From the NCBI RefSeq assembly GCF_003144095.1, contig NZ_NSKH01000023.1, positions 482,964-546,963 of the forward strand: a stretch of 64,000 nucleotides of DNA. The letters are read 5' to 3'. The stretch's first letter is position 1. Every line of letters starts with the position of its first letter. Source of the stretch: Streptomyces sp. ICBB 8177. GTDB lineage: Bacteria; Actinomycetota; Actinomycetes; Streptomycetales; Streptomycetaceae. The translations under genes and the position numbers were made by a program. Shown in pieces: positions 1 through 64,000 of this stretch. The notes below the pieces were generated by a model. That model worked only from the letters and a program-made list of their open reading frames with translations. It did no database searches and had not been told where the DNA came from.

Positions 1-394
1 ACTCACCGGCCGACGGCCGGCCGTGGCGGGAGAAGAGCACGCGCAGGGCCGGGTTGACCTCGGTCATCGTGCCGACCGTGGAGCGCGAGTTGCCGCCGAT
101 GGGGCGCTGGTCCACCACGATCGCGGTGGAGAGGTTCTTGATCACGGCCGCGTCCGGGCGCTCGTACTTCGGCAGGCGGTTGCGGATGAACCAGCTGTAC
201 GTCTCGTTGAGCTGGCGCTGCGACTCGACCGCGACGGTCCCGAAGACGACGGAGGACTTCCCGGAACCGGACACGCCGGTGAAGACGGTCAGCTCTCCTT
301 TGGGGATGCTGAGCGAGACGTTCTTGAGATTGTTCTCCCGGGCGCCCCGGATAATGATGCAGTCTTCGGAGCTGCGCTTGCGCTGGCCCGCCAT
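1..394 (-). CDS. tomM: UvrA-like ABC excinuclease paralogue, self-resistance (TomM-like), 3' end outside window
   Basis: The N-terminal 131 residues of a UvrA-family ABC ATPase are visible; the rest lies beyond the left edge. The start ATG is at 394. Residues near 30-50 hold a Walker A motif (TGVSGSGKSS), and the typical UvrA segment VDQRPIGGNSRSTVGT follows around residue 100. UvrA paralogues of the DrrC type sit in clusters for DNA-binding drugs and protect the producer, probably by removing drug or adducts from DNA. PBDs alkylate guanine N2, and tomaymycin-type clusters carry such a gene next to the gamma-glutamyltransferase gene, as here. A housekeeping UvrA is less likely because of this position and because the start closely abuts the Walker A motif. 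A perfect inverted repeat fills its likely promoter spacer (446-465). Confidence 0.88.
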   Translation of the reverse strand, partial: MAGQRKRSSEDCIIIRGARENNLKNVSLSIPKGELTVFTGVSGSGKSSVVFGTVAVESQRQLNETYSWFIRNRLPKYERPDAAVIKNLSTAIVVDQRPIGGNSRSTVGTMTEVNPALRVLFSRHGRPSAGE

Positions 395-445
395 GAAATC
401 GTTCCTCCCGCCGAGGACGGCCGTCCGCCCGGCCCGCGAACACTA

Positions 446-465
446 TGGTTTCCTCTTGGAAACCA
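446..465. promoter_or_regulatory. Inverted repeat inside the tomM-like promoter (operator candidate 1)
   Basis: TGGTTTCC-TCTT-GGAAACCA is a perfect 8-bp-arm palindrome. On the minus strand a -35-like TTAACT (466-471) and a -10-like CATAGT (442-447) flank it with an 18-bp spacer, so the palindrome occupies the spacer of the probable promoter of the UvrA-like gene. The core GGTTTCC-N4-GGAAACC matches sites at 20222-20239 and 20565-20582. It could also end transcription of the gamma-glutamyltransferase gene, but no U-tract follows. Confidence 0.6.
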
Positions 466-482
466 AGTTAACATCCGGCGGT

Positions 483-2273
483 TCAGCGAGCCACCGCGTA
501 CGCCTGTTCGCCGCGCGGACTCGCGGCGCCGAAGACCAGGCCGTCGCCGGTCCTGCCGGTGGCGCAGACCTTCCCCAGCGAGCGCTCCGGGGCGATCCGC
601 ACGACGTGGCCGCGACGGCGCAGCTCGTCCACGACCTCGTCGGGGCAGCCCTTCTCCACGACGACGCTGCCGGGGATGGCGACGTGCGGGGTGAAGGACG
701 AGGGCACCGCGTCGGTGTGGAACGCCGGCGCCTCCACCGCCTCCTGCGCACCCGCCCCGAAGTCCACGTGGCGCAGGAAGAAGTTGAGCGTCCACTGGTC
801 CTGCTGGTCGCCGCCGGGCGTGCCGAACGCCATGTACGGCTCGCCGTCGCGCAGCACGAGGGTGGGGGACAAGGTGGTGCGCGGGCGCTTGCCGGGCGCG
901 ACGGCGTTGGGGTGGCCGGGGAAGAGGTTCGCCATCTGGCCCCGGGTGCCCAGCGGGAAGCCCAGTCCCGGCACGACCGGGGAACTCTTGAGCCAGCCGC
1001 CGCTGGGCGTGGCGACCACCATGTTGCCCTCGCTGTCCGTGGCGCTGACGCAGCAGGTGTCGCCCTTGGCCTGGGTGAGCCGCACGATCGCCGGGATGCC
1101 GTCGCCCAACTGCCGCATCCACTCCGGGCCTTCGCCCGTGTCCGGCTCGGACACGTCAGGCATCACCGGCACCCGGCCGTGCGGCGACCCGGGCCGCAGC
1201 TCCATCGCCGCCCGGTCGCCCACGAGCGCCCGCCGCCGGTCCGCGTACCCGGCGCTCAGCAGCGTCTCCAACGGCACGTCGGTGTGGTCCGGGTCGCCGT
1301 ACCACGCCTCGCGGTCGGCGAACGCCAGCTTCGCGCACTCCACCACCGTGTGCAGGTGGTCGGCACCGCCCGGCCGCATGCCGGACAGCTCGAACCCTTC
1401 CAGCAGGACGAGTTGCTGGAGGAAGACCGGGCCCTGCGACCACGGGCCGCACTTGTGCACCGTGTGGCCGCGGTACTCGCCCACCACCGGGCGCTCCACC
1501 GTCGCCCGCCAGGACGCCAGGTCCTCACCGGTCAGCAGGCCCGCGTTGTGGTGCCCGGTGGCGTCCAGCATCGGGGTGCCGGTGACGAACTTGTCGATCG
1601 CCTCGGCCACGAAGCCCTCGTGGAAGGCGGTCACCGCCGCGTCGATCCGCCGCTCACGGTCACCGCCGGCCGCCTCGGACTCCTCGACCAGCAGCCGGAA
1701 GGTCCTGGCCAGGTCGGGGTTGTCCAGGCGCGCCCCGGCCGCCGGCGCCCTGCCGTCCCGCAGGTAGGTGCGGCCGGACTCGGTCCACTCCTCACGGAAC
1801 AACGGCGCCAGCACGTCGATCATCTCGGCGGCCTTCGGCAGGACCGGGTAGCCCTTCTCGGCATAGCCGATGGCCGGCGCCAGCACCTGCGCCGGTGTCA
1901 TCCGCCCGTGGTCCCGCAGCAGCCGCATCCACGCCCCGAACGCGCCGGGCACGCAGGCGGCCAGCAGGCCGGAGCCCGGTATCGCGTCGAGCCCGCGGTC
2001 GCGGAAGGCCTCGACGGTGGCCGCCCGTGGCATCGGCCCCTGCCCGCAGACCACGTCCACACGGGCGGTACGGGCGTCGTAGGCCAGGATCGGCACGTCC
2101 CCGGCCGGGCCGTTGAGGTGGGGTTCGACGACCTGGGTGACGAAGGCGGCGGCGACGGCCGCGTCGAAGGCGTTGCCCCCCTGCGACAGCATGTCCATAC
2201 CGGCCGCCGCGGCGAGCCAGTGGGTGGCGGCGACGGCCCCTCGGGTGCCGCGCAGTTCGGGTCGGCTGAGCAT
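483..2273 (-). CDS. tomL: Gamma-glutamyltransferase-like C-C hydrolase of 4-alkylproline biosynthesis (TomL/LmbA/Apd3)
   Basis: A 596-residue protein of the gamma-glutamyltranspeptidase (Ntn-hydrolase) family, close to full family length. The N-terminal half starts with the typical segment AGMDMLSQGGNAFDAAVAA. The nucleophile Thr that begins the small subunit is retained in KGDTCCVSATDSEGN, and a PGGDQQDQ segment follows. In lincomycin and PBD producers this homologue acts on the dihydropyrrole formed from cleaved L-DOPA and removes an oxalyl unit by C-C bond hydrolysis rather than transferring glutamyl groups. No signal peptide is seen, in agreement with a cytosolic biosynthetic role. The start at 2273 has AGGAAAGGA upstream. 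It is separated from the isomerase gene by 74 bp that hold four copies of an octamer. Confidence 0.9.
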   Translation of the reverse strand: MLSRPELRGTRGAVAATHWLAAAAGMDMLSQGGNAFDAAVAAAFVTQVVEPHLNGPAGDVPILAYDARTARVDVVCGQGPMPRAATVEAFRDRGLDAIPGSGLLAACVPGAFGAWMRLLRDHGRMTPAQVLAPAIGYAEKGYPVLPKAAEMIDVLAPLFREEWTESGRTYLRDGRAPAAGARLDNPDLARTFRLLVEESEAAGGDRERRIDAAVTAFHEGFVAEAIDKFVTGTPMLDATGHHNAGLLTGEDLASWRATVERPVVGEYRGHTVHKCGPWSQGPVFLQQLVLLEGFELSGMRPGGADHLHTVVECAKLAFADREAWYGDPDHTDVPLETLLSAGYADRRRALVGDRAAMELRPGSPHGRVPVMPDVSEPDTGEGPEWMRQLGDGIPAIVRLTQAKGDTCCVSATDSEGNMVVATPSGGWLKSSPVVPGLGFPLGTRGQMANLFPGHPNAVAPGKRPRTTLSPTLVLRDGEPYMAFGTPGGDQQDQWTLNFFLRHVDFGAGAQEAVEAPAFHTDAVPSSFTPHVAIPGSVVVEKGCPDEVVDELRRRGHVVRIAPERSLGKVCATGRTGDGLVFGAASPRGEQAYAVAR

Positions 2274-2287
2274 GGTGTTCCTTTCCT

Positions 2288-2319
2288 CGGGGCAACGGGG
2301 CAACGGGGCAACGGGGCAA
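2288..2319. repeat. Four perfect tandem copies of CGGGGCAA before the tomL-like start
   Basis: CGGGGCAA is repeated four times without mismatch in the 74-bp gap between the isomerase stop and the gamma-glutamyltransferase start, ending 14 bp upstream of the start codon and just ahead of its ribosome binding site. On the transcript it reads UUGCCCCG four times. Such octamers can change copy number by slippage. Confidence 0.9.
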
Positions 2320-2347
2320 CGGCCGCGGGCGGAGCCCCGGCCGCGGG

Positions 2348-3211
2348 TCAGCGGGAGAGCGCCGCGTCGGGCTCGGGGACGACCTCGCCGGAGACCGTGG
2401 CCGTGGGGTCGCCGCCGTCGTACGTGGTGAGCGTGCAGGTCAGCAGTGATCGGCGGGCCGTCCCCACGCCCTGCCTCACCTGGAACCGGTGCGTCGCGGG
2501 CTGCGCCGGGAGCAGCCCGTTGTGCAGCAGCCACAGGCCCAGGGCGAGCGCCGCGGAGGAGCAGGCGGGGTCCTCGGGGATGCCGTAACCGGGCGCGAAC
2601 ATCCTGGCGTCCGCCCGGAGTCGGTCCGCATCCCAGTGCAGCAGGAAGACGTCCTTGAAGCCCGCGCCGAGCAGCACGTCAGGGTGGGGTGAGGCCTCGC
2701 CCAGGGCCTCGGGGCGCACCGGAAGGAAGTGGAAGTGGGGGCCGAAGCCCGCCCGGCCCGCCTCGCCCGCACTGTCGACGGCCAGTGCCGACCGGGGAAG
2801 CCCGGCCCCGGCCAGCAGGGGAGCCGGATCGACGGCGGAGGTCCTCAGGGGGTCGCGGGCGCTGATGGTGCCGTGCCGCGCGTCCACGGTGAGGGGGAGC
2901 AGCCTGGCCCCGCACTGCTGGACCACGGGCCCGGGCGCGATCACACCGAGGCGGGCCAGTGTGACCGCGGTACCGAGACTCGGGTGGCCGCCGAAGGGGG
3001 ACTCCGCCTCCGGTGTGAACACACGGACGCGGTAGTCGGCCGAGGGATCGGTGGGCGGCAGGACGAACACCGTCTCCAACGTGCCGGTCTCCCGGGCGAG
3101 GGCCTGCATCTGATCGGGCGTCAGATGCGATGCGTCCGGTACGACACCCAGGAGCCCGCCGGAGCCGGGCTGTCCGTCGGCGAACATGCTCACGATCTCG
3201 ACGTCAGACAT
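2348..3211 (-). CDS. tomK: PhzF-family isomerase of 4-alkylproline biosynthesis (TomK/LmbX/Apd5)
   Basis: A 287-residue PhzF/diaminopimelate-epimerase-fold protein. The family segment SPFGGHPSLGTAVTLARL lies near residue 75, and a C-terminal segment EDPACSSAALALGLWL contains the second conserved motif. LmbX-type members shift a double bond in the dihydropyrrole before F420-dependent reduction. Although PhzF itself makes phenazines, the neighbours here (DOPA dioxygenase, tyrosine hydroxylase, gamma-glutamyltransferase homologue) place this copy in the alkylproline branch. Its start overlaps the end of the F420-dependent reductase gene by 8 bp, which indicates translational coupling in one operon running from 5613 to 483. 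Confidence 0.9.
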   Translation of the reverse strand: MSDVEIVSMFADGQPGSGGLLGVVPDASHLTPDQMQALARETGTLETVFVLPPTDPSADYRVRVFTPEAESPFGGHPSLGTAVTLARLGVIAPGPVVQQCGARLLPLTVDARHGTISARDPLRTSAVDPAPLLAGAGLPRSALAVDSAGEAGRAGFGPHFHFLPVRPEALGEASPHPDVLLGAGFKDVFLLHWDADRLRADARMFAPGYGIPEDPACSSAALALGLWLLHNGLLPAQPATHRFQVRQGVGTARRSLLTCTLTTYDGGDPTATVSGEVVPEPDAALSR

Positions 3212-4163
3212 CCGGCCCTCCCACGGTGAACGCCTCCCCGGCTTCGCCCTTCCGCGTGGCGGCCGCCTGGGCCGCGGCGCGGTCGGGCAGCAGCACCTCC
3301 CGCGCGATCTCCTCCAGCACCTCAGGCCGCCCCTCGTACGGGAACGACGGGCGTGGCCAGTGCACCACCACGTCCGTGAAGCCCAGCTCCGCGAACCGCC
3401 CGGTGGCGTCCCGGAACGCCTCGACGGAATCCAGTACGCCGCCGACCGCGGCGCCGGTCACCAGCAGCCGGTCCAGGGTCGCCGGATCGCGGCCGGTCGC
3501 GGCGCACGCCTTCTCCACCGCGTCCACCTGCTTCCCGAGGTCGGGCAGCACGCGGTCGTAGCGCGCCGCGTCGAAGCGCCCGGGCGGCCCCGCCGTGATC
3601 CAGGTGTCGGCGAACCGCGCCGCGAGCCGCATGGAACGCGGACCCGTGGCCGCCACCGCCAGCGGCATCCTGGGCCTCCGCGCGCATCCCGGCCGCATGT
3701 GCACGGCCTCGGCGGTGTAGTGGCGGCCGTGGTAGGTGGTCTCCGGCTGCCGCAGCAGCAGGTCGGTGAGCTCCAGGAACTCCGCGAAGCGGCCGACCCG
3801 CTCGCCCGGCGTCAACCGCGGGCCACCGAGCGCCAGTTCGTCGTAGCCGCCGGCGCCCGATCCCATGCCGCACACGATCCGGCCGCCGGAGACGTCGTCC
3901 AGCGCCATCAGGTCCTTCGCCAGCGTCACCGGGTGGCGGAACCCGGGAGTGGCGACCAGGGTGCCCAGCATGACGCGCGAGGTGACCGTCGCGGCGGCGG
4001 TCAGCGTCGGCACGCAGCCGAACCACGTCTCCTCGCGCAGCCACCGCCACATCAGGTGGTCGTACGTCCAGGCGTGGTCGAAGCCGTACTCCTCCGCCAG
4101 GCTCCACCGGCGCGCCGCGTCCCGCCACCGCTCCTCGGGCAGGATGACGATCCCGTGGCGCAT
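3204..4163 (-). CDS. tomJ: F420-dependent LLM-class reductase of 4-alkylproline biosynthesis (TomJ/LmbY/Apd6)
   Basis: A 319-residue luciferase-like (LLM) protein with the family features PEERWRDAARRWSLAEEYGFDHAWTYDH at the N-terminus (only part quoted from positions 10-37) and the strongly conserved GRIVCGMGSGAGGYD near residue 100. LLM proteins of this subgroup use coenzyme F420H2 as hydride donor. In lincomycin and PBD pathways this protein reduces a ring double bond; in PBDs such as tomaymycin the reduction is partial, leaving unsaturation that suits DNA binding. The ATG at 4163 lies just after the stop of the tyrosine hydroxylase gene (4166), and a GTG two codons upstream overlaps that stop, so either start is possible. 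Confidence 0.9.
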   Translation of the reverse strand: MRHGIVILPEERWRDAARRWSLAEEYGFDHAWTYDHLMWRWLREETWFGCVPTLTAAATVTSRVMLGTLVATPGFRHPVTLAKDLMALDDVSGGRIVCGMGSGAGGYDELALGGPRLTPGERVGRFAEFLELTDLLLRQPETTYHGRHYTAEAVHMRPGCARRPRMPLAVAATGPRSMRLAARFADTWITAGPPGRFDAARYDRVLPDLGKQVDAVEKACAATGRDPATLDRLLVTGAAVGGVLDSVEAFRDATGRFAELGFTDVVVHWPRPSFPYEGRPEVLEEIAREVLLPDRAAAQAAATRKGEAGEAFTVGGPDV

Positions 4164-4165
4164 GG

Positions 4166-5107
4166 TCACCCGCCCGCCCGCACGGGCGCGGAACGCGTCG
4201 CCTCCCGCGCCACGTCCGAGACGATGGCGAGGAACTCGCGCTCGTGGGCGGCCACTTCTGGACGCAGCAGCTCCTCCGGCAGTTCGCCTTCGGCCTCCCG
4301 GCCGTCCGGATAGAGCGCGTTGTCCTTGACGTCCAGGGCGATCGCGGTCAGGCGCCGCAGCAGTTGTGCCACGACGTCCCGGGACGAGGGGCGCGAGCGC
4401 AGCGTCATGAAGTAGTTGTCGTAGACCACGCCGAGCACGTCCGGGTGCTGCACCCCGCTGGGCACCGAGGCCTCCTGGAGGAGGCTGCGGCCACTGGGCA
4501 CCATCCGCGCGGCGATACCGGAGTGGATGACCTGGTAGACGCGCACGGCGGCGGCCAGCTCGGCGCACTCGCGCACGCAGTCCAGCTTCCTGCCCCGGAA
4601 CAGCGACTGCACCGGGCGGTGGTCGGGTGCCCAGGTGCCGCTGAACCCGGGGTGCTGGAGGAACATGCTGGGCCGGATGACGTCGTGGTACACGGCGCGC
4701 GGCATCGAGCCGGTGTAGAGCAGCATCGCGCAGTAGCCGCGCACGTACCGCGTCATGGCGGCCAGCGCGGCGTCCCGCGCCGGACCCTCCTCGGGCAGGT
4801 CGGCCAACTCACGGGAGAGCAACTGCCAGATGATGAAGGTGACCTGATGGCCCGTTATCCAGCGGAACCAGTAGACGCGGTCCGAGGAGTCGGCGGGCTG
4901 GACCGGCTCCGCGGGTCCGCCGCCGGCGGCGATGGACGCGATGTGGCGGCAGGTGGGCCCGAACTCGGCCGGGATCGCGCCGGAGTCCGCCCGGAGGCTG
5001 CCGGGCTCCGGCAGGGTGAGGGGTTCGAGACCGTAGGGGAAGTCGCCGAAGTCCCAGCGCTCGTGGTCCGGCAGTTCGGTGAGGAGGGCACCGGTGCGGG
5101 TGTTCAT
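4166..5107 (-). CDS. tomI: L-tyrosine 3-hydroxylase, heme-dependent (TomI/LmbB2/Apd1)
   Basis: A 313-residue protein resembling the LmbB2/Orf13/SibU/TomI group, heme proteins that hydroxylate L-tyrosine to L-DOPA with hydrogen peroxide and form the first step of 4-alkylproline biosynthesis. Family-like stretches are GPTCRHIASIAAGGGPA, VYWFRWITGHQVTFIIW and YDNYFMTLRSRPSSRD. No membrane segment or signal peptide is seen. The ATG at 5107 overlaps the dioxygenase stop in an ATGA arrangement. I identified the family from context plus these stretches; I cannot name the axial heme ligand with certainty. Confidence 0.87.
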   Translation of the reverse strand: MNTRTGALLTELPDHERWDFGDFPYGLEPLTLPEPGSLRADSGAIPAEFGPTCRHIASIAAGGGPAEPVQPADSSDRVYWFRWITGHQVTFIIWQLLSRELADLPEEGPARDAALAAMTRYVRGYCAMLLYTGSMPRAVYHDVIRPSMFLQHPGFSGTWAPDHRPVQSLFRGRKLDCVRECAELAAAVRVYQVIHSGIAARMVPSGRSLLQEASVPSGVQHPDVLGVVYDNYFMTLRSRPSSRDVVAQLLRRLTAIALDVKDNALYPDGREAEGELPEELLRPEVAAHEREFLAIVSDVAREATRSAPVRAGG

Positions 5108-5613
5108 TCCACACCTTCCGGAAGGTAGGTGAACTCGTACTCCAGGCCGTTGACGTCCAGGACGTAGAGGCTCAGCACGCCGTCCTCGTCCTCCACGACG
5201 TCCGTCGGGCCCTCGTCGCGCACGAACGTGTAGCGGCCCGACTCGTACAGCCGCCTCCAGCGCTCGCGCCACTCCTCTATCTCCGCACGGGACCTGGTGG
5301 CCAGGCACAGGTGCTGGAACTGCGGCACCTCGGCGACGGGCGTGCGCGCGGCGCCGGCGTCGTCGGGGCGCTCGAAGACGTGGAAGCGCAGGTCGCCGGC
5401 GGCGAGTTCGACGAGGCGGGTGATGCCGGGGAGGCGGCTGAGGGTGAGGTCGGAGAACTTCTCCAGCGACCAGTTCTGCTCGGCGCCGAAGAACTCCCGG
5501 TACCAGCCGAGCGAGTTGTCCAGGTCGGACGTCTGCACGCCCACGTGGTGGAAGCGGAAGGCGGGCTCGGGCGGCGCGCCCGGCGAGGCCTCACGGGTGA
5601 TGGTGTTCCGCAC
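5104..5613 (-). CDS. tomH: L-DOPA 2,3-dioxygenase, VOC fold (TomH/LmbB1/Apd2)
   Basis: A 169-residue single vicinal-oxygen-chelate protein. Likely Fe(II) ligands are His in FRFHHVGVQTSDLD, His in FQHLCLATRS and Glu in VNGLEYEFTY, the usual H-H-E pattern. LmbB1-type enzymes cleave the L-DOPA ring extradiol to a semialdehyde that cyclises to the pyrroline ring of the alkylproline unit. The GTG at 5613 follows GAGAGGAC. It is the first gene of the alkylproline operon (tomH-I-J-K-L order) and is divergent from the O-methyltransferase gene. Its predicted leader carries direct repeats. Confidence 0.9.
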   Translation of the reverse strand: MRNTITREASPGAPPEPAFRFHHVGVQTSDLDNSLGWYREFFGAEQNWSLEKFSDLTLSRLPGITRLVELAAGDLRFHVFERPDDAGAARTPVAEVPQFQHLCLATRSRAEIEEWRERWRRLYESGRYTFVRDEGPTDVVEDEDGVLSLYVLDVNGLEYEFTYLPEGVE

Positions 5614-5630
5614 TTTCGTCCTCTCGTTTC

Positions 5631-5707
5631 GTCGGATCGCGTCGTTCGTGGAGCGCGTCGCTCGTCGGATCGCGTCGTTCGCCGGCTGCGTCGTTCACCG
5701 GATCGCG
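5631..5707. repeat. Direct repeats (18-bp unit, about 33-bp period) in the tomH operon leader
   Basis: GTCGGATCGCGTCGTTCG occurs at 5631-5648 and exactly again at 5664-5681; GCGTCGTTC recurs at 5688-5696 and CCGGATCGCG at 5698-5707. The array ends about 20 bp before the tomH-like start codon and lies downstream of the predicted promoter at 5783-5812, so it would be transcribed into the leader. It could be a regulator-binding array, an RNA element or a decayed reading frame. Confidence 0.8.
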
Positions 5708-5782
5708 GGAGGGAATTCATCTTCCGGATTCACGCGCCGGGGAAACGCTCTTGCGAGGGGCGGCAGTTGGGGGTTCGTGTCG

Positions 5783-5812
5783 AGACTACGGTGGTTTCCA
5801 TTCGTTAATCAA
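5783..5812 (-). promoter_or_regulatory. Predicted promoter of the alkylproline operon with a half-palindrome
   Basis: On the minus strand TTGATT (5807-5812) and TAGTCT (5783-5788) are separated by 18 bp, giving a leader of roughly 160 nt. The spacer contains GGTTTCC (5793-5799), the same half-site as the palindromes at 447-464 and 20222-20239; the second arm (GTTAATC, 5804-5810) is degenerate. Assignment is by eye. Confidence 0.45.
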
Positions 5813-5859
5813 GGGGTGTTCAGGCTTCTTATTGCATCCGCGCGGTCCGGTGCGGTAGA

Positions 5860-5889
5860 CCCTTTGACGAACCGGAGCGGATCAAAGGG
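5860..5889 (+). promoter_or_regulatory. Inverted repeat overlapping the ribosome binding site of the O-methyltransferase gene
   Basis: CCCTTTGA (5860-5867) and TCAAAGGG (5882-5889) are perfect 8-bp arms with a 14-nt loop. The second arm overlaps the first bases of the GGGAGGAG ribosome binding site (5887-5894) of the gene starting at 5899. In RNA the hairpin would hide part of the site; as DNA it could be an operator. Confidence 0.55.
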
Positions 5890-5898
5890 AGGAGCACG

Positions 5899-6564
5899 AT
5901 GGAAGAGCAGTGGGCGGCCATCGACACCTACGCGAACGGCCTTCTGGTGCGGCAGGACGAGGCGCTGCGGAACGCCGCGGGAGCCAGTCGCGAGGCCGGG
6001 CTCCCGGAAATCGCCGTGTCGCCGGGGCAGGGCAAATTCCTGCATCTGCTGGCGCTGACCAACAAGGCCCGCAGGATCCTGGAGATCGGGACGTTCGGCG
6101 GTTACAGCACCATATGGCTGGCGCGGGCGCTGCCGCCGGACGGGCTCCTGGTGACCTGCGAACGCGAGGAGGACTTCGCCAAGAAGGCCTGGGCCCGCAT
6201 CGAGGCCGCCGGAGTGGCCGACCGCGTCGACCTGAGGACCGGCAAGGCGCTGGAGACGCTGCCCGCCCTCCAGGCCGAGGGGCTCGGGCCGTTCGACCTG
6301 GTCTTCGTCGACGCCGACAAGGCCGGCATCCCCGACTACTTCACCTGGGCCCTGAAGCTCTCCCGGCCCGGCACCGTGATCATCGTGGACAACGTGGTGC
6401 TGGAGGGCGCGGTGACGGACGCCACCAGCCCCAACCCGGCGGTGCGGGGCGTGCGCCGGTTCCACGAGATGGTCGCGGCGGAGCCGAGGGTGAGCGCGAC
6501 GACGGTGCAGACGGTGGGCGTACGCGGCCACGACGGGTTCACCTACGTGCTCGTCACGGGCTGA
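5899..6564 (+). CDS. tomG: SAM-dependent catechol-type O-methyltransferase (TomG-like)
   Basis: A 221-residue class I methyltransferase of the caffeoyl-CoA/catechol O-methyltransferase family, full length for the family. SAM-binding motif I is ILEIGTFGGYSTIWLA (near residue 63); the metal-binding segment appears as VFVDADKAGIPDYF and IIVDNVVLEGAV, with the conserved Asp pair for Mg2+. Such enzymes methylate vicinal diphenols, which fits an anthranilate ring hydroxylated by the adjacent HpaB-type system. It is the only plus-strand gene of the cluster, divergent from the tomH-like operon and convergent with the hydroxylase gene, from which a strong hairpin separates it. Confidence 0.85.
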   Translation: MEEQWAAIDTYANGLLVRQDEALRNAAGASREAGLPEIAVSPGQGKFLHLLALTNKARRILEIGTFGGYSTIWLARALPPDGLLVTCEREEDFAKKAWARIEAAGVADRVDLRTGKALETLPALQAEGLGPFDLVFVDADKAGIPDYFTWALKLSRPGTVIIVDNVVLEGAVTDATSPNPAVRGVRRFHEMVAAEPRVSATTVQTVGVRGHDGFTYVLVTG

Positions 6565-6575
6565 CCCGGCCGCCG

Positions 6576-6615
6576 GGGCGGTCGCGGGCACCGGGTGCGG
6601 TGCCCGCGACCGCCC
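6576..6615. terminator. Bidirectional hairpin terminator between convergent tomG-like and hydroxylase genes
   Basis: Arms GGGCGGTCGCGGGCACC (6576-6592) and its exact complement (6599-6615) enclose a 6-nt loop. The 17-bp GC-rich stem lies in the 90-bp gap between two converging stop codons. No U-tract follows, as is common in Streptomyces. Confidence 0.85.
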
Positions 6616-6654
6616 TTGCGCGTACGGACCGGCGCGCGGTCCGCGCCGCCTCGA

Positions 6655-8208
6655 TCAGACATCGGGATTGATCAGGTCGGGCGCCCGCCAGCCGTCCAGG
6701 TCGTATTCCGCCATGCATTCCTCCGCGAATCCCTTGTACTGGTCGACGAGACCGGACGCCTGCTGGGCGACCAGCAATTCGGTGCGGACGTTCTCGTGGT
6801 TGCCCGAGTAGTTCCGCTCGTACAGCTCGTGCCGGCCCGCGAACTCCGTTCCGACGGAATCCCAGATCAGTTTCATGAGTTTGACCCGTTCCACCGCGTC
6901 GGCACCGGAGGAGCCGCGTACGTACCTGTCGAGATACGGGCGCAGTTCCGGCTGCTGGAAGTCCTTGGCGTGCGAGTTGAGGTAGATCAGCGCGCTGCCG
7001 AGATCCTGGTGGATGATCTCGCGGACCCGCGGGTACCCCAGCGTCATGAACCAGCGGTACGCCATGCCGTAGTCGAGGTTCGGCATCACCGCGCCGTTCC
7101 GCCAGGGGTGCGGGTTGTGCGCCATGGCGTCGCTGAGCCCCCAGAAGAGGTTGCGCCAGGCCAGCACCTCGCCGACCCGGGTCTGGATGCCGCGGAAGTC
7201 CTTGGTGCCGGTCATCTCGACGCCCTTGAGCAGCAGACCGGCCAGGAAGTCCAACTTCACCGCGAGCCGTGTGACGCCGTGGAACGTCGAGCGGTGCAGG
7301 AAGCCGGACGCGGCCAGGAACGTCGCCGCCTTCGCCTGGTCGCCGTAGACGAACACGTTCTCCCACGGCACCTTCACCTTGTCCAGGACGAAGATCGCGT
7401 CGTTCTCGTCCATCCTGCTGGAGAGCGGGTAGTCGAAGGGGCTGCCGACCCGGTCGGCCGTCATGGAGTACGAGGGCCGGCAGATCAGCTTCACCCCCGG
7501 CGCGTCCATCGGCAGCGTGCACACCAGCGCGAACTCCCGCTTGCGCACGGGCAGTCCGTAGTGCGCCAGGAAGTTGTAGTGGGTGAGGGCCGATCCCGTG
7601 GCGACCACCTTGGCGCCGCTGACGATCAGGCCGTCGTCGCGTTCCCGCTCGACGTGCACGAAGACGTCGCCCACCTCGTCGGGTGCCTTGGCGCGGTCGA
7701 CCGGGGGGTTGATGATCGCGTGGTTCCAGAAGCTGACCCGCTCCTGTGCCTCGGCGTACCAGCGCCGGGCGTTGCCCGCGAAGTCCCCGTAGGTCTCCGG
7801 GTCGATGCCGAGGGTGGCGAGGAAGCCCGCCTTGTAGTCCGGGCTGCGGCCGAGCCACCCGTAACTCATCCTGGCCCAGGCCGCGATGGCGTCCCGGTCG
7901 CCCACCAGGTCCTCAGCGGTGCGCGGGACCCGGAAGAAGCGGTGGGTGAATCCGCCGTTGCCGGTGTCGGTCGGCGCGGTGAGCACCGGGGCGCGCTCCG
8001 GGTCGTGCAGCGCGTCGTACAGGCGGGCCGTCATGCGCGCGGTGTTGCGGAACGCCGCGTGCTTCGTGACGTCGTCCACCCGCTCGCCGTACGCCCAGAT
8101 CTCCCGGCCGTCGCGGATGCTCTCCAGGTACTCGTCGCCGGTGTAGGGCCTGCGTGCCGGGGCGCCCGGCCGCTGTCCGGCCCCCGGTTCGAGCTGCTCG
8201 GCTGTCAT
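6655..8208 (-). CDS. HpaB-type flavin-dependent aromatic hydroxylase (oxygenase component)
   Basis: A 517-residue protein of the 4-hydroxyphenylacetate 3-hydroxylase (HpaB/PvcC) family, of usual length. Recognisable family stretches include [19 protein letters not shown] at the N-terminus, a central region with [12 protein letters not shown] and [16 protein letters not shown], and a C-terminal GNHENVR segment. The enzyme uses FADH2 from a partner reductase, encoded just upstream, to hydroxylate phenols next to the OH group. Here the likely substrate is a hydroxyanthranilate, free or carrier-bound, giving a catechol for the O-methyltransferase. In tomaymycin clusters the same role belongs to TomE/TomF. 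The start at 8208 is 21 bp after the reductase stop. Confidence 0.87.
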
Positions 8209-8229
8209 GTCTGCCTTTCGGTGGGTTGC

Positions 8230-8811
8230 TCAGTCGAGGGCGGCGAACTGCGGCCCGCTGGTGGGATCGTCGAGCGACCAGGCCCAGGCGGTGTCGCCGG
8301 GCTGCCCGGCGAGGCGGGGGAACGCGCCGCGGAAGAACAGCAGCGGCCTGCCCCGGCGCGCCTCGAACTCCCGCACCCTTCCCACGACCAGCAGGTGGTC
8401 GCCGCCGTCGTAGGTGCGCCACGGCTCGCAGCGCAGGTGCCCCACGCCGCCGCCCAGCCGGGGCGCCTCGGTGTCCTCGTCGATCCACGGCACCGTGGCC
8501 GGTGTCGTCGAGCCGGCGAAGTGCGTCGCCAGGTCCCGCTGGCCGTCGGCCAGGATGTTGATGGTGTACGGGCCGCTGCCCAGGTGCCCGGCGCTGCGGG
8601 TGCGGCGGTCGAGCGCGACCAGGACCAGTGGCGGGTCGAGCGAGACCGAGGTGAAGGAGTTGACGGTGGCGCCGTTGAGGAAGTCGCCCCGCCGGTAGGT
8701 CACCACGGTCACCCCGGTGGCGAAGTTTCCCAGGAACGTGCGCAGGGCGCGCGGGGCGACCGCGTTCCGCGCGGCGCCGTCCGCGGTGCGTGTGCTGCTA
8801 GCGGCTGCCAT
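8230..8811 (-). CDS. Flavin reductase (HpaC-like) partner of the HpaB-type hydroxylase
   Basis: A 193-residue flavin reductase-domain protein. Typical features are LRTFLGNFATGVTVVTYR at the N-terminus, the flavin-binding NGATVNSFTSVSLDPPLVLVAL near residues 50-70, and HLGSGPYTINILADGQRDLATHFAG. It should supply reduced flavin, using NAD(P)H, to the oxygenase encoded directly downstream. Its ATG at 8811 lies 14 bp inside the end of the PhzE-like gene, so the two are coupled in the long operon that runs from the NRPS genes. Confidence 0.88.
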   Translation of the reverse strand: MAAASSTRTADGAARNAVAPRALRTFLGNFATGVTVVTYRRGDFLNGATVNSFTSVSLDPPLVLVALDRRTRSAGHLGSGPYTINILADGQRDLATHFAGSTTPATVPWIDEDTEAPRLGGGVGHLRCEPWRTYDGGDHLLVVGRVREFEARRGRPLLFFRGAFPRLAGQPGDTAWAWSLDDPTSGPQFAALD

Positions 8812-10774
8812 GGGCGAACTCTTCCTCGTGCGTGTCGTCTTCCGTGCCGTCGTGCGTGGGGTGCCGGTGCCGGGCGTCGTCCTTCGTGGACAGCGCGTCG
8901 GCGAGCAGGCCGCGCAGGATGCCGGGTCCGTCGTCGGTCAGGAAGGACTCGGGGTGGAACTGGAGCGTGGCCAGGCCCCGGCCGGTCAGGCCGATCACCT
9001 CCTCGTCGGTGCCGTGCGCGACGCGCACCGGACCGCGGCCGAAGACCGGGTCCTCGACGGCGTCCCGCGGCGTGAAGGCGGTGTAGCTGTTGTAGAAGCC
9101 TGCCTCGTACCACCGGCCGCGCAGCGAGATGCGGCGCCTGCGGCCCTGGTTGGGGCGGGGCAGCCGTTCGAGGGGCAGCCCGAGCAGGTGGCACACCAAC
9201 TGGTGCCCGAGGCAGACGGCGGCCACGGGCAGTCCGGGGCGGGCGAGCAGGGCGCGGGCGGTCTCCCGCAGCCGGGTGATCTTCTCTCCGCACGGGTCGG
9301 TGGGATCGCCCGGTCCGGGGCCCAGCAGCACCAGGTCGTGCCCGATCCCCACGTCCGCCCGGGCCAGTTGGGCGGCCTCCCGCCAGGGGACGACGGTCAC
9401 CCGGTTGCCCAGGGCGCGCAACTGGTAGCCCAGCATGGCGGTGAAGGCGTCCTCGCCGTCCACGATCAGGACCGAGCGGGGAGCGTCGGTGTCGCGGTGG
9501 CGCCCCTCGTGGGTCCCGAGCCAGAACGACGACACGCCGGTGTTGCGTTCCCTCAACTCCCGCTGCACAGCCGGGGATTCGGCGAAGCCGGCCGGGGCGC
9601 GACCGGCGGGCCGATGGTCGTCCTTTCGTGCGCCGGCGAACTGGGCCAGCAGGGACGCCGCCTTGGCCGAGGTCTCGGCGGTCTCCGCCTGGGGGCGGGA
9701 GTCGCGCACCACGGTCGCCCCGGCCGCCAGCCGCATCGTGCCGTCGGCCGAGATGTCGGCGGTCCTGATGAGGATGGCGGAGTCCAGGGCGCGTTCGCCG
9801 CGCTCGTCGGTGGAGGCCAGCGCGATGACGCCGCTGTAGTAGCCGCGTCCCTCCGGCTCGTACCGGGCGATGACCCGGCAGGCGTTCTCCAGCGGGCTGC
9901 CCGTCACCGTCGGTGCGAACATCGTGGTGCGCAGGATGTCGGCGAGCGGGCGGCGGGAGCGGCCCCGCAGCACGTACTCGGTGTGCGCGACGCGGGACAT
10001 GCGGCGTAGCGCGGGCCCGGACACCCGCACGTCGTCGTGGCACAGCGCGGCCATCATCTTCAGTTCCTCGTCGACCACCATGTACAGCTCGTCGGCCTCC
10101 TTGGGGTCCTTCAGGAACGTCAGCAGCCCGTCCTCGTCGGGGCCGTGCTCCGCGTAGCGGTAGGTGCCGCTGATGGGGTTCATCCGCACGGTGTCCCCGT
10201 CGACGCGCACGTGCTGTTCCGGGGTGCTGCCGATCAGGTAGCGGTCGCCGGTGTGGACCAGGAAGGTCCAGTACGCGCCGGTCTCGCCGGTCAGCAGCCT
10301 GCGCAGCACCGCGCGGGCCGCGTCGTCGCCGAATCCGTCAAGGCGGGCCCGCAGGCTGCGCGCCAGGACGAAGTTGGCGCCCTCGCCCGTGCCGATCTCG
10401 TCCCGCACGATCCGCTCGACGGTGCGCGCGTACGCGTCGTCGTCGCGGTCGAAGTCCAGGGCGCCGATCGCGGGCGGTTCGCCGGGCAGGTCTTCGAGCA
10501 GCGTGGCGAGCGGGATCGTGGTGTGCTCGGCGACGTCCATCACCAGCAGCGGTTCGCCGTCGTCCGGGCAGGCGTAGCCGCGTTCCGCGATCTGGCGGTA
10601 CGGCATCAGCACGAGGCGTTCGCGGCCGTCGCCCTCCAGCGTCACCCGCTCCAGGCCTTCCGCCGCGCGCATCGGGCCGGTCAGCACCTCGACCCGGTCG
10701 CCGCCACCGCTGCCCGGCCGGTGCAGCAGGGCGTAGGGCGTACCCGGGGGCGGCAGGTACGGCGCGCCGGTCAT
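8798..10774 (-). CDS. PhzE-like 2-amino-2-deoxyisochorismate synthase (chorismate-binding plus glutaminase)
   Basis: A 658-residue fusion of a chorismate-binding (anthranilate synthase I-like) domain, roughly residues 90-430, and a class I glutamine amidotransferase domain, roughly 450-640. The glutaminase Cys is in AAVCLGHQLVC (near 520) and the His-Glu pair is in LQFHPES (near 606). This layout and length are those of PhzE, which makes ADIC from chorismate and glutamine, rather than of separate TrpE and TrpG. With the PhzD-like hydrolase next to it, the product is expected to enter the dihydro-3-hydroxyanthranilate route. The ATG at 10774 overlaps the PhzD-like stop (ATGA). Apparent open frame further upstream belongs to other genes' shadows. 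Confidence 0.88.
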   Translation of the reverse strand: MTGAPYLPPPGTPYALLHRPGSGGGDRVEVLTGPMRAAEGLERVTLEGDGRERLVLMPYRQIAERGYACPDDGEPLLVMDVAEHTTIPLATLLEDLPGEPPAIGALDFDRDDDAYARTVERIVRDEIGTGEGANFVLARSLRARLDGFGDDAARAVLRRLLTGETGAYWTFLVHTGDRYLIGSTPEQHVRVDGDTVRMNPISGTYRYAEHGPDEDGLLTFLKDPKEADELYMVVDEELKMMAALCHDDVRVSGPALRRMSRVAHTEYVLRGRSRRPLADILRTTMFAPTVTGSPLENACRVIARYEPEGRGYYSGVIALASTDERGERALDSAILIRTADISADGTMRLAAGATVVRDSRPQAETAETSAKAASLLAQFAGARKDDHRPAGRAPAGFAESPAVQRELRERNTGVSSFWLGTHEGRHRDTDAPRSVLIVDGEDAFTAMLGYQLRALGNRVTVVPWREAAQLARADVGIGHDLVLLGPGPGDPTDPCGEKITRLRETARALLARPGLPVAAVCLGHQLVCHLLGLPLERLPRPNQGRRRRISLRGRWYEAGFYNSYTAFTPRDAVEDPVFGRGPVRVAHGTDEEVIGLTGRGLATLQFHPESFLTDDGPGILRGLLADALSTKDDARHRHPTHDGTEDDTHEEEFAHGSR

Positions 10775-11487
10775 GTCGTTCCCCCGTCGTCCTCGGCGTT
10801 CCCGGCGTCCACGGCGTCCCTGCCGTCCCCGGCGTCCAGGGCGTCCAGCACCGCGCGGGCCGACGGGACGACGGCGCAGGTGCGCGCGGCCTGCCACAGC
10901 GCGATGTGGTGCTCGTCCGGGCCGAAATCGGCCACCGCGTCGCCGACGAGGAACACCTCGATGTCGTGGGTGAACGCCTCGACGGCGGTGGCGAGGCAGC
11001 CCACGTGCGCGTACACCCCGCAGATCACCAGCTGGTCGCGGCCCGCGGCGCGCAGCCGGCCCAGCAGGTCGCTGCGGAAGAACGCGCTGTAGCGCCACTT
11101 CGTCAGCACGGTGTCGTCGGCCGAGGGCGCCAACTCCTCGGCGATGGCGCGCTGTTCGGCCGTGGCGTCCATGCCGGGGCCCCACACGTCCGCCAGCAGT
11201 CCGCGGTCGTCCGGGGTCATCGCGCCGGGCTGCGCGGTGTAGAACACCGGCATCCGATGACGGACCGCGGCGTCCCTGAGCGCGGTGGCGTTGGCCAGCA
11301 AAGTGCGGTAGGGGTCGGCGGCGTGGTCGTAGAAGTCCAGGAAGTAACGCTGCATGTCGTGGACGAGCAGGGCGGCACGGTCGGGGGAGACCCGCCAGTG
11401 CGCCCGGCTGCCGGGCAGCAGGGACGGCGTGGGCATCGAGTAGGACCGCACGGAGATTCCTCGCGGGGCGGCGGTGGTCGCGGTCAT
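10771..11487 (-). CDS. PhzD-like isochorismatase making trans-2,3-dihydro-3-hydroxyanthranilate
   Basis: A 238-residue isochorismatase-family hydrolase. The catalytic Asp is in ALLVHDMQRYFLDFY (near residue 45), the Lys in VLTKWRYSAFF (near 127), and the segment GVYAHVGCLATA is as in EntB/PhzD. The N-terminal stretch SVRSYSMPTPSLLPGSRAHW also matches this subfamily. It should cleave the enolpyruvyl ether of ADIC, yielding DHHA and pyruvate. ATGA overlaps with both neighbours tie it to the SDR and the PhzE-like protein, so the three steps are produced together. The C-terminal 25 residues are Asp/Gly/Ala-rich and probably disordered. Confidence 0.9.
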   Translation of the reverse strand: MTATTAAPRGISVRSYSMPTPSLLPGSRAHWRVSPDRAALLVHDMQRYFLDFYDHAADPYRTLLANATALRDAAVRHRMPVFYTAQPGAMTPDDRGLLADVWGPGMDATAEQRAIAEELAPSADDTVLTKWRYSAFFRSDLLGRLRAAGRDQLVICGVYAHVGCLATAVEAFTHDIEVFLVGDAVADFGPDEHHIALWQAARTCAVVPSARAVLDALDAGDGRDAVDAGNAEDDGGTT

Positions 11488-12302
11488 GCCGCACCCAGTG
11501 CCGCGCCGCCGTCCACGGCCACCGTCGCCAGGGTGATGTGCGACGCCTCGGGCGACAGCAGGAACGCCACCGTGTGCGCGATGTCGTCCGGCACCGCCAC
11601 CTTGCCCAGCGGTATGCCGACCCGGAAGGCCGCAGGATCGCCTTCGAGGGTGGCCGCCCGGTCCTGCTCGCCGGACCACATCGACCGCAGCATCGGGGTG
11701 TCGGTGGACCCGGGTGCGACGACGTTGCAGCGGATGCCCAGCGGGCCGAGTTCGAGGCCCAGGGTGAGCGTGAGGCTCTGCGAGGCCGCCTTCGACGCGG
11801 CGTACGCGCCCATGTGAGCCCTCGGCACCCGCGCGGCGTTCGAGGCGATGGTGACGATCGCGCCGCAGCGGCGCTCCCGCATGCGGCGGGCCACGGCACG
11901 GCTGGCGAGGAAGACGCCGGTGGTGTTCACCGCGAAGGTGCGGTGCCACGCCTCGTCGTCGTAGTCCGTCAGATCACCGGTGTGCAGCACGCCGGCCGCG
12001 TTCACCAGCGAGGCCACCGGACCCTGGTGCTCCTCGACCACGCGGACCGCCTCCTCCACCTCGTCGCGCGACGCCACGTCGGCGACGTGCACGGAGCAGG
12101 CGCCGTCCGCTGTGGCGCGGCCGGACGCGGGCGGCTCGTCGTGGCCGAGTGCCTTGGCGGCCAGTTCGAGGCCCTTGGGGTCCCGGTCGAGCAGGGCCAC
12201 CCGGTCGCCCCGGGCGGCCAGCCGGGCGGCGACGGCGGCGCCCATGCCACCGGCCGCACCGGTGATCAGCGTCACCCCATCGTGTCGAGCTTGGTGTCGC
12301 AC
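11484..12302 (-). CDS. SDR dehydrogenase, likely DHHA to 3-hydroxyanthranilate
   Basis: A classical short-chain dehydrogenase of 272 residues. The cofactor motif TGAAGGMG is at residues 14-21, an NAAG motif follows in LVNAAGVLHTGD, and the catalytic YAASK sits in AHMGAYAASKAASQS. I placed the start at the GTG at 12302 because AAGGAGG lies 8 bp upstream; a second GTG at 12275 overlaps the DAHP synthase stop but would remove nearly all residues before the cofactor motif. In context (PhzE-like, PhzD-like) it should oxidise dihydro-3-hydroxyanthranilate to 3-hydroxyanthranilate, in parallel with EntA in enterobactin formation and with the limazepine route. Confidence 0.82.
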   Translation of the reverse strand: MRHQARHDGVTLITGAAGGMGAAVAARLAARGDRVALLDRDPKGLELAAKALGHDEPPASGRATADGACSVHVADVASRDEVEEAVRVVEEHQGPVASLVNAAGVLHTGDLTDYDDEAWHRTFAVNTTGVFLASRAVARRMRERRCGAIVTIASNAARVPRAHMGAYAASKAASQSLTLTLGLELGPLGIRCNVVAPGSTDTPMLRSMWSGEQDRAATLEGDPAAFRVGIPLGKVAVPDDIAHTVAFLLSPEASHITLATVAVDGGAALGAA

Positions 12303-13531
12303 CGTCGGTCCTCCTTCGCTGTCCTGGTCGCCGACGTCCTGGGTTGCCAGTGCGCGCACGCGGCGACGGCCTGCATCAGGTTGAGCCGCGGGTCGCACAG
12401 GGTCTGGTAGGCGCCGTCCTGGCCGGGCACGATGCCCGCGCCGTCGCACTCGGATATGTCGTTGGGCGAGGTCTCGATGTGCAGCCCCGCGCACACCCCG
12501 CCGCCCGCCTCGACCACGGAGACGAACAGCCGTATCTCGTCCATGATCTCGTCGAGCCTGCGGACCTTCAGGCCGCCCGCGCCACGCGTGGTGTTGCCGT
12601 GCATGGGATCGCACATCCACAACACCGGGTAGCCGGCTTCGCGCACGGCGCGCACCAGCGGCTCCAGCCGTTCGACCCGGCGGGCCCCGAAGCGCGCGGT
12701 GAACGTGAGGCGGCCCGGCGTGCGGTCGGGGTCCAGCACCGAGCACAGCCGCAGCACGTCGTCCACCGAGGCGTCCGAACTCACCTTGCAGGCGACCGGG
12801 TTGCGCAACGAGGCCAGCAACCGCACGTGCGCGCCGTCCGGTTGACGGGTGCGCTCGCCGATCCACGGCCAGTGCGTCGACGCCAGATAGTGGCCGCCGT
12901 CCCCGGTGGGACGCACCAGCGGCACCTCGTAGTCGAGGACCAGCGCCTCGTGGCTGGTCCAGATCCGCTCGGTGTCCGCGGCCCGGTCGCCGCGTCCGAG
13001 CCGGTCGACGGCGGACAGCACGCCGAGCGCCAGGTCCCGGCAGCGCACCAGGCGGCGGGGGTCGGGCACCCGCGCGGCGGCGTACGGCTCGGGGCTGTTG
13101 ACCATCGTGCCGCGGTACACCGGCAGTGTGTGGCCCCCATGTTCCTCGTAGCGATTGGAGCGGGGCTTGGCGAACTGCCCGGCCATCCGGCCGACGGTGA
13201 GCACCGGGCGCCCGGATCCCACGCGCATGATGTCGGCGAGGACGTCGAGCATCTCCACCTTGCGCTCCACGTCGTCCGCGCCGCACTCGGCCGGGTCCTC
13301 CGCGCAGTCCCCCGCCTGGAGGACGCAGAACTGACCGGTCGCGGCGCGGGCCAGCAGGTCGCCGAGGCGGCGCACGCCGTCCCAGCCGACGAGGGCGGGT
13401 CCCGCGCGCACCTCCTCGCGCGCCGCGGCCAGCCGTACGGGATCCGGCCACTGCGGCTGTTGCGCGGCCGGCCGCTCGGTGGCGTCCAGGACGGCGGCAC
13501 CGGCGGTGGGGAACTGACGGAATGCTTCCAT
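12272..13531 (-). CDS. Class II DAHP synthase dedicated to the aryl precursor (PhzC-like)
   Basis: A 419-residue class II (plant/AroG2-type) 3-deoxy-D-arabino-heptulosonate 7-phosphate synthase. Recognisable stretches are FCVLQAGDCAE near residue 68, VGRMAGQFAKPRSN, the metal and substrate region VLWMCDPMHGNTTR, and GGGVCAGLHIETSPNDISEC. It condenses PEP and erythrose 4-phosphate and would raise shikimate flux for the PBD aryl ring. It is shorter than housekeeping class II enzymes, as usual for cluster-borne PhzC-like copies that escape feedback control (inference). Its stop overlaps the SDR gene by 31 bp. Confidence 0.9.
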   Translation of the reverse strand: MEAFRQFPTAGAAVLDATERPAAQQPQWPDPVRLAAAREEVRAGPALVGWDGVRRLGDLLARAATGQFCVLQAGDCAEDPAECGADDVERKVEMLDVLADIMRVGSGRPVLTVGRMAGQFAKPRSNRYEEHGGHTLPVYRGTMVNSPEPYAAARVPDPRRLVRCRDLALGVLSAVDRLGRGDRAADTERIWTSHEALVLDYEVPLVRPTGDGGHYLASTHWPWIGERTRQPDGAHVRLLASLRNPVACKVSSDASVDDVLRLCSVLDPDRTPGRLTFTARFGARRVERLEPLVRAVREAGYPVLWMCDPMHGNTTRGAGGLKVRRLDEIMDEIRLFVSVVEAGGGVCAGLHIETSPNDISECDGAGIVPGQDGAYQTLCDPRLNLMQAVAACAHWQPRTSATRTAKEDRRCDTKLDTMG

Positions 13532-13594
13532 GACGAGCCTTTGCCGTAGGGGGTGTTCCGAGCCGGGTGAGGACGGCGGTGAGCCGGGAGCCGG

Positions 13595-16500
13595 TCAGCC
13601 GCTCAGCTCACCCGTGACCTGGAAGTACGAGATCATCGACCGGAAGTAGGCGGCCGTGATCCGCGGATAGCGCAGTCCGGCGCGCTCCAGCAGCGCCGTC
13701 GTGCGCGCGTTGTCGTAGGTGTTGTCGCCGAGTTCCAGCGCGCCTTCGCGCAGCAAGGGCACGGCGGCGGCCAGGGCGTTGTCACCGCCGGTGAGCGCCG
13801 CGTCCTCCAGGGCGCGCACCCACTCGTCGGCGGCCACGTCCAGCAACGGGTATCCACTGTCCCGGATCGCGGTGTGGATCACGTCGAAGGGCACTCCGTC
13901 CGGGTGGAACAGGTGCCGTACGCCACCGGTGGCCGTGGGATCGAGGGAGAGGGCGACGACCGCCTTCGCCACGAAGTCCACCGGCAGCAACTCGCTTGCC
14001 GTCTCCTTGGGTTCGGGGGCGCGGCCCAGCTGGATGAAGCTCTTGATCTGCCGCCACAGGAAGTCCTCGGTCTGGCAGGCACCGGTGGCGCTGTCGGCGC
14101 TGATGCGGCCGATGCGGTGGACGGTGACCGGCAGTCCGCGCTCCCGGGCGCTCAGCGCGAGGCGTTCGGCGACCCACTTGCTCTGGGTGTAGCCGATGCT
14201 CAGCGCCTCGTGCTCGCGCGGCACGCTGTCCTCCGTGATGACACCGGGATGCCCGGCGGGGGAGAACACGGCCAGGGTCGACATGTGGTGCACGGGTTTG
14301 ACCCGGCCGCGCGTCGCGAACTGCAGGACGTTGAGCACGCCGCCCACGTTGTCCGGCTTCACCGAGGCGTAGGGGGCGACGAAGTTGATGCGCGCCGCGG
14401 CGTGATAGACGGCGCCGACGCGGGCCGCCAGGGCGTCGTGGGCCTCGGCGGTCAGACCGAACCGGGCACGGGCCACGTCTGCGGGGACGGCCGTCACCCG
14501 GTCCGCGGTCAGCGCGTCCGCGAAGCCGTACGCCGTCGCGGTGGCACGCAGCCGTTCCCACGCGGCGGCCTCGTCGGCGGCGCGCACGAGGCAGTGGACG
14601 CGGTAGGGCGTCGCGGTGAGCAACTCCCGCAGCAGGTAGGCGCCGAGGAAACCGGTGGCGCCGGTCAGCAGGACCTCCCGGACCTCCCCGACGTCCACGG
14701 GCTCGACGTGATCCGGCGGCCTGATGTGATCGGGCAGGACCGCGTCGGCCGCCAGGTCGGGCAGGGACAGCGCGGAAGGCGCGGTGGCGTCGTCCCCGTC
14801 GAGCAGCCGGTCGATCCTGGCCGCCATGCCGCGGACCGTGGGGTCCTCGAAGAGCGCCCGCATCGGCACCTCGATCCCGTACGTCCTGCGCAGCCGGTAG
14901 GTGAGCGCGGTCGCGAGGATGGAGTGCCCGCCGAGAGCGAAGAAGTCGTCGTCGGCGCCGACCCGGTCCCGCTTGAGGACGTCCGCCCACTCGCGGGCGA
15001 TCTCCCGCTCGCGCCCGGTGGCCGGTTCGCGCCCGGCCGCAGACGGCTTGTCCGGGGTGAACAGCGCCGGGAGCGCCTTGCGGTCGATCTTGCCGCTCGG
15101 GGTCGTGGGCATGCGGTCGAGACGCACCAGCGCGGCCGGGAGCATGTAGTCCGGCAGGCCGCCGCCGAGAGCACGCCGCACGGTGGCGACGTCCAGCGGC
15201 TCGTCGCACACCACGAATCCCACCAGCCTCGTGTCGCCGGGGCCGTAGGTGATGGGCACGACGGCCGCTGCGGTGACCGGCTCGAGGGTGGTGAGCGCCG
15301 ACTCGACCTCGGCCGGCTCCACGCGGTAACCGCGGATCTTGATCTGGCCGTCCGTCCGCCCGAGGTACTCCAGCTCGCGGTCCCGCGTGACGCGCACCAG
15401 GTCGCCGGTCCGGTAGAGCCTGCCGTGCCCCGCCGGGTCGAAGGGGTCGGCGAGGTAGCGGCCCTCGGTCTCCTCGGGGCGGTTGTGGTAGCCGGGAGAG
15501 ATCACGTCACCACCGATGTACAGCTCACCGGGCACGCCCTCGGGCACGAGGTTCATCCGCTCGTCGAGGACGAGCAGCTTCAGGCCGGGGACGCCGGCGC
15601 CGATCGGGGGCGCGTCCGGCCACTCCCGCGGGCACGAGGGCAGTTCGTGGGACGTGGCGAGATGGGTCTCCGAGGGGCCGTACATGTTGAGCAGCCGGGC
15701 ACCGGTGTGACGGGAGAAGAACTCGCGGATCTGCGGTGTCACGACGAGTTGTTCGCCGACCGAGGCCACCTCGACCAGCGCGTCGAACCTCCGGTCCGAC
15801 CCGGCGGTGACCGCCGCGAGCTGGTGCACGGCGATGTACGGCAGGTACATCCGGCCGATGCGCTCTCGGGCCACGAAGTCCGCCAACCGGTCCAGGTCGG
15901 TGCGCAGTTCCTCCGGGACCAGCACGAGCGTCCCGCCCGCGCACAGCGTGCCGAAGATCTCCATCAGTGAGACGTCGAACGACAACGACATGTACTGCGA
16001 CGTCCGCGTCCACGCCCCGCAGGGGGACAGCGCCGCCTGCACGGCCACGAGGTTGGCGATGGTGGCGTCGTTGATCACGACACCCTTCGGCAGGCCGGTG
16101 GAGCCCGAGGTGTAGATGAGGTAGATCTCGTCACCGGTGGACTTGCGGCGCCCCAGGTCGCGTTCGTCCTCGGGGCCGCCCGGGCCGGACGCCACGTCGC
16201 GGCCCACCACGAACCGCTCCACACCGGACGGCAGCCGGGGCGCTTCGTCACCGGTCACCACGAGCCGCACGTCGGCGTCGTCGAGCATGAAGGCGACGCG
16301 GTCGGCCGGGTAGTGCGGGTCGAGCGGCACGTAGGAGGCGCCGGTCTTGAGCACGCCCAGCAGCACGGCGATCTGGTCGGTGGAGCGGTCGAGATGGAGG
16401 GCGACGCGGCGTCCCGGCCCCGCGCCGTGGGCGATCAGCGCGCGAGCCATCCGGTTCGCCCGGGCGTTGAGTTGACGGTACGTCAGCACCTCGCCGTCGA

Positions 16501-18241
16501 ACTCCAGCGCCGGCGCGTCCGGCGTACGGGCCACCTGCGCCTCGAACAGCTCGCTCACCGTCCGGTCGGCCCGCGTCCCGGCGGTGCGGTCGCACCGGTC
16601 GAGCATCCGGCGGCGTTCGGCCCCGTCCAGCAGCCCGATGTCCCCGACCGGGGCGCCGGGGCGCTCCACGAGGGCGTCGAGCACGTGCAGGAAGTGGCGG
16701 CTCATCGCCCGCACGGTGTCCCGGTCGAACAACGCGGTGTCGAACTCGAAGACGCCCCGCAGCCCCGCGCCGTCCCGCTCCACGAGCAGCGTCAGGTCGT
16801 ACTTGGCACTCTGGCTCGGGTACAGGTCCACGTCGATGTCGAGCCCGAGCCCTTCCACAGGCCCGAGGCCGGAACTCGGCATCACGAACGTCGTCTGGAA
16901 CAGCGGCGAGCAGCTCTGGCTGCGCGGCGGGTCCACCCGCTCCACCACCTTGTCGAACGGCGCGTCCCGGTGCGCCAGCGCTCCCGACACCTCCCGCGCG
17001 ACCTGCCGCAGCAGTTCCCTGCCGGTCATGTCGTCGTCCACCTGGTGCCGGGTGGCGACCATGTTGACGTAGTAGCCGACGGCGTGCCGGGTCTCCGCAG
17101 AATCCCGCAACGAGACCGGCGTGCCCACGCAGATGTCGTCCTGGCGCGCGTACTTGTGCAGGAAGACGGCGTACGCGGCCATCAGCAGCATGAACGGCGT
17201 GACGCCCTCCCGCGCCGCCCGTGCCACGAGCCGCTCGCTCAGTTCCGTGGGAACGGCGAAGCGCAGCACCTCCCCATCGTGGGACTGGACGGCCGGGCGC
17301 GGCCGGTCGAGCGGCAGGTCCAGCAGGGGCAGCGGGCCGCGCAGCCGCTCCTGCCAGTAGGCCAGGTGCTCCTCCAGGACGGCGGGGGTGATAGCCGCGC
17401 GCTGCCGCCGGACGAACTCCCGGTACTGCGCGGGCTCCGGCACGGCATCGGGCGCCCTGCCGGTGGCCGCCTCGCGGTAGGCGCCCAGCCAGTCGGTGAG
17501 GAAGACGCCGGCGGAGGCCGCGTCGAAGACGATGTGGTGGACGTTGCACACCACGTGGGTGGTGCCGTCGTGGTGGCGCACGCAGCAGACCCGCAGCAGC
17601 GGTCCCCGTGCCAGGTCGAACGAGGTCTCCGTCACCTCGCGCACCAGCTCCCGCAACCGGTCGTCGTCCTCGCTGTCGCACACCGAGAAGTCGAACCGCG
17701 CGGTGTCGTCGACGAGTTGGCGCACCCTGCCGTCCTCGACGGTGAAGGTCGTCCGCAGCGCCTCGTGCCGCAGCACCACCATGCGCAGGCTCTGCCGCAG
17801 CAGTTCGGTGTCCAGCGGACCGTTGAACCGCACCACGAAGGGCGCGTTGTACGCCGACGGCTTGGCGGAGAACTGGTCGAGGAACCAGATGGCGGCCTGC
17901 CCGTGCGAGGCGGGCAGGGAGTCCGGCGATCCGCCATCGTGCGTCCCGGTCGTGCCCCGGTCCTCGGCCGCCGTGTCCTCGTGCCCACCCGCCGCCTGCG
18001 TCCGGCGTGCTTCCCGCTCCCGTTCGACGAACGCCGCGACCCCGCGCACGTCGCCGTGGCGCAGCACGTCGCGCGGCGTCACATCGAGGGCGAACACCGC
18101 CCGCAGCGTGTCGGCGAACCGGGCGAGTCCGGGCGAGGAGGAGGTGTGCCCGGTGAAGGGGGCGGACACCGTGCTGTCGGCGTCACCCGTGACGTCCTGC
18201 CAGATCCGCAGGACCACACCCTCCAGGATGGTGTCCATCAA
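13595..18241 (-). CDS. tomB: NRPS C-A-T-reductase condensing and releasing the PBD dipeptide (TomB-like)
   Basis: A 1548-residue NRPS. After an unusual N-terminal carrier-like segment (residues 1-80, without the GG of the GGxS motif) and a linker, a condensation domain (about 110-545) has HHIVFDAAS near 235. The adenylation domain (about 560-1060) has LIYTSGSTGLPKG near 709 and GQIKIRGYRVEP later; the carrier domain has FFALGGHSILAT near 1105; the reductase domain (about 1190-1548) has LLTGATGFLGAYLL and YTQSK near 1350. This module should load the 4-alkylproline unit, join it to the anthraniloyl group and release the dipeptide as an aldehyde by NAD(P)H-dependent reduction; the aldehyde closes on the aryl amine to the imine/carbinolamine. 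A second ATG follows the first. Confidence 0.9.
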   Translation of the reverse strand: MMDTILEGVVLRIWQDVTGDADSTVSAPFTGHTSSSPGLARFADTLRAVFALDVTPRDVLRHGDVRGVAAFVEREREARRTQAAGGHEDTAAEDRGTTGTHDGGSPDSLPASHGQAAIWFLDQFSAKPSAYNAPFVVRFNGPLDTELLRQSLRMVVLRHEALRTTFTVEDGRVRQLVDDTARFDFSVCDSEDDDRLRELVREVTETSFDLARGPLLRVCCVRHHDGTTHVVCNVHHIVFDAASAGVFLTDWLGAYREAATGRAPDAVPEPAQYREFVRRQRAAITPAVLEEHLAYWQERLRGPLPLLDLPLDRPRPAVQSHDGEVLRFAVPTELSERLVARAAREGVTPFMLLMAAYAVFLHKYARQDDICVGTPVSLRDSAETRHAVGYYVNMVATRHQVDDDMTGRELLRQVAREVSGALAHRDAPFDKVVERVDPPRSQSCSPLFQTTFVMPSSGLGPVEGLGLDIDVDLYPSQSAKYDLTLLVERDGAGLRGVFEFDTALFDRDTVRAMSRHFLHVLDALVERPGAPVGDIGLLDGAERRRMLDRCDRTAGTRADRTVSELFEAQVARTPDAPALEFDGEVLTYRQLNARANRMARALIAHGAGPGRRVALHLDRSTDQIAVLLGVLKTGASYVPLDPHYPADRVAFMLDDADVRLVVTGDEAPRLPSGVERFVVGRDVASGPGGPEDERDLGRRKSTGDEIYLIYTSGSTGLPKGVVINDATIANLVAVQAALSPCGAWTRTSQYMSLSFDVSLMEIFGTLCAGGTLVLVPEELRTDLDRLADFVARERIGRMYLPYIAVHQLAAVTAGSDRRFDALVEVASVGEQLVVTPQIREFFSRHTGARLLNMYGPSETHLATSHELPSCPREWPDAPPIGAGVPGLKLLVLDERMNLVPEGVPGELYIGGDVISPGYHNRPEETEGRYLADPFDPAGHGRLYRTGDLVRVTRDRELEYLGRTDGQIKIRGYRVEPAEVESALTTLEPVTAAAVVPITYGPGDTRLVGFVVCDEPLDVATVRRALGGGLPDYMLPAALVRLDRMPTTPSGKIDRKALPALFTPDKPSAAGREPATGREREIAREWADVLKRDRVGADDDFFALGGHSILATALTYRLRRTYGIEVPMRALFEDPTVRGMAARIDRLLDGDDATAPSALSLPDLAADAVLPDHIRPPDHVEPVDVGEVREVLLTGATGFLGAYLLRELLTATPYRVHCLVRAADEAAAWERLRATATAYGFADALTADRVTAVPADVARARFGLTAEAHDALAARVGAVYHAAARINFVAPYASVKPDNVGGVLNVLQFATRGRVKPVHHMSTLAVFSPAGHPGVITEDSVPREHEALSIGYTQSKWVAERLALSARERGLPVTVHRIGRISADSATGACQTEDFLWRQIKSFIQLGRAPEPKETASELLPVDFVAKAVVALSLDPTATGGVRHLFHPDGVPFDVIHTAIRDSGYPLLDVAADEWVRALEDAALTGGDNALAAAVPLLREGALELGDNTYDNARTTALLERAGLRYPRITAAYFRSMISYFQVTGELSG

Positions 18242-18292
18242 GTCGAGCCTTCCGGATGTCTGAGTGAAGCGGGATGCGGCGGGGAGGGCCGG

Positions 18293-20107
18293 TCAGCGAG
18301 GCAGGCCAGAGGCGCGCTTGTCCTCGATGTGTGCGGCGAGTTTGCGCACGTCGCCGTTCCGGAAGATCTCCTCGGCGGTCACCTTGACCGCGAGGACCTT
18401 CTCCAGGGTCGAGGCGAGTTGCACGAAGTGCAGTGAGTTGCCGCCGTGGCCGAGGAAGGGGTCGTCCACCGCCACCTCGGGGTCCCCGATGATGTCCCGC
18501 CAGACCTGCAGGACCACGCCTTCCAACGGATTCGCCATGGGATTCGCACGCTTCCTTTCCTGGACGTCGTCCGGCTCGGTGAGCGCGGACCGGTCGGTCT
18601 TGCCGTTGACGGTGGTGGGCATCCGGTCGAGGTGTTGGTACGTGGACGGCACCATGTAGTCCGGCAGTTCGGCCATGAGCGCCGTGCTCACCGCGACGGC
18701 GTCCAGCGCCTCGCCGTCGCGTGTGGTGCAGAAGGCGACGAGCCGTGCCTCGCCGTCGCTGTCGCGGAACGGTTTCACCACGGCCTGGTCGATCGGCTCG
18801 ACCGCCCTGAGGGCCAGTTCCACGGCGCCGGTCTCCACGCGGTAGCCGCGCACCTTGACCTGGCCGTCGCCGCGGCCGGTCACCACGATGTCCCCGTCGG
18901 CGGTGACGTACGCGCGGTCCCCGGTCCGGTACAGCCTCGCCCCGGTCCGAGGTGACGTGACGAACCTGCCCTCGCCGAGCGCCGCGTCCACGTACCCCAG
19001 GGCGAGTCCGGCACCGGAGATCACCAGTTCACCGGGCTGCCCGGGCGGGCAGGCGGTCAGCCGCTCGTCCACCACCGCCATTCCCACCAGTGGCAGTGGC
19101 CTTCCCACCGGCACGGGGTCGGAGTCGGTGAGGGCGTCGGCGTCCACGGGGAAGAGCGCCGAGATCGCGGAGTTCTCCGTGCAGCCGTAGCCGTTGAAGA
19201 TCCGCACGGACGTCTCGCGGGCCGCGCGCCGCAGATGGCGCGGCGAGGGGAAGTCGCCGCTGACGAACACCGCACGCAGCTTCGCGAGCGCGTCCAGTTC
19301 GTTGTCGACCAGGAGGTTGAACAGGCCGCACGGCAGGCTCAGTACGGTGACGCCGTGCTCCTCGATGATCTGGCGCACGCCGCTCAGCGAGGGCAGCCCG
19401 GGCGGCAGGACCGCCAGCTTCGCACCGGCCAGGAACGCCAGCCACACCTCGTTCATCGAGGCGGCGAAGGAAGGCGCCGCCTGTTGCAGTAGGCAGTCCC
19501 CCTCGGTCAGCGCCAGGCCCGGCACGGGCAGGACGAGCCGGGCGAGTCCCCGGTGCGCGATCCGCGTGCCCTTCGGCCTGCCGGTGGAACCGGAGGTGTA
19601 CAGCACGAAGGCGGTGTCCTCGGGCCCCGTCACGGGTTCGAGGTCGTGGTCTTCCAACTGGCTAGCCCGTTGCAGCAGTTCACCCGCCGTGACGGCGTCG
19701 GTGCCGGGATGTCCCGCCGCGCCGCCGTGGTGGACGACGAGGCGGACGCGGGCCTCGGTGACGATGTGATCGATCATGCGGTGCGGATGCGCCGGGTTGA
19801 GCGGCACGACGTGGCCGCCGGCCTTGAGGACGGCGAGCATGACCACGTACAGCTCGGGCGAACGGTCGAGGTGGAGACCGACGGCGGTGCCCCACTCGAT
19901 GCCGTGGCTGCGCCGCAGTTCTCTGGCGGCCTGGTTCGCGAGGGAGTTGAGCCGGGCATACGTCAGCGACGCCCCCTCGCGGGCGAGCGGTGCGCCCTGT
20001 GGCGGTGCCTCGGCGACGAGGGCGGTGCGGCCGCCGTGCCGTGACACGGTCCGCTCGAACAGCGTGGGCAGCGATTCGAGCGGTTCCAGCGCTTCATCTG
20101 CGGACAT
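18293..20107 (-). CDS. tomA: NRPS A-T loading protein for the (hydroxy)anthranilate unit (TomA-like)
   Basis: A 604-residue adenylation-carrier didomain. Core motifs are FVLYTSGSTGRPKGT (A3), IFNGYGCTEN (A5), YRTGD (A7), GRGDGQVKVRGYRVE (A8) and TVNGKTDR (A10); the carrier domain (about 525-600) has GHGGNSLHFV with the phosphopantetheine Ser. It should activate an anthranilate derivative, with an aryl-type A domain expected to lack the Asp that binds an alpha-amino group; I could not verify the binding-pocket code. It is the first gene of a transcript running through tomB, DAHP synthase, SDR, PhzD-like, PhzE-like, flavin reductase and hydroxylase genes. A promoter with an overlapping palindrome lies about 110 bp upstream. 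Confidence 0.9.
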   Translation of the reverse strand: MSADEALEPLESLPTLFERTVSRHGGRTALVAEAPPQGAPLAREGASLTYARLNSLANQAARELRRSHGIEWGTAVGLHLDRSPELYVVMLAVLKAGGHVVPLNPAHPHRMIDHIVTEARVRLVVHHGGAAGHPGTDAVTAGELLQRASQLEDHDLEPVTGPEDTAFVLYTSGSTGRPKGTRIAHRGLARLVLPVPGLALTEGDCLLQQAAPSFAASMNEVWLAFLAGAKLAVLPPGLPSLSGVRQIIEEHGVTVLSLPCGLFNLLVDNELDALAKLRAVFVSGDFPSPRHLRRAARETSVRIFNGYGCTENSAISALFPVDADALTDSDPVPVGRPLPLVGMAVVDERLTACPPGQPGELVISGAGLALGYVDAALGEGRFVTSPRTGARLYRTGDRAYVTADGDIVVTGRGDGQVKVRGYRVETGAVELALRAVEPIDQAVVKPFRDSDGEARLVAFCTTRDGEALDAVAVSTALMAELPDYMVPSTYQHLDRMPTTVNGKTDRSALTEPDDVQERKRANPMANPLEGVVLQVWRDIIGDPEVAVDDPFLGHGGNSLHFVQLASTLEKVLAVKVTAEEIFRNGDVRKLAAHIEDKRASGLPR

Positions 20108-20216
20108 GCGAGACGCCCTCCATCGACCCGCACGGAGGGCGGCGGCGAACGCGGTCCCCCGTTGGTGTAAGAAGCGGAATCAGTGCCCGCGCCCCGGCGG
20201 AGGCGCCCTGGCAACC

Positions 20217-20269
20217 ATGATGATTTCCGAACAGAAATCATCATGGGCGTCCAAAAAAAGAGCTGTCAA
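20217..20269 (-). promoter_or_regulatory. tomA-like operon promoter with an 11-bp-arm palindrome over the -10 region (operator candidate 2)
   Basis: On the minus strand TTGACA (20264-20269) and CATGAT (20240-20245) are spaced by 18 bp, a good match to a vegetative promoter. A perfect inverted repeat, ATGATGATTTC (20217-20227) and GAAATCATCAT (20234-20244) with a 6-bp centre, covers the -10 element and start-site region. Its core GATTTCC-GAAC-AGAAATC (20222-20239) matches the sites at 447-464 and 20565-20582. The leader would be about 125 nt. Confidence 0.65.
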
Positions 20270-20564
20270 GCAGAGGAATATGAACAGGGGGTGCCGCTTA
20301 TGTCCGTTTCTGCGTGCGGCGCGGACGCCGGGGGGCGGCGGCGGGCGGAGCGGTGTGCGGGAGTGGGCCGGCTCAGGGCGGGGTGTGGCATCCGGCCTGG
20401 TGGCGTGGCGCGCGGCCCGGTCGCGGTCGCGCGGCTGGTCCGGCCTGCGAACGGGGTGGGGCCGGCGCCGCGGGGGAGGGCGGCGCGCCGCCCGACGGCC
20501 ACCTGGTGGTCCTTGGGGAACCGCCACCCTCCCTGAATCCGCGGCGACTTGACGGAGAGGCAAA

Positions 20565-20582
20565 GATTTCCGGATGGAAACC
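20565..20582. promoter_or_regulatory. Operator-like palindrome, candidate 3
   Basis: GATTTCC-GGAT-GGAAACC is an imperfect palindrome with the same arms and 4-bp centre as the sites at 447-464 and 20222-20239. It lies downstream of the regulator gene and about 460 bp upstream of the tomA-like start. No clear promoter hexamers flank it, so it may be an auxiliary site. Confidence 0.55.
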
Positions 20583-20732
20583 GGTTGGCCGCAACGGCGT
20601 GAGGAGTGTGGTGCGACCCGCGAGGGTCTCCGGCCCCGCCCCCGGCAGGGACGAGGGCGGAGGCCCCCGCGAGGGCCGAGGGCGGAGGCCGGAGACACTG
20701 CCGACACCGGCGGCCTGCGCGGCCGCGCCGGG

Positions 20733-21821
20733 TCACTGCGCCGCGTCGCTGCGCGCCTCCACCTGCGTGGCGAAGTCGCTCCAGACGCCCGCGCACGCGC
20801 GTGCCGCCTCGGCGATGGCCTCCGCGCAGTGGGCGGGGACGCTGGCCGCCGCCCGGTCCAGCTCGGTGGCGCCGGCGCAGTTGGTGTCCAGGAGCCGCAA
20901 CAGGACGCGTCCCACCTCGCTGTGGCGCAGCGACGGGTCCCTGCGCAGCTTCTCCAGCGTCGAGGCGGGGATTCCCGAGGGCCGTCCCGTTCTGAACGGC
21001 CGCGTCGCCCGTCCGGTCCTCACCCGCTCGCGCGTCCCCGTCGCGGTCGCCGCCCCCGCCTCCTGCTCCAGGCCCACGGTTGAACGGCGGGTGACGAGGG
21101 GGGAGTCGGGGCTGGTCGGGCGCGGCGCGGTCCCCGCACGGGGCCCTCGTCGGCGCTGCGGGACCGGGTCCTGATTGCTGGCCAGGCGTTTGCGCACGTC
21201 GCGAGCGGTGCCCAGGGAGATTCCCGCCTCCCGGGAGATCTGCCGCAAGGAGGCGTCCGGGTGGGCGGCGATCACACTGACGGCGCGTCTTCTGCCTTCC
21301 GTCGGATCGATCGGGCGCACCCGGCCGTCCCGGCCGACGCGGGCGTTCGACTGGGGAACGTCCGCGGTTGAACGGCGGCGGATCCGGGCGACCGTCTTCG
21401 TCGCCAGTCCGGTGGCCGCCGCGATGGCCCGGTCCGACCACTGCGGGTGCGTGGCGAGGATCCGGGTGGCCGCGGCCGCGCGGTCGCCGCGGGACAGAGG
21501 CAGTCCGTGGGTCGCGTTGAGGCGGACGGCGAGTACGAACGCGTCGTGCTCCGTGCCGTCGAAGTACCGGACCGCGATGGTGCTCTCACCGCGCAGGGCG
21601 GTGGCTCTGAGGCGGTGCATGCCGTCGATGACCCGCATGGTCTGCCGGTGCACGACGATGGGGGTGAACGGCTCTGGTGATTCGGCGAGGAGCAGTATAC
21701 GTTCTCTGTCCTCGCCTCCGAGCCTGGGGGAATCGCCGGGTAATAAGTCGGCGAGGGGAACGGTTTCCGATTCGGTGCTGACCGTTATACAATCCGTTTG
21801 GTTCACGGCTTCGCCCATCAT
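20733..21821 (-). CDS. ParB/StrR-like pathway regulator with HTH segments
   Basis: A 362-residue protein with a ParB/Srx-like N-terminal domain (about residues 15-110: VPLADLLPGDSPR, VIDGMHRLRATALRGE, AVRYFDGTEHDAFVLAV), a helix-turn-helix-like part (about 130-155: SDRAIAAATGLATKTVARIRRR) and a second one (about 195-225: SLRQISREAGISLGTARDVRKRL), then a helical C-terminus. Many Streptomyces antibiotic clusters carry activators of this build, StrR being the known relative. Two adjacent ATGs begin the frame; GGGAGG precedes them by 4 and 7 bp. It stands alone between the PBD genes and the second operon and probably controls the PBD genes; the operator it binds is not known. Confidence 0.75.
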   Translation of the reverse strand: MMGEAVNQTDCITVSTESETVPLADLLPGDSPRLGGEDRERILLLAESPEPFTPIVVHRQTMRVIDGMHRLRATALRGESTIAVRYFDGTEHDAFVLAVRLNATHGLPLSRGDRAAAATRILATHPQWSDRAIAAATGLATKTVARIRRRSTADVPQSNARVGRDGRVRPIDPTEGRRRAVSVIAAHPDASLRQISREAGISLGTARDVRKRLASNQDPVPQRRRGPRAGTAPRPTSPDSPLVTRRSTVGLEQEAGAATATGTRERVRTGRATRPFRTGRPSGIPASTLEKLRRDPSLRHSEVGRVLLRLLDTNCAGATELDRAAASVPAHCAEAIAEAARACAGVWSDFATQVEARSDAAQ

Positions 21822-22243
21822 AAAGCCTCCCTGTCAGGATCGAAGGGAATCTCTGGAATAGGGAATTCCGCTGTACGGGACGTGGCGCTCGTCGGTCGGG
21901 GGAGTGAAACCCCGGGAAAATTCCAGCAGTTGGAATGGCGGCCACTGTACAGGCCGTTCACAGACTCTGGAAGGATACTTAACGATCGCCGTCCTTCCGG
22001 CGCCGCTGCGGCGTCGGCGGAGGCCGTGAGCAGGGGAGCGCCGGCCACGGGACGGCGCGGCACCCGCCGCCCCCGAGGGCTGCGTCCATGGCCTCGCCGC
22101 CTCTCCGTCTCCCCGCCACGGTCCCGAGGACGTGGCGGCCTCCGGTCCCTCCAACGCGTTGACCGGCCGTCAAGTTCCCACCCCTACAAGGTAATGGATC
22201 GGTGGGGGAGTCCCGCGTTCCCGGTGAAGGGGCGTGCCGCGTG
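21822..22243. other. Regulator promoter region, no gene
   Basis: About 420 bp between the regulator start and the RraA-like stop. I see no gene. ATTCCA-GCAGT-TGGAAT (21920-21936) is a perfect 6-bp-arm inverted repeat about 100 bp upstream of the regulator start, and GGGAATTCC (21861-21869) contains the palindrome GGAATTCC. The spacing differs from the GRTTTCC-N4-RGAAAYC sites, so it may serve autoregulation by another geometry or another protein. Confidence 0.5.
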
Positions 22244-22867
22244 TCAGCCGGTGAAGCCGTGCTCGCCGAGGGCCTTCTCGACGTGGGCGCGGTGCCGCGT
22301 CTCCCACTCGTCCAGGGTTTCCCCCGCCTCCTTCTCCAGCTTGGCGCGCGCCGTGCCGAACACCTCGTCCTTCCTGGCGGCGGGCGTGACGACGACGCCT
22401 TCCTCGTCGGCGACCACGATGTCGCCGGGGTGCACCACGACGCCTCCGCAGCGCGCCGGTCCGCCGAGGGAGCCGATCGCCTTCTTGGTGCCGGGGATCG
22501 GGATCACACCGCGTCCGAAGACCGGGAAGCCCGCCTCGCGCACCTCCGCCAGGTCGCGGATGAGCCCGTCGACCACGAAGCCCGCGACCCCGTGTCGCCG
22601 CGCGACGGCGCACACGTTGCCACCGGCGAGCGCGTGGTCCAGGTCACCCGACTCCACCACGATCACCGAGCCCGGCGCCGCGCGGTAGATCGCCGCGTGC
22701 AGCATGAGGTTGTCGCCCGGCTCGCACCGCACGGTGTACGCGGGACCCGCGAGCCGCGGCACCGGGGTCCACAGCGGGCGGACGCCGATGTCCATGACCT
22801 GAGCGCGGCCCAGGACGTCGGCGAGGGTGGTGGTCGGGACGTCCCGGTAGGAACTGCTGTCGTTCAT
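22244..22867 (-). CDS. RraA-superfamily protein (aldolase/decarboxylase-like), last gene of the second operon
   Basis: A 207-residue RraA-fold protein. Conserved features are LAGPAYTVRCEPGDNLMLHAAI, the glycine-rich GGNVCAVARRHG, the metal/substrate motif VVDGLIRDL (Arg-Asp pair) near residue 115 and GDIVVADEEGVVVTP. Members include 4-hydroxy-4-methyl-2-oxoglutarate aldolases that also decarboxylate oxaloacetate, and the RNase E inhibitor RraA. The retained DG-x(2)-RD motif argues for an active metal-dependent lyase on a small oxo acid, but the substrate cannot be read from the sequence. ATG at 22867 follows GGGGAG. It is 141 bp downstream of the reductase gene and may or may not share its transcript. 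Confidence 0.75.
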   Translation of the reverse strand: MNDSSSYRDVPTTTLADVLGRAQVMDIGVRPLWTPVPRLAGPAYTVRCEPGDNLMLHAAIYRAAPGSVIVVESGDLDHALAGGNVCAVARRHGVAGFVVDGLIRDLAEVREAGFPVFGRGVIPIPGTKKAIGSLGGPARCGGVVVHPGDIVVADEEGVVVTPAARKDEVFGTARAKLEKEAGETLDEWETRHRAHVEKALGEHGFTG

Positions 22868-23008
22868 CGAATCTCCCCGCTCCCGCCGCACCTCGCCTCT
22901 GCCGGCCGGCGGCTCGTCGCCGTGAGAGCGCGTGCCCGGTGCGACGCGATCAACCGGCCTTCCAGGAAGCGACCTTACAACCGGCGTGGCGCGGCGGGAC
23001 GGCCGCCG

Positions 23009-24046
23009 TCACGTCCCCCGGGCCACCATCGTCCACGGTTCGGGGCGGGCCAGCGCGAGGCGCGGTTTGCGGTCGGCCCAGTGGCGGACCGCGCCGGCCA
23101 TCGCCGTGGCGGGGTCCTCGACGGTGCGGGTCGGCTCGAACGGGCGGCTCATGCTCGTGTAACTCTGGAACATCGCCAGCAGTTTGACCGCCTCGTGCTG
23201 GAACGGGGACAGATAGCGTTCCGCCAGCGGCAGGAAGAAGCGGTTCCAGCTGTCGGTGGCGACGATGGGGGGCCGTTCGAGGGGATCGACGCCGTGCGCG
23301 GCGCGGTACTCGTTGAGCGTCCCGCACGTCACGTCCAGCAGCTCGCCGAGGCGGAGGCTGCCCGCGCCGCCCGCCACGACCTCGGTGCGAGGGTGTTCGG
23401 GGGGAGCGCCGAGCGCCGCGTCCACCACGGCCGCCGCGACCTCGTCGACCGGGCTGATCTCCGCGTAGCCTTCCGGATCGCCGACGACCACCGCCGCCAG
23501 ACCCGACGCCAGTGCGTGCAGCAGCGTGTACGGGCCCGAGAAGCGCGCGATCCCGCCGTCGCCGCGCCGTCCCACGATCAACGGAGGCCGCACCACGGTC
23601 AGCGGACCCCGGTGCTCCGCCCGGGCCACCTCCTCGCACCGTGCCTTCGACCACTCGTACCCGTTGCGGTACCCCTCGAACTCCTCACCGCGCAGATCCT
23701 CCGGATTGCGCACACCGCCCACGTACGCCGTGGAGACGTGCACCAGGTGTGTGCCGGAGTCCGCCAACCCCAGTACCGCACGCAGTGGTTCGACGTTGGC
23801 GGTGAACGCCTCCTCGCGGCTGAGCGTCCAGCGGGTGGAGGCCGCGGTGTGCACGATGACGTCCCAGGGGCCGTCCAGCGCCGCGGGTACGGGACGCTCG
23901 CCGATGGGCCAGCTCACCACGGAGGCGTCCGGGGCGCGCCGCGCGGTGCGCGTGACCGACGGCGCGCCGCCGTCCGCCGCCCCGCGCAGGGCGGCCACCA
24001 CCTCGGTCCCGACCACGCCGGTGGCACCGGTGACAAGGATGCGCAT
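23009..24046 (-). CDS. Extended SDR of the thioester/fatty acyl reductase type
   Basis: A 345-residue NAD(P)-binding protein. The cofactor motif is ILVTGATGVVGTEV at residues 3-16, and the active-site YxxxK is in GYEWSKARCEEVA near residue 130, followed by VVRPPLIVGRRGDGG. The overall pattern (VHVSTAYVGG, then YEWSK) resembles NRPS terminal reductase domains and fatty acyl reductases of the male-sterility group; the C-terminal part (RYLSPFQHEAVKLLAMF) resembles their second domain. It could reduce the ACP-bound acyl thioester to an aldehyde for the class III aminotransferase of the same operon. An epimerase role is a weaker alternative. Confidence 0.72.
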   Translation of the reverse strand: MRILVTGATGVVGTEVVAALRGAADGGAPSVTRTARRAPDASVVSWPIGERPVPAALDGPWDVIVHTAASTRWTLSREEAFTANVEPLRAVLGLADSGTHLVHVSTAYVGGVRNPEDLRGEEFEGYRNGYEWSKARCEEVARAEHRGPLTVVRPPLIVGRRGDGGIARFSGPYTLLHALASGLAAVVVGDPEGYAEISPVDEVAAAVVDAALGAPPEHPRTEVVAGGAGSLRLGELLDVTCGTLNEYRAAHGVDPLERPPIVATDSWNRFFLPLAERYLSPFQHEAVKLLAMFQSYTSMSRPFEPTRTVEDPATAMAGAVRHWADRKPRLALARPEPWTMVARGT

Positions 24047-24110
24047 GGGATCCGTTCCGTAGGGTTCGTGGGATGGGCGAAGGGTTCAGGACAGGCCTCG
24101 TGCCGACCGC

Positions 24111-25358
24111 TCAGCTCGGTGGGGTCAGCACCAGGCACGCGTTGTGGCCGCCGAAACCGAAGGAGTTGGACAGCACCGGGCCCACCGGGACCGCTCGCGG
24201 CGCGCCCGTCACCAGATCGACCAGATGGGCTTCCGGGCTCGTCGTGGTGTTGGCGACCGGCGGCACCACGCCCGCGCTCGCGCAGGTCAGCGCCAGCACC
24301 GCCTCCACCGCGCCCGAGCCGCCGATGAGATGACCGGTGACGCCCTTGACGGCGGTCAGCGGCGGCGAGGCCCCCGCGAAGCAGCGGTCGACGGCGAGCG
24401 CCTCCGCGCGGTCGTTGAGCAGCGTCGAGGTGCCGTGCGCGTTGACGTGGACGATGTCGGCGGGACGCAGCCCCGCGTCCGCTATGGCGCGGCGCATGCA
24501 CGCGGCCGCCACCGTGCCGTCCTCGTGCGGTGCCACGATGTGGAACGCGTCGCAGTTCTCCGCGAACCCGCTCACCTCGCCGTACACCCGGGCGCCGCGC
24601 GCCACCGCCGCGTCCCACCGCTCCAGCACCACCACCGCGGCGCCCTCGCCCATCACGAAGCCGTCCCGCTCCGCGTCGAACGGGCGGCTGGCCAGGTGGG
24701 GCGCGTCGGTGCGGGTGGACAGCGCGCGCATGCGGGCGAAGCCGCCCATGACCACCTTGGTCACCGCGGCGTCCACACCGCCCGCCACGGCCGCGTCCAG
24801 CTCGCCCGTCCTGATCCTGCGGGCCGCCTCGCCGATCGCCGTGGTGCCGCTGGCGCACGCGGTGGAGTACGTCGAGCACGGGCCCCGGAAGCCGTAGCGC
24901 ATCGCGATGCGGGAGGCGGGCGCGTTGGACATGGAACGCGGGACGGTGTGCACGGGCATGTCGAACGGCCGGTCACCGTGGTCCAGTGCGGCCCTCTCCA
25001 TGCTGGGCAGTCCGCCGATGCCGGTGCCGATCTGCACGCCCACCCGGTCGCGCGACAGCTCGGCGGGGAGCGCGGCTCCGGCCACCGCGTCGGCCGCCGC
25101 GCACAGTGCGAGCGTGGTGGCCCGGTCGATCTGCCGTGCCTCCCGCCGGCTGACGTAGGCCTCCTCGTCGAACGGCGGCACCAGGCAGGCGAACGGCACC
25201 GGCAGGTCGGCCTCGACGAGGTGTCCCACGACGGCGGCGGTGGACTTCGCCGCGAGCACCGTCTCGTGGGCCTCGGACAAGGTGGTGCCGGCCGGGCACT
25301 TCACACCGATGCCGGTGACGGCGACGCGCACCCGGCGCGAGCCGTCCCGTGCGGTCAC
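24111..25358 (-). CDS. FabF-like ketosynthase (KAS II family)
   Basis: A 415-residue beta-ketoacyl-ACP synthase with the full Cys-His-His set: Cys in YSTACASGTTAIG (near 166), His in HVNAHGTSTLLND (near 307) and His in GVTGHLIGGSGAVEAVL (near 342). The C-terminal SFGFGGHNACLVL is typical. It is a stand-alone synthase with no chain length factor partner, so it is not a type II aromatic PKS pair. GTG at 25358 overlaps the ACP stop. It would condense an acyl or aminoacyl starter with malonyl units on the adjacent ACP. Whether it supplies an iterative chain or one extension cannot be told. Confidence 0.87.
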   Translation of the reverse strand: MTARDGSRRVRVAVTGIGVKCPAGTTLSEAHETVLAAKSTAAVVGHLVEADLPVPFACLVPPFDEEAYVSRREARQIDRATTLALCAAADAVAGAALPAELSRDRVGVQIGTGIGGLPSMERAALDHGDRPFDMPVHTVPRSMSNAPASRIAMRYGFRGPCSTYSTACASGTTAIGEAARRIRTGELDAAVAGGVDAAVTKVVMGGFARMRALSTRTDAPHLASRPFDAERDGFVMGEGAAVVVLERWDAAVARGARVYGEVSGFAENCDAFHIVAPHEDGTVAAACMRRAIADAGLRPADIVHVNAHGTSTLLNDRAEALAVDRCFAGASPPLTAVKGVTGHLIGGSGAVEAVLALTCASAGVVPPVANTTTSPEAHLVDLVTGAPRAVPVGPVLSNSFGFGGHNACLVLTPPS

Positions 25359-25621
25359 GACCGCTCCCTGAGGCGTTCGTCCAGCAGGTCGACCGCGTGG
25401 CCAACCGTTTCGGCGAGGGTGAGGTCGCGGACCTCGATGCGCACCTCCAGCGCCTTCTCCAGGCGTGCCCCGATGTCCATGAGTTCGAGGCTGTCGACGC
25501 CGTAGTCGGCGACCAGGCTCACGTCGTCGCCGATCTCCTCCGGCTCGGTGCCGATGACGTCGGCGATGGCGGTCCTGACGGTGTGGGCGATCTCGTCACG
25601 GGTGCGAGTGGGGGTGGACAT
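25355..25621 (-). CDS. Acyl carrier protein
   Basis: An 88-residue free-standing ACP. The phosphopantetheine site is Ser44 in DYGVDSLELMDIG, and a second part VRDLTLAETVGHAVDLL is as in FabF-partner ACPs. Acidic composition fits the family. ATG at 25621 follows GGAGG. It lies between the aminotransferase gene (26-bp overlap) and the ketosynthase gene (GTGA overlap), so all are translationally coupled; this makes it the carrier on which the operon's chemistry most likely takes place. No phosphopantetheinyl transferase is encoded nearby. Confidence 0.92.
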   Translation of the reverse strand: MSTPTRTRDEIAHTVRTAIADVIGTEPEEIGDDVSLVADYGVDSLELMDIGARLEKALEVRIEVRDLTLAETVGHAVDLLDERLRERS

Positions 25622-27005
25622 GTGCGTTCTTCCTCCGGTACGTGCTGGGGCTCGCGGGGTGCCTCGCGGGGGCGGGCAGGGTGCGCTCCGCCGCGGTCAG
25701 GGCGGCGTCGAGGATGTCGATGGCCCGCCCGATGTCCTCCTGCGCGCAGGCCAGTGAGGGCAGCAGACGGATGGTGGTGGGGCTGCTCAGGCAGGGCGAC
25801 ACCAGCAGTCCCGCGTCGGCGAGTTCGACGACGGCGGTTCCGGCGGCGGGACGCGAGACGAGGTCGACGCCGCGCAGCAGGCCCCGGCCCCGCACGGACG
25901 CCACCACGCGCGGATGCCGCTCGCGCAGCCCGGTCAGGCCCGCGTCGAGCAGGGAGGCCAACCGGGCGCCGTGCGGGGCGAGTCGCTCGATGGCGCGAAG
26001 CGCCGCGGGCAGCGCCGCGCAGCCGAGCGGCTGGCCGCCGAACGTCGCCGAGTGCAGGAACGGGTCGGCCGCCAGCGGCGCGTACAACCGCTCGGAACAC
26101 ACCACCGCCGACAACGGCACCACACCGCCGCCCAGCGGCTTCCCCACCAGCACCGCGTCGACCGGCAGCCCCTCGGCGAGCGCCACCGACCGCTGTCCGC
26201 AGCGCCGCAGACCGCACTGGATCTCGTCCGCGATCACGAACGCGCCGTGCCGGTGGGCGTCCTCGCACCACTGGCGCAGGACCTCGGTGCGCAACGCCAC
26301 GGCGCCGTTCTCGCCCTGCACCGGCTCGAAGACCACGGCGGCCGGGGCGCGTTCCGCCGCCGCCTTCGCCACCGCGTCCGGGTCGTCCGGGTCCACGTGG
26401 ACCACGTCGGCGGTCACGCCGCTCAACCCGGCCCGGAACAGCGGGTTGTGGGTGAGCGCGAGCGCCCCCAGGGACTTGCCGTGGAAACCGCCGCGCACGG
26501 CGACGATCCCACCGCGTCCGGTGGCCAGACGCGCCAGTTTGATCGCCACCTCGACGGCGTCGGCGCCATTGAGACCGAAGTACACCTTCGGCAGCACGTC
26601 ACCGAAGTACCCCGACAGGCAGGCGGCGGCCCGTGCCGTGACCGGGTTGGACAGACTGCGGGTGGACGTGGGCATGGTGTCCAGCGCGGCGTGCACGGCC
26701 TCCACCACGGCGGGGTGGCGGTGACCGAGCAGGGTGACCGCGTAACTGCCGAAGTCGAGCACCTCGCGTCCGTCGGAGAGCGTCACCCGGCAGCCCTCGG
26801 CCGACACCTCGACCGCGCCGTGCCCGGCGAACGTCCCGGTCAGCGCCAGCTTGGGGGAGAAGTGGCGGCGGATCAGGTCGAAGGCCCGCTCGGCGCGGAC
26901 CGGCCCCGGGTCGGGCACGCCCTCCACCGGCCACGGGTTCGGCACACCGCCTGCCGGCAGGCGGTCGCGCACGCCGTCCGCCCCCGCGTCCAGCGGCCCG
27001 CTCAC
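25596..27005 (-). CDS. Class III PLP-dependent aminotransferase
   Basis: A 469-residue fold-type I aminotransferase of class III. The PLP Lys is in AVLVGKPLGGGVVPL (near 286); the Asp-Glu pair with ring-stacking residues is in FVIADEIQCGLRR, and GVNGADAVEVAIKLAR (as GLNGADAVE) and GGFHGKSLGA are the usual phosphate-binding segments. Start GTG at 27005 overlaps the SRPBCC stop. The long open frame upstream is the shadow of that gene. Omega-aminotransferases of this class aminate aldehydes released from carriers; with the FAR-like reductase here, a carrier-acyl to aldehyde to amine sequence is plausible. Confidence 0.85.
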   Translation of the reverse strand: MSGPLDAGADGVRDRLPAGGVPNPWPVEGVPDPGPVRAERAFDLIRRHFSPKLALTGTFAGHGAVEVSAEGCRVTLSDGREVLDFGSYAVTLLGHRHPAVVEAVHAALDTMPTSTRSLSNPVTARAAACLSGYFGDVLPKVYFGLNGADAVEVAIKLARLATGRGGIVAVRGGFHGKSLGALALTHNPLFRAGLSGVTADVVHVDPDDPDAVAKAAAERAPAAVVFEPVQGENGAVALRTEVLRQWCEDAHRHGAFVIADEIQCGLRRCGQRSVALAEGLPVDAVLVGKPLGGGVVPLSAVVCSERLYAPLAADPFLHSATFGGQPLGCAALPAALRAIERLAPHGARLASLLDAGLTGLRERHPRVVASVRGRGLLRGVDLVSRPAAGTAVVELADAGLLVSPCLSSPTTIRLLPSLACAQEDIGRAIDILDAALTAAERTLPAPARHPASPSTYRRKNAHVHPHSHP

Positions 27006-27475
27006 CGCACCGCTCCGTGCCGCGGGCGCGCTCCGGCCGCCGCCAGGCGCCGGTCCAGCGCGGTCAGCATCTGCGCCGCGTTCTCCCGCAGGGCGTCGGC
27101 GGCCACCCCGTCCAGCATCTCGGCCAGCAACGGGATGCCGATGTCGAAGTCGACGTGCAGCGACACCGTGCTGCCCCCGGCGGAACCCGGGACGACGGCC
27201 CAATGGCCGGTGAACTCGCCCAGGTCGCCAGCGACTTGACGGAAGTCGAACCTGCGGGCGTCCGGATCGATGACCTCCTCCTCGGTCCAGCGCAGCACCG
27301 ACCCCTTCAGACGCACCGACCACGCGGTGGTCCGATGTCGGTCGTCGGCCTGGTCGACGAGTTCCACGGACTCCACGTTGTCCATGCAGTCCGGGTACGA
27401 CCGCACGTCGACCACCGCGGCCCACGCCTCGTCGACCGGGGCGGCGATGCTCAGTTCCACGTCAACTCGTGGCAC
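27002..27475 (-). CDS. SRPBCC (polyketide cyclase/START-like) protein
   Basis: A 157-residue SRPBCC-fold protein. The N-terminal pattern ELSIAAPVDEAWAAVVDVRSYPDCMDNVESVEL and the later GSTVSLHVDFDIGIPLLAEML are those of COQ10/aromatase-cyclase relatives, which bind hydrophobic ligands in a helix-grip cavity. Next to an ACP and a ketosynthase it may act as a cyclase/aromatase or hold the acyl intermediate. No catalytic residues can be named with confidence. GTG at 27475 is 3 bp after the acyltransferase stop; its own stop overlaps the aminotransferase start. Confidence 0.75.
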   Translation of the reverse strand: MPRVDVELSIAAPVDEAWAAVVDVRSYPDCMDNVESVELVDQADDRHRTTAWSVRLKGSVLRWTEEEVIDPDARRFDFRQVAGDLGEFTGHWAVVPGSAGGSTVSLHVDFDIGIPLLAEMLDGVAADALRENAAQMLTALDRRLAAAGARPRHGAVR

Positions 27476-27478
27476 GGA

Positions 27479-28720
27479 TCAGACTCCTTCGTCGGTTGTG
27501 GCGGAAGCGGGCCTGCCGTCGGGGTGGTTCGTCGGGGAGGCCGGTGCGTCGTCGAGCAGCGCCGCGTGCGGGCCGAGGGTGTCCGCCAGGGCGGTGGACA
27601 ACGCGGCGGGCAGCACCCTGCGCAGCAGCGCCCGGACCGTCGGCCGGACGTGGGTGACGGCGTAGGTCTGCGGTATCAGATCACAGCCGAACTCGACCTT
27701 CGGCGTGTACGCGGTCTGCGCGAAGCGGATGTGCGCGCATCCCGACTCCAGCGCCAGCCGGATCGCCGCGTAGTGCACGACGTGGTAGAGCCGTGCCTCG
27801 TGCGCGAGCCGGTAGTCCAGGCCGATGCGTGCCCCGGTGGCGCCCTTGCCGGAGAACAGGCACAGCAGGAACGCCACCAGCCGCTCGCCCTCGAAGCAGG
27901 CGACCAACCGGCGGCGCGGCTGCCCGCTCGCCTCGACGGCGGCCAGGAACGTGGGATCGAGGGAGTCGAGCGTCTGGTCCGCGCGGTCCATGACCTGCCG
28001 GTACAGCTCGAAGACCTGCGGCAGCAGCGCGGCGAAGTCGTCCAGCACCTGAACGCGCAGGTCGCCGTGGGCCTCGAACTTGCGCGTCTTGGAGCGCAGA
28101 TTGCGGCGCGGCTTCGCGGGCAGCGACGCCACGTACTCCTCGAACGAGCCGTGACCGAGGGTGAGTTGGGTGTCCGGCATGCTCGGCACGAAGAAGAAGC
28201 CGGCACGCGACAACTCTCCACGCAAGGGTGCGAGTTCCGCGGGAGCGAAGTCCTTGAAGACCACCGTCCCCAGCCGCTCGTGCCGGGCGAAGCCCAGCAC
28301 CGCCTCCACCATCAGCCGCACCACCTCACGCGGCGGCGGCCCGGCGCTCAGCAGATGCCCCTGTCCCAGCAGGTTGCCGCACAACAGCATGGGAATGCGC
28401 AGCAGCCGGGGGCACACCTTCCGCACCGGAGCCAGGAACCGCCGCTCCCTCGGCCCCACGACGTCGTCCAGCCGCAGGTCCCGGAAGAGGCACAGCGGCA
28501 GCACGGCCACCACGTCCTCGCCGCGACGGGCCACCAGGTACGCGTAGCCCTCGGGGCCGATCGCGCCGCGTTCCATCGAGGCGAACAGCCCGCGCGACCA
28601 CATGGGGTCGTCCGGCGGTGCCAGCGCCTCCCACACGGCCTCCGGCAGCGCGGCCACACCGCGTACCACCTCGACGCGGTACGCGCCCGCCCGTATCGCG
28701 GTGTCCTCGCGTTCCGTCAC
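27479..28720 (-). CDS. FemAB/GNAT-like N-acyltransferase (BioF2-like or CelD-like)
   Basis: A 413-residue protein with the double GNAT build of FemAB/CelD-like acyltransferases: an N-terminal half with DDPMWSRGLFASME and PLCLFRDLRLDD, and a C-terminal half with KPRRNLRSKTRKFE, RRLVACFEGERLVAFLLCLFSG, YRLAHEARLYHVVHYAAI and HIRFAQTAYTPKVEFGC. Proteins of this group transfer aminoacyl or acyl groups to amines. In this operon it could acylate the amine formed by the aminotransferase, or move an aminoacyl group to the ACP. GTG at 28720 is preceded by GGAGGA. Family placement is from pattern only. Confidence 0.62.
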   Translation of the reverse strand: MTEREDTAIRAGAYRVEVVRGVAALPEAVWEALAPPDDPMWSRGLFASMERGAIGPEGYAYLVARRGEDVVAVLPLCLFRDLRLDDVVGPRERRFLAPVRKVCPRLLRIPMLLCGNLLGQGHLLSAGPPPREVVRLMVEAVLGFARHERLGTVVFKDFAPAELAPLRGELSRAGFFFVPSMPDTQLTLGHGSFEEYVASLPAKPRRNLRSKTRKFEAHGDLRVQVLDDFAALLPQVFELYRQVMDRADQTLDSLDPTFLAAVEASGQPRRRLVACFEGERLVAFLLCLFSGKGATGARIGLDYRLAHEARLYHVVHYAAIRLALESGCAHIRFAQTAYTPKVEFGCDLIPQTYAVTHVRPTVRALLRRVLPAALSTALADTLGPHAALLDDAPASPTNHPDGRPASATTDEGV

Positions 28721-28772
28721 CGAATCCTCCGTCCGCCCCGTGGTCGTGTTCCGTCCGCCATCGCCCGTCCCC

Positions 28773-29903
28773 TCACCCGATGCGCAACCGGGCGCCGTCG
28801 AGGTACTCGCGCAGCGGTGCGGCCATACGCGAGCGGGACGGCGGATGGAAGGCCAGCCCGGCGGCGGCCGAGGCGAGGTACGCGCCGTCCGGCGAGCCGA
28901 TGAACGCCATCCCGCCCAGCGCCTCGACACACGCCCGGGTGGTGCGGGTGATGGCGTCCTGCGCCGCGTACCGCGCGGTCAGCGCGCTCACCAGGAGCGT
29001 GTCGTCCCACGCGCTGTCGTCCATGGCCCGGGCGACCGCCTCCACCGCGAGCATCGCCGCGTCCACGTCCACCATGAACCGCGCCGGGTCGTCACCGGGG
29101 CCGCCGGTGCGCTCCAGCACCCGTTCGACCAGAGCGCCGGCGATGCCGATGTACCCGGCGGTCAGCAGGAGTTCGAACCACAGGAAGCCGGCGACGTTGA
29201 GCGAGTCCGGCACGGCGTCGGCGGTCACCTCGGTCGCCACCACCATCTGCGGGTCGAGCTCGACGTCGGTCAGCACCACCTCGTCGCTCTCCGCGCCCGC
29301 CAGGACAGGGGTGTTCCAGAAGGGCCGCACCGAAAGGCCCGGTGTCTTCGCGGGGACGATGGCCACCGCGAGCCGGTCGGTGCCGTCCTCGTCGGCGAGC
29401 ACCACGGACGCGGTCAGCAGGTCCATCGAACGCGACAGGCTGCACGGCTTCTTGCTGCCGTTGAGCACCACGCGGTCGCCGCGACGCCGCGCGGTGATGT
29501 GCGGACGCAGGATGTTCTGGCCGGTGTTGCCCTCGGCGAAGCCGGACGCCAGCAGCATGCGGTTCTTGGCGATGGCCTCCAGCAGCAGGCCTTCCAGGCC
29601 CGTGCCCGCCTTCGCCGACTCGACCAGTCCGGCCACCGAGAAGTGGTGCATGGTGGTCGCCACCGCGAGTGAGGGGCAGCGCGCGCCGACGGCCCGCTGC
29701 ACCCGCACCGCCTGCAAGGGGCTCGCCCCGGCGCCCGCGTTCTCCTCGGGCACGAGCAGGCCGGGCCCGCCCGCGTCGCGGAACGCGGTGATCGCCGGGC
29801 TGGGCGCGCGCTCCAGCTCCTCCAGCGGATGGCCGGCCAGGGCCTGGTCGAGGCCGGGTACCAGCTCCTCCAGGGTCGCGCGCTCGACGTTCAGGAAGTT
29901 CAC
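28773..29903 (-). CDS. Acyl-CoA dehydrogenase-family flavoprotein
   Basis: A 376-residue acyl-CoA dehydrogenase fold protein. It shows the FAD/substrate segment ASGFAEGNTGQNILRP (where mainline members have a shorter, T-S containing motif), GDRVVLNGSKKPCSLSRSMD, and a C-terminal TTRACVEALGGMAFIGS. In secondary metabolism such enzymes desaturate ACP-bound acyl chains, as in tambjamine formation, or act as flavin monooxygenases. I could not identify the catalytic Glu. Start GTG at 29903, 136 bp downstream of the P450 gene, with GAGAGG before it. Confidence 0.75.
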   Translation of the reverse strand: MNFLNVERATLEELVPGLDQALAGHPLEELERAPSPAITAFRDAGGPGLLVPEENAGAGASPLQAVRVQRAVGARCPSLAVATTMHHFSVAGLVESAKAGTGLEGLLLEAIAKNRMLLASGFAEGNTGQNILRPHITARRRGDRVVLNGSKKPCSLSRSMDLLTASVVLADEDGTDRLAVAIVPAKTPGLSVRPFWNTPVLAGAESDEVVLTDVELDPQMVVATEVTADAVPDSLNVAGFLWFELLLTAGYIGIAGALVERVLERTGGPGDDPARFMVDVDAAMLAVEAVARAMDDSAWDDTLLVSALTARYAAQDAITRTTRACVEALGGMAFIGSPDGAYLASAAAGLAFHPPSRSRMAAPLREYLDGARLRIG

Positions 29904-30039
29904 GGGCGATGCCTCTCTCACGCAGGAGTTCACGCCGGAATTCACGCTGGGGCTCACACGCAACGACACGCTCGGCGTTCGGCGCGTGGGCGCCAACAAC
30001 CCGTGTGACGCGCGGAGTTGGCGCCGGTCGCCGGGCCGG

Positions 30040-31257
30040 TCACCGGACGGCGAGCGCGAGTCGGTCGAACGCGCGCAGACTGATGCTGTCGCGGCGCACC
30101 GGCGGCTCCGCCTCGTACAGGCCGGGGAAACGCGTCAGCAGCCCCCGGATCGCCGTCGCGCCCTCCATCCGGGCCAGCGCCGCGCCCAGGCAGAAGTGCG
30201 CGCCCGCGCTGAAGCTGAGCACCCGCACGTCGGGGCGGCGCACCAGGAAGGGGTCGGGGTCCGGATGGCGGGCCGGGTCGCGGTTGGCGGCGGCGAGCAC
30301 CGTGGTGACGTTGGCGCCCTCGGGGACGTCCACCCCTCCGATCCGGGCCGGGCGGGAGGCGATGCGTTCGGTCATGCGGACCGGGGTGTCCCAGCGCAGC
30401 GACTCCTCGACCGCGTCCCGGGCCAGCGCGGGGTCGTCGCGGACCAGGGTCAACTGGTCCGGGTGGGACAGCAGCGCGTGCACGGTCAGCCCCAGCAGGC
30501 TCGTCGTGGTCTCGAACCCGGCGACGAAGACCAGCAGCAGGTTGTCCACCAACTCCCGCTGCGTCAGCCGCCCGTCGTCGGCGTCGCGCACCTGGAGCAG
30601 CGCGGTCGCCAGGTCGTCGGCGGGCTCGCAGCGGCGGCGCTCCAGCAGTTCGGCGAAGTACTCGCGCAGCGACTCCACGGCGTGGTCGGCGCGCTTGAAG
30701 TCCTCGTCGGTGCGCACCGGCTCCAGCAGCCGCCCGGCGTCCTGCCCGTAGCCGCGGAACCGCTCCTGGTCGGGGCGCGGCACGCCGATGAGGTCGCCGA
30801 CCACCGCCACCGGCAGCGGGTAGCCGACGAGTTCCTGGAAGTCGGCGTGGCCGCCGTCGCCGGTGGCGTCCGCGAACCGGTCCAGCAGGTCCGAGACGGT
30901 CTCCTCGACCGGACCGGACAGCGCCGCGACCCGCCGCGCGCTGAACGCGCCACCGACCAGCCGCCGGACCCGCGCGTGGTCGTCGCCGTTGGCCCGCAGC
31001 ATGGAGGAGTAGAAGAACTCCGCCCCCGCGTGCTCGCGCCAGTCCGGCATCTCCCGCTCGCACCACTGCAGATCGGGCGTGCGGAAGCCGGGGTCGGTCA
31101 GGACGGCCTGGCAGTCGTCGAAGCGGGTGAGGAAATAGGTGTCCAGCGTCTCGTTGCGGTAAACGGGCGCCACGGCGCGCAGGCGGGCCAGCGCGGGATG
31201 CGGGTTCTCCCTGCCCTCCGGGGTGAACATCGAGAAGAGAAGTGTTTCGGGATCCAC
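30040..31257 (-). CDS. Cytochrome P450, first gene of the second operon
   Basis: A 405-residue soluble bacterial P450. The heme ligand Cys is in FSAGAHFCLGAALARME (near 355), the I-helix oxygen-activation motif is AGFETTTS (near 245), and the K-helix ExxR is in EESLRWD. The full motif set indicates an active enzyme; the Ala-His before Cys is a common variant. It presumably oxidises the product or a carrier-bound intermediate. GTG start at 31257, GGAAGGG 9 bp upstream. No ferredoxin gene is nearby. Confidence 0.9.
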   Translation of the reverse strand: MDPETLLFSMFTPEGRENPHPALARLRAVAPVYRNETLDTYFLTRFDDCQAVLTDPGFRTPDLQWCEREMPDWREHAGAEFFYSSMLRANGDDHARVRRLVGGAFSARRVAALSGPVEETVSDLLDRFADATGDGGHADFQELVGYPLPVAVVGDLIGVPRPDQERFRGYGQDAGRLLEPVRTDEDFKRADHAVESLREYFAELLERRRCEPADDLATALLQVRDADDGRLTQRELVDNLLLVFVAGFETTTSLLGLTVHALLSHPDQLTLVRDDPALARDAVEESLRWDTPVRMTERIASRPARIGGVDVPEGANVTTVLAAANRDPARHPDPDPFLVRRPDVRVLSFSAGAHFCLGAALARMEGATAIRGLLTRFPGLYEAEPPVRRDSISLRAFDRLALAVR

Positions 31258-31718
31258 TGGCGCAGGCCCTTCCGCCCGTAGGGGCGTGCCAAGTCCGTAC
31301 GACGTTCCGCCAAACAGGAATTGACGTGCCGTCAGGTGAACTGCTGGGTGTCACGGATGGAGGAGACGAGGGGTGATTGCTCGGAAGCGACGTCCGTTCA
31401 AGTATCTACCGTTCGCGCAGGACGGGGCCGGGGAAGAAAGCGCGAGGCCAATAATGGTCCCCGCCTGGCCGGAAAACGACCGGCGTATTCGCGGAGTCCG
31501 GAAAGGCGCCCTTTCGCGCCGTGTGGAGATGAGGTAGGGGTGCGCATGGGGGTGTGCGAACGCACGTGTTTTGCGTTCGGCGGATCATCGTAAATGAATG
31601 TGATGACCCGTCATTGAGGTGCCTTTTGGCTTTTCTTTGTGTGCGATTACCGGGTGTGGCCGCCTGGACGCCGCCGCGTAATCCGGTGGTCCTTTCCTGG
31701 CCTCGGCGCGGCTCCCGG
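31258..31718. other. Promoter region upstream of the P450 operon, no gene
   Basis: 460 bp between the P450 start and the EfeB stop codon. The part at 31,560-31,660 is relatively A/T-rich. Short inverted repeats GGCGC-N6-GCGCC (about 31505-31520) and ATGAC-N2-GTCAT (31603-31614) occur, but neither is strong. No copy of GRTTTCC-N4-RGAAAYC is present. Confidence 0.5.
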
Positions 31719-32945
31719 TCAGGCCATCAGGCCCGCCGCCAGATGGTCGGCGCCCGGGCCGAAGCCGGGCAGGGCGAAGAAGTAGCCGCCGCCGGTGGGC
31801 TGGACGTAGTCCACGAGCGGCTCGCCGGCCAGCCGGCGCTGCACGGCCTCGAACTGCCGCCGCACGTCCTGCTGGTAGCAGCAGAAGACCAGGCCCACGT
31901 CCAGGTCGCCGACCGCGTCGAGCCCCCGGTCGTAGGAGTAGCCGCGGCGCAGGATGCGCTGGGACGCGGCGGCCGGGGTGCGCGGGTTGGCCAGCCGGAT
32001 GTGGGAGTCGAGCGGGGTGATCAGCCCGTGCGGGTCGGCCGCGAAGTCCGGCGGGTCCGATTCGCGGGTGCCGTCGAGCGGTGCGCCGGAGTCGCGGCGG
32101 CGCCCGATCATGGTCTCCTGCTCCTGGAGCGAGACCCGGTCCCAGAACTCCACGAGCATCCGGATGATCCGGATCACCTGGTACGAGCCGTCCCGCGCCC
32201 ACGCGCTCCCGCCCGTTTCGGCGCTTCCGGTCCAGATCAGCGCGTCCGCCACCTGCGGATCGGCCACGTCGGGCTGCGAGGTGCCGTCCTTGAAACCGAG
32301 TTGATTGCGTGGCGCGCCGTCCGGCCTGGGCGGGGGCAGGAAGCCGTCCGCCTTCCACACCGCCTGCATCGCGCCCCGGGTGTGCTTGGTGATGTCGCGC
32401 AGCGCGTGCATCACCGTGTCGCGGGAGTCGGCGCAGATCTGGAGCGAGATGTCGCCGTGCAGTTCGGCCGAACCGGCGACGTGGTCGTCGGGGAAGACCG
32501 GCATGGTGGTCAGCCCGGCGGGTCTGCGACCGGCCAGCCCGAACCGTTCGTCGAACAGCGACGCGCCGACGCCGACGGTCACCGTCAGCCCGTCGGCCGG
32601 CAGCGCGTCGCCGAGCAGGCCGCTGTCGGCGGGAGGCGAGACCAGGTCGGTCGCGGGCACCGGGCCGCCCGCGGTGAGCGCCCGCACCCGGTCGGTCAGC
32701 GTGCGGAACAACGCGGTCAGTCCGGCCCGGTCGGACGCGATTACGTCGAACGCGGCGAAGGTGGCGGCGGCCTGCTGCGGGGTCGTGATGCCGGCCTGGT
32801 GCCGCCCCTCGCAGGGAAGGCGGCGTCCCGAGGCGGCGGTGGACGGGGGAGCGGCGGCCAGCGCGCCGGTGGCGGCGGCGGCGGCCGCCGCCGCGCTCGC
32901 GGTGGCGCCGCGCAGGAAGGCGCGCCGCCCGGGCGCGGCGGTCAC
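31719..32945 (-). CDS. efeB: EfeB, Tat-exported Dyp-type heme peroxidase
   Basis: A 408-residue Dyp peroxidase with a twin-arginine signal (RRAFLRGATASAA) at residues 7-19. The family GxxDG motif is in LGFKDGTSQPD (near 213), and the proximal heme His is in LDSHIRLANPR. EfeB-type proteins act outside the membrane in ferrous/ferric iron handling together with EfeO and EfeU, or release iron from heme. GTG at 32945 overlaps the EfeO stop (GTGA), so the two are one operon. No EfeU permease is encoded in the neighbourhood. Confidence 0.88.
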   Translation of the reverse strand: MTAAPGRRAFLRGATASAAAAAAAATGALAAAPPSTAASGRRLPCEGRHQAGITTPQQAAATFAAFDVIASDRAGLTALFRTLTDRVRALTAGGPVPATDLVSPPADSGLLGDALPADGLTVTVGVGASLFDERFGLAGRRPAGLTTMPVFPDDHVAGSAELHGDISLQICADSRDTVMHALRDITKHTRGAMQAVWKADGFLPPPRPDGAPRNQLGFKDGTSQPDVADPQVADALIWTGSAETGGSAWARDGSYQVIRIIRMLVEFWDRVSLQEQETMIGRRRDSGAPLDGTRESDPPDFAADPHGLITPLDSHIRLANPRTPAAASQRILRRGYSYDRGLDAVGDLDVGLVFCCYQQDVRRQFEAVQRRLAGEPLVDYVQPTGGGYFFALPGFGPGADHLAAGLMA

Positions 32946-34162
32946 GCGGACGTCCTCGGCGCGAGGAGCCCGGGAACCTCGGCCAGTTGCTCCAGCAGGC
33001 CGCCCAACGCCCCTTCGAGTACGCGGCGTTGACCGGGGGGCAGTTGCCCGGCCGCGATCCACGTCCCGTTCGCCGCACGGCAGGACCGCATCCTCGCCTG
33101 CACCGCCGACAGCTCACGTGTCAGCGAGGACGCCAATTCCGGGTCACGGGGACGCAGCAGCGGGGCGAGGACGCCCAGCACCTCACGGGTGCCGTCGAGG
33201 TTCGCGTCCAGGGTGGCGAGCGTGGTGCCGCTGCCGTAGTCGGCGGACCCGGTGAGCTGGAACTCCATCGCGTTCTCCAGGATCTCGTGGGAGCGCAGCG
33301 GCAGGTCGCCCGGATCGATGTCCTCGCTGGGGAAGTCCCGGATCAGCCCGGTGACGTCGGAGACCAGCCGGGTGGTGAGCGGGCGCAGTTCGGCGGCCGG
33401 GCGCCCGCGCCACAGGTCGTACTCGATCCGGTGGAAGCCGGTCCAGCCGGGCGAGTCGACGCCCTGCGGCAGCCCGTCGGCCCGCCCGTCGATGGTGTCG
33501 CCGAAGTCGCCGAAGGCGGTGTACGCGGCGCCCAGCCGCTCGTAGTCGAGATGGGCGGTCAGCCAGCGGGACTTCGCCGCCGCCAGGTCGCCGCGCGCCA
33601 CGGCGGCGTCCAGGTCGCGAGCGGCGGTCAGCAGGCCGGGCAGTGCCGCGGCGACCCAGGCCCGGTAGGCGTCGACCGGCGCCGTCATGGCCAGGTCCGG
33701 CACCGGGCGGTACCCGGCCACCGCGTCGTCCGTGCGGCCGGTGACGGTCATCGGGCGCGAGGCGCGCACCGTGCCGTCGGAGAAGACGCAGCGGAACGCG
33801 TAACTCCCGGCGCTCAGCGCGGTGTCGAGTGCGACGGCGTGCCCCGGCGCTATCCACGGGATCTCGGCGTAGACCTCGGCACCGCCCGGCGAGGTGAGGT
33901 AGACCGTGGCGTACGGCGTCGCCCGGTCGGTCACCGTGAACGACAGCCGCCCGGCGGGCAGACGGCCGCCCGGCGCACCGCACCGCGTGGCGTCCACCCC
34001 GAACGCGCCGCCGGGCGCCGCCGCCCCGGTCCCCGCCCCGGCCGCCGAGCCCGCGCAGACGGCGGCCACGACGACCGCCGCCGCCCCCGCCCCGGCCCGC
34101 CGCCACCGTGGCCTCCGGCTGCCTTCGCGTTCGGGCGCCGGGTCGTGGGCGGGGTCGGGCAT
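32942..34162 (-). CDS. efeO: EfeO-type iron-binding protein (cupredoxin plus M75 domain)
   Basis: A 406-residue exported protein: basic start and hydrophobic segment AGAAAVVVAAVCAGSAAG (about 24-41), a cupredoxin-like domain (about 60-140), and an imelysin/M75 domain (about 160-400) with the conserved HxxE in FHRIEYDLWRG (near 260). EfeO binds iron for the EfeUOB uptake system. The start ATG at 34162 has a weak ribosome binding site; the hydrophobic part lacks an obvious lipobox Cys directly after it, although VCAGSAAG contains a Cys. Confidence 0.83.
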   Translation of the reverse strand: MPDPAHDPAPEREGSRRPRWRRAGAGAAAVVVAAVCAGSAAGAGTGAAAPGGAFGVDATRCGAPGGRLPAGRLSFTVTDRATPYATVYLTSPGGAEVYAEIPWIAPGHAVALDTALSAGSYAFRCVFSDGTVRASRPMTVTGRTDDAVAGYRPVPDLAMTAPVDAYRAWVAAALPGLLTAARDLDAAVARGDLAAAKSRWLTAHLDYERLGAAYTAFGDFGDTIDGRADGLPQGVDSPGWTGFHRIEYDLWRGRPAAELRPLTTRLVSDVTGLIRDFPSEDIDPGDLPLRSHEILENAMEFQLTGSADYGSGTTLATLDANLDGTREVLGVLAPLLRPRDPELASSLTRELSAVQARMRSCRAANGTWIAAGQLPPGQRRVLEGALGGLLEQLAEVPGLLAPRTSA

Positions 34163-34232
34163 GGCGGAGGCGGGTCCTCTCGGGCGCGGCGGACGGGCGA
34201 CTCGGGGTGGGGGCGACTCGGGTGAGGGGCGC

Positions 34233-35117
34233 TCAGTCCCAGATGTCGGTGATCGGGGTCGCGTCGGCGCTCTGGCCGACCGGTTCGAGACCGTACAGCT
34301 GCTCCAGCGTGGCGAGCAGGTCGTAGTGGTCGACGTCCTCGCTGTAGTGACCGGTCTTGACGTGGTCACCGACGATGATCGTGGGGATCTGGTTGTCCTC
34401 GGTGTAGTCGTCCTCGTCCCACGTGACGATCAGCAGGCTGTTGTTGGCCTTCGCCCAGGTCGCGTACGCGGACAGGTTCTTGTTCAGCCAGGTGTCGGCC
34501 TGGTTGATGGTGCCGTCGTGCATGTCGTCGTCGAGGTTCGGGATGACGAACGACAGCGTGGGGAGCGTGGAGTAGTCGGTGGGGAACGACGAGAACGGGA
34601 CCGAGTCGGAGGACGGCACGTTGCTGAAGTTGATCCACGGGGAGTGCTTGCGCGCGTAACTGCCCGAGGAGCAGCTGGTCGAGCCGGTCTTCGGCAGGCC
34701 TTCCGAGTACCCCTTGAACGTCCGCCCGGCGGCGAGGAGTTCGGAACCGAGGTTCGCGGCGGAGCCCTCGTTCACCGGGCAGCTGTCGGCGGTCAGGCCG
34801 TAGGTGCTGCCGCTGAACAGCGCCATGTAGTTGGGCTCGCTCGGGTGGGTCACGGCGAACGACGAGGTGAGCAACGCCCCTTGTGAGGCGAGGGAGTTGA
34901 AGTACGGGGCCTGCGAGGTGTTGCCGATGATGTCGGAGTAGGAGTGGTTCTCCTCCATCACCACGACGACGTGCGAGGGCGTCGGGACGGTGTCGGCGGC
35001 CGCCTTGACGGGGGTGGCCGGAGCGGTGGCGCCGTGCGGTGCGAGCGTCGCGGCGAGGACGGCGCCGGTCGCGGCGGCGACGGCGAACGGCACGGTGAAG
35101 CGCGGCCTGGGGCGCAT
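34233..35117 (-). CDS. Secreted acid phosphatase/phosphoesterase (SapM-like, alkaline phosphatase superfamily)
   Basis: A 294-residue protein with a Sec signal (FTVPFAVAAATGAVLAATLA, cleaved near residue 28-30). The metal and substrate region is HVVVVMEENHSYSDIIGN, then VTHPSEPNYMALFSGS; a C-terminal VTWDEDDYTEDNQIPTII and VDHYDLLATLEQLYGL complete the fold. Relatives dephosphorylate phospho-monoesters or phosphoinositides outside the cell. The unrelated gene directions nearby suggest a single-gene transcript. It lies 70 bp upstream of the EfeO start on the same strand. Confidence 0.8.
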   Translation of the reverse strand: MRPRPRFTVPFAVAAATGAVLAATLAPHGATAPATPVKAAADTVPTPSHVVVVMEENHSYSDIIGNTSQAPYFNSLASQGALLTSSFAVTHPSEPNYMALFSGSTYGLTADSCPVNEGSAANLGSELLAAGRTFKGYSEGLPKTGSTSCSSGSYARKHSPWINFSNVPSSDSVPFSSFPTDYSTLPTLSFVIPNLDDDMHDGTINQADTWLNKNLSAYATWAKANNSLLIVTWDEDDYTEDNQIPTIIVGDHVKTGHYSEDVDHYDLLATLEQLYGLEPVGQSADATPITDIWD

Positions 35118-35692
35118 GGGGGCCTCCAACGGGTGGGGGGCGGACGGGACGGGCCGTACAGGGCGGGCCGGTCGCGCGGCCCGCGGCGGTGCGCGGTGCG
35201 TGCCGCCCGCGCGAGCGCGCGGAAGCAGGCGTTCGGGATCCTGCGCCCCCGTGATGGCGTGGACAGGACAAACTGGGGGCGCGGGGGTGAACTCCGGGCG
35301 AGGAACCCGCCTGCCTCCGTCGCGCGCCTCACCCCGTCGCGTCGGCCCACCGCAGGACCGGCGCGAACGGCGTCCCGACGGCACCGGTCGCGACTGCGAT
35401 CCACAGGGCCCGGTATCCGCGCCCGGCCACCGCTGGGCCGACCCATCGGGACGGGCCTTCCGGCACGGTGCGTGTCTCCGCACGGTGACCGGGTGTCCGT
35501 CGGGCCGAGCGAGTGACGCGGTGCCTCGCGGGGGAGCCCGCGCCCGCCGGGCCACCAGCGGTACCCGCGGGCCACCAGCGGCAAGCAACGCCCCCCGGCG
35601 TCGCAGGCGGTCGCGGCACCCCGCCACCGTGGCGTGCACGCGCGCCGTGACCGCTTGCGGCCGCCCGGATGACGCGCCGGTACCGCCGTGGC
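35118..35692. other. Intergenic region with no gene seen
   Basis: 575 bp between the phosphatase start and the stop of the synthetase-like gene. Open frames here are long only because of high GC; none has a ribosome binding site with recognisable product. No strong repeat seen. Confidence 0.5.
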
Positions 35693-36514
35693 TCACGCCT
35701 TGCCGATGTCGCGCGGCAGTTCCAGGCCGAGCCACCGGTCGGCGAAGAGGAACGTCTCGAACTTCGCGCCATCCGCCACCTGCGGATCCGCCGCAAGACG
35801 CCGCAGCGCGGCGAGCGCGGCCGGGCTGTCGAGGCCGTCGTGGAAGGCGGCCACCACCTCCTTGGCGCTGACCGCGTGCACGGGCTGCGACGTGGCCCGA
35901 GCCCAGTGCGCCACCCGCTCCCGCCAGCCGGTCAGCTCCGCCGCGGCGGCCTCCAGGGCGGCGGGGGACAGGCCGGCGGTCCGGTCGTAGGGCGTGCCGA
36001 GCAGCGCCAGACGCACGGCCATGGGGTCGGCGGCCTCCGGGTCGGCGTCGGCGCCGGGGGCCCGGGCGCCCGGCCAGGTCGGCGCGGGGGCCACCGCGAC
36101 GCGTACGCCGTCGTCGTCCCTCGGCGGGTCCGCCGCCGCCGCGACCACGTGCACGTCGACCGGGCCGCCCAGCGCGTACCGCACGCCGGACGGCTCGGTG
36201 CGCACCGTCGCCGGGTGGATGCCCGCGCGGGCCCCGGCCCCGGCCAGCTCGCGGTCGTGGTCCTCGCAGGAGGCGTCGCCCGCGGTCCACGCGGACACCA
36301 CTTGGAGCCCGTCGAGTTCCACGGTGCGGGTCAGCACGTCAGCGATCAGGAGCGCGCGCAGATCGCCCTGGTCGTGCGGGGTCCCGGTGGCCGACGTGTG
36401 CACGCACACCCGCAGCAGGCCGCCCCGCGGGCGGCGCAGGTCACGGAGCCCGCCGGTGCGGGCGTCCCGGATGCGCACGGAAGACCACCTGACTCTCGCA
36501 TCGCGGCCGGTCAC
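35693..36514 (-). CDS. Degenerate cysteinyl-tRNA-synthetase-like protein
   Basis: A 273-residue protein whose two ends resemble cysteinyl-tRNA synthetase/MshC. Near residue 25-60 LLRVCVHTSATGTPHDQGDLRALLIADVLTRTVELDG follows the start of the Rossmann domain but the HIGH motif is replaced by HDQGD-like residues, and no KMSKS is visible. The C-terminal part (VVAAFHDGLDSPAALAALRRLA, then GAKFETFLFADRWLGLEL) matches the helical C-terminal region. At well under synthetase length it is probably not an aminoacylating enzyme. The GTG at 36514 follows GGGGGG. Function unknown. Confidence 0.6.
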   Translation of the reverse strand: MTGRDARVRWSSVRIRDARTGGLRDLRRPRGGLLRVCVHTSATGTPHDQGDLRALLIADVLTRTVELDGLQVVSAWTAGDASCEDHDRELAGAGARAGIHPATVRTEPSGVRYALGGPVDVHVVAAAADPPRDDDGVRVAVAPAPTWPGARAPGADADPEAADPMAVRLALLGTPYDRTAGLSPAALEAAAAELTGWRERVAHWARATSQPVHAVSAKEVVAAFHDGLDSPAALAALRRLAADPQVADGAKFETFLFADRWLGLELPRDIGKA

Positions 36515-37060
36515 ATCACCCCCCGTGACGACATGGCCCTCACTGTCGGGATACCCGTGCGGCACGTGTGTCACACCGGACGGTGACACAACGGTGTGAA
36601 GCGGGGCGATCCCGTCAGCGCCCCGGCGCCGGTGCCACCGGTGGCACCGGTGGGGCCCGCGTCCCGTCGGCACGCACCGCGCCGGGGCGGACGGACCCGA
36701 CGCGGGCGCGGACTGCCCGGCCGCCCAAGTCTGCCGCCCTTCAGGCCGGTTCGGCCCGGGGAGGGCGAAGTCGCGGCCGTGACAGGCGTCGACGACCTCA
36801 CCGGCGAGGTGGCCGACGGCTCCGCGCACGCCTGAGGGCGGGCGGTGCGGGCCGTTCGGTCACGTGTACGCGGGGACGGGACGGAGTGTTCAGCGGGCGG
36901 GAAAGACGGCCGCCTGCACGCCTCCCACCTGGACGGATGTACAGAACTTAAAGACGGCGTGGGGGCATTGGGGAGGTCGTGAGGATTCCCCGGTACGGTG
37001 TGCGGCAGTCGATCGCCGGTTCATGGCGCGATCGTTGATCACCAGAGGGGGCCTATGCCC
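36515..37060. other. Divergent control region with two palindromes
   Basis: 545 bp between divergent genes, with no gene. TGTGTCAC-N8-GTGACACA (36567-36590) has perfect 8-bp arms 53 bp upstream of the synthetase-like start. GGTGCCACCGGTGGCACC (36631-36648) is an 18-bp perfect palindrome. Near the hydrolase start AGAGGGGG (37044-37051) is a ribosome binding site. Confidence 0.6.
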
Positions 37061-38350
37061 ATGTCACGCCTGCGCATAAGACACCGCGGCCGCAGACTCG
37101 CCCGGGTCGCCGGTGCCGCGGGTCTGGTTGCCGCAGTCATGGGGGCCGGGATCGCCCCGGCCAACGCCAGCACCAAGCCCGGCGGCGACAACCACGGCGG
37201 CCTGGTCAACATGGACGCCACACCCACCGGGGGGAAGGCGGCCGCCCACGCCACCCGTGGCGCCACCACCGTGTCGATGCCGGCGCCCACCGGCCCGTAC
37301 AAGGTGGGAACGGTCAGCCTGCACCTGAAGGACACCTCGCGTACCGACCCGTACGTTCCCGGTCACCAGGCCCGTGAGCTGATGGTCTCGCTGTGGTACC
37401 CGGCGGGCAGCACCACGGGCCACTCCCTGGCGCCGTGGATGCCGTCGCTGACCGCCGCGCACTACCTGGCCGGTCTCGGCGTGCGGGCCGGTTCGCTGAA
37501 CCTGCCCACCACCGCCGGGCACGTCCTGGCCCCGGTGGACACCAAGGCGGGCAAGCTGCCGGTGCTGCTGTACTCCACCGGTCTGCACTCGGACCGCGCC
37601 ATGGGCACCGCACTCGTCGAGGACCTGGCCAGCCGCGGCTACCTGGTCGTCGCCGTGGACCACACCCACGACGCCAACGAGGTCGAGTTCCCCGGCGGCC
37701 GGCTGGAGACGGACACCATGCCGTCCAACGCCCACTCCTCCGACACGCTCGCGGTGCGCGCGGCCGACGTCAAGTTCGTCATCAACGAACTGGGCCAGAT
37801 CGAGGACGGCAAGAACCCGGACGTCGACAAGGCCAAGCTGCCCACCGGGCTGCTGCGCAACGTCGACATGAGCAAGATCGGCATGTTCGGCTGGTCGCTC
37901 GGCGGGGCCGCCGTGGCCACGTCCATGCAGCTCGACTCCCGCATCGACGCGGGCGCCGACCTGGACGGCACCTTCTACGGTTCGGCGACCTCCGAGAACC
38001 TCAGCCGTCCGTTCATGCTCTTCAGCTCCGCGACGCACAACCGCAACGACGACTCCAGCTGGGCCACCTTCTGGTCCCACCTGAAGGGCGTGCGCTACGA
38101 CCTGAAGATGGCCGGTTCGCAGCACCTGACCTTCAGCGACAACGAGGTGCTGCTGCCCCAGGCGGCGAACCAGCTCGGCCTGTCGCAGGCGCAGGTGCAG
38201 CAGACCCTCGGCACGATCGCGCCCAACCGCGCGATCCAGGTCGAACGCACCTACCTGGCGGCCTACTTCGGCCAGGAGCTGCTGAAGGAGAAGAGCAGCC
38301 TGCTGAGCGGTACCTCCTCGTCGTATCCGGAGATCAGCTTCGTGAAGTGA
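37061..38350 (+). CDS. Secreted alpha/beta hydrolase (PAF-acetylhydrolase/cutinase-like)
   Basis: A 429-residue hydrolase with a Sec signal (basic start, then VAGAAGLVAAVMGAGIAPANAS). The nucleophile Ser is in GMFGWSLGGAAVA (near 277); oxyanion-hole and lid context is LLYSTGLHSDRAMGT. The Asp is likely in GADLDG and the catalytic His in SQHLTFSD. This pattern is that of platelet-activating factor acetylhydrolase-like and polyester hydrolase-like proteins of actinomycetes. I chose the ATG at 37061 (9 bp after AGAGGGGG); an ATG two codons upstream is possible. A hairpin follows the stop. Confidence 0.82.
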   Translation: MSRLRIRHRGRRLARVAGAAGLVAAVMGAGIAPANASTKPGGDNHGGLVNMDATPTGGKAAAHATRGATTVSMPAPTGPYKVGTVSLHLKDTSRTDPYVPGHQARELMVSLWYPAGSTTGHSLAPWMPSLTAAHYLAGLGVRAGSLNLPTTAGHVLAPVDTKAGKLPVLLYSTGLHSDRAMGTALVEDLASRGYLVVAVDHTHDANEVEFPGGRLETDTMPSNAHSSDTLAVRAADVKFVINELGQIEDGKNPDVDKAKLPTGLLRNVDMSKIGMFGWSLGGAAVATSMQLDSRIDAGADLDGTFYGSATSENLSRPFMLFSSATHNRNDDSSWATFWSHLKGVRYDLKMAGSQHLTFSDNEVLLPQAANQLGLSQAQVQQTLGTIAPNRAIQVERTYLAAYFGQELLKEKSSLLSGTSSSYPEISFVK

Positions 38351-38382
38351 CGTGGCGGAACCCGCGTCACGCGGCACCGCCG

Positions 38383-38420
38383 GGGCCGGTTCCGGATCAC
38401 GGGACCGGCCCTCTTCCCTT
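38383..38420 (+). terminator. Hairpin terminator after the hydrolase gene
   Basis: GGGCCGGT (38383-38390) and ACCGGCCC (38404-38411) form a stem that extends by G-U and G-C pairs through TCC/GGG; CTCTTCCCTT follows. It lies 33 bp after the stop codon. Confidence 0.75.
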
Positions 38421-39224
38421 CGCGGCGGCTGCGCGGGGCCCTCGGTGAAGTCCACCGGCACCACCCGCTCCCCGGTGCGCGCCCGCAGTCCCTCGCACGT
38501 CAGGCAGGAAGGTCTTCGTCCGGGTCGAGTCGGGGCGCCTGAAGGGCGAACCGGGCGACGGGGGAGGCCGGGTCCGGCTCCGCGAGGCCGGTCGCGGCCA
38601 GCAGCGTCACGCGGTCCGCGGAGGACGCGCGTAGAAGGTGGTGCTGCCGTGGTCGCCGATGACCACATCACAGGCGACCGTGGCGGCCCGCCACCCTCCT
38701 GCGCGGAGACGAGCATCAGCCCCGCGTCCAGCGCGACGGCCAGCCGGCTGCGCACCCCCAACTCGCCCACCCGCGCCCACACGCTGTCAGCTCGCCCAGT
38801 TCGCGCGTGCGGTTGACGAACGTGCCGATCCGCGACGGCAGCTGACGCGGCGGGGAGGGCGGTGGTCCCGTGCCTGATGGGTGGTCAGCCCTTCGACGCA
38901 CTCGGCCTGGAGCACGGTGCCGTGCACCGAGGCGTGGCCGCCCAGACTGTTGCGCGTCCCATGCCGACCGTCCGGTCCGCTCTGCCCGTCCACCTCGGCC
39001 CCCTCCTACCGCGACCGGCGCCCCGGGCCGGCTCCACTCCGGGGACAGAGTGTGGCCTGCGCGCGACGCGAGGGCGGCAACGCGGTGGCGTGATCGGCGG
39101 TCCGGTGCCGAGTCCGGCCCCCGCGGCGGGCGACACGCCGACCCGTACGATGTGTTGTGCCGATCGGATCGCGATGGCGCATCGAGGCGCGACGGAAGTG
39201 GGGACCGCAGATGGGGGCGGCGGA
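38421..39224. other. Intergenic region with possible regulator remnant
   Basis: About 800 bp with no intact gene. On the minus strand two frames contain FVNRTRELGEL (about 38,790-38,830) and VRSRLAVALDAGLMLVS (about 38,700-38,760), reminiscent of the start of large ATP-binding (AfsR/LuxR-type) regulators but in different frames and ending at stops. It may be a decayed gene; evidence is weak. Confidence 0.35.
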
Positions 39225-39983
39225 ATGAGGGCCGGGCGGGCGGACATCTCCGATCCGTGGTTCCACCGGCACCCGGCCGACTCCCCGGCCGTGCGGCTCG
39301 TGTGCTGCCCGCACGCGGGGGGCACCGCCGCCGCCTACGCCGGCTGGCCGAAGCGGCTGCCGGACCACGTCGAGGTGCTGGCCGTGCAGTACCCCGGCCG
39401 GCAGAACCGCTTCCACGAGCCGTGCGCCGAGTCGATGGGCGAGCTGGCCGACGCGCTGGCGATCGCCCTCAAGCCCCATCTCGGGCTGCCGCTCGTGCTG
39501 TTCGGCCACAGCATGGGCTCGGCCGTCGCCTACGAGGTCGCGGTGCGCCTGGAGCGCGAGGGAGCGGACGTGAGCCGGCTGCTGGTCTCCGGACGCGGCG
39601 CGCCGCACCGCGCGTACGCCACCGCGCGGATGCCGGGACTCGACGACGCCTCGCTCCTGGAGAACGTACGGCGCCTGGCCGGTCCTGACGCCGCCGTCTA
39701 CGACCACCCCGAGTTGCGCGAGGTGCTGATGCCGCCGCTGCGCGCCGACTACCGCCTGCTGGACGCCTACCAGCCCGCCGGGGCACCGGCCGTGCTGCGC
39801 GCCCCGGTCGCGGCCTACGGCGGCGACGACGACCCGGCCTGCCCGGTCGCGGAACTGGACACCTGGGCCGAGGTCAGCGGCTCGCCCCTGCGCAAGCGGC
39901 TCTTCCCCGGCGGCCACTTCTACCTGCGCGCCCACGAGGACGCGCTGCTGGACGACGTGGCACGTCTCCTGCCCCGACCCTGA
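39225..39983 (+). CDS. Type II thioesterase
   Basis: A 252-residue alpha/beta hydrolase of the GrsT/RifR type. It has the opening RLVCCPHAGGTAAAYAGW, QYPGRQNRFHEP, the nucleophile Ser in LFGHSMGSAVAYE (near 95) and the catalytic His in FPGGHFYLRAHED (near 228). Type II thioesterases remove aberrant groups from NRPS/PKS carrier domains. None of the immediate neighbours is a synthase; the nearest carriers are the ACP of the second operon about 14 kb away and the PBD NRPS. The ATG at 39225 follows GGGGGCGG. Confidence 0.87.
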   Translation: MRAGRADISDPWFHRHPADSPAVRLVCCPHAGGTAAAYAGWPKRLPDHVEVLAVQYPGRQNRFHEPCAESMGELADALAIALKPHLGLPLVLFGHSMGSAVAYEVAVRLEREGADVSRLLVSGRGAPHRAYATARMPGLDDASLLENVRRLAGPDAAVYDHPELREVLMPPLRADYRLLDAYQPAGAPAVLRAPVAAYGGDDDPACPVAELDTWAEVSGSPLRKRLFPGGHFYLRAHEDALLDDVARLLPRP

Positions 39984-40047
39984 AACCCCCTGTCCGGGAC
40001 GCCACTTGCCGCCTCGCTCCGGCTGATCCGGCTTCCCCGGCGGCGCC

Positions 40048-42429
40048 TCAGGGCGTGTCGATGGGCTGCTCGGTCCAGATCGTCTTGCCGCTCGCCCCGT
40101 AGCGGCTCCCCCAGCGGCTGGTGAGGTTGGCGACCAGGAACAGCCCGCGTCCCCCCTCGTCGGTGGTGCGGGCACGGCGCAGCCGCGGCTGGCTGTTGCT
40201 GGTGTCGCTCACCTCGCAGATCAGGCTCTGGCCGCGGATCAGCCGCAGCCCGACGGCCTCACCTGCGTACCGGATGGCGTTGGTGACCAGCTCGCTGACG
40301 ATCAGTTCGGTGGTGAACGCCAGCTCCGCCAGCCCCCAGTCGTCCAGTTGCCGCAGCACCTCGCGCCGCGCGTCGGCCACCGCCGCCGGATCCGACGGCA
40401 GCCGCCACGCCGCCGTGTCGCCGGGCGGGATCTCCCGGACCCTGGCCAGCAGCAGCGTCACGTCGTCGGCGGGCGCCGGACCCCGGTCCGCGTCCACGAT
40501 CTCCCGGCCGACGTCGTGCAGGTCCCGGTCGGGGCGGCAGACGGCGGCCAGTTGCTTGGCGAGCACGTCCTCGTCGCCCGCGCGGGCGTAGCCGTCCAGC
40601 CGGGTCAGGCCGTCGCTGTGCAGGGCCAGCACGCTGCCGGGCTCCAGCTCCAGTTCCACCGCCTCGAACGGCAGGCCGCCCACGCCCAGCGGCGGCCCCG
40701 GCACCACGTCCACCCGCCGCACCGTGCCGTCGGGGCGCACGACGAGCGGCGCGGGGTGCCCGGCGGCGGCGAACTGGCAGCGCCGGGTGACCGGGTCGTA
40801 CACCCCGTACAGGCAGGTCGCCCCGATCGGCTGCGAGGACGGCGACTCCTCGGCGATCCGCAGCACCACGTCGTCCAGCCGCACCAGCAGGTCGTCCGGC
40901 GGCAGGTCGAGGTCGGCCAGCGTCTGCACGGCGGTGCGCAGCCGGGCCATCGTGGCCGTCGCCTGAAGGCCGTGGCCGACCACGTCGCCGACGACCAGGG
41001 CGATCCGCTGGGAGGAGAGCGGGATCGCGTCGAACCAGTCGCCGCCCACGCTCGCGGTGCCGCTGGCCGGACGGTAGACGCCCGCGGTCTGCGCGGCCGC
41101 GGTGTCGGTCGACCCCTGCGGCAGCAGGCTGCGCTGGAGGTGCACGGAGACCTGGTGCTCCCGGGTGAAGCGGCGGGCGTTGTCCACGCCGAGCGCGGCC
41201 CGGGTGGCGATCTCCCGCAGCAGCCGGGCGTCGGCCGCGGTGAACGGCCTGGTGTCCAGGGTGCGGTGCACCGTCACGTATCCGAGCACCATCCCGCGGG
41301 CGTACAGCGGCGCGCCGAGAGAGGCGCGCATGTCGTCGGGGAGCATCAGGTCCATCAGCAGCGGGTCGTGTCCGAGCAGCCGCTCGGCGTCGCGCCGGGT
41401 GGCCGTCATCACCGAGCGGCCGCACTCCGTGCCCGCCATCTCCGGCCGCTCCGGTATCGGCGGCAGCCACGAGCCGGGCTGGACCATGCCCGGCGGCCAG
41501 GGACCGTGCGCGTGGCGTACCGCGATGCGCCTCATGACGTTCTCCGGGTGGCCGCCCGTGTAGCGGGGCGGCTCGCCGCCGCGCAGCACGTCGTCGGGGA
41601 TCTCCACCGAGGCCATGTCACCGAGCACCGGGACCAGCAGGCCGACCAGTTCCTGGGCGGTACGGGTGATGTCCAGCGAACCGCCGAGCCGTTTGGACGC
41701 CTCGTGGACGATTTCCAGGTGGCGCCAGATCTCGTAGCCGTCGCTGATGTCCACGGTGACGGCCAGCACGCCGGCGGGGTGCGGCGCGGTGCCGAGCCGG
41801 GCGGAGGTGAGCGCGATGATGCGGTCGCGGTCCGGCGAGCCCGCGTCCCGCAGCATCCGGTCGGTGCCGGTGACCGCGGCGCCGGTGGCCAGCACCTCGC
41901 GGACCGTCTCGGCGCCGGTGCCCTGGCCCTCCTCGACCGGCTGCAGGTCGTCGAGCCGCAGCGCGGCGGCCGGCCCGCTCCCGTCGCCGGGCTCGGCGGT
42001 CCGGTTGGCGCCGACCGGCCGCAGGTGACGGTCGTAGACGGCGACGGCCATCCGCTCCTGGTCGAACAGCCCCCGGCCCACCGCCTCGTGCATCGCCCGC
42101 GTCGCCTCGGCGCCCGCCGGGACCCCGAGCACCACCGCACCCTGCGCGCCACCCAGCGGCAGCACGCGCACCGCCAGGTCGAGCCGGTGCCCGGCGCGGT
42201 GGCGCACGGTGCGCACCGGTCCCGGGTACGTGTGCGCCCGGACGCGTTCGGGGGACAGCAGGCCGCGCAGCGAACGGCCCCGGGCCTCACCCGCCGGGTA
42301 GCCCAGCAACCGCTCGGCGCCGCCGGACCAGTCGCGCACCGTGCCCGAGCGGTCCACGACCACCGCGACGACGTCGTCGGCGGCGTGCCCGCCGGGAGGG
42401 AGGCCCGGGGCCTCGGACGGTGCATTCAT
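40048..42429 (-). CDS. PAS-GAF-SpoIIE phosphatase with C-terminal anti-sigma-type kinase domain
   Basis: A 793-residue cytosolic regulator. N-terminal PAS domains (about 15-200), a GAF domain (about 240-420), a PP2C/SpoIIE phosphatase domain (about 440-650: VGGDWFDAIPL, VVGDVVGHGLQATA, LALHSDGLTRLDG) and a HATPase_c domain (about 660-790: FTTELIVSELVTNAIRYAG, TTDEGGRGLFLVANL). Such proteins control anti-sigma/anti-anti-sigma partners in stress and development. The C-terminal part is closely alike to that of the protein at 53787-56576. No membrane segment, unlike the latter. Confidence 0.9.
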   Translation of the reverse strand: MNAPSEAPGLPPGGHAADDVVAVVVDRSGTVRDWSGGAERLLGYPAGEARGRSLRGLLSPERVRAHTYPGPVRTVRHRAGHRLDLAVRVLPLGGAQGAVVLGVPAGAEATRAMHEAVGRGLFDQERMAVAVYDRHLRPVGANRTAEPGDGSGPAAALRLDDLQPVEEGQGTGAETVREVLATGAAVTGTDRMLRDAGSPDRDRIIALTSARLGTAPHPAGVLAVTVDISDGYEIWRHLEIVHEASKRLGGSLDITRTAQELVGLLVPVLGDMASVEIPDDVLRGGEPPRYTGGHPENVMRRIAVRHAHGPWPPGMVQPGSWLPPIPERPEMAGTECGRSVMTATRRDAERLLGHDPLLMDLMLPDDMRASLGAPLYARGMVLGYVTVHRTLDTRPFTAADARLLREIATRAALGVDNARRFTREHQVSVHLQRSLLPQGSTDTAAAQTAGVYRPASGTASVGGDWFDAIPLSSQRIALVVGDVVGHGLQATATMARLRTAVQTLADLDLPPDDLLVRLDDVVLRIAEESPSSQPIGATCLYGVYDPVTRRCQFAAAGHPAPLVVRPDGTVRRVDVVPGPPLGVGGLPFEAVELELEPGSVLALHSDGLTRLDGYARAGDEDVLAKQLAAVCRPDRDLHDVGREIVDADRGPAPADDVTLLLARVREIPPGDTAAWRLPSDPAAVADARREVLRQLDDWGLAELAFTTELIVSELVTNAIRYAGEAVGLRLIRGQSLICEVSDTSNSQPRLRRARTTDEGGRGLFLVANLTSRWGSRYGASGKTIWTEQPIDTP

Positions 42430-42604
42430 GACGCTCCCCTGGACCGGACCGCCGTGCCGGCACGATCGCGCCGGCCCTTCCCAGCATGGCGTCTTCCGGC
42501 GAGGTCCGCCAAAGAGCCCGCAGGGCGCGCGGGGCGGAGGCGTCCGGCAGGAGCCGCGGTGCCGTGGCCGACGGCGGCGCGGAGCGGGCCGTGAAGGACG
42601 GCGC

Positions 42605-42638
42605 CCCGGCCGGTCGCGGAGGAACGCGACCGGCCGGG
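42605..42638 (-). terminator. Hairpin terminator downstream of the PRC/DUF2382 gene
   Basis: CCCGGCCGGTCGCG (42605-42618) and its exact complement (42625-42638) enclose 6 nt. It lies 62 bp beyond the stop of the minus-strand gene and before the next gene. Confidence 0.8.
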
Positions 42639-42699
42639 ACGCCGTGCGCCACGCGGGCGTCCGAGCCGTTCCGCGCGCGGCGGCCCGTGCCGTCGGTGG

Positions 42700-43680
42700 T
42701 CAGCGCAGGCCCGTGCCGCGGCCCGGCTCGGTGCCCCGGTCCTTGCCGGGGAGTTCGGCGTCGATGCGCTCCTTGCGGACCTGGTCGCGCACCGTCTTCT
42801 GCTCGATGTGCTCCTCGGTGGCCAGCCGTACCCGCTCCACCGGCACGGTCTCCTTCTCGACGACGGCGCGCTCCTCGTGCAGCACGATCTCCTGGTCGGC
42901 CTCGCTGAACTGGGTGCCCGACATCGCCTCGCGGCGCCCGGTCTCAGTGATCGGCTCGCGGACCACCCGGACCTCCTCGTGCCGCAGCGGCACGGTCTCC
43001 TGGACCTCCTCGGTCACCACGTAGCGGTGCAACCGGGCGCGGCCCGCCTCGGTGCGCTCGACGTTGACGTGCAGCCGTTCCTCGGAACGGGTCATCGCCC
43101 GCTCCTCGTCGATCCCGCCGGTCGCGCCCCGCTCCGGGACGCCGGCCGTTCGGCCGCGCTCGTCCGCGGTGCCGCCGGACCGCCACTCGCCGGTCGGGGT
43201 GCGGCCGGTCGCGTCGGCGTCCGCGGCGCTCCTGCGCTCGCGTCCGGCACCCATCGCGCCCGCGGCACCGGCCGTTCCGGCGGCGCCTGCCGTGCCCATG
43301 GTGTCCGACGTGCGCGTGGCGTCGGGGCCGCCCACGCCGCCCGCGCGGTGCCTGCCGCCGCCGTCGGACATGCCGTAGTACTCGTACAGTTGGCGTTCCT
43401 CACCCGCGGACAGGTGGCCGCCGTTGTCGATGTCGACCTTGGGCGCGTCCTTGATCCGGCTCTTGTCGAAGGGGACCTCCAAGTGGTCGCCGACCAGATT
43501 GGCGTCCTTGATCGGGACGAACGACTCGCTGGAGCCGAACAGCCCCGTCTTCACGCTCACCCATTCCGGGCGGCCGGTGGCGTCGTCGAGGAACACGTGC
43601 CCGGCGCTGCCTATCTTGCTTCCCTCGCTGTCGTAGACGGGGTGGCCCAGTACCGCGGGGATCTGCTTCTGGGTGATCAT
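42700..43680 (-). CDS. PRC-barrel and DUF2382 (YsnF/AvaK) stress protein
   Basis: A 326-residue protein: an N-terminal PRC-barrel (about 1-80: IPAVLGHPVYDSEGSKIGSAGHVFLDD), a low-complexity Gly/Ala/Thr middle (about 115-200), and a C-terminal DUF2382 domain (about 205-310: RSEERLHVNVER, VPLRHEEVRVVREPI, VVEKETVPVERVRL). Proteins of this layout are common in actinobacteria and are linked to osmotic/general stress. Start ATG at 43680 with AAGGAGG 9 bp upstream. Divergent from the next gene. Confidence 0.87.
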   Translation of the reverse strand: MITQKQIPAVLGHPVYDSEGSKIGSAGHVFLDDATGRPEWVSVKTGLFGSSESFVPIKDANLVGDHLEVPFDKSRIKDAPKVDIDNGGHLSAGEERQLYEYYGMSDGGGRHRAGGVGGPDATRTSDTMGTAGAAGTAGAAGAMGAGRERRSAADADATGRTPTGEWRSGGTADERGRTAGVPERGATGGIDEERAMTRSEERLHVNVERTEAGRARLHRYVVTEEVQETVPLRHEEVRVVREPITETGRREAMSGTQFSEADQEIVLHEERAVVEKETVPVERVRLATEEHIEQKTVRDQVRKERIDAELPGKDRGTEPGRGTGLR

Positions 43681-43755
43681 GCGGTCCTCCTTGTCGTCCG
43701 TCAGGCCGAGGCCCATCACTCTCGTGGGTAGCCGTCCGTAATCACACCAAACAAG

Positions 43756-43765
43756 TCATATATGA
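43756..43765. promoter_or_regulatory. Short palindrome in the A/T-rich divergent promoter region
   Basis: TCATATATGA is a perfect 10-bp palindrome in the 169-bp region between two divergent genes. The region 43,740-43,860 is clearly A/T-richer than the rest of the window. A short site like this can occur by chance in A/T-rich DNA. Confidence 0.35.
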
Positions 43766-43849
43766 TGTTGTTAGTCCTTACGTTCCACAGGTGTTTTGTT
43801 GTGCAGGCATAAGAGAATTAGTGTGTGGTTTAGGACTTTCGAGTGTCAT

Positions 43850-44791
43850 ATGCCCCAACTGGCGTATCCGGGGAACATCTCCTCAGTTGAACAGGCAATG
43901 GAGCCAAGGGAGATGTGGAACCGCAACAACGTTCTGGCGGAGGCTTTCTGTCGCAGCGACGAGCACGTCAGAGACGCCCAGGGGCTGCTCGACGAGGCGC
44001 AGGCGGACCGCGTCCGGCTGCTGGCCGCCTTCTCCATCTCGGTGGGCAGTGACGGTGCCGTCGCGGACATGCTGGGGCTGGCGGAGCGCGAGGTGAGGGT
44101 GGCCCGGCGCACCGTCGGCAAGGACAACGCCCGCGCTGTCGCCGAGGAACTGCTCGCCGGCGCCCCTACGCCGCCCCCGGGGCCCGCCGCCCCGGCCGAC
44201 GCGCCACCACCCCCGCCATCGGCGGCCCAGTCACCGGCCCAGACGCCGGGCGCGGCGTCCGCCACGCCGCCCGGCCCCGCGTCCACCCCGCCCGCCGACT
44301 GGACCGCGCAGGCCCCGGGGGCAGCGGTGCCGGTGCCTGCCGACCCGTTCCCGGTGGACGCGGACCAGGTCGCGCAGGGGGCGGTGTGGACGCCGGTGCT
44401 CGACACCGTGCTGATCAACAGCTGGAACGCGGAAGTGGACCTGGAGACGCTCTCCGCGCAGTTCGGCATGGACCTCACGCACATCGTCAAGCGCGTCCAG
44501 CACCTGTTCGCCCACGGACTGCTTGCGCCGCCGCCGGGGGAGGGCGGCCGGGCGGGGCGTCACCGGCGCTCCGGCGCGGTCCCTGCCGCCGAGCCCGAAC
44601 CGACCTTCCCCGCCGGGACGGGCACCGCGTGGATCTCGTCTGAAGAAACGATGCAGTCGAGGGAGTGGCCCCCCTACCCGCCCCATCCCGCGTCCCCGCA
44701 GGGATGGGACGGCGTCCTGACCGCGTGGGCCGGCGGGGCGCCCGGCGCGTACTCGGGGATCCCGCACCAGGAGCTGTGGCCGCAGGGGTGA
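43850..44791 (+). CDS. Hypothetical protein with HTH-like segment and proline-rich linker
   Basis: A protein of up to 313 residues that I do not recognise. Residues about 45-105 (DEHVRDAQGLLDEAQADRV, then DMLGLAEREVRVARRTVG) look like a helical DNA-binding unit; a Pro/Ala-rich linker (about 120-175) follows, then a second helical unit (about 195-235: LINSWNAEVDLETLSAQFGMDLTHIVKRV) that is also HTH-like, and a Pro/Trp-rich tail. It may be a small regulator. Starts at 43850, 43898 or 43913 are possible; AAGGGAG directly before the last is too close for an ideal site. A hairpin follows the stop. Confidence 0.55.
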   Translation: MPQLAYPGNISSVEQAMEPREMWNRNNVLAEAFCRSDEHVRDAQGLLDEAQADRVRLLAAFSISVGSDGAVADMLGLAEREVRVARRTVGKDNARAVAEELLAGAPTPPPGPAAPADAPPPPPSAAQSPAQTPGAASATPPGPASTPPADWTAQAPGAAVPVPADPFPVDADQVAQGAVWTPVLDTVLINSWNAEVDLETLSAQFGMDLTHIVKRVQHLFAHGLLAPPPGEGGRAGRHRRSGAVPAAEPEPTFPAGTGTAWISSEETMQSREWPPYPPHPASPQGWDGVLTAWAGGAPGAYSGIPHQELWPQG

Positions 44792-44810
44792 CTCCCGCCG
44801 CGCGGTGGCC

Positions 44811-44845
44811 GTGGACGCCGGAGCCCTGCGGCTTTCGGCGTCCAC
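44811..44845 (+). terminator. Hairpin terminator after the hypothetical gene
   Basis: GTGGACGCCG (44811-44820) and CGGCGTCCAC (44836-44845) pair; the loop contains a further AGCC/GGCT pairing. It starts 20 bp after the stop codon. Confidence 0.7.
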
Positions 44846-45259
44846 CCTCCCGGGGGCGCCCGCGCACGCATGTTCCGGCAGGTGAGGGCGGGGGGTGGCC
44901 GCACCCCGGGGCAGGGGGGAGGCGTTAGCAGGACGTGGTGGACGAGGAACGGTGCGAGGGGGCCGCGGTGGCGCCGCCTCTCGTGACGGGGACGGTGCGG
45001 GGGCCGGGGACGCGCGCGTGGGCCGTCTCGCGGGCGGGGATCGCGGAACCGGCCGGGTCCTTCCCGCCGTCGTGCGCGCCGGACGGCGGCGGCGAGCCGT
45101 CGGACCGCGCCGCCCACCCGGGCACCACCGTTCGGGAATCCGATCGCGTCACGCCGCGGTGAGGGGGACGCGCCCACGCGGTCGGCGGGGGACCCGGGCA
45201 GAATCGGCGGACAGTGGTTCGAAGGCGAAGGTTCGAACGCGGTCCGAAGGAGAACGCCG
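44846..45259. other. Intergenic region, no gene seen
   Basis: About 410 bp between the terminator and the TetR-family start. Very G-rich; no recognisable product in any frame. The TetR promoter is expected near the right end. Confidence 0.45.
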
Positions 45260-45910
45260 GTGCCCGAAGTCGCCAACCAGCCCCGGCGCCGTTACGCGGG
45301 CAAGTCGGCCGCCGAACGGCGCGCGGAACGGCGGGAACGGCTGCTGGAGGCAGGGCTCCAGCTGTTCGGCGGCGGCCCCGGCTACCGCGCGGCCTCGGTC
45401 AGCGCGTTGTGCGAGACCGCCGGGCTGTCGACCCGGCAGTTCTACCAGGAGTTCCACAACCTCGAAGAGGTCCTGGCGGTCCTGCACGGCCGGGTCAACG
45501 ACCTCGCCGAGCAGGCCGCCGTCGAAGCGCTCACCCGCACCGCGGGCCAGGACATCGAACGCCGGGCGACCGCCGCGTTCCGCGCGTACGCGGCCTCGGT
45601 CACCGCCGACCCGCGCCGGGTGCGGCTCGCGTTCGTCGAAGTGGTCGGCGTCAGCCCGCAGATGGAGCGCCGCAGGCTGGAGCGCAGGACCCGCTGGGCG
45701 GAGCTCATCCACGCCGAACTGATGGCGGTCAGCGGCGGGGGCGAGGCGGCCTCGCGCGCCTACCGGGTGGCCACCACCGCCTTCGTCGGCGCGGTCAACG
45801 GCCTGGTGCACGACTGGTCCGCCGGGTACGTGGACGCCACGCTGGACGAGATGGCCGCGGCGCTGGTGAACATGCTCGTCAACATCCCGCGCGAGCCGCC
45901 GTCGCGGTGA
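45260..45910 (+). CDS. TetR-family transcriptional regulator
   Basis: A 216-residue TetR protein. The N-terminal HTH (about 15-65) reads RRERLLEAGLQLFGGGPGYRAASVSALCETAGLSTRQFYQEFHNLEEVL, of which TAGLSTRQFYQEF is the recognition helix. The C-terminal part is all-helical with no readable ligand clue. GTG at 45260 follows GAAGGAGAA. It is followed 47 bp later by a small gene on the same strand; an MHS transporter gene lies further on and could be a target (inference). Confidence 0.9.
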   Translation: MPEVANQPRRRYAGKSAAERRAERRERLLEAGLQLFGGGPGYRAASVSALCETAGLSTRQFYQEFHNLEEVLAVLHGRVNDLAEQAAVEALTRTAGQDIERRATAAFRAYAASVTADPRRVRLAFVEVVGVSPQMERRRLERRTRWAELIHAELMAVSGGGEAASRAYRVATTAFVGAVNGLVHDWSAGYVDATLDEMAAALVNMLVNIPREPPSR

Positions 45911-45956
45911 CACGCCGCCGGACTGACCCGGCGGCCGACTGGGCAGGAGAGCAGAC

Positions 45957-46361
45957 GTGACGGAACAGGGACTGGGACGCGACCCGATACAGGCACCCGA
46001 GGACGAGTCGACCGGGCTGGACGCGCTGACCGACGACGAACTCCGTACCCACGTGCGCATCATGCTGGAGGGCCACGGCCACCGGGGCCCGCGCGACTGG
46101 CCGCTGGACGGCCTGGAGGACGACGTCTACCGGGAGATCGAGCGCCGCTCGCCGGCCCTCGCCGAGCTGCGGACACGCCAGGACGAGCTGCTGCAGGCCG
46201 ACCTGCGCCGCCGGCTGCGCGAGGACCCGACCACCCCCGACGTCGACGCCTACGTGGACAGCGGTCTGCCCTGGGCCGACCGCGACGCGGAACGGGACTA
46301 CGACGAGGCGCGCGAGGAGTGGCGGCGGCTGATGACGGCCTGGGTGAACGGCAGCGTCTGA
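45957..46361 (+). CDS. Small acidic hypothetical protein
   Basis: A 134-residue, strongly charged and soluble protein that I do not recognise. It contains LTDDELRTHVRIMLEGHGHRG, LEDDVYREIERRSP and RDYDEAREEWRRLMTAW, giving mainly helical prediction by eye. No membrane segment, Cys cluster or catalytic motif. GTG start with AGGAGA 9 bp upstream, 46 bp downstream of the TetR gene, so the two may share a transcript. Confidence 0.6.
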   Translation: MTEQGLGRDPIQAPEDESTGLDALTDDELRTHVRIMLEGHGHRGPRDWPLDGLEDDVYREIERRSPALAELRTRQDELLQADLRRRLREDPTTPDVDAYVDSGLPWADRDAERDYDEAREEWRRLMTAWVNGSV

Positions 46362-46471
46362 AGGGGGCACCGGTCCGGCGGCACGCCAGCGGATGAGCGG
46401 AACGATCGCCTCCGCCGAGGGGATGATGGACGGGCGCTCCCGCTCCCCACCCCAGCCGTCGACGGGATGAC

Positions 46472-48070
46472 ATGAGCACTGGCCCGACACCGCCACCGCG
46501 CAGGCCCACCACCGGCCACGGCGGCCACCCGGCGACCGACCGCATGCTGCGCATCCTGCTGCGCCGCCGCAAGCGGTCGCTCAGCCTGGAGGACGTCACG
46601 GTCACCGACCGGCCGGCGGTGCGCCGCGCCATCTCGGCCGCCGCCATGGGCAACACCATGGAGTGGTTCGACTTCGGCGTCTACGCCTACGTCGCCACCA
46701 CCCTCGGCAAGGTCTTCTTCCCGTCCAGTTCGCCCGGCGCCCAGGTGGTCTCCACCTTCGCCACCTTCGCCGCGGCCTTCCTGGTGCGTCCGCTGGGCGG
46801 GCTGGTGTTCGGCCCGCTGGGCGACCGCATCGGACGGCAGCGGGTGCTGGCCGCCACGATGATCATGATGGCGGTCTCCACCTTCGCGGTCGGCTTCCTG
46901 CCCTCCTACGCCTCGATCGGCTTCGCGGCGCCCGTCCTGCTGCTGGTGTGCCGCCTGGTGCAGGGCTTCTCCACCGGCGGCGAGTACGCGGGCGCCACCA
47001 CGTACATCGCGGAGTACGCCCCGGACACCCGGCGCGGCTTCCTCGGCAGCTGGCTGGACTTCGGCACCTTCATCGGCTATTCGCTCGGCTCCGGCCTGGT
47101 CACCGGCCTGACGGCGGCGCTCGGCACCGACGGGATGACGCACTACGGCTGGCGCATCCCGTTCTTCGTGGCGGGCCCGATCGGCATCGTCGGGCTCTAC
47201 CTGCGGCTGCGGCTGGAGGAGACCCCCGCGTTCCAGCGGGAGGCCGAGCAGGCGCACGCCGAGGCCGAGGCGCTGCGCTCCCAGGAGGGCGGCACCGACC
47301 CGGTCGAGGAGGCGCGGCAGTCCGGCCGCGGGCGCCTGAAGGAGATCTTCACCGAGCACTGGCGGGCCGTGCTGATCTGCATGGGACTGGTGCTGCTCTA
47401 CAACGTCACCAACTACATGGTGACGTCCTACCTGCCGACCTACATGACCTCCACCCTCGGCCAGGGCGACACCACGGCCCAACTGCTCGTGCTGGGCACC
47501 ATGGTCGTGGTGGCGCTGACCATCACCACGGTCGGGCGCTCCTCCGACCGCTGGGGCCGCAGGCCGGTCTTCCTGTTCGGCAGCGCCGCGCTGATCGCGC
47601 TGTCCGTGCCCTCGTTCGCGCTGATCCGGCTGAACGGCATCCTCTACCCGGCGATCGGCTGCCTGATCCTGGGCCTGCTGCTGGTCTGCTTCGCGGGCAC
47701 CTCGGCCGCGACCCTGCCCGCGCTCTTCCCGACCCGCATCCGCTACGGCGCCCTGTCGATCTCCTTCAACGTCTCCGTCTCGCTCTTCGGCGGCACCACC
47801 CCGCTGGTCGCCTCCGCACTGGTGGACGCCACCGGCGACCGGATGGTCCCGGCGTACTACCTGATGGGCGCCGGAGCGGTGGGCCTGGTCTCGGCGGTGC
47901 TGCTGCACGAGACCGCGGGCAAGCCGCTGATGGGATCCGGGCCGATGGTGGAGACCCCCGAGCAGGCCCACAGGCTGGTCGCCCGCAGCCGGGTGGCCGC
48001 GGGGCGCCGGGCCCGCGACGTGTGGATCCGGGTCCGCCATCCGCGCGCCCGCGACCACTCCGGGCGCTGA
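46472..48070 (+). CDS. MHS-family MFS transporter (ProP/ShiA-like)
   Basis: A 532-residue major facilitator of the metabolite:H+ symporter group with about 12 membrane segments. Characteristic stretches are MGNTMEWFDFGVYAYVATTLGKVFFP near residue 50, the loop 2-3 motif GPLGDRIGRQRVLA, GFSTGGEYAGATTYIAEY and GRSSDRWGRRPVFLFG in the second half. An acidic segment (about 250-285) separates the halves. ProP and KgtP relatives import osmolytes or organic acids; substrate not readable. Confidence 0.88.
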   Translation: MSTGPTPPPRRPTTGHGGHPATDRMLRILLRRRKRSLSLEDVTVTDRPAVRRAISAAAMGNTMEWFDFGVYAYVATTLGKVFFPSSSPGAQVVSTFATFAAAFLVRPLGGLVFGPLGDRIGRQRVLAATMIMMAVSTFAVGFLPSYASIGFAAPVLLLVCRLVQGFSTGGEYAGATTYIAEYAPDTRRGFLGSWLDFGTFIGYSLGSGLVTGLTAALGTDGMTHYGWRIPFFVAGPIGIVGLYLRLRLEETPAFQREAEQAHAEAEALRSQEGGTDPVEEARQSGRGRLKEIFTEHWRAVLICMGLVLLYNVTNYMVTSYLPTYMTSTLGQGDTTAQLLVLGTMVVVALTITTVGRSSDRWGRRPVFLFGSAALIALSVPSFALIRLNGILYPAIGCLILGLLLVCFAGTSAATLPALFPTRIRYGALSISFNVSVSLFGGTTPLVASALVDATGDRMVPAYYLMGAGAVGLVSAVLLHETAGKPLMGSGPMVETPEQAHRLVARSRVAAGRRARDVWIRVRHPRARDHSGR

Positions 48071-48363
48071 GGCGCCCTACGCCCACCGCCGTACCCGCGC
48101 CGTCGTACGGGACAGGCGGCCGGGATCGCCCGCGCCGGAGGGTCGGCGCGGACCGCGCCCGAGGTCGTACCGTGACCGCGCCCGTCCGCGCGATGCCTCG
48201 GCGCATATGCCCGGGCAAAAGGCCAAGAGCATAGCCATCCACGCGGCCCCGCACCGGGAAACCGGCGAACCGCCGCCGGGCGGTGGCACGTTGCGTAACC
48301 TCTTCGTCACTCGGCACCACCGGGTCCGGCCCGGTCAGGTGTGCCACGCACGGAGGGAGACGT

Positions 48364-48765
48364 GTGCCCGGAATCGACGAGTGCCTGCTGGAGGCGATGC
48401 TGCTGCCGGGGGCGCGCGGTGCCGCGCTGGTGGACTGGGTCAGCGGCCTGCCCATCGGCACGGTGGGGGAGTCGCCGGGCGGTGACCACGAGATCACCGC
48501 GGTCGAGACGGCGGAACTCGCCCGGCTGGCCGGCGAACACCACGTCTTCACCGCTCCGGCCGGGCCGGGCGCGGCCGCGGACGCCGACATCGCGGTGGAG
48601 GACGTGGTGGTCACCACCACCAACGGCTACCACCTGCTGCGGTTCGTCGACTCGCCACTGGACACCTGCGTCGTGGCCTACCTGTGGCTGGACCGCGACG
48701 AGGGCAACCTCGCGCTGGCCCGCATCCGCCTGCGGTCGCTGGCCGAACGGCTGGTGCTGGTATGA
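48364..48765 (+). CDS. Roadblock/LC7-like small protein 1
   Basis: A 133-residue protein whose start, IDECLLEAMLLPGARGAALVDWVSGLPIGTVGE, parallels that of the protein at 49310, so the two are paralogues. The rest (VVVTTTNGYHLLRFVD, LDRDEGNLALARIRLRSL) fits the roadblock/LC7 fold found with small GTPase systems (conservons) in Streptomyces. The GTG at 48364 follows GGAGGGAGA. It overlaps the next gene by an ATGA. No GTPase or kinase gene is adjacent. Confidence 0.65.
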   Translation: MPGIDECLLEAMLLPGARGAALVDWVSGLPIGTVGESPGGDHEITAVETAELARLAGEHHVFTAPAGPGAAADADIAVEDVVVTTTNGYHLLRFVDSPLDTCVVAYLWLDRDEGNLALARIRLRSLAERLVLV

Positions 48766-49217
48766 GACGCGTGCTGCGTCCCCGTCCGGAACGCGGGCTG
48801 CCGGTGGTGGAGGCGGCGCTGGGGGAGGAACTGCGCAGGCTGCGGGCCCGGGTCCCGTCGCTGACCGGGTCCGTGGTGGCCGCCCGCGACGGCCTGGTGC
48901 TGGCCCGTGACCTCGCCACCGGTGACGCCGACGCGGCGGCGGCGCTGACCGCCGCGGCCATGGGCGTCGCGGTCCGGATGTCCGACGACGCGGGCCACGG
49001 CGCCCTGCGCGAACTGCTGGTGCGCGGCGAGAACGGCTACGTCGCCTGCTACCTGGCGGGCTCGGCGGCCGTGCTGACGGTGCTGGCGCAGGCCCGCATC
49101 AACGTCGGACGGCTGCACCTGGAGTCGCGCGTGGCGAGCGGCCGCATCGGCCGGCTGGTCGACGCCGCCCTGCGGGAGCCCCCGGCCTCCCTTCAACTCC
49201 CTTACCGGCAGTGGTAG
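48762..49217 (+). CDS. Roadblock/LC7-like small protein 2
   Basis: A 151-residue protein: LGEELRRLRARVPSLTGSVVAARDGLVLARDL at 20-50 is the usual roadblock beginning, followed by ALTAAAMGVAVRMSDDAG and LVRGENGYVACYLAGSAAVLTVLA. Such domains regulate small GTPases. It overlaps its upstream neighbour by ATGA and is therefore translationally coupled. It is more like conservon CvnB proteins than its two neighbours are. Confidence 0.7.
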   Translation: MRRVLRPRPERGLPVVEAALGEELRRLRARVPSLTGSVVAARDGLVLARDLATGDADAAAALTAAAMGVAVRMSDDAGHGALRELLVRGENGYVACYLAGSAAVLTVLAQARINVGRLHLESRVASGRIGRLVDAALREPPASLQLPYRQW

Positions 49218-49309
49218 TCGGCATATCCGGCGACACCACTCACCCATTTCCCACCCGACACATCGCACCGCCAACGCCACGCGGCGATGACGCGTGCCAG
49301 AAAGGACCC

Positions 49310-49693
49310 GTGAACGACATGGCCAACGTCGAGGCTGCCCTGAAGGAAGCGATGACCGGCATCGAGGGATCCCTCGGGGTCGCGCTGGTCGACTACACGA
49401 GCGGCATGGCGCTCGGCACGCTGGGCGGCGGCAAGGACCTGGACCTGACCGTCGCCGCCGCCGGGAACACCGACGTGGTGCGGGCCAAGGTCCGCACCAT
49501 GGAGATGCTGGGCCTGAAGGAGGAGATCGAGGACATCCTGATCACCCTCGACACCCAGTACCACCTGATCCGGCTGATGAAGGCGCGCGGCAGCAAGGGC
49601 CTCTTCCTCTACCTGGCGCTGGACAAGACGCGCGCCAACCTCGCCATGGCCCGCCACCAACTGCGCTCCATCGAGGGTGACCTGGAACTCTGA
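49310..49693 (+). CDS. Roadblock/LC7-like small protein 3
   Basis: A 127-residue protein: VEAALKEAMTGIEGSLGVALVDYTSGMALGTLGG, then VVRAKVRTMEMLGLKEEIEDILITLDTQYHLIRLM and KGLFLYLALDKTRANLAMARHQLRSIE. Paralogue of the protein at 48364. GTG at 49310 has AAAGGA 3 bp ahead; ATG at 49319 is the alternative. It may share the transcript with the two genes before it (92-bp gap). A hairpin follows. Confidence 0.7.
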   Translation: MNDMANVEAALKEAMTGIEGSLGVALVDYTSGMALGTLGGGKDLDLTVAAAGNTDVVRAKVRTMEMLGLKEEIEDILITLDTQYHLIRLMKARGSKGLFLYLALDKTRANLAMARHQLRSIEGDLEL

Positions 49694-49712
49694 CGCCCGG
49701 CAGCCCGGCGTT

Positions 49713-49736
49713 CCCCGGCGCACCTCGGCGCCGGGG
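49713..49736 (+). terminator. Hairpin after the roadblock gene trio
   Basis: CCCCGGCGC (49713-49721) and GCGCCGGGG (49728-49736) with a 6-nt loop, 20 bp after the stop codon. Confidence 0.7.
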
Positions 49737-49804
49737 GCACGCCGCTGAGGGTCCGGCTGCCGGACCGGCGGACGTCCCGCCAGGTGGACGCCCACTGGAT
49801 TAAA

Positions 49805-49821
49805 TATTGCGCTCTGCAATA
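49805..49821. promoter_or_regulatory. MarR-type operator candidate at the ClC gene start
   Basis: TATTGC-GCTCT-GCAATA is a perfect 6-bp-arm palindrome 8 bp upstream of the ClC start codon, in the size and TTGC/GCAA style of MarR-family operators. It would overlap the ribosome binding or transcription start region. The MarR gene convergent with this one is a candidate regulator; no copy of the site is seen at that gene's own promoter. Confidence 0.5.
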
Positions 49822-49829
49822 CTTGCATC

Positions 49830-51719
49830 ATGGACGCAATACCCGTGGACCCCACGACCCGGCGCCGCGCGGCCCACCTGGGCGACTTCACCGTGCGGCC
49901 CAGGATGCTGCTGATCACCGGCTTGGCGCTGCTGGTCGGCGCCGCCGGAGCCGTGGCGGCCCTGGCCCTGCTGCGGCTGATCGGGCTGGTCACCAACCTC
50001 GTCTTCTACCAGCGGTGCGCCACCTCGCTGGTGGCACCCGGCCACGCGCACCACCCCTGGTGGCTGGTGCTCGGCGCGCCCGTCGTCGGCGGCCTGGTCA
50101 TCGGCCTGATGGCACGCTACGGCTCGGAGAAGATCCGCGGTCACGGCATGCCCGAGGCGATCGAGGCGATCCTGACCGGCGGCAGCCGGGTCGCGCCCCG
50201 GGTGGCCCTCCTCAAGCCCGTCTCGGCGGCCATCAGCATCGGCACCGGCGGCCCCTTCGGCGCCGAGGGCCCGATCATCATGACCGGCGGGGCCATCGGC
50301 TCGATCCTCGCGCAGGGCATGAAGCTGTCCGCCGACGAACGCAAGACCCTGCTGGTCTCGGGTGCGGCGGCGGGCATGGCCGCCACCTTCAACTCCCCGG
50401 TGGCGGCCGTGCTGCTCGCCGTCGAGCTGCTGCTGTTCGAATGGCGTCCGCGCAGCTTCGTGCCGGTCGTCGGCGCGGTGGCGGTCAGCACGGTCTGCCG
50501 CGGCTTCCTGCTGGGCACCGCCCCGATCTTCCCCGTCGCCACCGCGGGGCTGAAGGTGACGGCGGGCGACACCGCGTTGTGCGTGGTGGCCGGCGTGCTC
50601 GGCGGCGCGCTGGCCGTCGCGGCGACCTGGCTGGTCTACCGCGCGGAGGACGGCTTCGCCCGGCTCCCGTTCCACTGGATGTGGTGGCCCGCGATCGGCG
50701 GCGCGATCATCGGCCTCGGCGGCCTGGTGGAGCCCAGGGCGCTGGGCGTCGGCTACGACGTCATCGACCAGCTGCTGACCGGGCGGGCGACCGTCTCCCT
50801 GATCATCGGCATTCTGGTCGTCAAGACGCTGATCTGGGCGCTGTCGCTGGGCTCCGGCACCTCAGGAGGCGTGCTGGCGCCGGTCTTCATGATCGGCGGT
50901 GGCGTCGGTGCCGCCGAGGGGCTGGTCTTCCCGCACGTCGTCCCCGGTTTCTGGGCGATGACGGGGCTCGCCGCGGTGGTCGGCGGTGTGATGCGCTCAC
51001 CGCTGACCGGTGTGGTCTTCACCCTGGAGCTGACGCACGCCTGGGGAGCGTCGCTGCCGCTGCTGGTCTCCTCGACCGCCGCCTACGCGCTGTCCGCGCT
51101 GCTGCTCAAGCGGTCGGTGCTCACCGAGAAGATCGCCCGGCGCGGACTGCACCTGACCCGCGAGTACTCCGTCGATCCGCTGGAGGGCTTCTTCGTCGAG
51201 GAGGTCATGGACCGCGACCCGACCGTACTGCGCGGCGACGACAGCCTGGACGCCGCGATCGCGGCGATCCTGCGCCCCGGCGAGGCGGCGCGCGACGGCC
51301 GGCGGCTCTTCCCGGTGGACCTCGGCGGCGAGGACGCCCCGCTCGCCGTGGTCACCCGCCGCCGGCTGCTCGACGCCTCCGCCGAGGCGCCCGCGGTGAA
51401 CCCGGCGGCGACCGTGCGGGACGTGAGCCGCCCGGCCGCGGTCGTGCTGCGCCCCGACGACACCCTGCGGCGCGCCGCCTACCTCTTCGCCGAGCACGGC
51501 GTCACCCAGGCCCCGGTCGTCGGCCACGGCCCCGGTGGGCGGGTCGTCGGCACGATCGCGCTGCGGCACCTGCTGTACGCGCGGCGGCACGACCTGACCG
51601 AGGAGGTCCACCGCCAGCGGCTCCTGCCCCGGCAGGGCCCCGGGCGCTCGACCGTCGTCGGCGGCTCCGGTGCTCGCCGCGCGGTGGAACCGGCGCGCCG
51701 GGAAGCCGCCGACGTCTGA
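49830..51719 (+). CDS. ClC-family chloride channel/transporter with CBS domains
   Basis: A 629-residue ClC protein. The selectivity motifs are GTGGPFGAEGP (near 137-147, GxxGxEGP) and GSGTSGGVLAPVF (GSGxSGG-like), with SPVAAVLLAVELLLFEW between. About 10-12 hydrophobic segments precede two C-terminal CBS motifs (about 450-590: MDRDPTVLRGDDSLDAAI and VVLRPDDTLRRAAYLFAEHGVTQAPVV) that may sense nucleotides. GluEx of the EGP motif is present, as in proton-coupled members. A palindrome precedes the ATG. Convergent with MarR. Confidence 0.9.
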   Translation: MDAIPVDPTTRRRAAHLGDFTVRPRMLLITGLALLVGAAGAVAALALLRLIGLVTNLVFYQRCATSLVAPGHAHHPWWLVLGAPVVGGLVIGLMARYGSEKIRGHGMPEAIEAILTGGSRVAPRVALLKPVSAAISIGTGGPFGAEGPIIMTGGAIGSILAQGMKLSADERKTLLVSGAAAGMAATFNSPVAAVLLAVELLLFEWRPRSFVPVVGAVAVSTVCRGFLLGTAPIFPVATAGLKVTAGDTALCVVAGVLGGALAVAATWLVYRAEDGFARLPFHWMWWPAIGGAIIGLGGLVEPRALGVGYDVIDQLLTGRATVSLIIGILVVKTLIWALSLGSGTSGGVLAPVFMIGGGVGAAEGLVFPHVVPGFWAMTGLAAVVGGVMRSPLTGVVFTLELTHAWGASLPLLVSSTAAYALSALLLKRSVLTEKIARRGLHLTREYSVDPLEGFFVEEVMDRDPTVLRGDDSLDAAIAAILRPGEAARDGRRLFPVDLGGEDAPLAVVTRRRLLDASAEAPAVNPAATVRDVSRPAAVVLRPDDTLRRAAYLFAEHGVTQAPVVGHGPGGRVVGTIALRHLLYARRHDLTEEVHRQRLLPRQGPGRSTVVGGSGARRAVEPARREAADV

Positions 51720-51773
51720 CGCGGCCCACGCCGCGGGTCCCGCCGCCTCCGCGGTGTTCGCGGCCCGGACGCC

Positions 51774-52340
51774 TCAGATGCTCCGGGCCGTGCGCTCCGC
51801 GGGCCCCGGCTCCGGGCCCGTCAACGCCTCGTCGGCCGCCCCCGCCAGCGCCCGCAGCGAGCGGACCAGGCCGGTGCGCTGGTCGGCGGGCAGACGCGAG
51901 ACGATCGCGCGGATCTCCCGGCGCCGGTGGTCCATCACCCGTTCCACCAGCCCGGCGCCCTCGGGCGTCAGGCGCAGCAGGACCTCCCGGCGGTTGTCCG
52001 GGTTGACCTGGCGGTCCACCAGCGCCTGCGCCTCCAGCTTGTCCACCGTGCGCATCGCCGTCGACGGATTGACGTCCAGCGCGGTGGCGAGCGCGGCGAG
52101 CTTGACCGGGCCCTCGCCGTCCAGCACGACGAGCGTCCGCAGCTGGGGCAGCGTCAACGTGGTGTCGATGGCGGCCAGCGAACGCGCCGAGATCGCCACG
52201 AACAGCCGCGAGGCCGCCATCACGACCTCGCCGACCTCCTCCACCGCCGCGTCGTCCAGCGCCTCCCGAGGCGTCTGTCGAGGTGTCTCACGGGACGTCT
52301 GCCGGGTCGGCGGAGCATCGCGATTCGCCTGTCGCACCAT
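51774..52340 (-). CDS. MarR-family transcriptional regulator
   Basis: A 188-residue MarR protein. The winged HTH spans about 75-135: LPQLRTLVVLDGEGPVKLAALATALDVNPSTAMRTVDKLEAQALVDR, then a wing with NRREVLLRLTPEGAGLV. The N-terminus (ANRDAPPTRQTSRETPRQTPREA) is a repetitive, probably disordered tail. It converges with the ClC gene and is divergent from a RidA gene. It may control the ClC gene through 49805-49821. Confidence 0.88.
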   Translation of the reverse strand: MVRQANRDAPPTRQTSRETPRQTPREALDDAAVEEVGEVVMAASRLFVAISARSLAAIDTTLTLPQLRTLVVLDGEGPVKLAALATALDVNPSTAMRTVDKLEAQALVDRQVNPDNRREVLLRLTPEGAGLVERVMDHRRREIRAIVSRLPADQRTGLVRSLRALAGAADEALTGPEPGPAERTARSI

Positions 52341-52426
52341 GAGGCTGTTATACCGCTTTCGAACGCGCGTCCCGGCGGACGCGGAGGCCAGGGGCCCCGG
52401 GCGCCGGGCAGGTGAGGAGAGATCGC

Positions 52427-52813
52427 ATGCGGCACGTCACCCGTCCCGACGGCATGCCCCCGGTGAACGGCTACAGCCACGTCGTGGCCGCCGCCGGCAC
52501 CCTCGTCGCGGTCTCCGGCCAGGTGCCGATGGACGCGGACGGGCACGTGGTCGGCGAGGACGACGCCGCCGCGCAGGTCCGGCAGGTCTTCGCCAACCTG
52601 CGCACCGCGCTGGCCGCCGCGGAGGCGTCGCTCGCCGACGTGATCAAGCTGACGGTCTTCCTGACCGACCTGGCCGACCTGCCCGCGTTCCGCGCCGTAC
52701 GCGACGAGTTCCTCGACCCCGAGCGCCTTCCGGCCTGCTCCCTGGTGCGGGTCGCCGCGCTGGTCCACCCCGCCTTCCGGGTCGAGATCGACGCGCTCGC
52801 GGTGACGCCGTGA
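52427..52813 (+). CDS. RidA-family protein lacking the catalytic arginine
   Basis: A 128-residue YjgF/YER057c/UK114-family protein, full length: VAVSGQVPMDADGHVV, VRQVFANLRTALAAAEASLADVIKLTVFLTDL, then LPACSLVRVAALVHPAFRVEIDALA. Where archetypal RidA has the imine-deaminating Arg (PAR-S), this protein has Cys (PACS). Members without this Arg lack 2-aminoacrylate deaminase activity in tests of the family, so a different role is likely. ATG at 52427 follows GAGGAGA. It is 46 bp upstream of a GNAT gene. Confidence 0.85.
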   Translation: MRHVTRPDGMPPVNGYSHVVAAAGTLVAVSGQVPMDADGHVVGEDDAAAQVRQVFANLRTALAAAEASLADVIKLTVFLTDLADLPAFRAVRDEFLDPERLPACSLVRVAALVHPAFRVEIDALAVTP

Positions 52814-52859
52814 CCCCGCCACTTCCCGACCCCCGCACCGCAGTTCCTGGAGTGATCAG

Positions 52860-53624
52860 ATGACCGACGCCCGGCACCCGCTGGACAACCCGGCGCGCTC
52901 CGCCCTTATGGGCCCGCACGCGCACCTCGCGCAGCGACGCGGCAGGGTGCTGCGGTACCCGGCCGACGTCTGCCCGTTCGTCGCGCTGCCGGACGACCCG
53001 GACGCGGCGGACTGGGCGGACGCCGCCGCGCTGGCCGGGCCGGGCGGCACCGTCGTGCTGGCCGCGGTGGACACTCCGGCGCCCTCTGACTGGCCGGAGA
53101 CGTTCGCCATCGGGTGCGTCCAGCTCGTCGACGAGAGCGTGGCCGCCGAGCCCGACCCGGAGGCGGTCGTGCTCGGCCCGGCGGACGTGCCGGAGATGCT
53201 GGACCTGGTCGAGCGCACCCGCCCCGGCCCCTTCCTGCCCCGCACCGCCGAACTCGGCACGTACCTCGGCATCCGGCGCGGCGGGGTGCTCGTGGCGATG
53301 GCGGGGGAGCGGATGCGCCCGCCGGGCTGGACGGAGATCAGCGCCGTGTGCACCGACCCGGGCCACCGCGGTCAGGGCCTGGCCGCCCGCCTGATCCGGG
53401 CCGTGACGGCGGGCGTGCGCGAGCGCGGGGACCGCGCGTTCCTGCACGCCGCGGCCGACAACACCGGGGCGGTCCGGCTGTACGAGGCGCTGGGGTTCGG
53501 TCTGCGGCGCATGACGGCGTTCCGCGGGGCGCAGGTGCCGGACGACGCGACCGTACGGTGGGCGCGGCGCGCGGACGACGCGGCAGGCGGCCTGCCCGAA
53601 GGGCCTCGCGAGCCGGTCGGCTGA
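52860..53624 (+). CDS. GNAT-family N-acetyltransferase
   Basis: A 254-residue acetyltransferase with an N-terminal extension (about 1-110) and a C-terminal GNAT domain: the acetyl-CoA loop is in AVCTDPGHRGQGLAARLIRAV (Q/R-x-x-G-x-G/A form) near residue 165-180, then ADNTGAVRLYEALGF. FR47-like arrangement. Substrate unknown. ATG start at 52860. It follows the RidA gene on the same strand. Confidence 0.87.
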   Translation: MTDARHPLDNPARSALMGPHAHLAQRRGRVLRYPADVCPFVALPDDPDAADWADAAALAGPGGTVVLAAVDTPAPSDWPETFAIGCVQLVDESVAAEPDPEAVVLGPADVPEMLDLVERTRPGPFLPRTAELGTYLGIRRGGVLVAMAGERMRPPGWTEISAVCTDPGHRGQGLAARLIRAVTAGVRERGDRAFLHAAADNTGAVRLYEALGFGLRRMTAFRGAQVPDDATVRWARRADDAAGGLPEGPREPVG

Positions 53625-53786
53625 GTCACCCGTACAGCCCCGCCCGTCCGGCCCGTCCGGCCCGTCCGCACGGCCCCGGGCGGGTCCTGGTCGCCGCACA
53701 GGGAACGCACAGTGCGCCGGGTCCGGCCCGGCGACGTCTCACCTCCTGCGTTGGCCTGTCGCGGTCGGGCAGTGTAGACATGGCGT

Positions 53787-56576
53787 ATGCCCCGTTTCCG
53801 GGGCCGGTCCTGGGCTCCGTCGGCCCGCCGTGCCACTGATCGGCGCCCACGGGGTCGGCCTGATCACCCGAGTCGAGCCGGCAGCCAGGACGCACGCGAG
53901 CGCCGGGTCCGGCGCCCGGACGCCGAGCGGCGCCGATGGCTGGGACTGAGCGTGCGCAGCCTGGCCGGCCAGGTCTTCGTGCTCCAAGTGGTCATCGTGC
54001 TGCTGCTCATCGCCGCCGCGGTGGGCGAACTCGTCGCGCAGTCGCACCACGACAGCACCCAGGAGGCCCGCAACCGCTCGCTCGCCGTCGCCCAGACCTT
54101 CGCCAACTCACCGGGCATCGTCGCCGCGCTGGCCTCCAAGGACCCGACCGCGATCCTCCAGCCGAAGGCCCAGCAGGTGCGGGCCACCACCGGTGTGGAC
54201 TTCCTCGTCGTCACCAACACCAAGGGCATCCGCTACACCCACCCGATCCGCAACAGGATCGGCAAGAAGTTCGTCGGCGACATCTCCCAGCCACTGGCGG
54301 GCCACCCGGTCACCCAGACCGTCAACGGCACCATCGGCCGCCTGGTACAGGCGGTCGTCCCGGTCTTCGACGCCAGGGGCAAGGTCGTCGGCCTGGTCTC
54401 CGCCGGCATCACCATCAGCAAGATCAGCAACGTCACCGACCGGCAGCTGCCCATCCTGCTCAGCGGCGCGATCCTGGCGCTCGGGCTGTCCACCGCGGGC
54501 ACCGCCCTGGTCAGCCGCAGGCTGCGCCGCCAGACCCACGGCCTGGGCCCGGCCGAGATGACCCGGATGTACGAGCACCACGACGCGGTGCTGCACTCGG
54601 TGCGCGAGGGTGTGCTGATCGTCGGCGAGGACGGCCGGGTGCTGCTGGCCAACGACGAGGCGCGCCGCCTGCTGGACCTGCCGCCCGACGTGGAGGGCCG
54701 CCCGCTGGACGAGCTGGGCCTGCCGGGGCAGCTGGCGGAACTGCTGCGGTCCGGCTCGGCCGTCACCGACGAGGTCTTCAGCGCCGGTCCGCGGCTGCTG
54801 GCCACCAACATCCGTTCCACCGACCGCGACGGCGGCCCGCCCGGCACCGTGGCCACCCTGCGCGACTCCACCGAGCTGCGGGCGCTGACCGGCAAGGCGG
54901 ACCAGGCCCGCGGGCGGCTGCGGCTGCTGCACGACGCCAGCATGGCCATCGGCACCACCCTGGACGTGCGCCGCACCGCCGAGGAGCTGACCCGGGTGGC
55001 CGCCCCGAGCTTCGCCGACTACGTCACCGTCGACCTCGCCGAGGGCGTCCTGCTGGGCGAGGAGCCGACCCCGGGCGAGGCCATGCAACTGCGCCGGGTG
55101 GCGTCCGGCGGTGTCCGCGACGACGCGCCGCTCTACCCCGTGGGCCAGACCATCACGTTCGCCCCGAGCACCCCGCAGGCCAACAGCCTCAGGACCGGGC
55201 GCGCGGAGCTGGAACCGTCGCTGGCCGACGCCCCCGACTGGCAGGCGCAGGACCTCGAGCGCACCCGGCAGGTCATCGACTACGGCATCCACTCGCTGAT
55301 CGCGGTGCCCCTGCGGGCGCGCGGCGCGGTGCTGGGGGTGGCCAACTTCTGGCGCTCCGAGCAGCCCGCCCCGTTCGAGGACGACGACCGGTCGCTCGCC
55401 GAGGAACTGGTGGCGCACGCCGCGCTGTGCGTCGACAACGCCCGCCGCTACACCCGCGAGCACGCGATGGCGGTCACCCTCCAGCACAGCCTGCTGCCAC
55501 GCGGACTGCCCGAGCAGAACGCCCTGGAGGTCGCCTACCGCTACCTGCCCGCGCAGGCCGGGGTCGGCGGCGACTGGTTCGACGTCATCCCGCTGCCCGG
55601 CTCACGGGTGGCGCTGGTCGTCGGCGACGTGGTGGGCCACGGACTGCACGCCGCCGCCACCATGGGGCGGCTGCGCACCGCGGTGCACAACTTCTCCTCC
55701 CTCGACGTGCCTCCGGACGAACTCCTCGGCCACCTGGACGAGTTGGTCAACCGCATCGACCAGGAGACCCCGGCCGCCGGGGACGAGGCCGCGATCACGG
55801 GCGCCACCTGCCTGTACGCCACGTACGACCCGGCGAGCCGGCGCTGTGTCATCGCCCGCGCCGGGCACCCGCCGCCCGCGGTCGTCCACCCGGACGGCCG
55901 GGTGGAGTTCGCCGAGGTGCCCGCGGGCCCGCCGCTGGGCCTGGCCGTGCTGCCGTTCGAGACCACGGAGGTCTTCCTGGAGGAGGGCAGCCGCCTGGTG
56001 CTCTACACCGACGGCCTGGTCGAGAACCGCGACGAGGACATCGACGTGGGCCTGGAGCGGCTGCGCGGCGTGCTGGCCGAGGGCGAGCGCACCCCCGACG
56101 AGACCTGCTCCGCCGTGCTCGACTCGCTGCTGCCCGCCCACCAACGCGACGACATCGCGCTGCTGGTGGCCCGCACCCGGGTGCTCAGGCCGGACCAGAT
56201 CGCGGACTGGGAGGTGCCGTCCGACCCGGCCGCGGTCGGCACGGTGCGTGCCGACGTCACCCGCAAGCTGGAGGAATGGGGCCTGGAGGACCTGGCGTTC
56301 ACCACCGAGCTGATCCTCAGCGAGCTGATCACCAACGCCATCCGCTACGCCACCGGGCCGATCCGGGTGCGACTGCTGCGCGACCGCAGATTGACCTGCG
56401 AGGTCTCCGACACCAGCAGCACCGCACCGCACCTGCGGTACGCGGCGAGCACCGACGAGGGCGGGCGCGGGCTGTTCCTCGTCGCGCAGTTCGCCGAACG
56501 CTGGGGGACGCGCTACACGCCGGAGGGCAAGGTCATCTGGACCGAGCAACAGCTCGAACCCTCCTGGGAGTTCTGA
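53787..56576 (+). CDS. Membrane sensor SpoIIE phosphatase with C-terminal kinase domain
   Basis: A 929-residue protein. After a basic N-terminus it has a membrane helix (VFVLQVVIVLLLIAAAVGELV, about 65-85), an extracytoplasmic CitA/DcuS-like sensor domain (about 90-220: DFLVVTNTKGIRYTHP), a second helix (about 225-250), PAS (about 265-360), GAF (about 385-560), SpoIIE/PP2C (about 580-790: VGGDWFDVIPL, VVGDVVGHGLHAAA, LYTDGLVENRDED) and HATPase_c (about 800-925). It should dephosphorylate and phosphorylate anti-sigma partners in answer to a ligand. A later start (GTG 53952) is possible, as the first 55 residues are not conserved-looking. Confidence 0.88.
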   Translation: MPRFRGRSWAPSARRATDRRPRGRPDHPSRAGSQDARERRVRRPDAERRRWLGLSVRSLAGQVFVLQVVIVLLLIAAAVGELVAQSHHDSTQEARNRSLAVAQTFANSPGIVAALASKDPTAILQPKAQQVRATTGVDFLVVTNTKGIRYTHPIRNRIGKKFVGDISQPLAGHPVTQTVNGTIGRLVQAVVPVFDARGKVVGLVSAGITISKISNVTDRQLPILLSGAILALGLSTAGTALVSRRLRRQTHGLGPAEMTRMYEHHDAVLHSVREGVLIVGEDGRVLLANDEARRLLDLPPDVEGRPLDELGLPGQLAELLRSGSAVTDEVFSAGPRLLATNIRSTDRDGGPPGTVATLRDSTELRALTGKADQARGRLRLLHDASMAIGTTLDVRRTAEELTRVAAPSFADYVTVDLAEGVLLGEEPTPGEAMQLRRVASGGVRDDAPLYPVGQTITFAPSTPQANSLRTGRAELEPSLADAPDWQAQDLERTRQVIDYGIHSLIAVPLRARGAVLGVANFWRSEQPAPFEDDDRSLAEELVAHAALCVDNARRYTREHAMAVTLQHSLLPRGLPEQNALEVAYRYLPAQAGVGGDWFDVIPLPGSRVALVVGDVVGHGLHAAATMGRLRTAVHNFSSLDVPPDELLGHLDELVNRIDQETPAAGDEAAITGATCLYATYDPASRRCVIARAGHPPPAVVHPDGRVEFAEVPAGPPLGLAVLPFETTEVFLEEGSRLVLYTDGLVENRDEDIDVGLERLRGVLAEGERTPDETCSAVLDSLLPAHQRDDIALLVARTRVLRPDQIADWEVPSDPAAVGTVRADVTRKLEEWGLEDLAFTTELILSELITNAIRYATGPIRVRLLRDRRLTCEVSDTSSTAPHLRYAASTDEGGRGLFLVAQFAERWGTRYTPEGKVIWTEQQLEPSWEF

Positions 56577-56683
56577 CCGGCGGGCGAGGCGGCAACCTTC
56601 CGGCCGCACGGAGACGCCGGCGCCAAGCGGTGCTTCACGGGCGGGATTTGGGCTGACCACCGGACCTTCAATAACATCCGGCG

Positions 56684-57958
56684 ATGATCACAAGAAAGCG
56701 GTTGGCGGCCTGGCTGGGCACCGCCCTGCTCACCGTCGCGACCTGCGGCGCGCTGCCCGCGCCGGCGTCCGCCGACGCACCCGGTCCCCAGGCGGCTCCC
56801 AAGGTCGAACTCGTCCTGGACGTCAGCGGTTCGATGAGCACCGAGGACATCGACGGCCAGTCGCGGATGTCCGCGGCCAAGCAGGCGTTCGACGAGGTGC
56901 TGGACTCCACGCCGGCCGACACCCAGCTCGGCATCCGCACCCTCGGCGCCAACTACCCGGGCAACGACCGCCGGGTCGGCTGCCGCGACACCGCCCAGCT
57001 CTACCCCGTCGGGCCGCTGAACCGGGACCAGGCCAAGGCCGCGGTCGCCACCCTCAACCCGACCGGCTGGACCCCCATCGGCCCCGCGCTGCTGGCCGCG
57101 GCCAAGGACCTCAAGGGCGGCACCGGCAGCCACCGCATCGTCCTGATCACCGACGGCGAGGACACCTGCGGGCCCACCAACCCCTGCGAGATCGCCCGGC
57201 AGATCGCGGCGCAGGGCGTCGGCATGACCATCGACACCCTCGGCCTGATCCCCGACGCCACCACCCGCGACCAGCTCAGCTGCATCGCCGAGGCGACCGG
57301 CGGCACGTACACCACTGTGCAGCACCGCCAGCAACTGACCAACCGCGTCCAGCAGTTGGTCCAGCGCGACACCGACCCCACCGTCAACCCGGTGCCGGTG
57401 CAGGGCGGCCCCGACTGCGCCGACGCGCCCACCGTGCGGCCCGGCCTCTACAGCGACCGCGAGACGTTCTCCGAGAACCGCTGGTACAAGGTCGACGTCG
57501 ACCCCGGCCGGGAAGTGCGCGCCGCGGTGAGCGTCTCCGACGACCGGGCGGTCGACCCCGACTACGGGGTGCTGCTGCGCGCGGTCACCACGCACGGGCG
57601 GGAGATCGTCCGCGACGCGGAAGCCGGCAGCGGCCGCACCGACATGGTCTCCGCCGGGGTGCGCTACCCCAAGCCGAAGACCGACTCCGGCTCCGGCGAC
57701 CAGCCGACGGCCGAGACGGTGTGCCTGGAAGTCGGGAACTCCTTTTCCGCGCCGCCGTCCGTCAGGACAACCCCGGGCCTGCCCGTCGAGTTGTCCATCG
57801 GCCTGGTCGCCTCCCCGCACCAGGCGTCCGACGTCGCCTCCTTCGGGCTGGGCGACGGCTGGTGGCTGCTCGGCCTGCTCACCCTCACCGGGTTCATGGC
57901 CGGCGTGCTGTGGGGCTGGCTCTCCCGCTGGCGCGTCGCGATCTGGAGGACGAACTGA
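56684..57958 (+). CDS. Secreted/anchored von Willebrand factor A domain protein
   Basis: A 424-residue protein with a signal peptide (residues 1-28), a VWA domain (about 38-215) whose MIDAS motif is VLDVSGSMS, with the second and third loops in GWTPIGPALLAAA and LITDGEDTCG. A C-terminal membrane segment WWLLGLLTLTGFMAGVLWGWL (about 395-415) anchors it, leaving a short basic tail. The stop overlaps the next start (TGATG), so both are made together. Confidence 0.87.
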   Translation: MITRKRLAAWLGTALLTVATCGALPAPASADAPGPQAAPKVELVLDVSGSMSTEDIDGQSRMSAAKQAFDEVLDSTPADTQLGIRTLGANYPGNDRRVGCRDTAQLYPVGPLNRDQAKAAVATLNPTGWTPIGPALLAAAKDLKGGTGSHRIVLITDGEDTCGPTNPCEIARQIAAQGVGMTIDTLGLIPDATTRDQLSCIAEATGGTYTTVQHRQQLTNRVQQLVQRDTDPTVNPVPVQGGPDCADAPTVRPGLYSDRETFSENRWYKVDVDPGREVRAAVSVSDDRAVDPDYGVLLRAVTTHGREIVRDAEAGSGRTDMVSAGVRYPKPKTDSGSGDQPTAETVCLEVGNSFSAPPSVRTTPGLPVELSIGLVASPHQASDVASFGLGDGWWLLGLLTLTGFMAGVLWGWLSRWRVAIWRTN

Positions 57959-58752
57959 TGCGTGCCGCTCGACCGACCCCGATCGCCGGAACCGGTGCCG
58001 CGCTGCTGACGGCGGCGCTGTTGGGCCTTGGCCCGGCCACCCCCGCGCTCGCCGACGACAGCGCGAGCCCGAACCCGTCCGCGAGCGCGAGCGCAGGACC
58101 GCCCACCGAGGCCGGAACCGACTTCCGTACCGCCACCGCGATCCAGCAGGGCGAACGCGCCACCGCCGACGCCTCCACCGGCGACTACCTGTACTGGGCC
58201 TTCCCCGGCGACACCGGCCAGGACATCACCGTCAAGGCCACCGTCACCTTCCCCTCGACCTCGGTCACCCACGCCGCGTCCACCTGGCAGATCGACGTCT
58301 ACGACGGACTGCGCCGCCACCAGCCCTGCCGCTACGGCATGGCCTCGCGGCAGGCGGACCCCGGCGCCACCAGCGTCGAGCTGTCGTGCACGCTGCGCAC
58401 CGTGCAGTCGTACGCGGACACCTGGTCGAACGACCCGCTGCGCGGCGCGTACTACATCCGGCTCACCGCGACGGACATCGCCCAGACGGACCTGGGCCTG
58501 CCGGTCCAGGCGGCCGTCGAGGCCACCGCCTCCGACGCGGGCGGCTCGGCCGCGGCCGACGGGTCGGTGACCCCGCTGGTGCCCGGGGAGTCGGCCTCCG
58601 TGGTGCCGTCCGGCGGCTGGTCGTCGACCTGGTGGTCGGCCCGCTGGCTGTGGAGCGCGGGCGGCGCCGTCCTCGCCGCCCTGGCCGGGATCGGCGGCTA
58701 CGCGCTCACCCGCGGTCGCGGCAGGCCGCGCGGCATACCGCGCGAGAGGTGA
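57958..58752 (+). CDS. Anchored hypothetical partner of the VWA protein
   Basis: A 264-residue protein with signal peptide (1-32), a Ser/Pro/Ala-rich spacer (about 35-50), a domain (about 50-175) resembling the second half of the VWA protein (DFRTATAIQQGERATADASTGDYLYWAFPG) with two Cys (RHQPCRYGM and ELSCTLR), a low-complexity stretch, and a C-terminal membrane segment with RGRGRPRG tail. Unknown function; coupled to the VWA gene by overlap. Confidence 0.7.
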   Translation: MRAARPTPIAGTGAALLTAALLGLGPATPALADDSASPNPSASASAGPPTEAGTDFRTATAIQQGERATADASTGDYLYWAFPGDTGQDITVKATVTFPSTSVTHAASTWQIDVYDGLRRHQPCRYGMASRQADPGATSVELSCTLRTVQSYADTWSNDPLRGAYYIRLTATDIAQTDLGLPVQAAVEATASDAGGSAAADGSVTPLVPGESASVVPSGGWSSTWWSARWLWSAGGAVLAALAGIGGYALTRGRGRPRGIPRER

Positions 58753-58796
58753 GCGGCGCCGCGGTGCCGTGTCGTCGGTGAACACCTCGCGCACAC

Positions 58797-58833
58797 GCGG
58801 GCACCGGCGGCCTCCAGGTCCGCCGGTGCCCGC
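58797..58833. terminator. Bidirectional hairpin terminator
   Basis: GCGGGCACCGGCGG (58797-58810) and its exact complement (58820-58833) with a 9-nt loop, between two converging genes. Confidence 0.85.
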
Positions 58834-58851
58834 TGCCGGTGATCCCTCGGG

Positions 58852-59439
58852 TCACGCGCGGCCGAGGCCCTCCATGGCGTCCTTCACCCGGTCCAGCAGT
58901 GAGGCGAACGGCCCGATCATCCACTGGGAAGCGGCCGAGCCGACCACCCCCGGGTGCGGGCGGGTCGGCGCGAACTTCTCCACGGTGCGCAGCCGGTGCC
59001 CCATGTGACGGCGCTGCTCGGGCGTGCACCCTTCGAGGACCTGCGGGAACTCCTCGCGTTCCTCCATCTCGGCGTGGTGCGAGACCATCCGCTCCAGCCG
59101 CCGCAGCGCCGGGTCGAACTCCAGCCGGGAGACGTCGAACACCTCCAGGTCCGCGAGCGCCCTGGTGATGTGCTCCTCCTCCTCGTTGCGGGCCTCCGTC
59201 ACGTCGGATCCCACGCACTTGCAGGACGCGCGGCGCAGCACCATCTCCTCGCCCGCCTCGTGCACCGCGAGCGTGGCGCGCAGCTCGTGGAAGAGCCGCC
59301 GCTTGTCCGTCTCGTCCTCCGCCCCCAGCACGGCGCCGAACAGCTCCCGCACCCGTGCGTGCTGCTCCAGCAGGATGGCGATCACGTCGTCGTCCGGGAG
59401 CCGGTCGGCCGGTGCGCGGTCTTCGGTCGCGTGGTTCAT
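58852..59439 (-). CDS. Hemerythrin HHE-domain protein
   Basis: A 195-residue hemerythrin-like protein. The iron ligands His/Glu appear in LLEQHARVRELF, HELRATLAVHEAGEEM, EEEHITRAL and HHAEMEEREEFPQVL. These proteins bind a diiron centre and oxygen or NO, or sense it. Start ATG at 59439. It converges with the VWA-partner gene. Cys in CKCVG and GCTPEQ could add redox sensitivity (inference). Confidence 0.88.
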   Translation of the reverse strand: MNHATEDRAPADRLPDDDVIAILLEQHARVRELFGAVLGAEDETDKRRLFHELRATLAVHEAGEEMVLRRASCKCVGSDVTEARNEEEEHITRALADLEVFDVSRLEFDPALRRLERMVSHHAEMEEREEFPQVLEGCTPEQRRHMGHRLRTVEKFAPTRPHPGVVGSAASQWMIGPFASLLDRVKDAMEGLGRA

Positions 59440-59625
59440 GACACCCCAAGCCTTCCGTCATCGGCGGTGCCGGACCGCCGCCGAGCCGAGCGCGGCGCCT
59501 CGCACGCGCCTGTCCGTTCTACCGTCTGACCGGTGGAGGGCCCCCGCAAACCGGTCGCAGGCCCGGCGGATGAGCCGACCGGGGGATGTCCGAATCATCC
59601 GGACCGGGCCGGGTAAGCGCTCGGC

Positions 59626-59949
59626 ATGAAGGCACTCAGCGTGAACCTCGCCGCGCAGGACCTGGACGGCATCTGGCCGATGCTGGTCTTCGGCGGCCTC
59701 GCGGTCATCATCCTCATCGGAGCGGTGGTGCTGGGTCTGCGCCGCCGCGAGCCCCCGGTGCCGAAGGAACCCCAGCTCAGGGCCGGTGCCTGGCACACCA
59801 GGCAGGAGTACGGCGAGCAGACGCCGCCGGACCACGGCCCCGGGCACCAGGACTCCCTGCCGCACGGACCGCAGGAGCCGCCGCAGCCGCCGCCCGAGGT
59901 GGCCCGCGGCCACCGGCGCCGTCCGCACGAGTTCCGCGACCACGCCTGA
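59626..59949 (+). CDS. Small single-pass membrane protein (DUF6479-like)
   Basis: A 107-residue protein with one membrane helix (WPMLVFGGLAVIILIGAVVLGL, about 17-38), an N-terminus outside or inside that cannot be decided, and a basic, then Pro/His-rich cytosolic-type tail. Widespread in Streptomyces but without known function. The ATG at 59626 has no strong ribosome binding site. A hairpin terminator follows. Confidence 0.7.
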   Translation: MKALSVNLAAQDLDGIWPMLVFGGLAVIILIGAVVLGLRRREPPVPKEPQLRAGAWHTRQEYGEQTPPDHGPGHQDSLPHGPQEPPQPPPEVARGHRRRPHEFRDHA

Positions 59950-59958
59950 GCCGGCCCC

Positions 59959-59992
59959 GCGACCGCGGCCGTTCACGGGCGGCCGCGGTCGC
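59959..59992. terminator. Hairpin terminator between convergent genes
   Basis: GCGACCGCGGCCG (59959-59971) and its exact complement (59980-59992) with an 8-nt loop. Confidence 0.8.
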
Positions 59993-60078
59993 CGTCGTCC
60001 ACCGGCAATGGGGCCCGCGTCACGAAGACGGTGCCCACGGCGGCGGCCCGCACGCGAGCGTCCGCGCGGCCGCGGTGC

Positions 60079-60666
60079 TCAGGAAGGCGGTCGCTCCAGG
60101 GGATGTGCCTCCAGGGCCCGTGCGGTGGTCACGAGGTTCGCCGCGAGCGCCCCGGCGGCCCGGAGCGCTCTGGGGCGGTCCCTGGCCGCCTCACGCGGGT
60201 CGCCGGGCGCGTGGATCCAGGCGTGGCCCGGGATCGTGTAGCCGATGTCGGCGAGCGCGCCGCAGATCCCGCACGCGGCGTGGCGGGCGCCGTCCTCCTC
60301 ACCCGTGGCGACGACCCCCGCGACCCGGTCGTACGCCAACGGGCGGCCGTCCTCACCGGTCTCGGAGCGCATCGCGGACATGCGCTCCAGCACCCGCCAG
60401 GCCAGCGACGAGGGGCGCCCCAGGCGGGCGGGCGAGGCCACGAGGAGGACGCTGGCGCCGGTCAGCAGGTCGTGCACCCCGGGCCAGGCGTCGCTGCCGC
60501 CCATGTCGGTGGCCGTGCCCGACGGCAGGCTGAGGTCGGCGGCACGGAACGCCGACACCTCGACGCCGCGTTCCCGCAGGGAGTCCGCGACCACGTCGGC
60601 CAGCGCCTCGGTGGCGGACAGCTGGGGCGTCGCCTTGAGAGTGCAGTTGATGACGACGGCGCGCAT
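60079..60666 (-). CDS. NADPH-dependent FMN reductase/flavodoxin-fold protein
   Basis: A 195-residue flavodoxin-like protein: INCTLKATPQLSATEAL (phosphate-binding loop near 7-23), SVLLVASPARLGRPSSLAWRVLERM, then GVVATGEEDGARHAACGICGALADIGYTIPG, typical of the FMN-dependent reductase (WrbA/SsuE-like) family. ATG at 60666. Probably reduces FMN or quinones. Divergent from the dehydratase gene. Confidence 0.82.
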   Translation of the reverse strand: MRAVVINCTLKATPQLSATEALADVVADSLRERGVEVSAFRAADLSLPSGTATDMGGSDAWPGVHDLLTGASVLLVASPARLGRPSSLAWRVLERMSAMRSETGEDGRPLAYDRVAGVVATGEEDGARHAACGICGALADIGYTIPGHAWIHAPGDPREAARDRPRALRAAGALAANLVTTARALEAHPLERPPS

Positions 60667-60827
60667 GCCCGGCGGGTACCCGGGAAACGATGGACATCAC
60701 GACCGGTCGGCGCCCGGCCCGGACGCTCACCCGGGTGCCCGCCACCCCGCGCGTGAAGAGCGCGCGCGGCGGACAATGACTTCCGAAAGCTGCGGACCGC
60801 GGCGTACTGCGATTGGCAGGTGGCAAC

Positions 60828-61133
60828 GTGACCAGGCTGCTCGACGACGATGAGGTCGCCAAGAGGATGTCCCACTACGACCTCGTGGACTGGCGGCGCG
60901 AGGGTGGCACGCTGCGCCGCACCATCGACGCCTACGACTTCCCCACGGCGGTCCACATCGTGCAGAAGATCGTGGTCGAGGCCCAGAAGCTCGACCACCA
61001 CCCCGACATCGACATCCGGGGCCGGACCCTGCACTTCACCCTGAGCAGCGAGGGCGGGCTGTCCGACGCCGACGTGGAGCTGGCGCAGCGCATCGAGACC
61101 GCCGCCGGCACCCTGGCCAGGGGCCACGACTGA
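60828..61133 (+). CDS. 4a-hydroxytetrahydrobiopterin dehydratase (PCD/DCoH)
   Basis: A 101-residue protein of the pterin-4a-carbinolamine dehydratase family. The signature is EAQKLDHHPDIDIRG (catalytic His pair). It regenerates quinonoid pterin after aromatic amino acid hydroxylation; in bacteria it also occurs with no hydroxylase nearby, as here. GTG at 60828 preceded by AGGTGG. Confidence 0.9.
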   Translation: MTRLLDDDEVAKRMSHYDLVDWRREGGTLRRTIDAYDFPTAVHIVQKIVVEAQKLDHHPDIDIRGRTLHFTLSSEGGLSDADVELAQRIETAAGTLARGHD

Positions 61134-61440
61134 CGCCTGGGCGCGCCGCACGGTGAACCGGTGAGGTCCGTCGCGACCAGGCAGCAGCCGGTGCAGCGCG
61201 CCCTCGACCAGGCCGCCTCCGCGGCCTCGTCGTGCCCGCCGAGCGCGCAGACCACCGTCGCGCCGGGTCGTCGTTCCTCGTCCCGCAACGGCCGGGTGGC
61301 CAACCCTCGTGGCCCGGACGATGATGGTGGTGGCTCCGTCGTGGGTGACATCAAGGCCGCCGGGCGGCGGAGTGAGCCGTTGCAAGGCAGACGGGCGGCG
61401 CACCGTCGCCCGCCTCTCGCCCCCAGGGAGGCAGCGAGCC
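61134..61440. other. Promoter region of glycerol kinase gene, no gene
   Basis: About 300 bp. No glycerol facilitator gene precedes glpK here. The ribosome binding site GGGAGG lies before 61441. Nothing else is clear. Confidence 0.5.
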
Positions 61441-62958
61441 ATGGCGGACTTCGTCGGCGCGGTGGACCAAGGCACCACCAGCAGTCGCTTCATGATCTTC
61501 GACCACGATGGCAACGAGGTGGCCAAGCACCAACTCGAACACGACCAGATCCTGCCGCGCCCCGGATGGGTGGAGCACGATCCGGTGGAGATCTGGGAAC
61601 GCACCAACGTCGCCATCCAGAACGCGGTGCGCGCCGCCGGCATCTCCGCCTCCGACCTGGCCGCCATCGGCATCACCAACCAGCGTGAGACCACGGTGGT
61701 GTGGGACCCGCGCACCGGGCAGCCGTACCACAACGCCATCGTGTGGCAGGACACCCGCACCGACCGCATCGTCTCCGCACTGGAGCGGGCCGGGCACGGC
61801 GACCTGATCCGGCGCCGCGCGGGCCTGCCGCCCGCCACCTACTTCTCCGGCGGCAAGCTCCAGTGGATGCTGGAGAACGTCGATGGCCTGCGCAAGGCCG
61901 CAGAGGAGGGCAACGCGCTGTTCGGCACCACGGACTCGTGGGTGCTGTGGAACCTCACCGGCGGACCCAACGGAGGCATCCACGCCACCGACGTCACCAA
62001 CGCCAGCCGCACCATGCTGATGGACCTGGAGACGCTGGACTGGGACGACGAACTCCTCGGCCTGTTCGGCATCCCGCGGGCCATGCTGCCGAAGATCAAC
62101 TCCTCTTCGCACCCCGAGGCGTTCGGCACCTCGCGCACCAGCCGCCCGCTGAACACCCCCGTTCCCATCACCGGTGTGCTCGGCGACCAGCAGGCCGCCA
62201 CCGTGGGCCAGGTCTGCTTCGCGCGCGGCCAGGCGAAGAACACCTACGGCACCGGCAACTTCCTGCTGCTCAACACCGCGACGGAGCCGGTGCGTTCGGA
62301 ACACGGACTGATCACCACGGTCTGCTACCGCTTCGGCGACGAACCGGCCGTCTACGCGCTCGAAGGCTCGATCGCGGTCACCGGCTCGGCCGTGCAGTGG
62401 CTGCGCGACCAGATGCGCGCCATCCGGGACGCCGCCGAGAGCGAGACGCTCGCCCGCACCGTGGACGACAGCGGCGGCATCTACTTCGTCCCGGCGTTCT
62501 CCGGCCTGTTCGCGCCCTACTGGCGCTCCGACGCGCGCGGCGCCATCGTGGGCCTGGCCCGCTACCACACCAACGGCCACCTGGCGCGCGCCACGCTGGA
62601 GTCCATCTGCTACCAGACCCGCGACGTGGTCGAGGCGATGGCACAGGACTCCGGTGTCCACCTCGACGTGCTGCGCGTCGACGGCGGCGTCACCGCCAAC
62701 GACCTGTGCATGCAGACCCAGGCCGACATCCTCGGTGTCCCCGTCAGCCGTCCGGTCGTCGCCGAGACCACCGCACTGGGCGCCGCCTACGCGGCCGGTC
62801 TCGCGGTGGGCTTCTGGCGCACCAAGGAGGAACTGGCCGAACACTGGCACGAGTCGAAGCGCTGGGAACCGCAGTGGACCGAGGAACAGCGCGACGAGGG
62901 CTACGCGGGCTGGAAGAAGGCCGTCGAGCGCACCCTGGACTGGGTGGACGTCTCCTGA
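61441..62958 (+). CDS. glpK: Glycerol kinase
   Basis: A 505-residue FGGY-family kinase. N-terminal [40 protein letters not shown], the central [11 protein letters not shown], and the C-terminal [28 protein letters not shown] are GlpK signatures. It phosphorylates glycerol with ATP to sn-glycerol 3-phosphate. Start ATG at 61441 after GGGAGG. It is a single gene here, with a strong hairpin after the stop, convergent with a GMC oxidoreductase gene. Confidence 0.95.
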
Positions 62959-62964
62959 ACGACC

Positions 62965-62996
62965 GTGGCGGGGGCGGCCAACGCCGCCCCCGCCAC
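62965..62996. terminator. Bidirectional hairpin terminator after glpK
   Basis: GTGGCGGGGGCGG (62965-62977) and its exact complement (62984-62996) with a 6-nt loop, between convergent genes. Confidence 0.85.
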
Positions 62997-63018
62997 CGCG
63001 CGGTGCGGACCGCCGTCG

Positions 63019-64000
63019 TCAGGCCCGGGCGTCCTCCTTGATCATGTCGGCGCACTTCTCGCCGATCATCATCGTGGTGATGCACGGGTTGACGGTGACC
63101 AGTTCCGGCATGGCCGAGCCGTCCGCGACCCGCAGGCCGCGTACGCCGCGCACCCGCAGACGGGGGTCGAGCGGGGCGTTCGGGTCGCTGTCCGGGCCCA
63201 TCTTCACGGTGCACGCCGGGTGGTAGACGGTGTTGTGCGTCGTGACGATGTAGTCGCGCAGCTCGTCGTCGGTCGTCACGTCGGGGCCCGGCGCCAGTTC
63301 CGCGCCGGCCCACTCCGCGAGCGCCGGCCGCGCCGCGATCTCGCGGGCCAGCCGCAGCCCGTACGTCATGACCCGCATGTCCTCCTCGTCGGTGAAGTAG
63401 CGCGGGTCCACCCGGGGCTTGTCACGGAAGTCGCGGGTGCGCAGCCGCACCGTGCCGCGCGAGCGCGCGTGCGTGACGTTGGGGGTCAGGCAGAACGCGT
63501 TCTCACTCGTCGGGTAGCCGCGCCGGTAGGTGTTCATGTCGAACGGCATCGAGCCGTAGTGGAACATCAGGTCCGGCCGGTCCAGACCCGGGCGGGTCGT
63601 GGTGAACAGGCCGATCTCCCACCACTGGTTGGAGCTGGTCACCATCGGCCGCTTGGCGTCCCACATGATGACGCCCTCCGGGTGGTCCTGGAGGTTCTGC
63701 CCGACCCCGGGCGCGTCCAGCACGACGTCCACACCGACCTCCCGCAGGTGGTCGGCCGGGCCGATGCCGGAGAGCATCAGCAGCTTCGGGGTGTCGATCG
63801 CGCCGCAGGAGACGACCACCTCGCGGCGGGCCCGCACCGACCGGGTGTGCACCAGGTCCGGGTCCAGGTACTCCACACCCGTGCAGCGCCGCTCCTCGTC
63901 GATCAGCAGCCGCCGGGCGCGCAGCCCGGTGCGCACCTGAAGGTTGGGCCGCTTGCCCAGGATCGGATGGAGGTAGGCGACCGAGGAGGACTGCCGGATG
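63019..64000 (-). CDS. GMC oxidoreductase (choline dehydrogenase-like), 5' part outside window
   Basis: The C-terminal 326 or so residues of a glucose-methanol-choline flavoprotein. The GMC signature 2 is VVSCGAIDTPKLLMLSGIGP, followed by GVGQNLQDHPEG, and the C-terminal HNTVYHPACTVKMG carries the catalytic His of the BetA group. It oxidises an alcohol to an aldehyde with FAD. The start lies beyond the right edge. Confidence 0.9.
   Translation of the reverse strand, partial: IRQSSSVAYLHPILGKRPNLQVRTGLRARRLLIDEERRCTGVEYLDPDLVHTRSVRARREVVVSCGAIDTPKLLMLSGIGPADHLREVGVDVVLDAPGVGQNLQDHPEGVIMWDAKRPMVTSSNQWWEIGLFTTTRPGLDRPDLMFHYGSMPFDMNTYRRGYPTSENAFCLTPNVTHARSRGTVRLRTRDFRDKPRVDPRYFTDEEDMRVMTYGLRLAREIAARPALAEWAGAELAPGPDVTTDDELRDYIVTTHNTVYHPACTVKMGPDSDPNAPLDPRLRVRGVRGLRVADGSAMPELVTVNPCITTMMIGEKCADMIKEDARA

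Follow-up and report, generated by a model that had tools for sequence, protein, structure and literature searches.

A reduced, putatively noncatalytic relative of cysteinyl-tRNA synthetase in Streptomyces and its frequent SixA-like neighbour

HIGH, KMSKS and CP1 are named parts of the synthetases. SLIMP, GluQ-RS/YadB, the cyclodipeptide synthases and CysRS* are synthetase-like proteins with new jobs and share the pattern of a paralogue that shed synthetase parts and left its old role; in the accessible text of PMC9437257, none of those named is described as derived from cysteinyl-tRNA synthetase (CysRS) with both motifs and CP1 lost. Cyclodipeptide synthases are class I synthetase-like and use aminoacyl-tRNA (PMC2922099 and PMC9437257, accessible parts). 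MshC, the cysteine:GlcN-Ins ligase of mycothiol synthesis (TIGR03447), shares with the protein described here the CysRS fold without an anticodon domain. A phosphatase resembling the phosphohistidine phosphatase SixA was found to be encoded beside many relatives of this protein; according to the accessible parts of the sources, SixA of E. coli dephosphorylates a histidine of NPr (PMC7948535) and SCO1809 of S. coelicolor is called a SixA of unknown function (PMC9739823). A literature search, with subscription journals mostly outside its reach, returned no title on a pseudo-CysRS family.

A CysRS-like protein in Streptomyces sp. ICBB 8177

The pseudo-CysRS gene lies within a 64,000-nucleotide stretch of Streptomyces sp. 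ICBB 8177 (the window) at 35693..36514 on the minus strand, as supported by ORF calling, family alignment, fold and purifying selection; gene calls came from our own composition-based script and not from annotation. The ORF runs from 36514 to 35693 and comprises 273 codons plus a stop. A 261-residue product is possible because most relatives start approximately at the equivalent of GTG 36478 in the family alignment and a ribosome-binding-like AGGTGG precedes this codon; the product has 273 residues, or perhaps 261.

No family was matched by the window protein in a Pfam scan, the cysS model TIGR00435 (cut-off 340 bits) gave no match even at E 10, and the CysRS model PRK14536 scored a sub-threshold 20 bits. 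The best single-sequence model match was MshC (NCBIfam TIGR03447; 29.4 bits, E 3.4e-7), which did not reach the curated cut-off of 485; this model was matched by 30 of 30 family-alignment rows at E 0.01 or better. When the family profile was compared with structures, it retrieved MshC (E 5.9e-11) and one CysRS (E 0.003); its first 70 positions also aligned to a CysRS from the start through the HIGH region, a stretch that is not significant alone. The AlphaFold model of the window protein (pLDDT 89, pTM 0.88) aligned to CysRS 3sp1 over 254 residues (VIA; Z 24.6, 2.6 A) and to MshC 3c8z over 245 residues (Z 23.1). The first 19 Foldseek rows and the first 14 VIA rows were all CysRS or MshC, for which the VIA Z was 20-25 versus about 15 for the remaining class I synthetases listed, and no cyclodipeptide synthase appeared among the best 50 rows from Foldseek or VIA. 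The likeness to CysRS and MshC exceeds chance, and in the predicted model the window protein has the class I Rossmann and helical-bundle fold of CysRS. The initial annotation had recognized by eye a CysRS-like protein with a preserved Rossmann N-terminus and helical C-terminus and had suggested structure prediction against CysRS and MshC; this recognition was correct, since the profile matches, the AlphaFold model and the Foldseek/VIA rows all point to these two enzymes.

Compared with CysRS (TIGR00435, PF01406), including CysRS2 (our label for an extra, motif-intact CysRS of other Actinomycetes), the window protein shares the fold minus CP1, the helix after HIGH with Asp59 and Arg63, and Arg168, but is without HIGH, KMSKS, zinc ligands, CP1, anticodon domain and any Pfam or cysS match. 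Motifs were counted after 108 distinct relatives had been aligned with 16 CysRS/MshC rows. The HIGH position, placed in the CysRS/MshC alignment by counting back from Arg53 without gaps, reads DQGD (residues 48-51; 36362..36373, minus strand). None of 107 relatives retains the first His of HIGH and none of 108 has KMSKS, which the window protein lacks too; the absence of both motifs noted in the initial annotation extends to the family; the CP1 stretch WHIEC (0/108) and the FPHHE stretch are likewise gone. Where CysRS and MshC have their first zinc-binding Cys, the window protein has His39 (36398..36400, minus strand), a replacement found in 97 of 107 relatives. His39 and His122 are jointly kept in 92 of 108, where H122 is the FDIH histidine of CysRS as matched by eye and was aligned elsewhere by MAFFT. 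The Arg after HIGH (Arg53) was found in 107/107 relatives; Arg53, Asp59, Arg63, Ser209 and Glu253 are almost invariant, and Arg168 is also retained.

The helical-domain motif WRERVAHWARATSQP (residues 197-211; 35882..35926, minus strand; WR..VA.WA..PS.P in the family) and the C-terminal motif GAKFETFLFADRWLGLELPR (residues 249-268; 35711..35770, minus strand) are largely common to intact CysRS2 (e.g., L184-L187), whose helical-domain motifs are close to those of the window protein. The C-terminal helical end is the best-conserved region (mean top-residue frequency 0.76, residues 246-273), and the window protein terminates just past GAKFETFLFADRWLGLELPR, before the anticodon domain. After the last helical motif there are 7-28 residues in the family versus 58-62 in CysRS2 (3 measurable rows of 6 tried). 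The anticodon domain CysS_C (PF23493) was found in 2/2 intact CysRS2 and 0/5 dead forms tested, and was not detected by Pfam in the window protein. A C-terminal tail is still present in the dead form L200/L214 of family f91.

In MshC, zinc and cysteine are held by C43, T46, T83, C231 and H256 (PMC9736012, accessible part); by our own motif mapping, these residues fall on replaced or deleted positions here. This speaks against cysteine or cysteinyl-adenylate being bound in the usual mode, one of the roles considered at the outset, and ordinary binding of cysteine by the window protein is unlikely as judged by the alignment. Binding of tRNA, also suggested initially, is doubtful in view of the loss of CP1 and the anticodon domain. 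Judged by its residues, the window protein is catalytically dead.

Distribution, selection and descent of the family

The same intact short ORF was found in the sister species, Streptantibioticus parmotrematis, at 86-87% identity; a frameshifted or truncated copy in sister strains, the outcome against which the initial annotation had set its reading, was not what this comparison returned. Between window and sister, dN/dS was 0.40 over 260 codons, with 20, 17 and 36 changes by codon position. A sample of 297 Streptomycetaceae genomes included 140 with a match at E 1e-5 and 125 after filtering, the 15 genomes dropped having a match confined to residues 156-267, in frames of 412-969 aa that were MshC-type or unclear (G022, for example). 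The family is widespread in Streptomycetaceae, though patchy. The window gene is not broken, as its sister has the same short ORF and 125 of 297 genomes carry relatives; a truncated or frameshifted copy is disfavoured by the intact sister ORF and the dN/dS. Plasmid relatives were found in Rhodococcus (three strains, four records), Kitasatospora and Streptomyces, and all six annotated plasmid copies listed are named "hypothetical protein". The copy on pDK2 (Rhodococcus sp. DK17, L175 8580-9330) is split into two overlapping frames, unlike that of pROB01, and may be frameshifted. Carriage by viruses was considered, and 32 pattern matches in viral contigs included 0 true relatives.

When 16 close pairs were pooled, dN/dS was 0.42 in the N-part and 0.31 in the C-part. 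Single pairs scatter widely, with the N-part reaching 0.79 and 1.1 in two. In a separate comparison, the pair L060/L067 gave 1.53, from very few changes. A decaying pseudogene or spurious ORF would be consistent with these high single-pair values, the lost active site, the patchiness of the family and the stop or frameshift in a few relatives (internal stops in 2 of 125 family rows, G061 and G224, and the pDK2 copy), but was already disfavoured and is highly improbable given the dN/dS and codon-position changes of the window gene, the long ORF in 108 distinct rows and the high-confidence predicted fold.

The same genome carries a canonical CysRS (L136) with its motifs present. Its MshC (L002/L137) is a separate gene, retains HMGH, KMSKS, WHIEC and FPHHE, and is also separate from the window protein on the tree. 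The comparison points to a dead synthetase paralogue maintained by selection beside an intact enzyme, and the pseudo-enzyme look remarked on earlier agrees with the lost motifs and with the selected state of a gene beside an intact CysRS.

Phylogeny of the protein, also proposed in the initial annotation, placed the family on the CysRS2 side and apart from MshC. In a 60-row tree, the 21 family rows formed one clade (100), the seven MshC rows formed a separate clade (99) away from the family, and a branch (98) separated standard CysRS plus MshC from the family plus another CysRS type (L130, L135, L139-L146). This other type coexists with a second CysRS in several genomes; it may itself serve as a synthetase, because it is the sole match at E 1e-20 in three genomes (G392, G407 and G421). 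An MshC offshoot active in mycothiol metabolism is suggested by the best single-sequence model match and the best profile-structure matches, which are both MshC. This origin, already disfavoured, is very unlikely, as the tree branch (98) sets the family apart from standard CysRS and MshC, the model score is 29 against a cut-off of 485, and the family profile matches the 10 intact CysRS2 better (E 1e-23 to 1e-45, 8/10 below 1e-37) than the MshC-type frames of Streptomycetaceae (E about 1e-12 to 1e-17). The window protein is best read, from the tree and profile scores, as a reduced, domesticated descendant of CysRS2 and not as an MshC offshoot.

Among 296 class members searched, there were 62 matches at E 1e-22, of which 49 lay outside Streptomycetaceae. 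Twenty regions were fetched from these 49, and were found to hold 10 motif-intact CysRS2 (HVGN, KMAKS or KMSKS) and 10 degenerate forms. L184 and other intact CysRS2 bear the family motifs WAESPS and GAKFETF..DRVLGLDLARDVG, and canonical CysRS was also present in 19 of 19 genomes checked. In three genomes (G842, G783 and G896), CysRS of canonical type was matched twice (E about 1e-193 and 1e-155), in addition to MshC-size matches and a dead CysRS2. Scores against cysS (NCBIfam) form a series, from 368-406 in intact CysRS2 (n = 3, all exceeding the TIGR00435 cut-off of 340) through 173 in L211 and 33 in L215 to none in L219/L174.

Part of this series was found in the same genomic slot. The intact CysRS2 of G874 (family f91, L209) and that of Nonomuraea gerenzanensis (L176; HVGN, KMAKS, FPHHE), which was the seventh record of the plasmid search, follow a three-gene block of MNFCLSDL, the UvrD-like MPRLA and MNLSLSDI; in L211-L216, the same slot holds dead forms of 375, 415, 400, 338, 267 and 290 aa. 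The block recurs with extra genes between in L217 (two) and L220 (one), and the context of L221 is only partial. Besides the UvrD-like helicase, the f91 block includes two look-alike proteins, MNFCLSDLVPPLRW and MNLSLSDIVPPLRW, with a sigma-70 region 4 match in the single MNLSLSDIVPPLRW protein tested. An intact CysRS2 occupies a second slot, with a ferredoxin (by eye), a small protein and a SirB1-like gene (PF13369), in L206 and, partially, in L204 and L205; L219 has a 217-aa dead form there, separated by an additional gene. The intact, half-degraded and minimal CysRS2 forms, partly in the same slot, allow a synthetase becoming a pseudo-enzyme to be followed and raise the question of what the retained part does.

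CP1 is kept without HIGH or KMSKS in L211-L213 and is gone in L215-L217. In a tree of the C-terminal half, eight f91 dead forms grouped with two intact forms (G874 and N. gerenzanensis) at 98/95, and the Streptomyces clade was separate (99/99); the hypothesis that all dead forms arose once was not rejected (p-AU 0.22, 113 columns). We make the case, by sequence comparison, that CP1 was lost at least twice, as f91 L194-L196 keep it, in contrast to other f91 forms and to the Streptomyces family.

The dN/dS of CP1-less f91 pairs (n = 3) was 0.34-0.63 in the C-part and 0.71-1.01 in the N-part, that of CP1-keeping f91 pairs (n = 2) was 0.28-0.47 in both parts, and that of an intact pair was 0.23. 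A neighbour gene at the f91 loci gave 0.08 and 0.18 versus 0.44 and 0.65 for the dead forms. Constraint thus seems strongest on the helical domain, yet weaker than on an ordinary gene, since the C-part of the CP1-less f91 pairs is below the N-part and the neighbour gene is lower still. These ratios also bear on whether the protein could be an enzyme that catalyses a new reaction in the ancestral pocket, in principle like the cyclodipeptide synthases, which it resembles in small size and lost ATP motifs (PMC2922099 and PMC9437257, accessible parts). The joint retention of His39 and His122 and the almost invariant residues Arg53 to Glu253 listed above would suit such an enzyme; we consider it improbable, however, because the residues at the HIGH position vary across the family, the pooled dN/dS is higher for the N-part than for the C-part, two of the three f91 pairs without CP1 have an N-part value close to 1, and no biosynthetic enzyme family is prominent among the top 25 neighbour families.

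SixA-like phosphatase and other neighbours

Counts of named loci refer to the best-scoring 80 of 371 named relatives, and "SixA2" is our label for the SixA-like phosphatase beside pseudo-CysRS. A SixA-like gene was found to adjoin pseudo-CysRS in 60 of these 80 loci, 57 times downstream and three times upstream. In 55 of the 57 downstream loci, an in-frame SixA start gives a 4-base overlap with the pseudo-CysRS stop (ATGA in 36, GTGA in 18 and TTGA in one), the first gene calls having placed some SixA starts later, 34-98 bp away. PF00300 was detected in the two SixA neighbours tested, and the phosphatase motifs (RHA/RHG and second His) are intact in 58 of the 60. Two of the 57 downstream copies are short SixA-like remnants with a decayed or truncated look, in L048 (10825-10974, 50 aa) and L080 (10825-11040, 72 aa), where the pseudo-CysRS ORF is open. 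In the Streptomycetaceae sample, SixA is adjacent in at least 74 of 125 genomes from four genera (at least 69 downstream, three upstream, one convergent and one divergent), a lower bound in that the 95 higher-scoring of about 150 SixA rows listed entered the comparison; the state of adjacency changes five times on the family tree.

An adjacent SixA is absent at the sister species locus and at 19 further named loci of the 80. Within the 64 kb of the window, tblastn at E 1e-6 found no SixA gene, adjacent, overlapping or otherwise. As the window has none and 51 of 125 genomes show no adjacent SixA among the matches listed, the partnership is not universal. Genes like SixA2 without pseudo-CysRS were found in seven rows at 58-69% identity and in four more at 54-57%, and the latter four may represent the universal SixA. 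Of 297 genomes, 296 had one or more SixA-like matches, and the SixA neighbour of pseudo-CysRS is apparently an accessory second SixA. Among the plasmid members of Rhodococcus and Kitasatospora, neither a SixA nor an enolase neighbour was seen in the PLSDB tables, which are incomplete.

The 4-base overlap in 55 of 57 downstream loci makes a regulatory partnership with SixA our best functional guess for pseudo-CysRS. Since selection retains the gene in many actinomycetes, often beside a phosphatase gene, pseudo-CysRS probably performs a new, noncatalytic job. The gene would be a shortened, catalytically dead descendant of a second CysRS lineage, CysRS2, in which selection keeps a noncatalytic binding function whose main seat would be the helical domain (WR..VA.WA..PS.P and GAKFETF..DR.LGLDL). 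In the coupled Streptomyces loci, which are most of the named ones, the protein would most likely be a partner or regulator of the SixA-like histidine phosphatase; in the window species, where the SixA neighbour is lacking, an action in trans or a different partner would be expected. We give this account as a whole an even chance. The SixA coupling offers a concrete, testable link of a dead synthetase to phosphohistidine signalling in antibiotic producers. A wider version, in which a second function of the CysRS2 helical domain outlived catalysis in place in several lineages (two or more), so that mini-proteins of about 215-290 residues remained and the Streptomyces form became the coupled regulator of a SixA-type histidine phosphatase, is possible but rather doubtful; if true, it would tie a synthetase relic to histidine-phosphate signalling.

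The SixA adjacency could instead be incidental and the partner a central carbon or stress factor, such as an enolase paralogue. An enolase paralogue lies directly beside pseudo-CysRS, in differing orientations, in L032 (8514-9833), L033 (8064-9341), L069 (10830-12104) and G011 (contig C38). This pairing is unlikely to explain the family, as it was found in three of the 78 named loci covered by the neighbour table (the target was not called in L039 and L101) and in two of 40 genomes tested (G011 and G001, the latter being the genome of L032), whereas pairing with SixA, mostly with an overlap of the two genes, is much more frequent. The G011 enolase paralogue is 67% identical to the S. parmotrematis copy, compared with 54-57% for nearly all others.

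Genes up to three positions away were surveyed at 22 chosen loci, mostly without SixA, giving 125 proteins of which 103 were scanned; the 22 unscanned were six window genes, about eight large proteins, three SixA copies and a number of short proteins. The commonest families were DUF5994 (seven), then enolase, MFS and MerR (three each). With its leading family, DUF5994, in seven of the 103 proteins, the survey gave no prominent recurring neighbour other than SixA. These data were also considered for a regulator that binds tRNA or aminoacyl-tRNA, a dead synthetase that docks RNA and thereby controls CysRS, MshC or translation. Descent from a synthetase in the trees, the conservation of the C-terminal helical end and the precedent of SLIMP, a dead synthetase paralogue that binds tRNA (PMC9437257, accessible part), are consistent with such a role. 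Against it, CP1 and the anticodon domain are gone from the family, tRNA genes were found within about 10 kb in two of 39 loci scanned and adjacent in none of the 39, and no translation factor was present in the top 25 of 143 neighbour families from the 103 proteins; we judge it unlikely. The partnership with SixA at the coupled loci remains the reading we prefer.

Upstream DNA and the surrounding window

The pseudo-CysRS gene shares its upstream intergenic region with a divergent hydrolase gene (37055..38350, plus strand), which encodes a PAF-acetylhydrolase (PF03403) with a weak PETase match (PF12740). The palindromes reported upstream by the initial annotation exist, as a 22-bp perfect palindrome, CCGGTGCCACCGGTGGCACCGG (36629..36650, unstranded), and an inverted repeat, TGTGTCAC-N8-GTGACACA (36567..36590, unstranded). 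Perfect palindromes with arms of at least 11 number one in the window versus 0.1 expected (20 shuffles), and inverted repeats whose 8-nt arms are separated by 4-16 nt abound, the window having 99. The inverted repeat lies inside a conserved upstream block of about 115 bp shared with S. parmotrematis, and this proximal element, TCACACC...GGTGTGA, is the only upstream repeat conserved in that species; the 22-bp palindrome is not conserved there. The S. parmotrematis block has a repeat of its own with 11-nt arms, CGCGTCACACC-N14-GGTGTGACGCG (by eye). The regulated expression proposed from these palindromes is plausible for the proximal conserved element but not for the unconserved 22-bp palindrome. 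The conserved repeat is a possible regulator site, in a region that also lies upstream of the divergent hydrolase gene.

The next downstream gene (34233..35117, minus strand) encodes a phosphoesterase of family PF04185 and lies 575 bp away; an operon partnership with pseudo-CysRS is not obvious. Further along, a Dyp-peroxidase-like protein (by eye) is encoded beside an imelysin-domain protein (PF09375) at 31719-33934, a pair which we take to be an EfeB/EfeO-like iron-uptake pair. A run of biosynthetic-looking genes, named by eye, occupies 12272-31257 on the minus strand, and includes a very long protein (13595-18238), a ketosynthase-like protein (24111-25331), a carrier protein-like gene (25355-25621) and a cytochrome P450-like gene (30040-31257).
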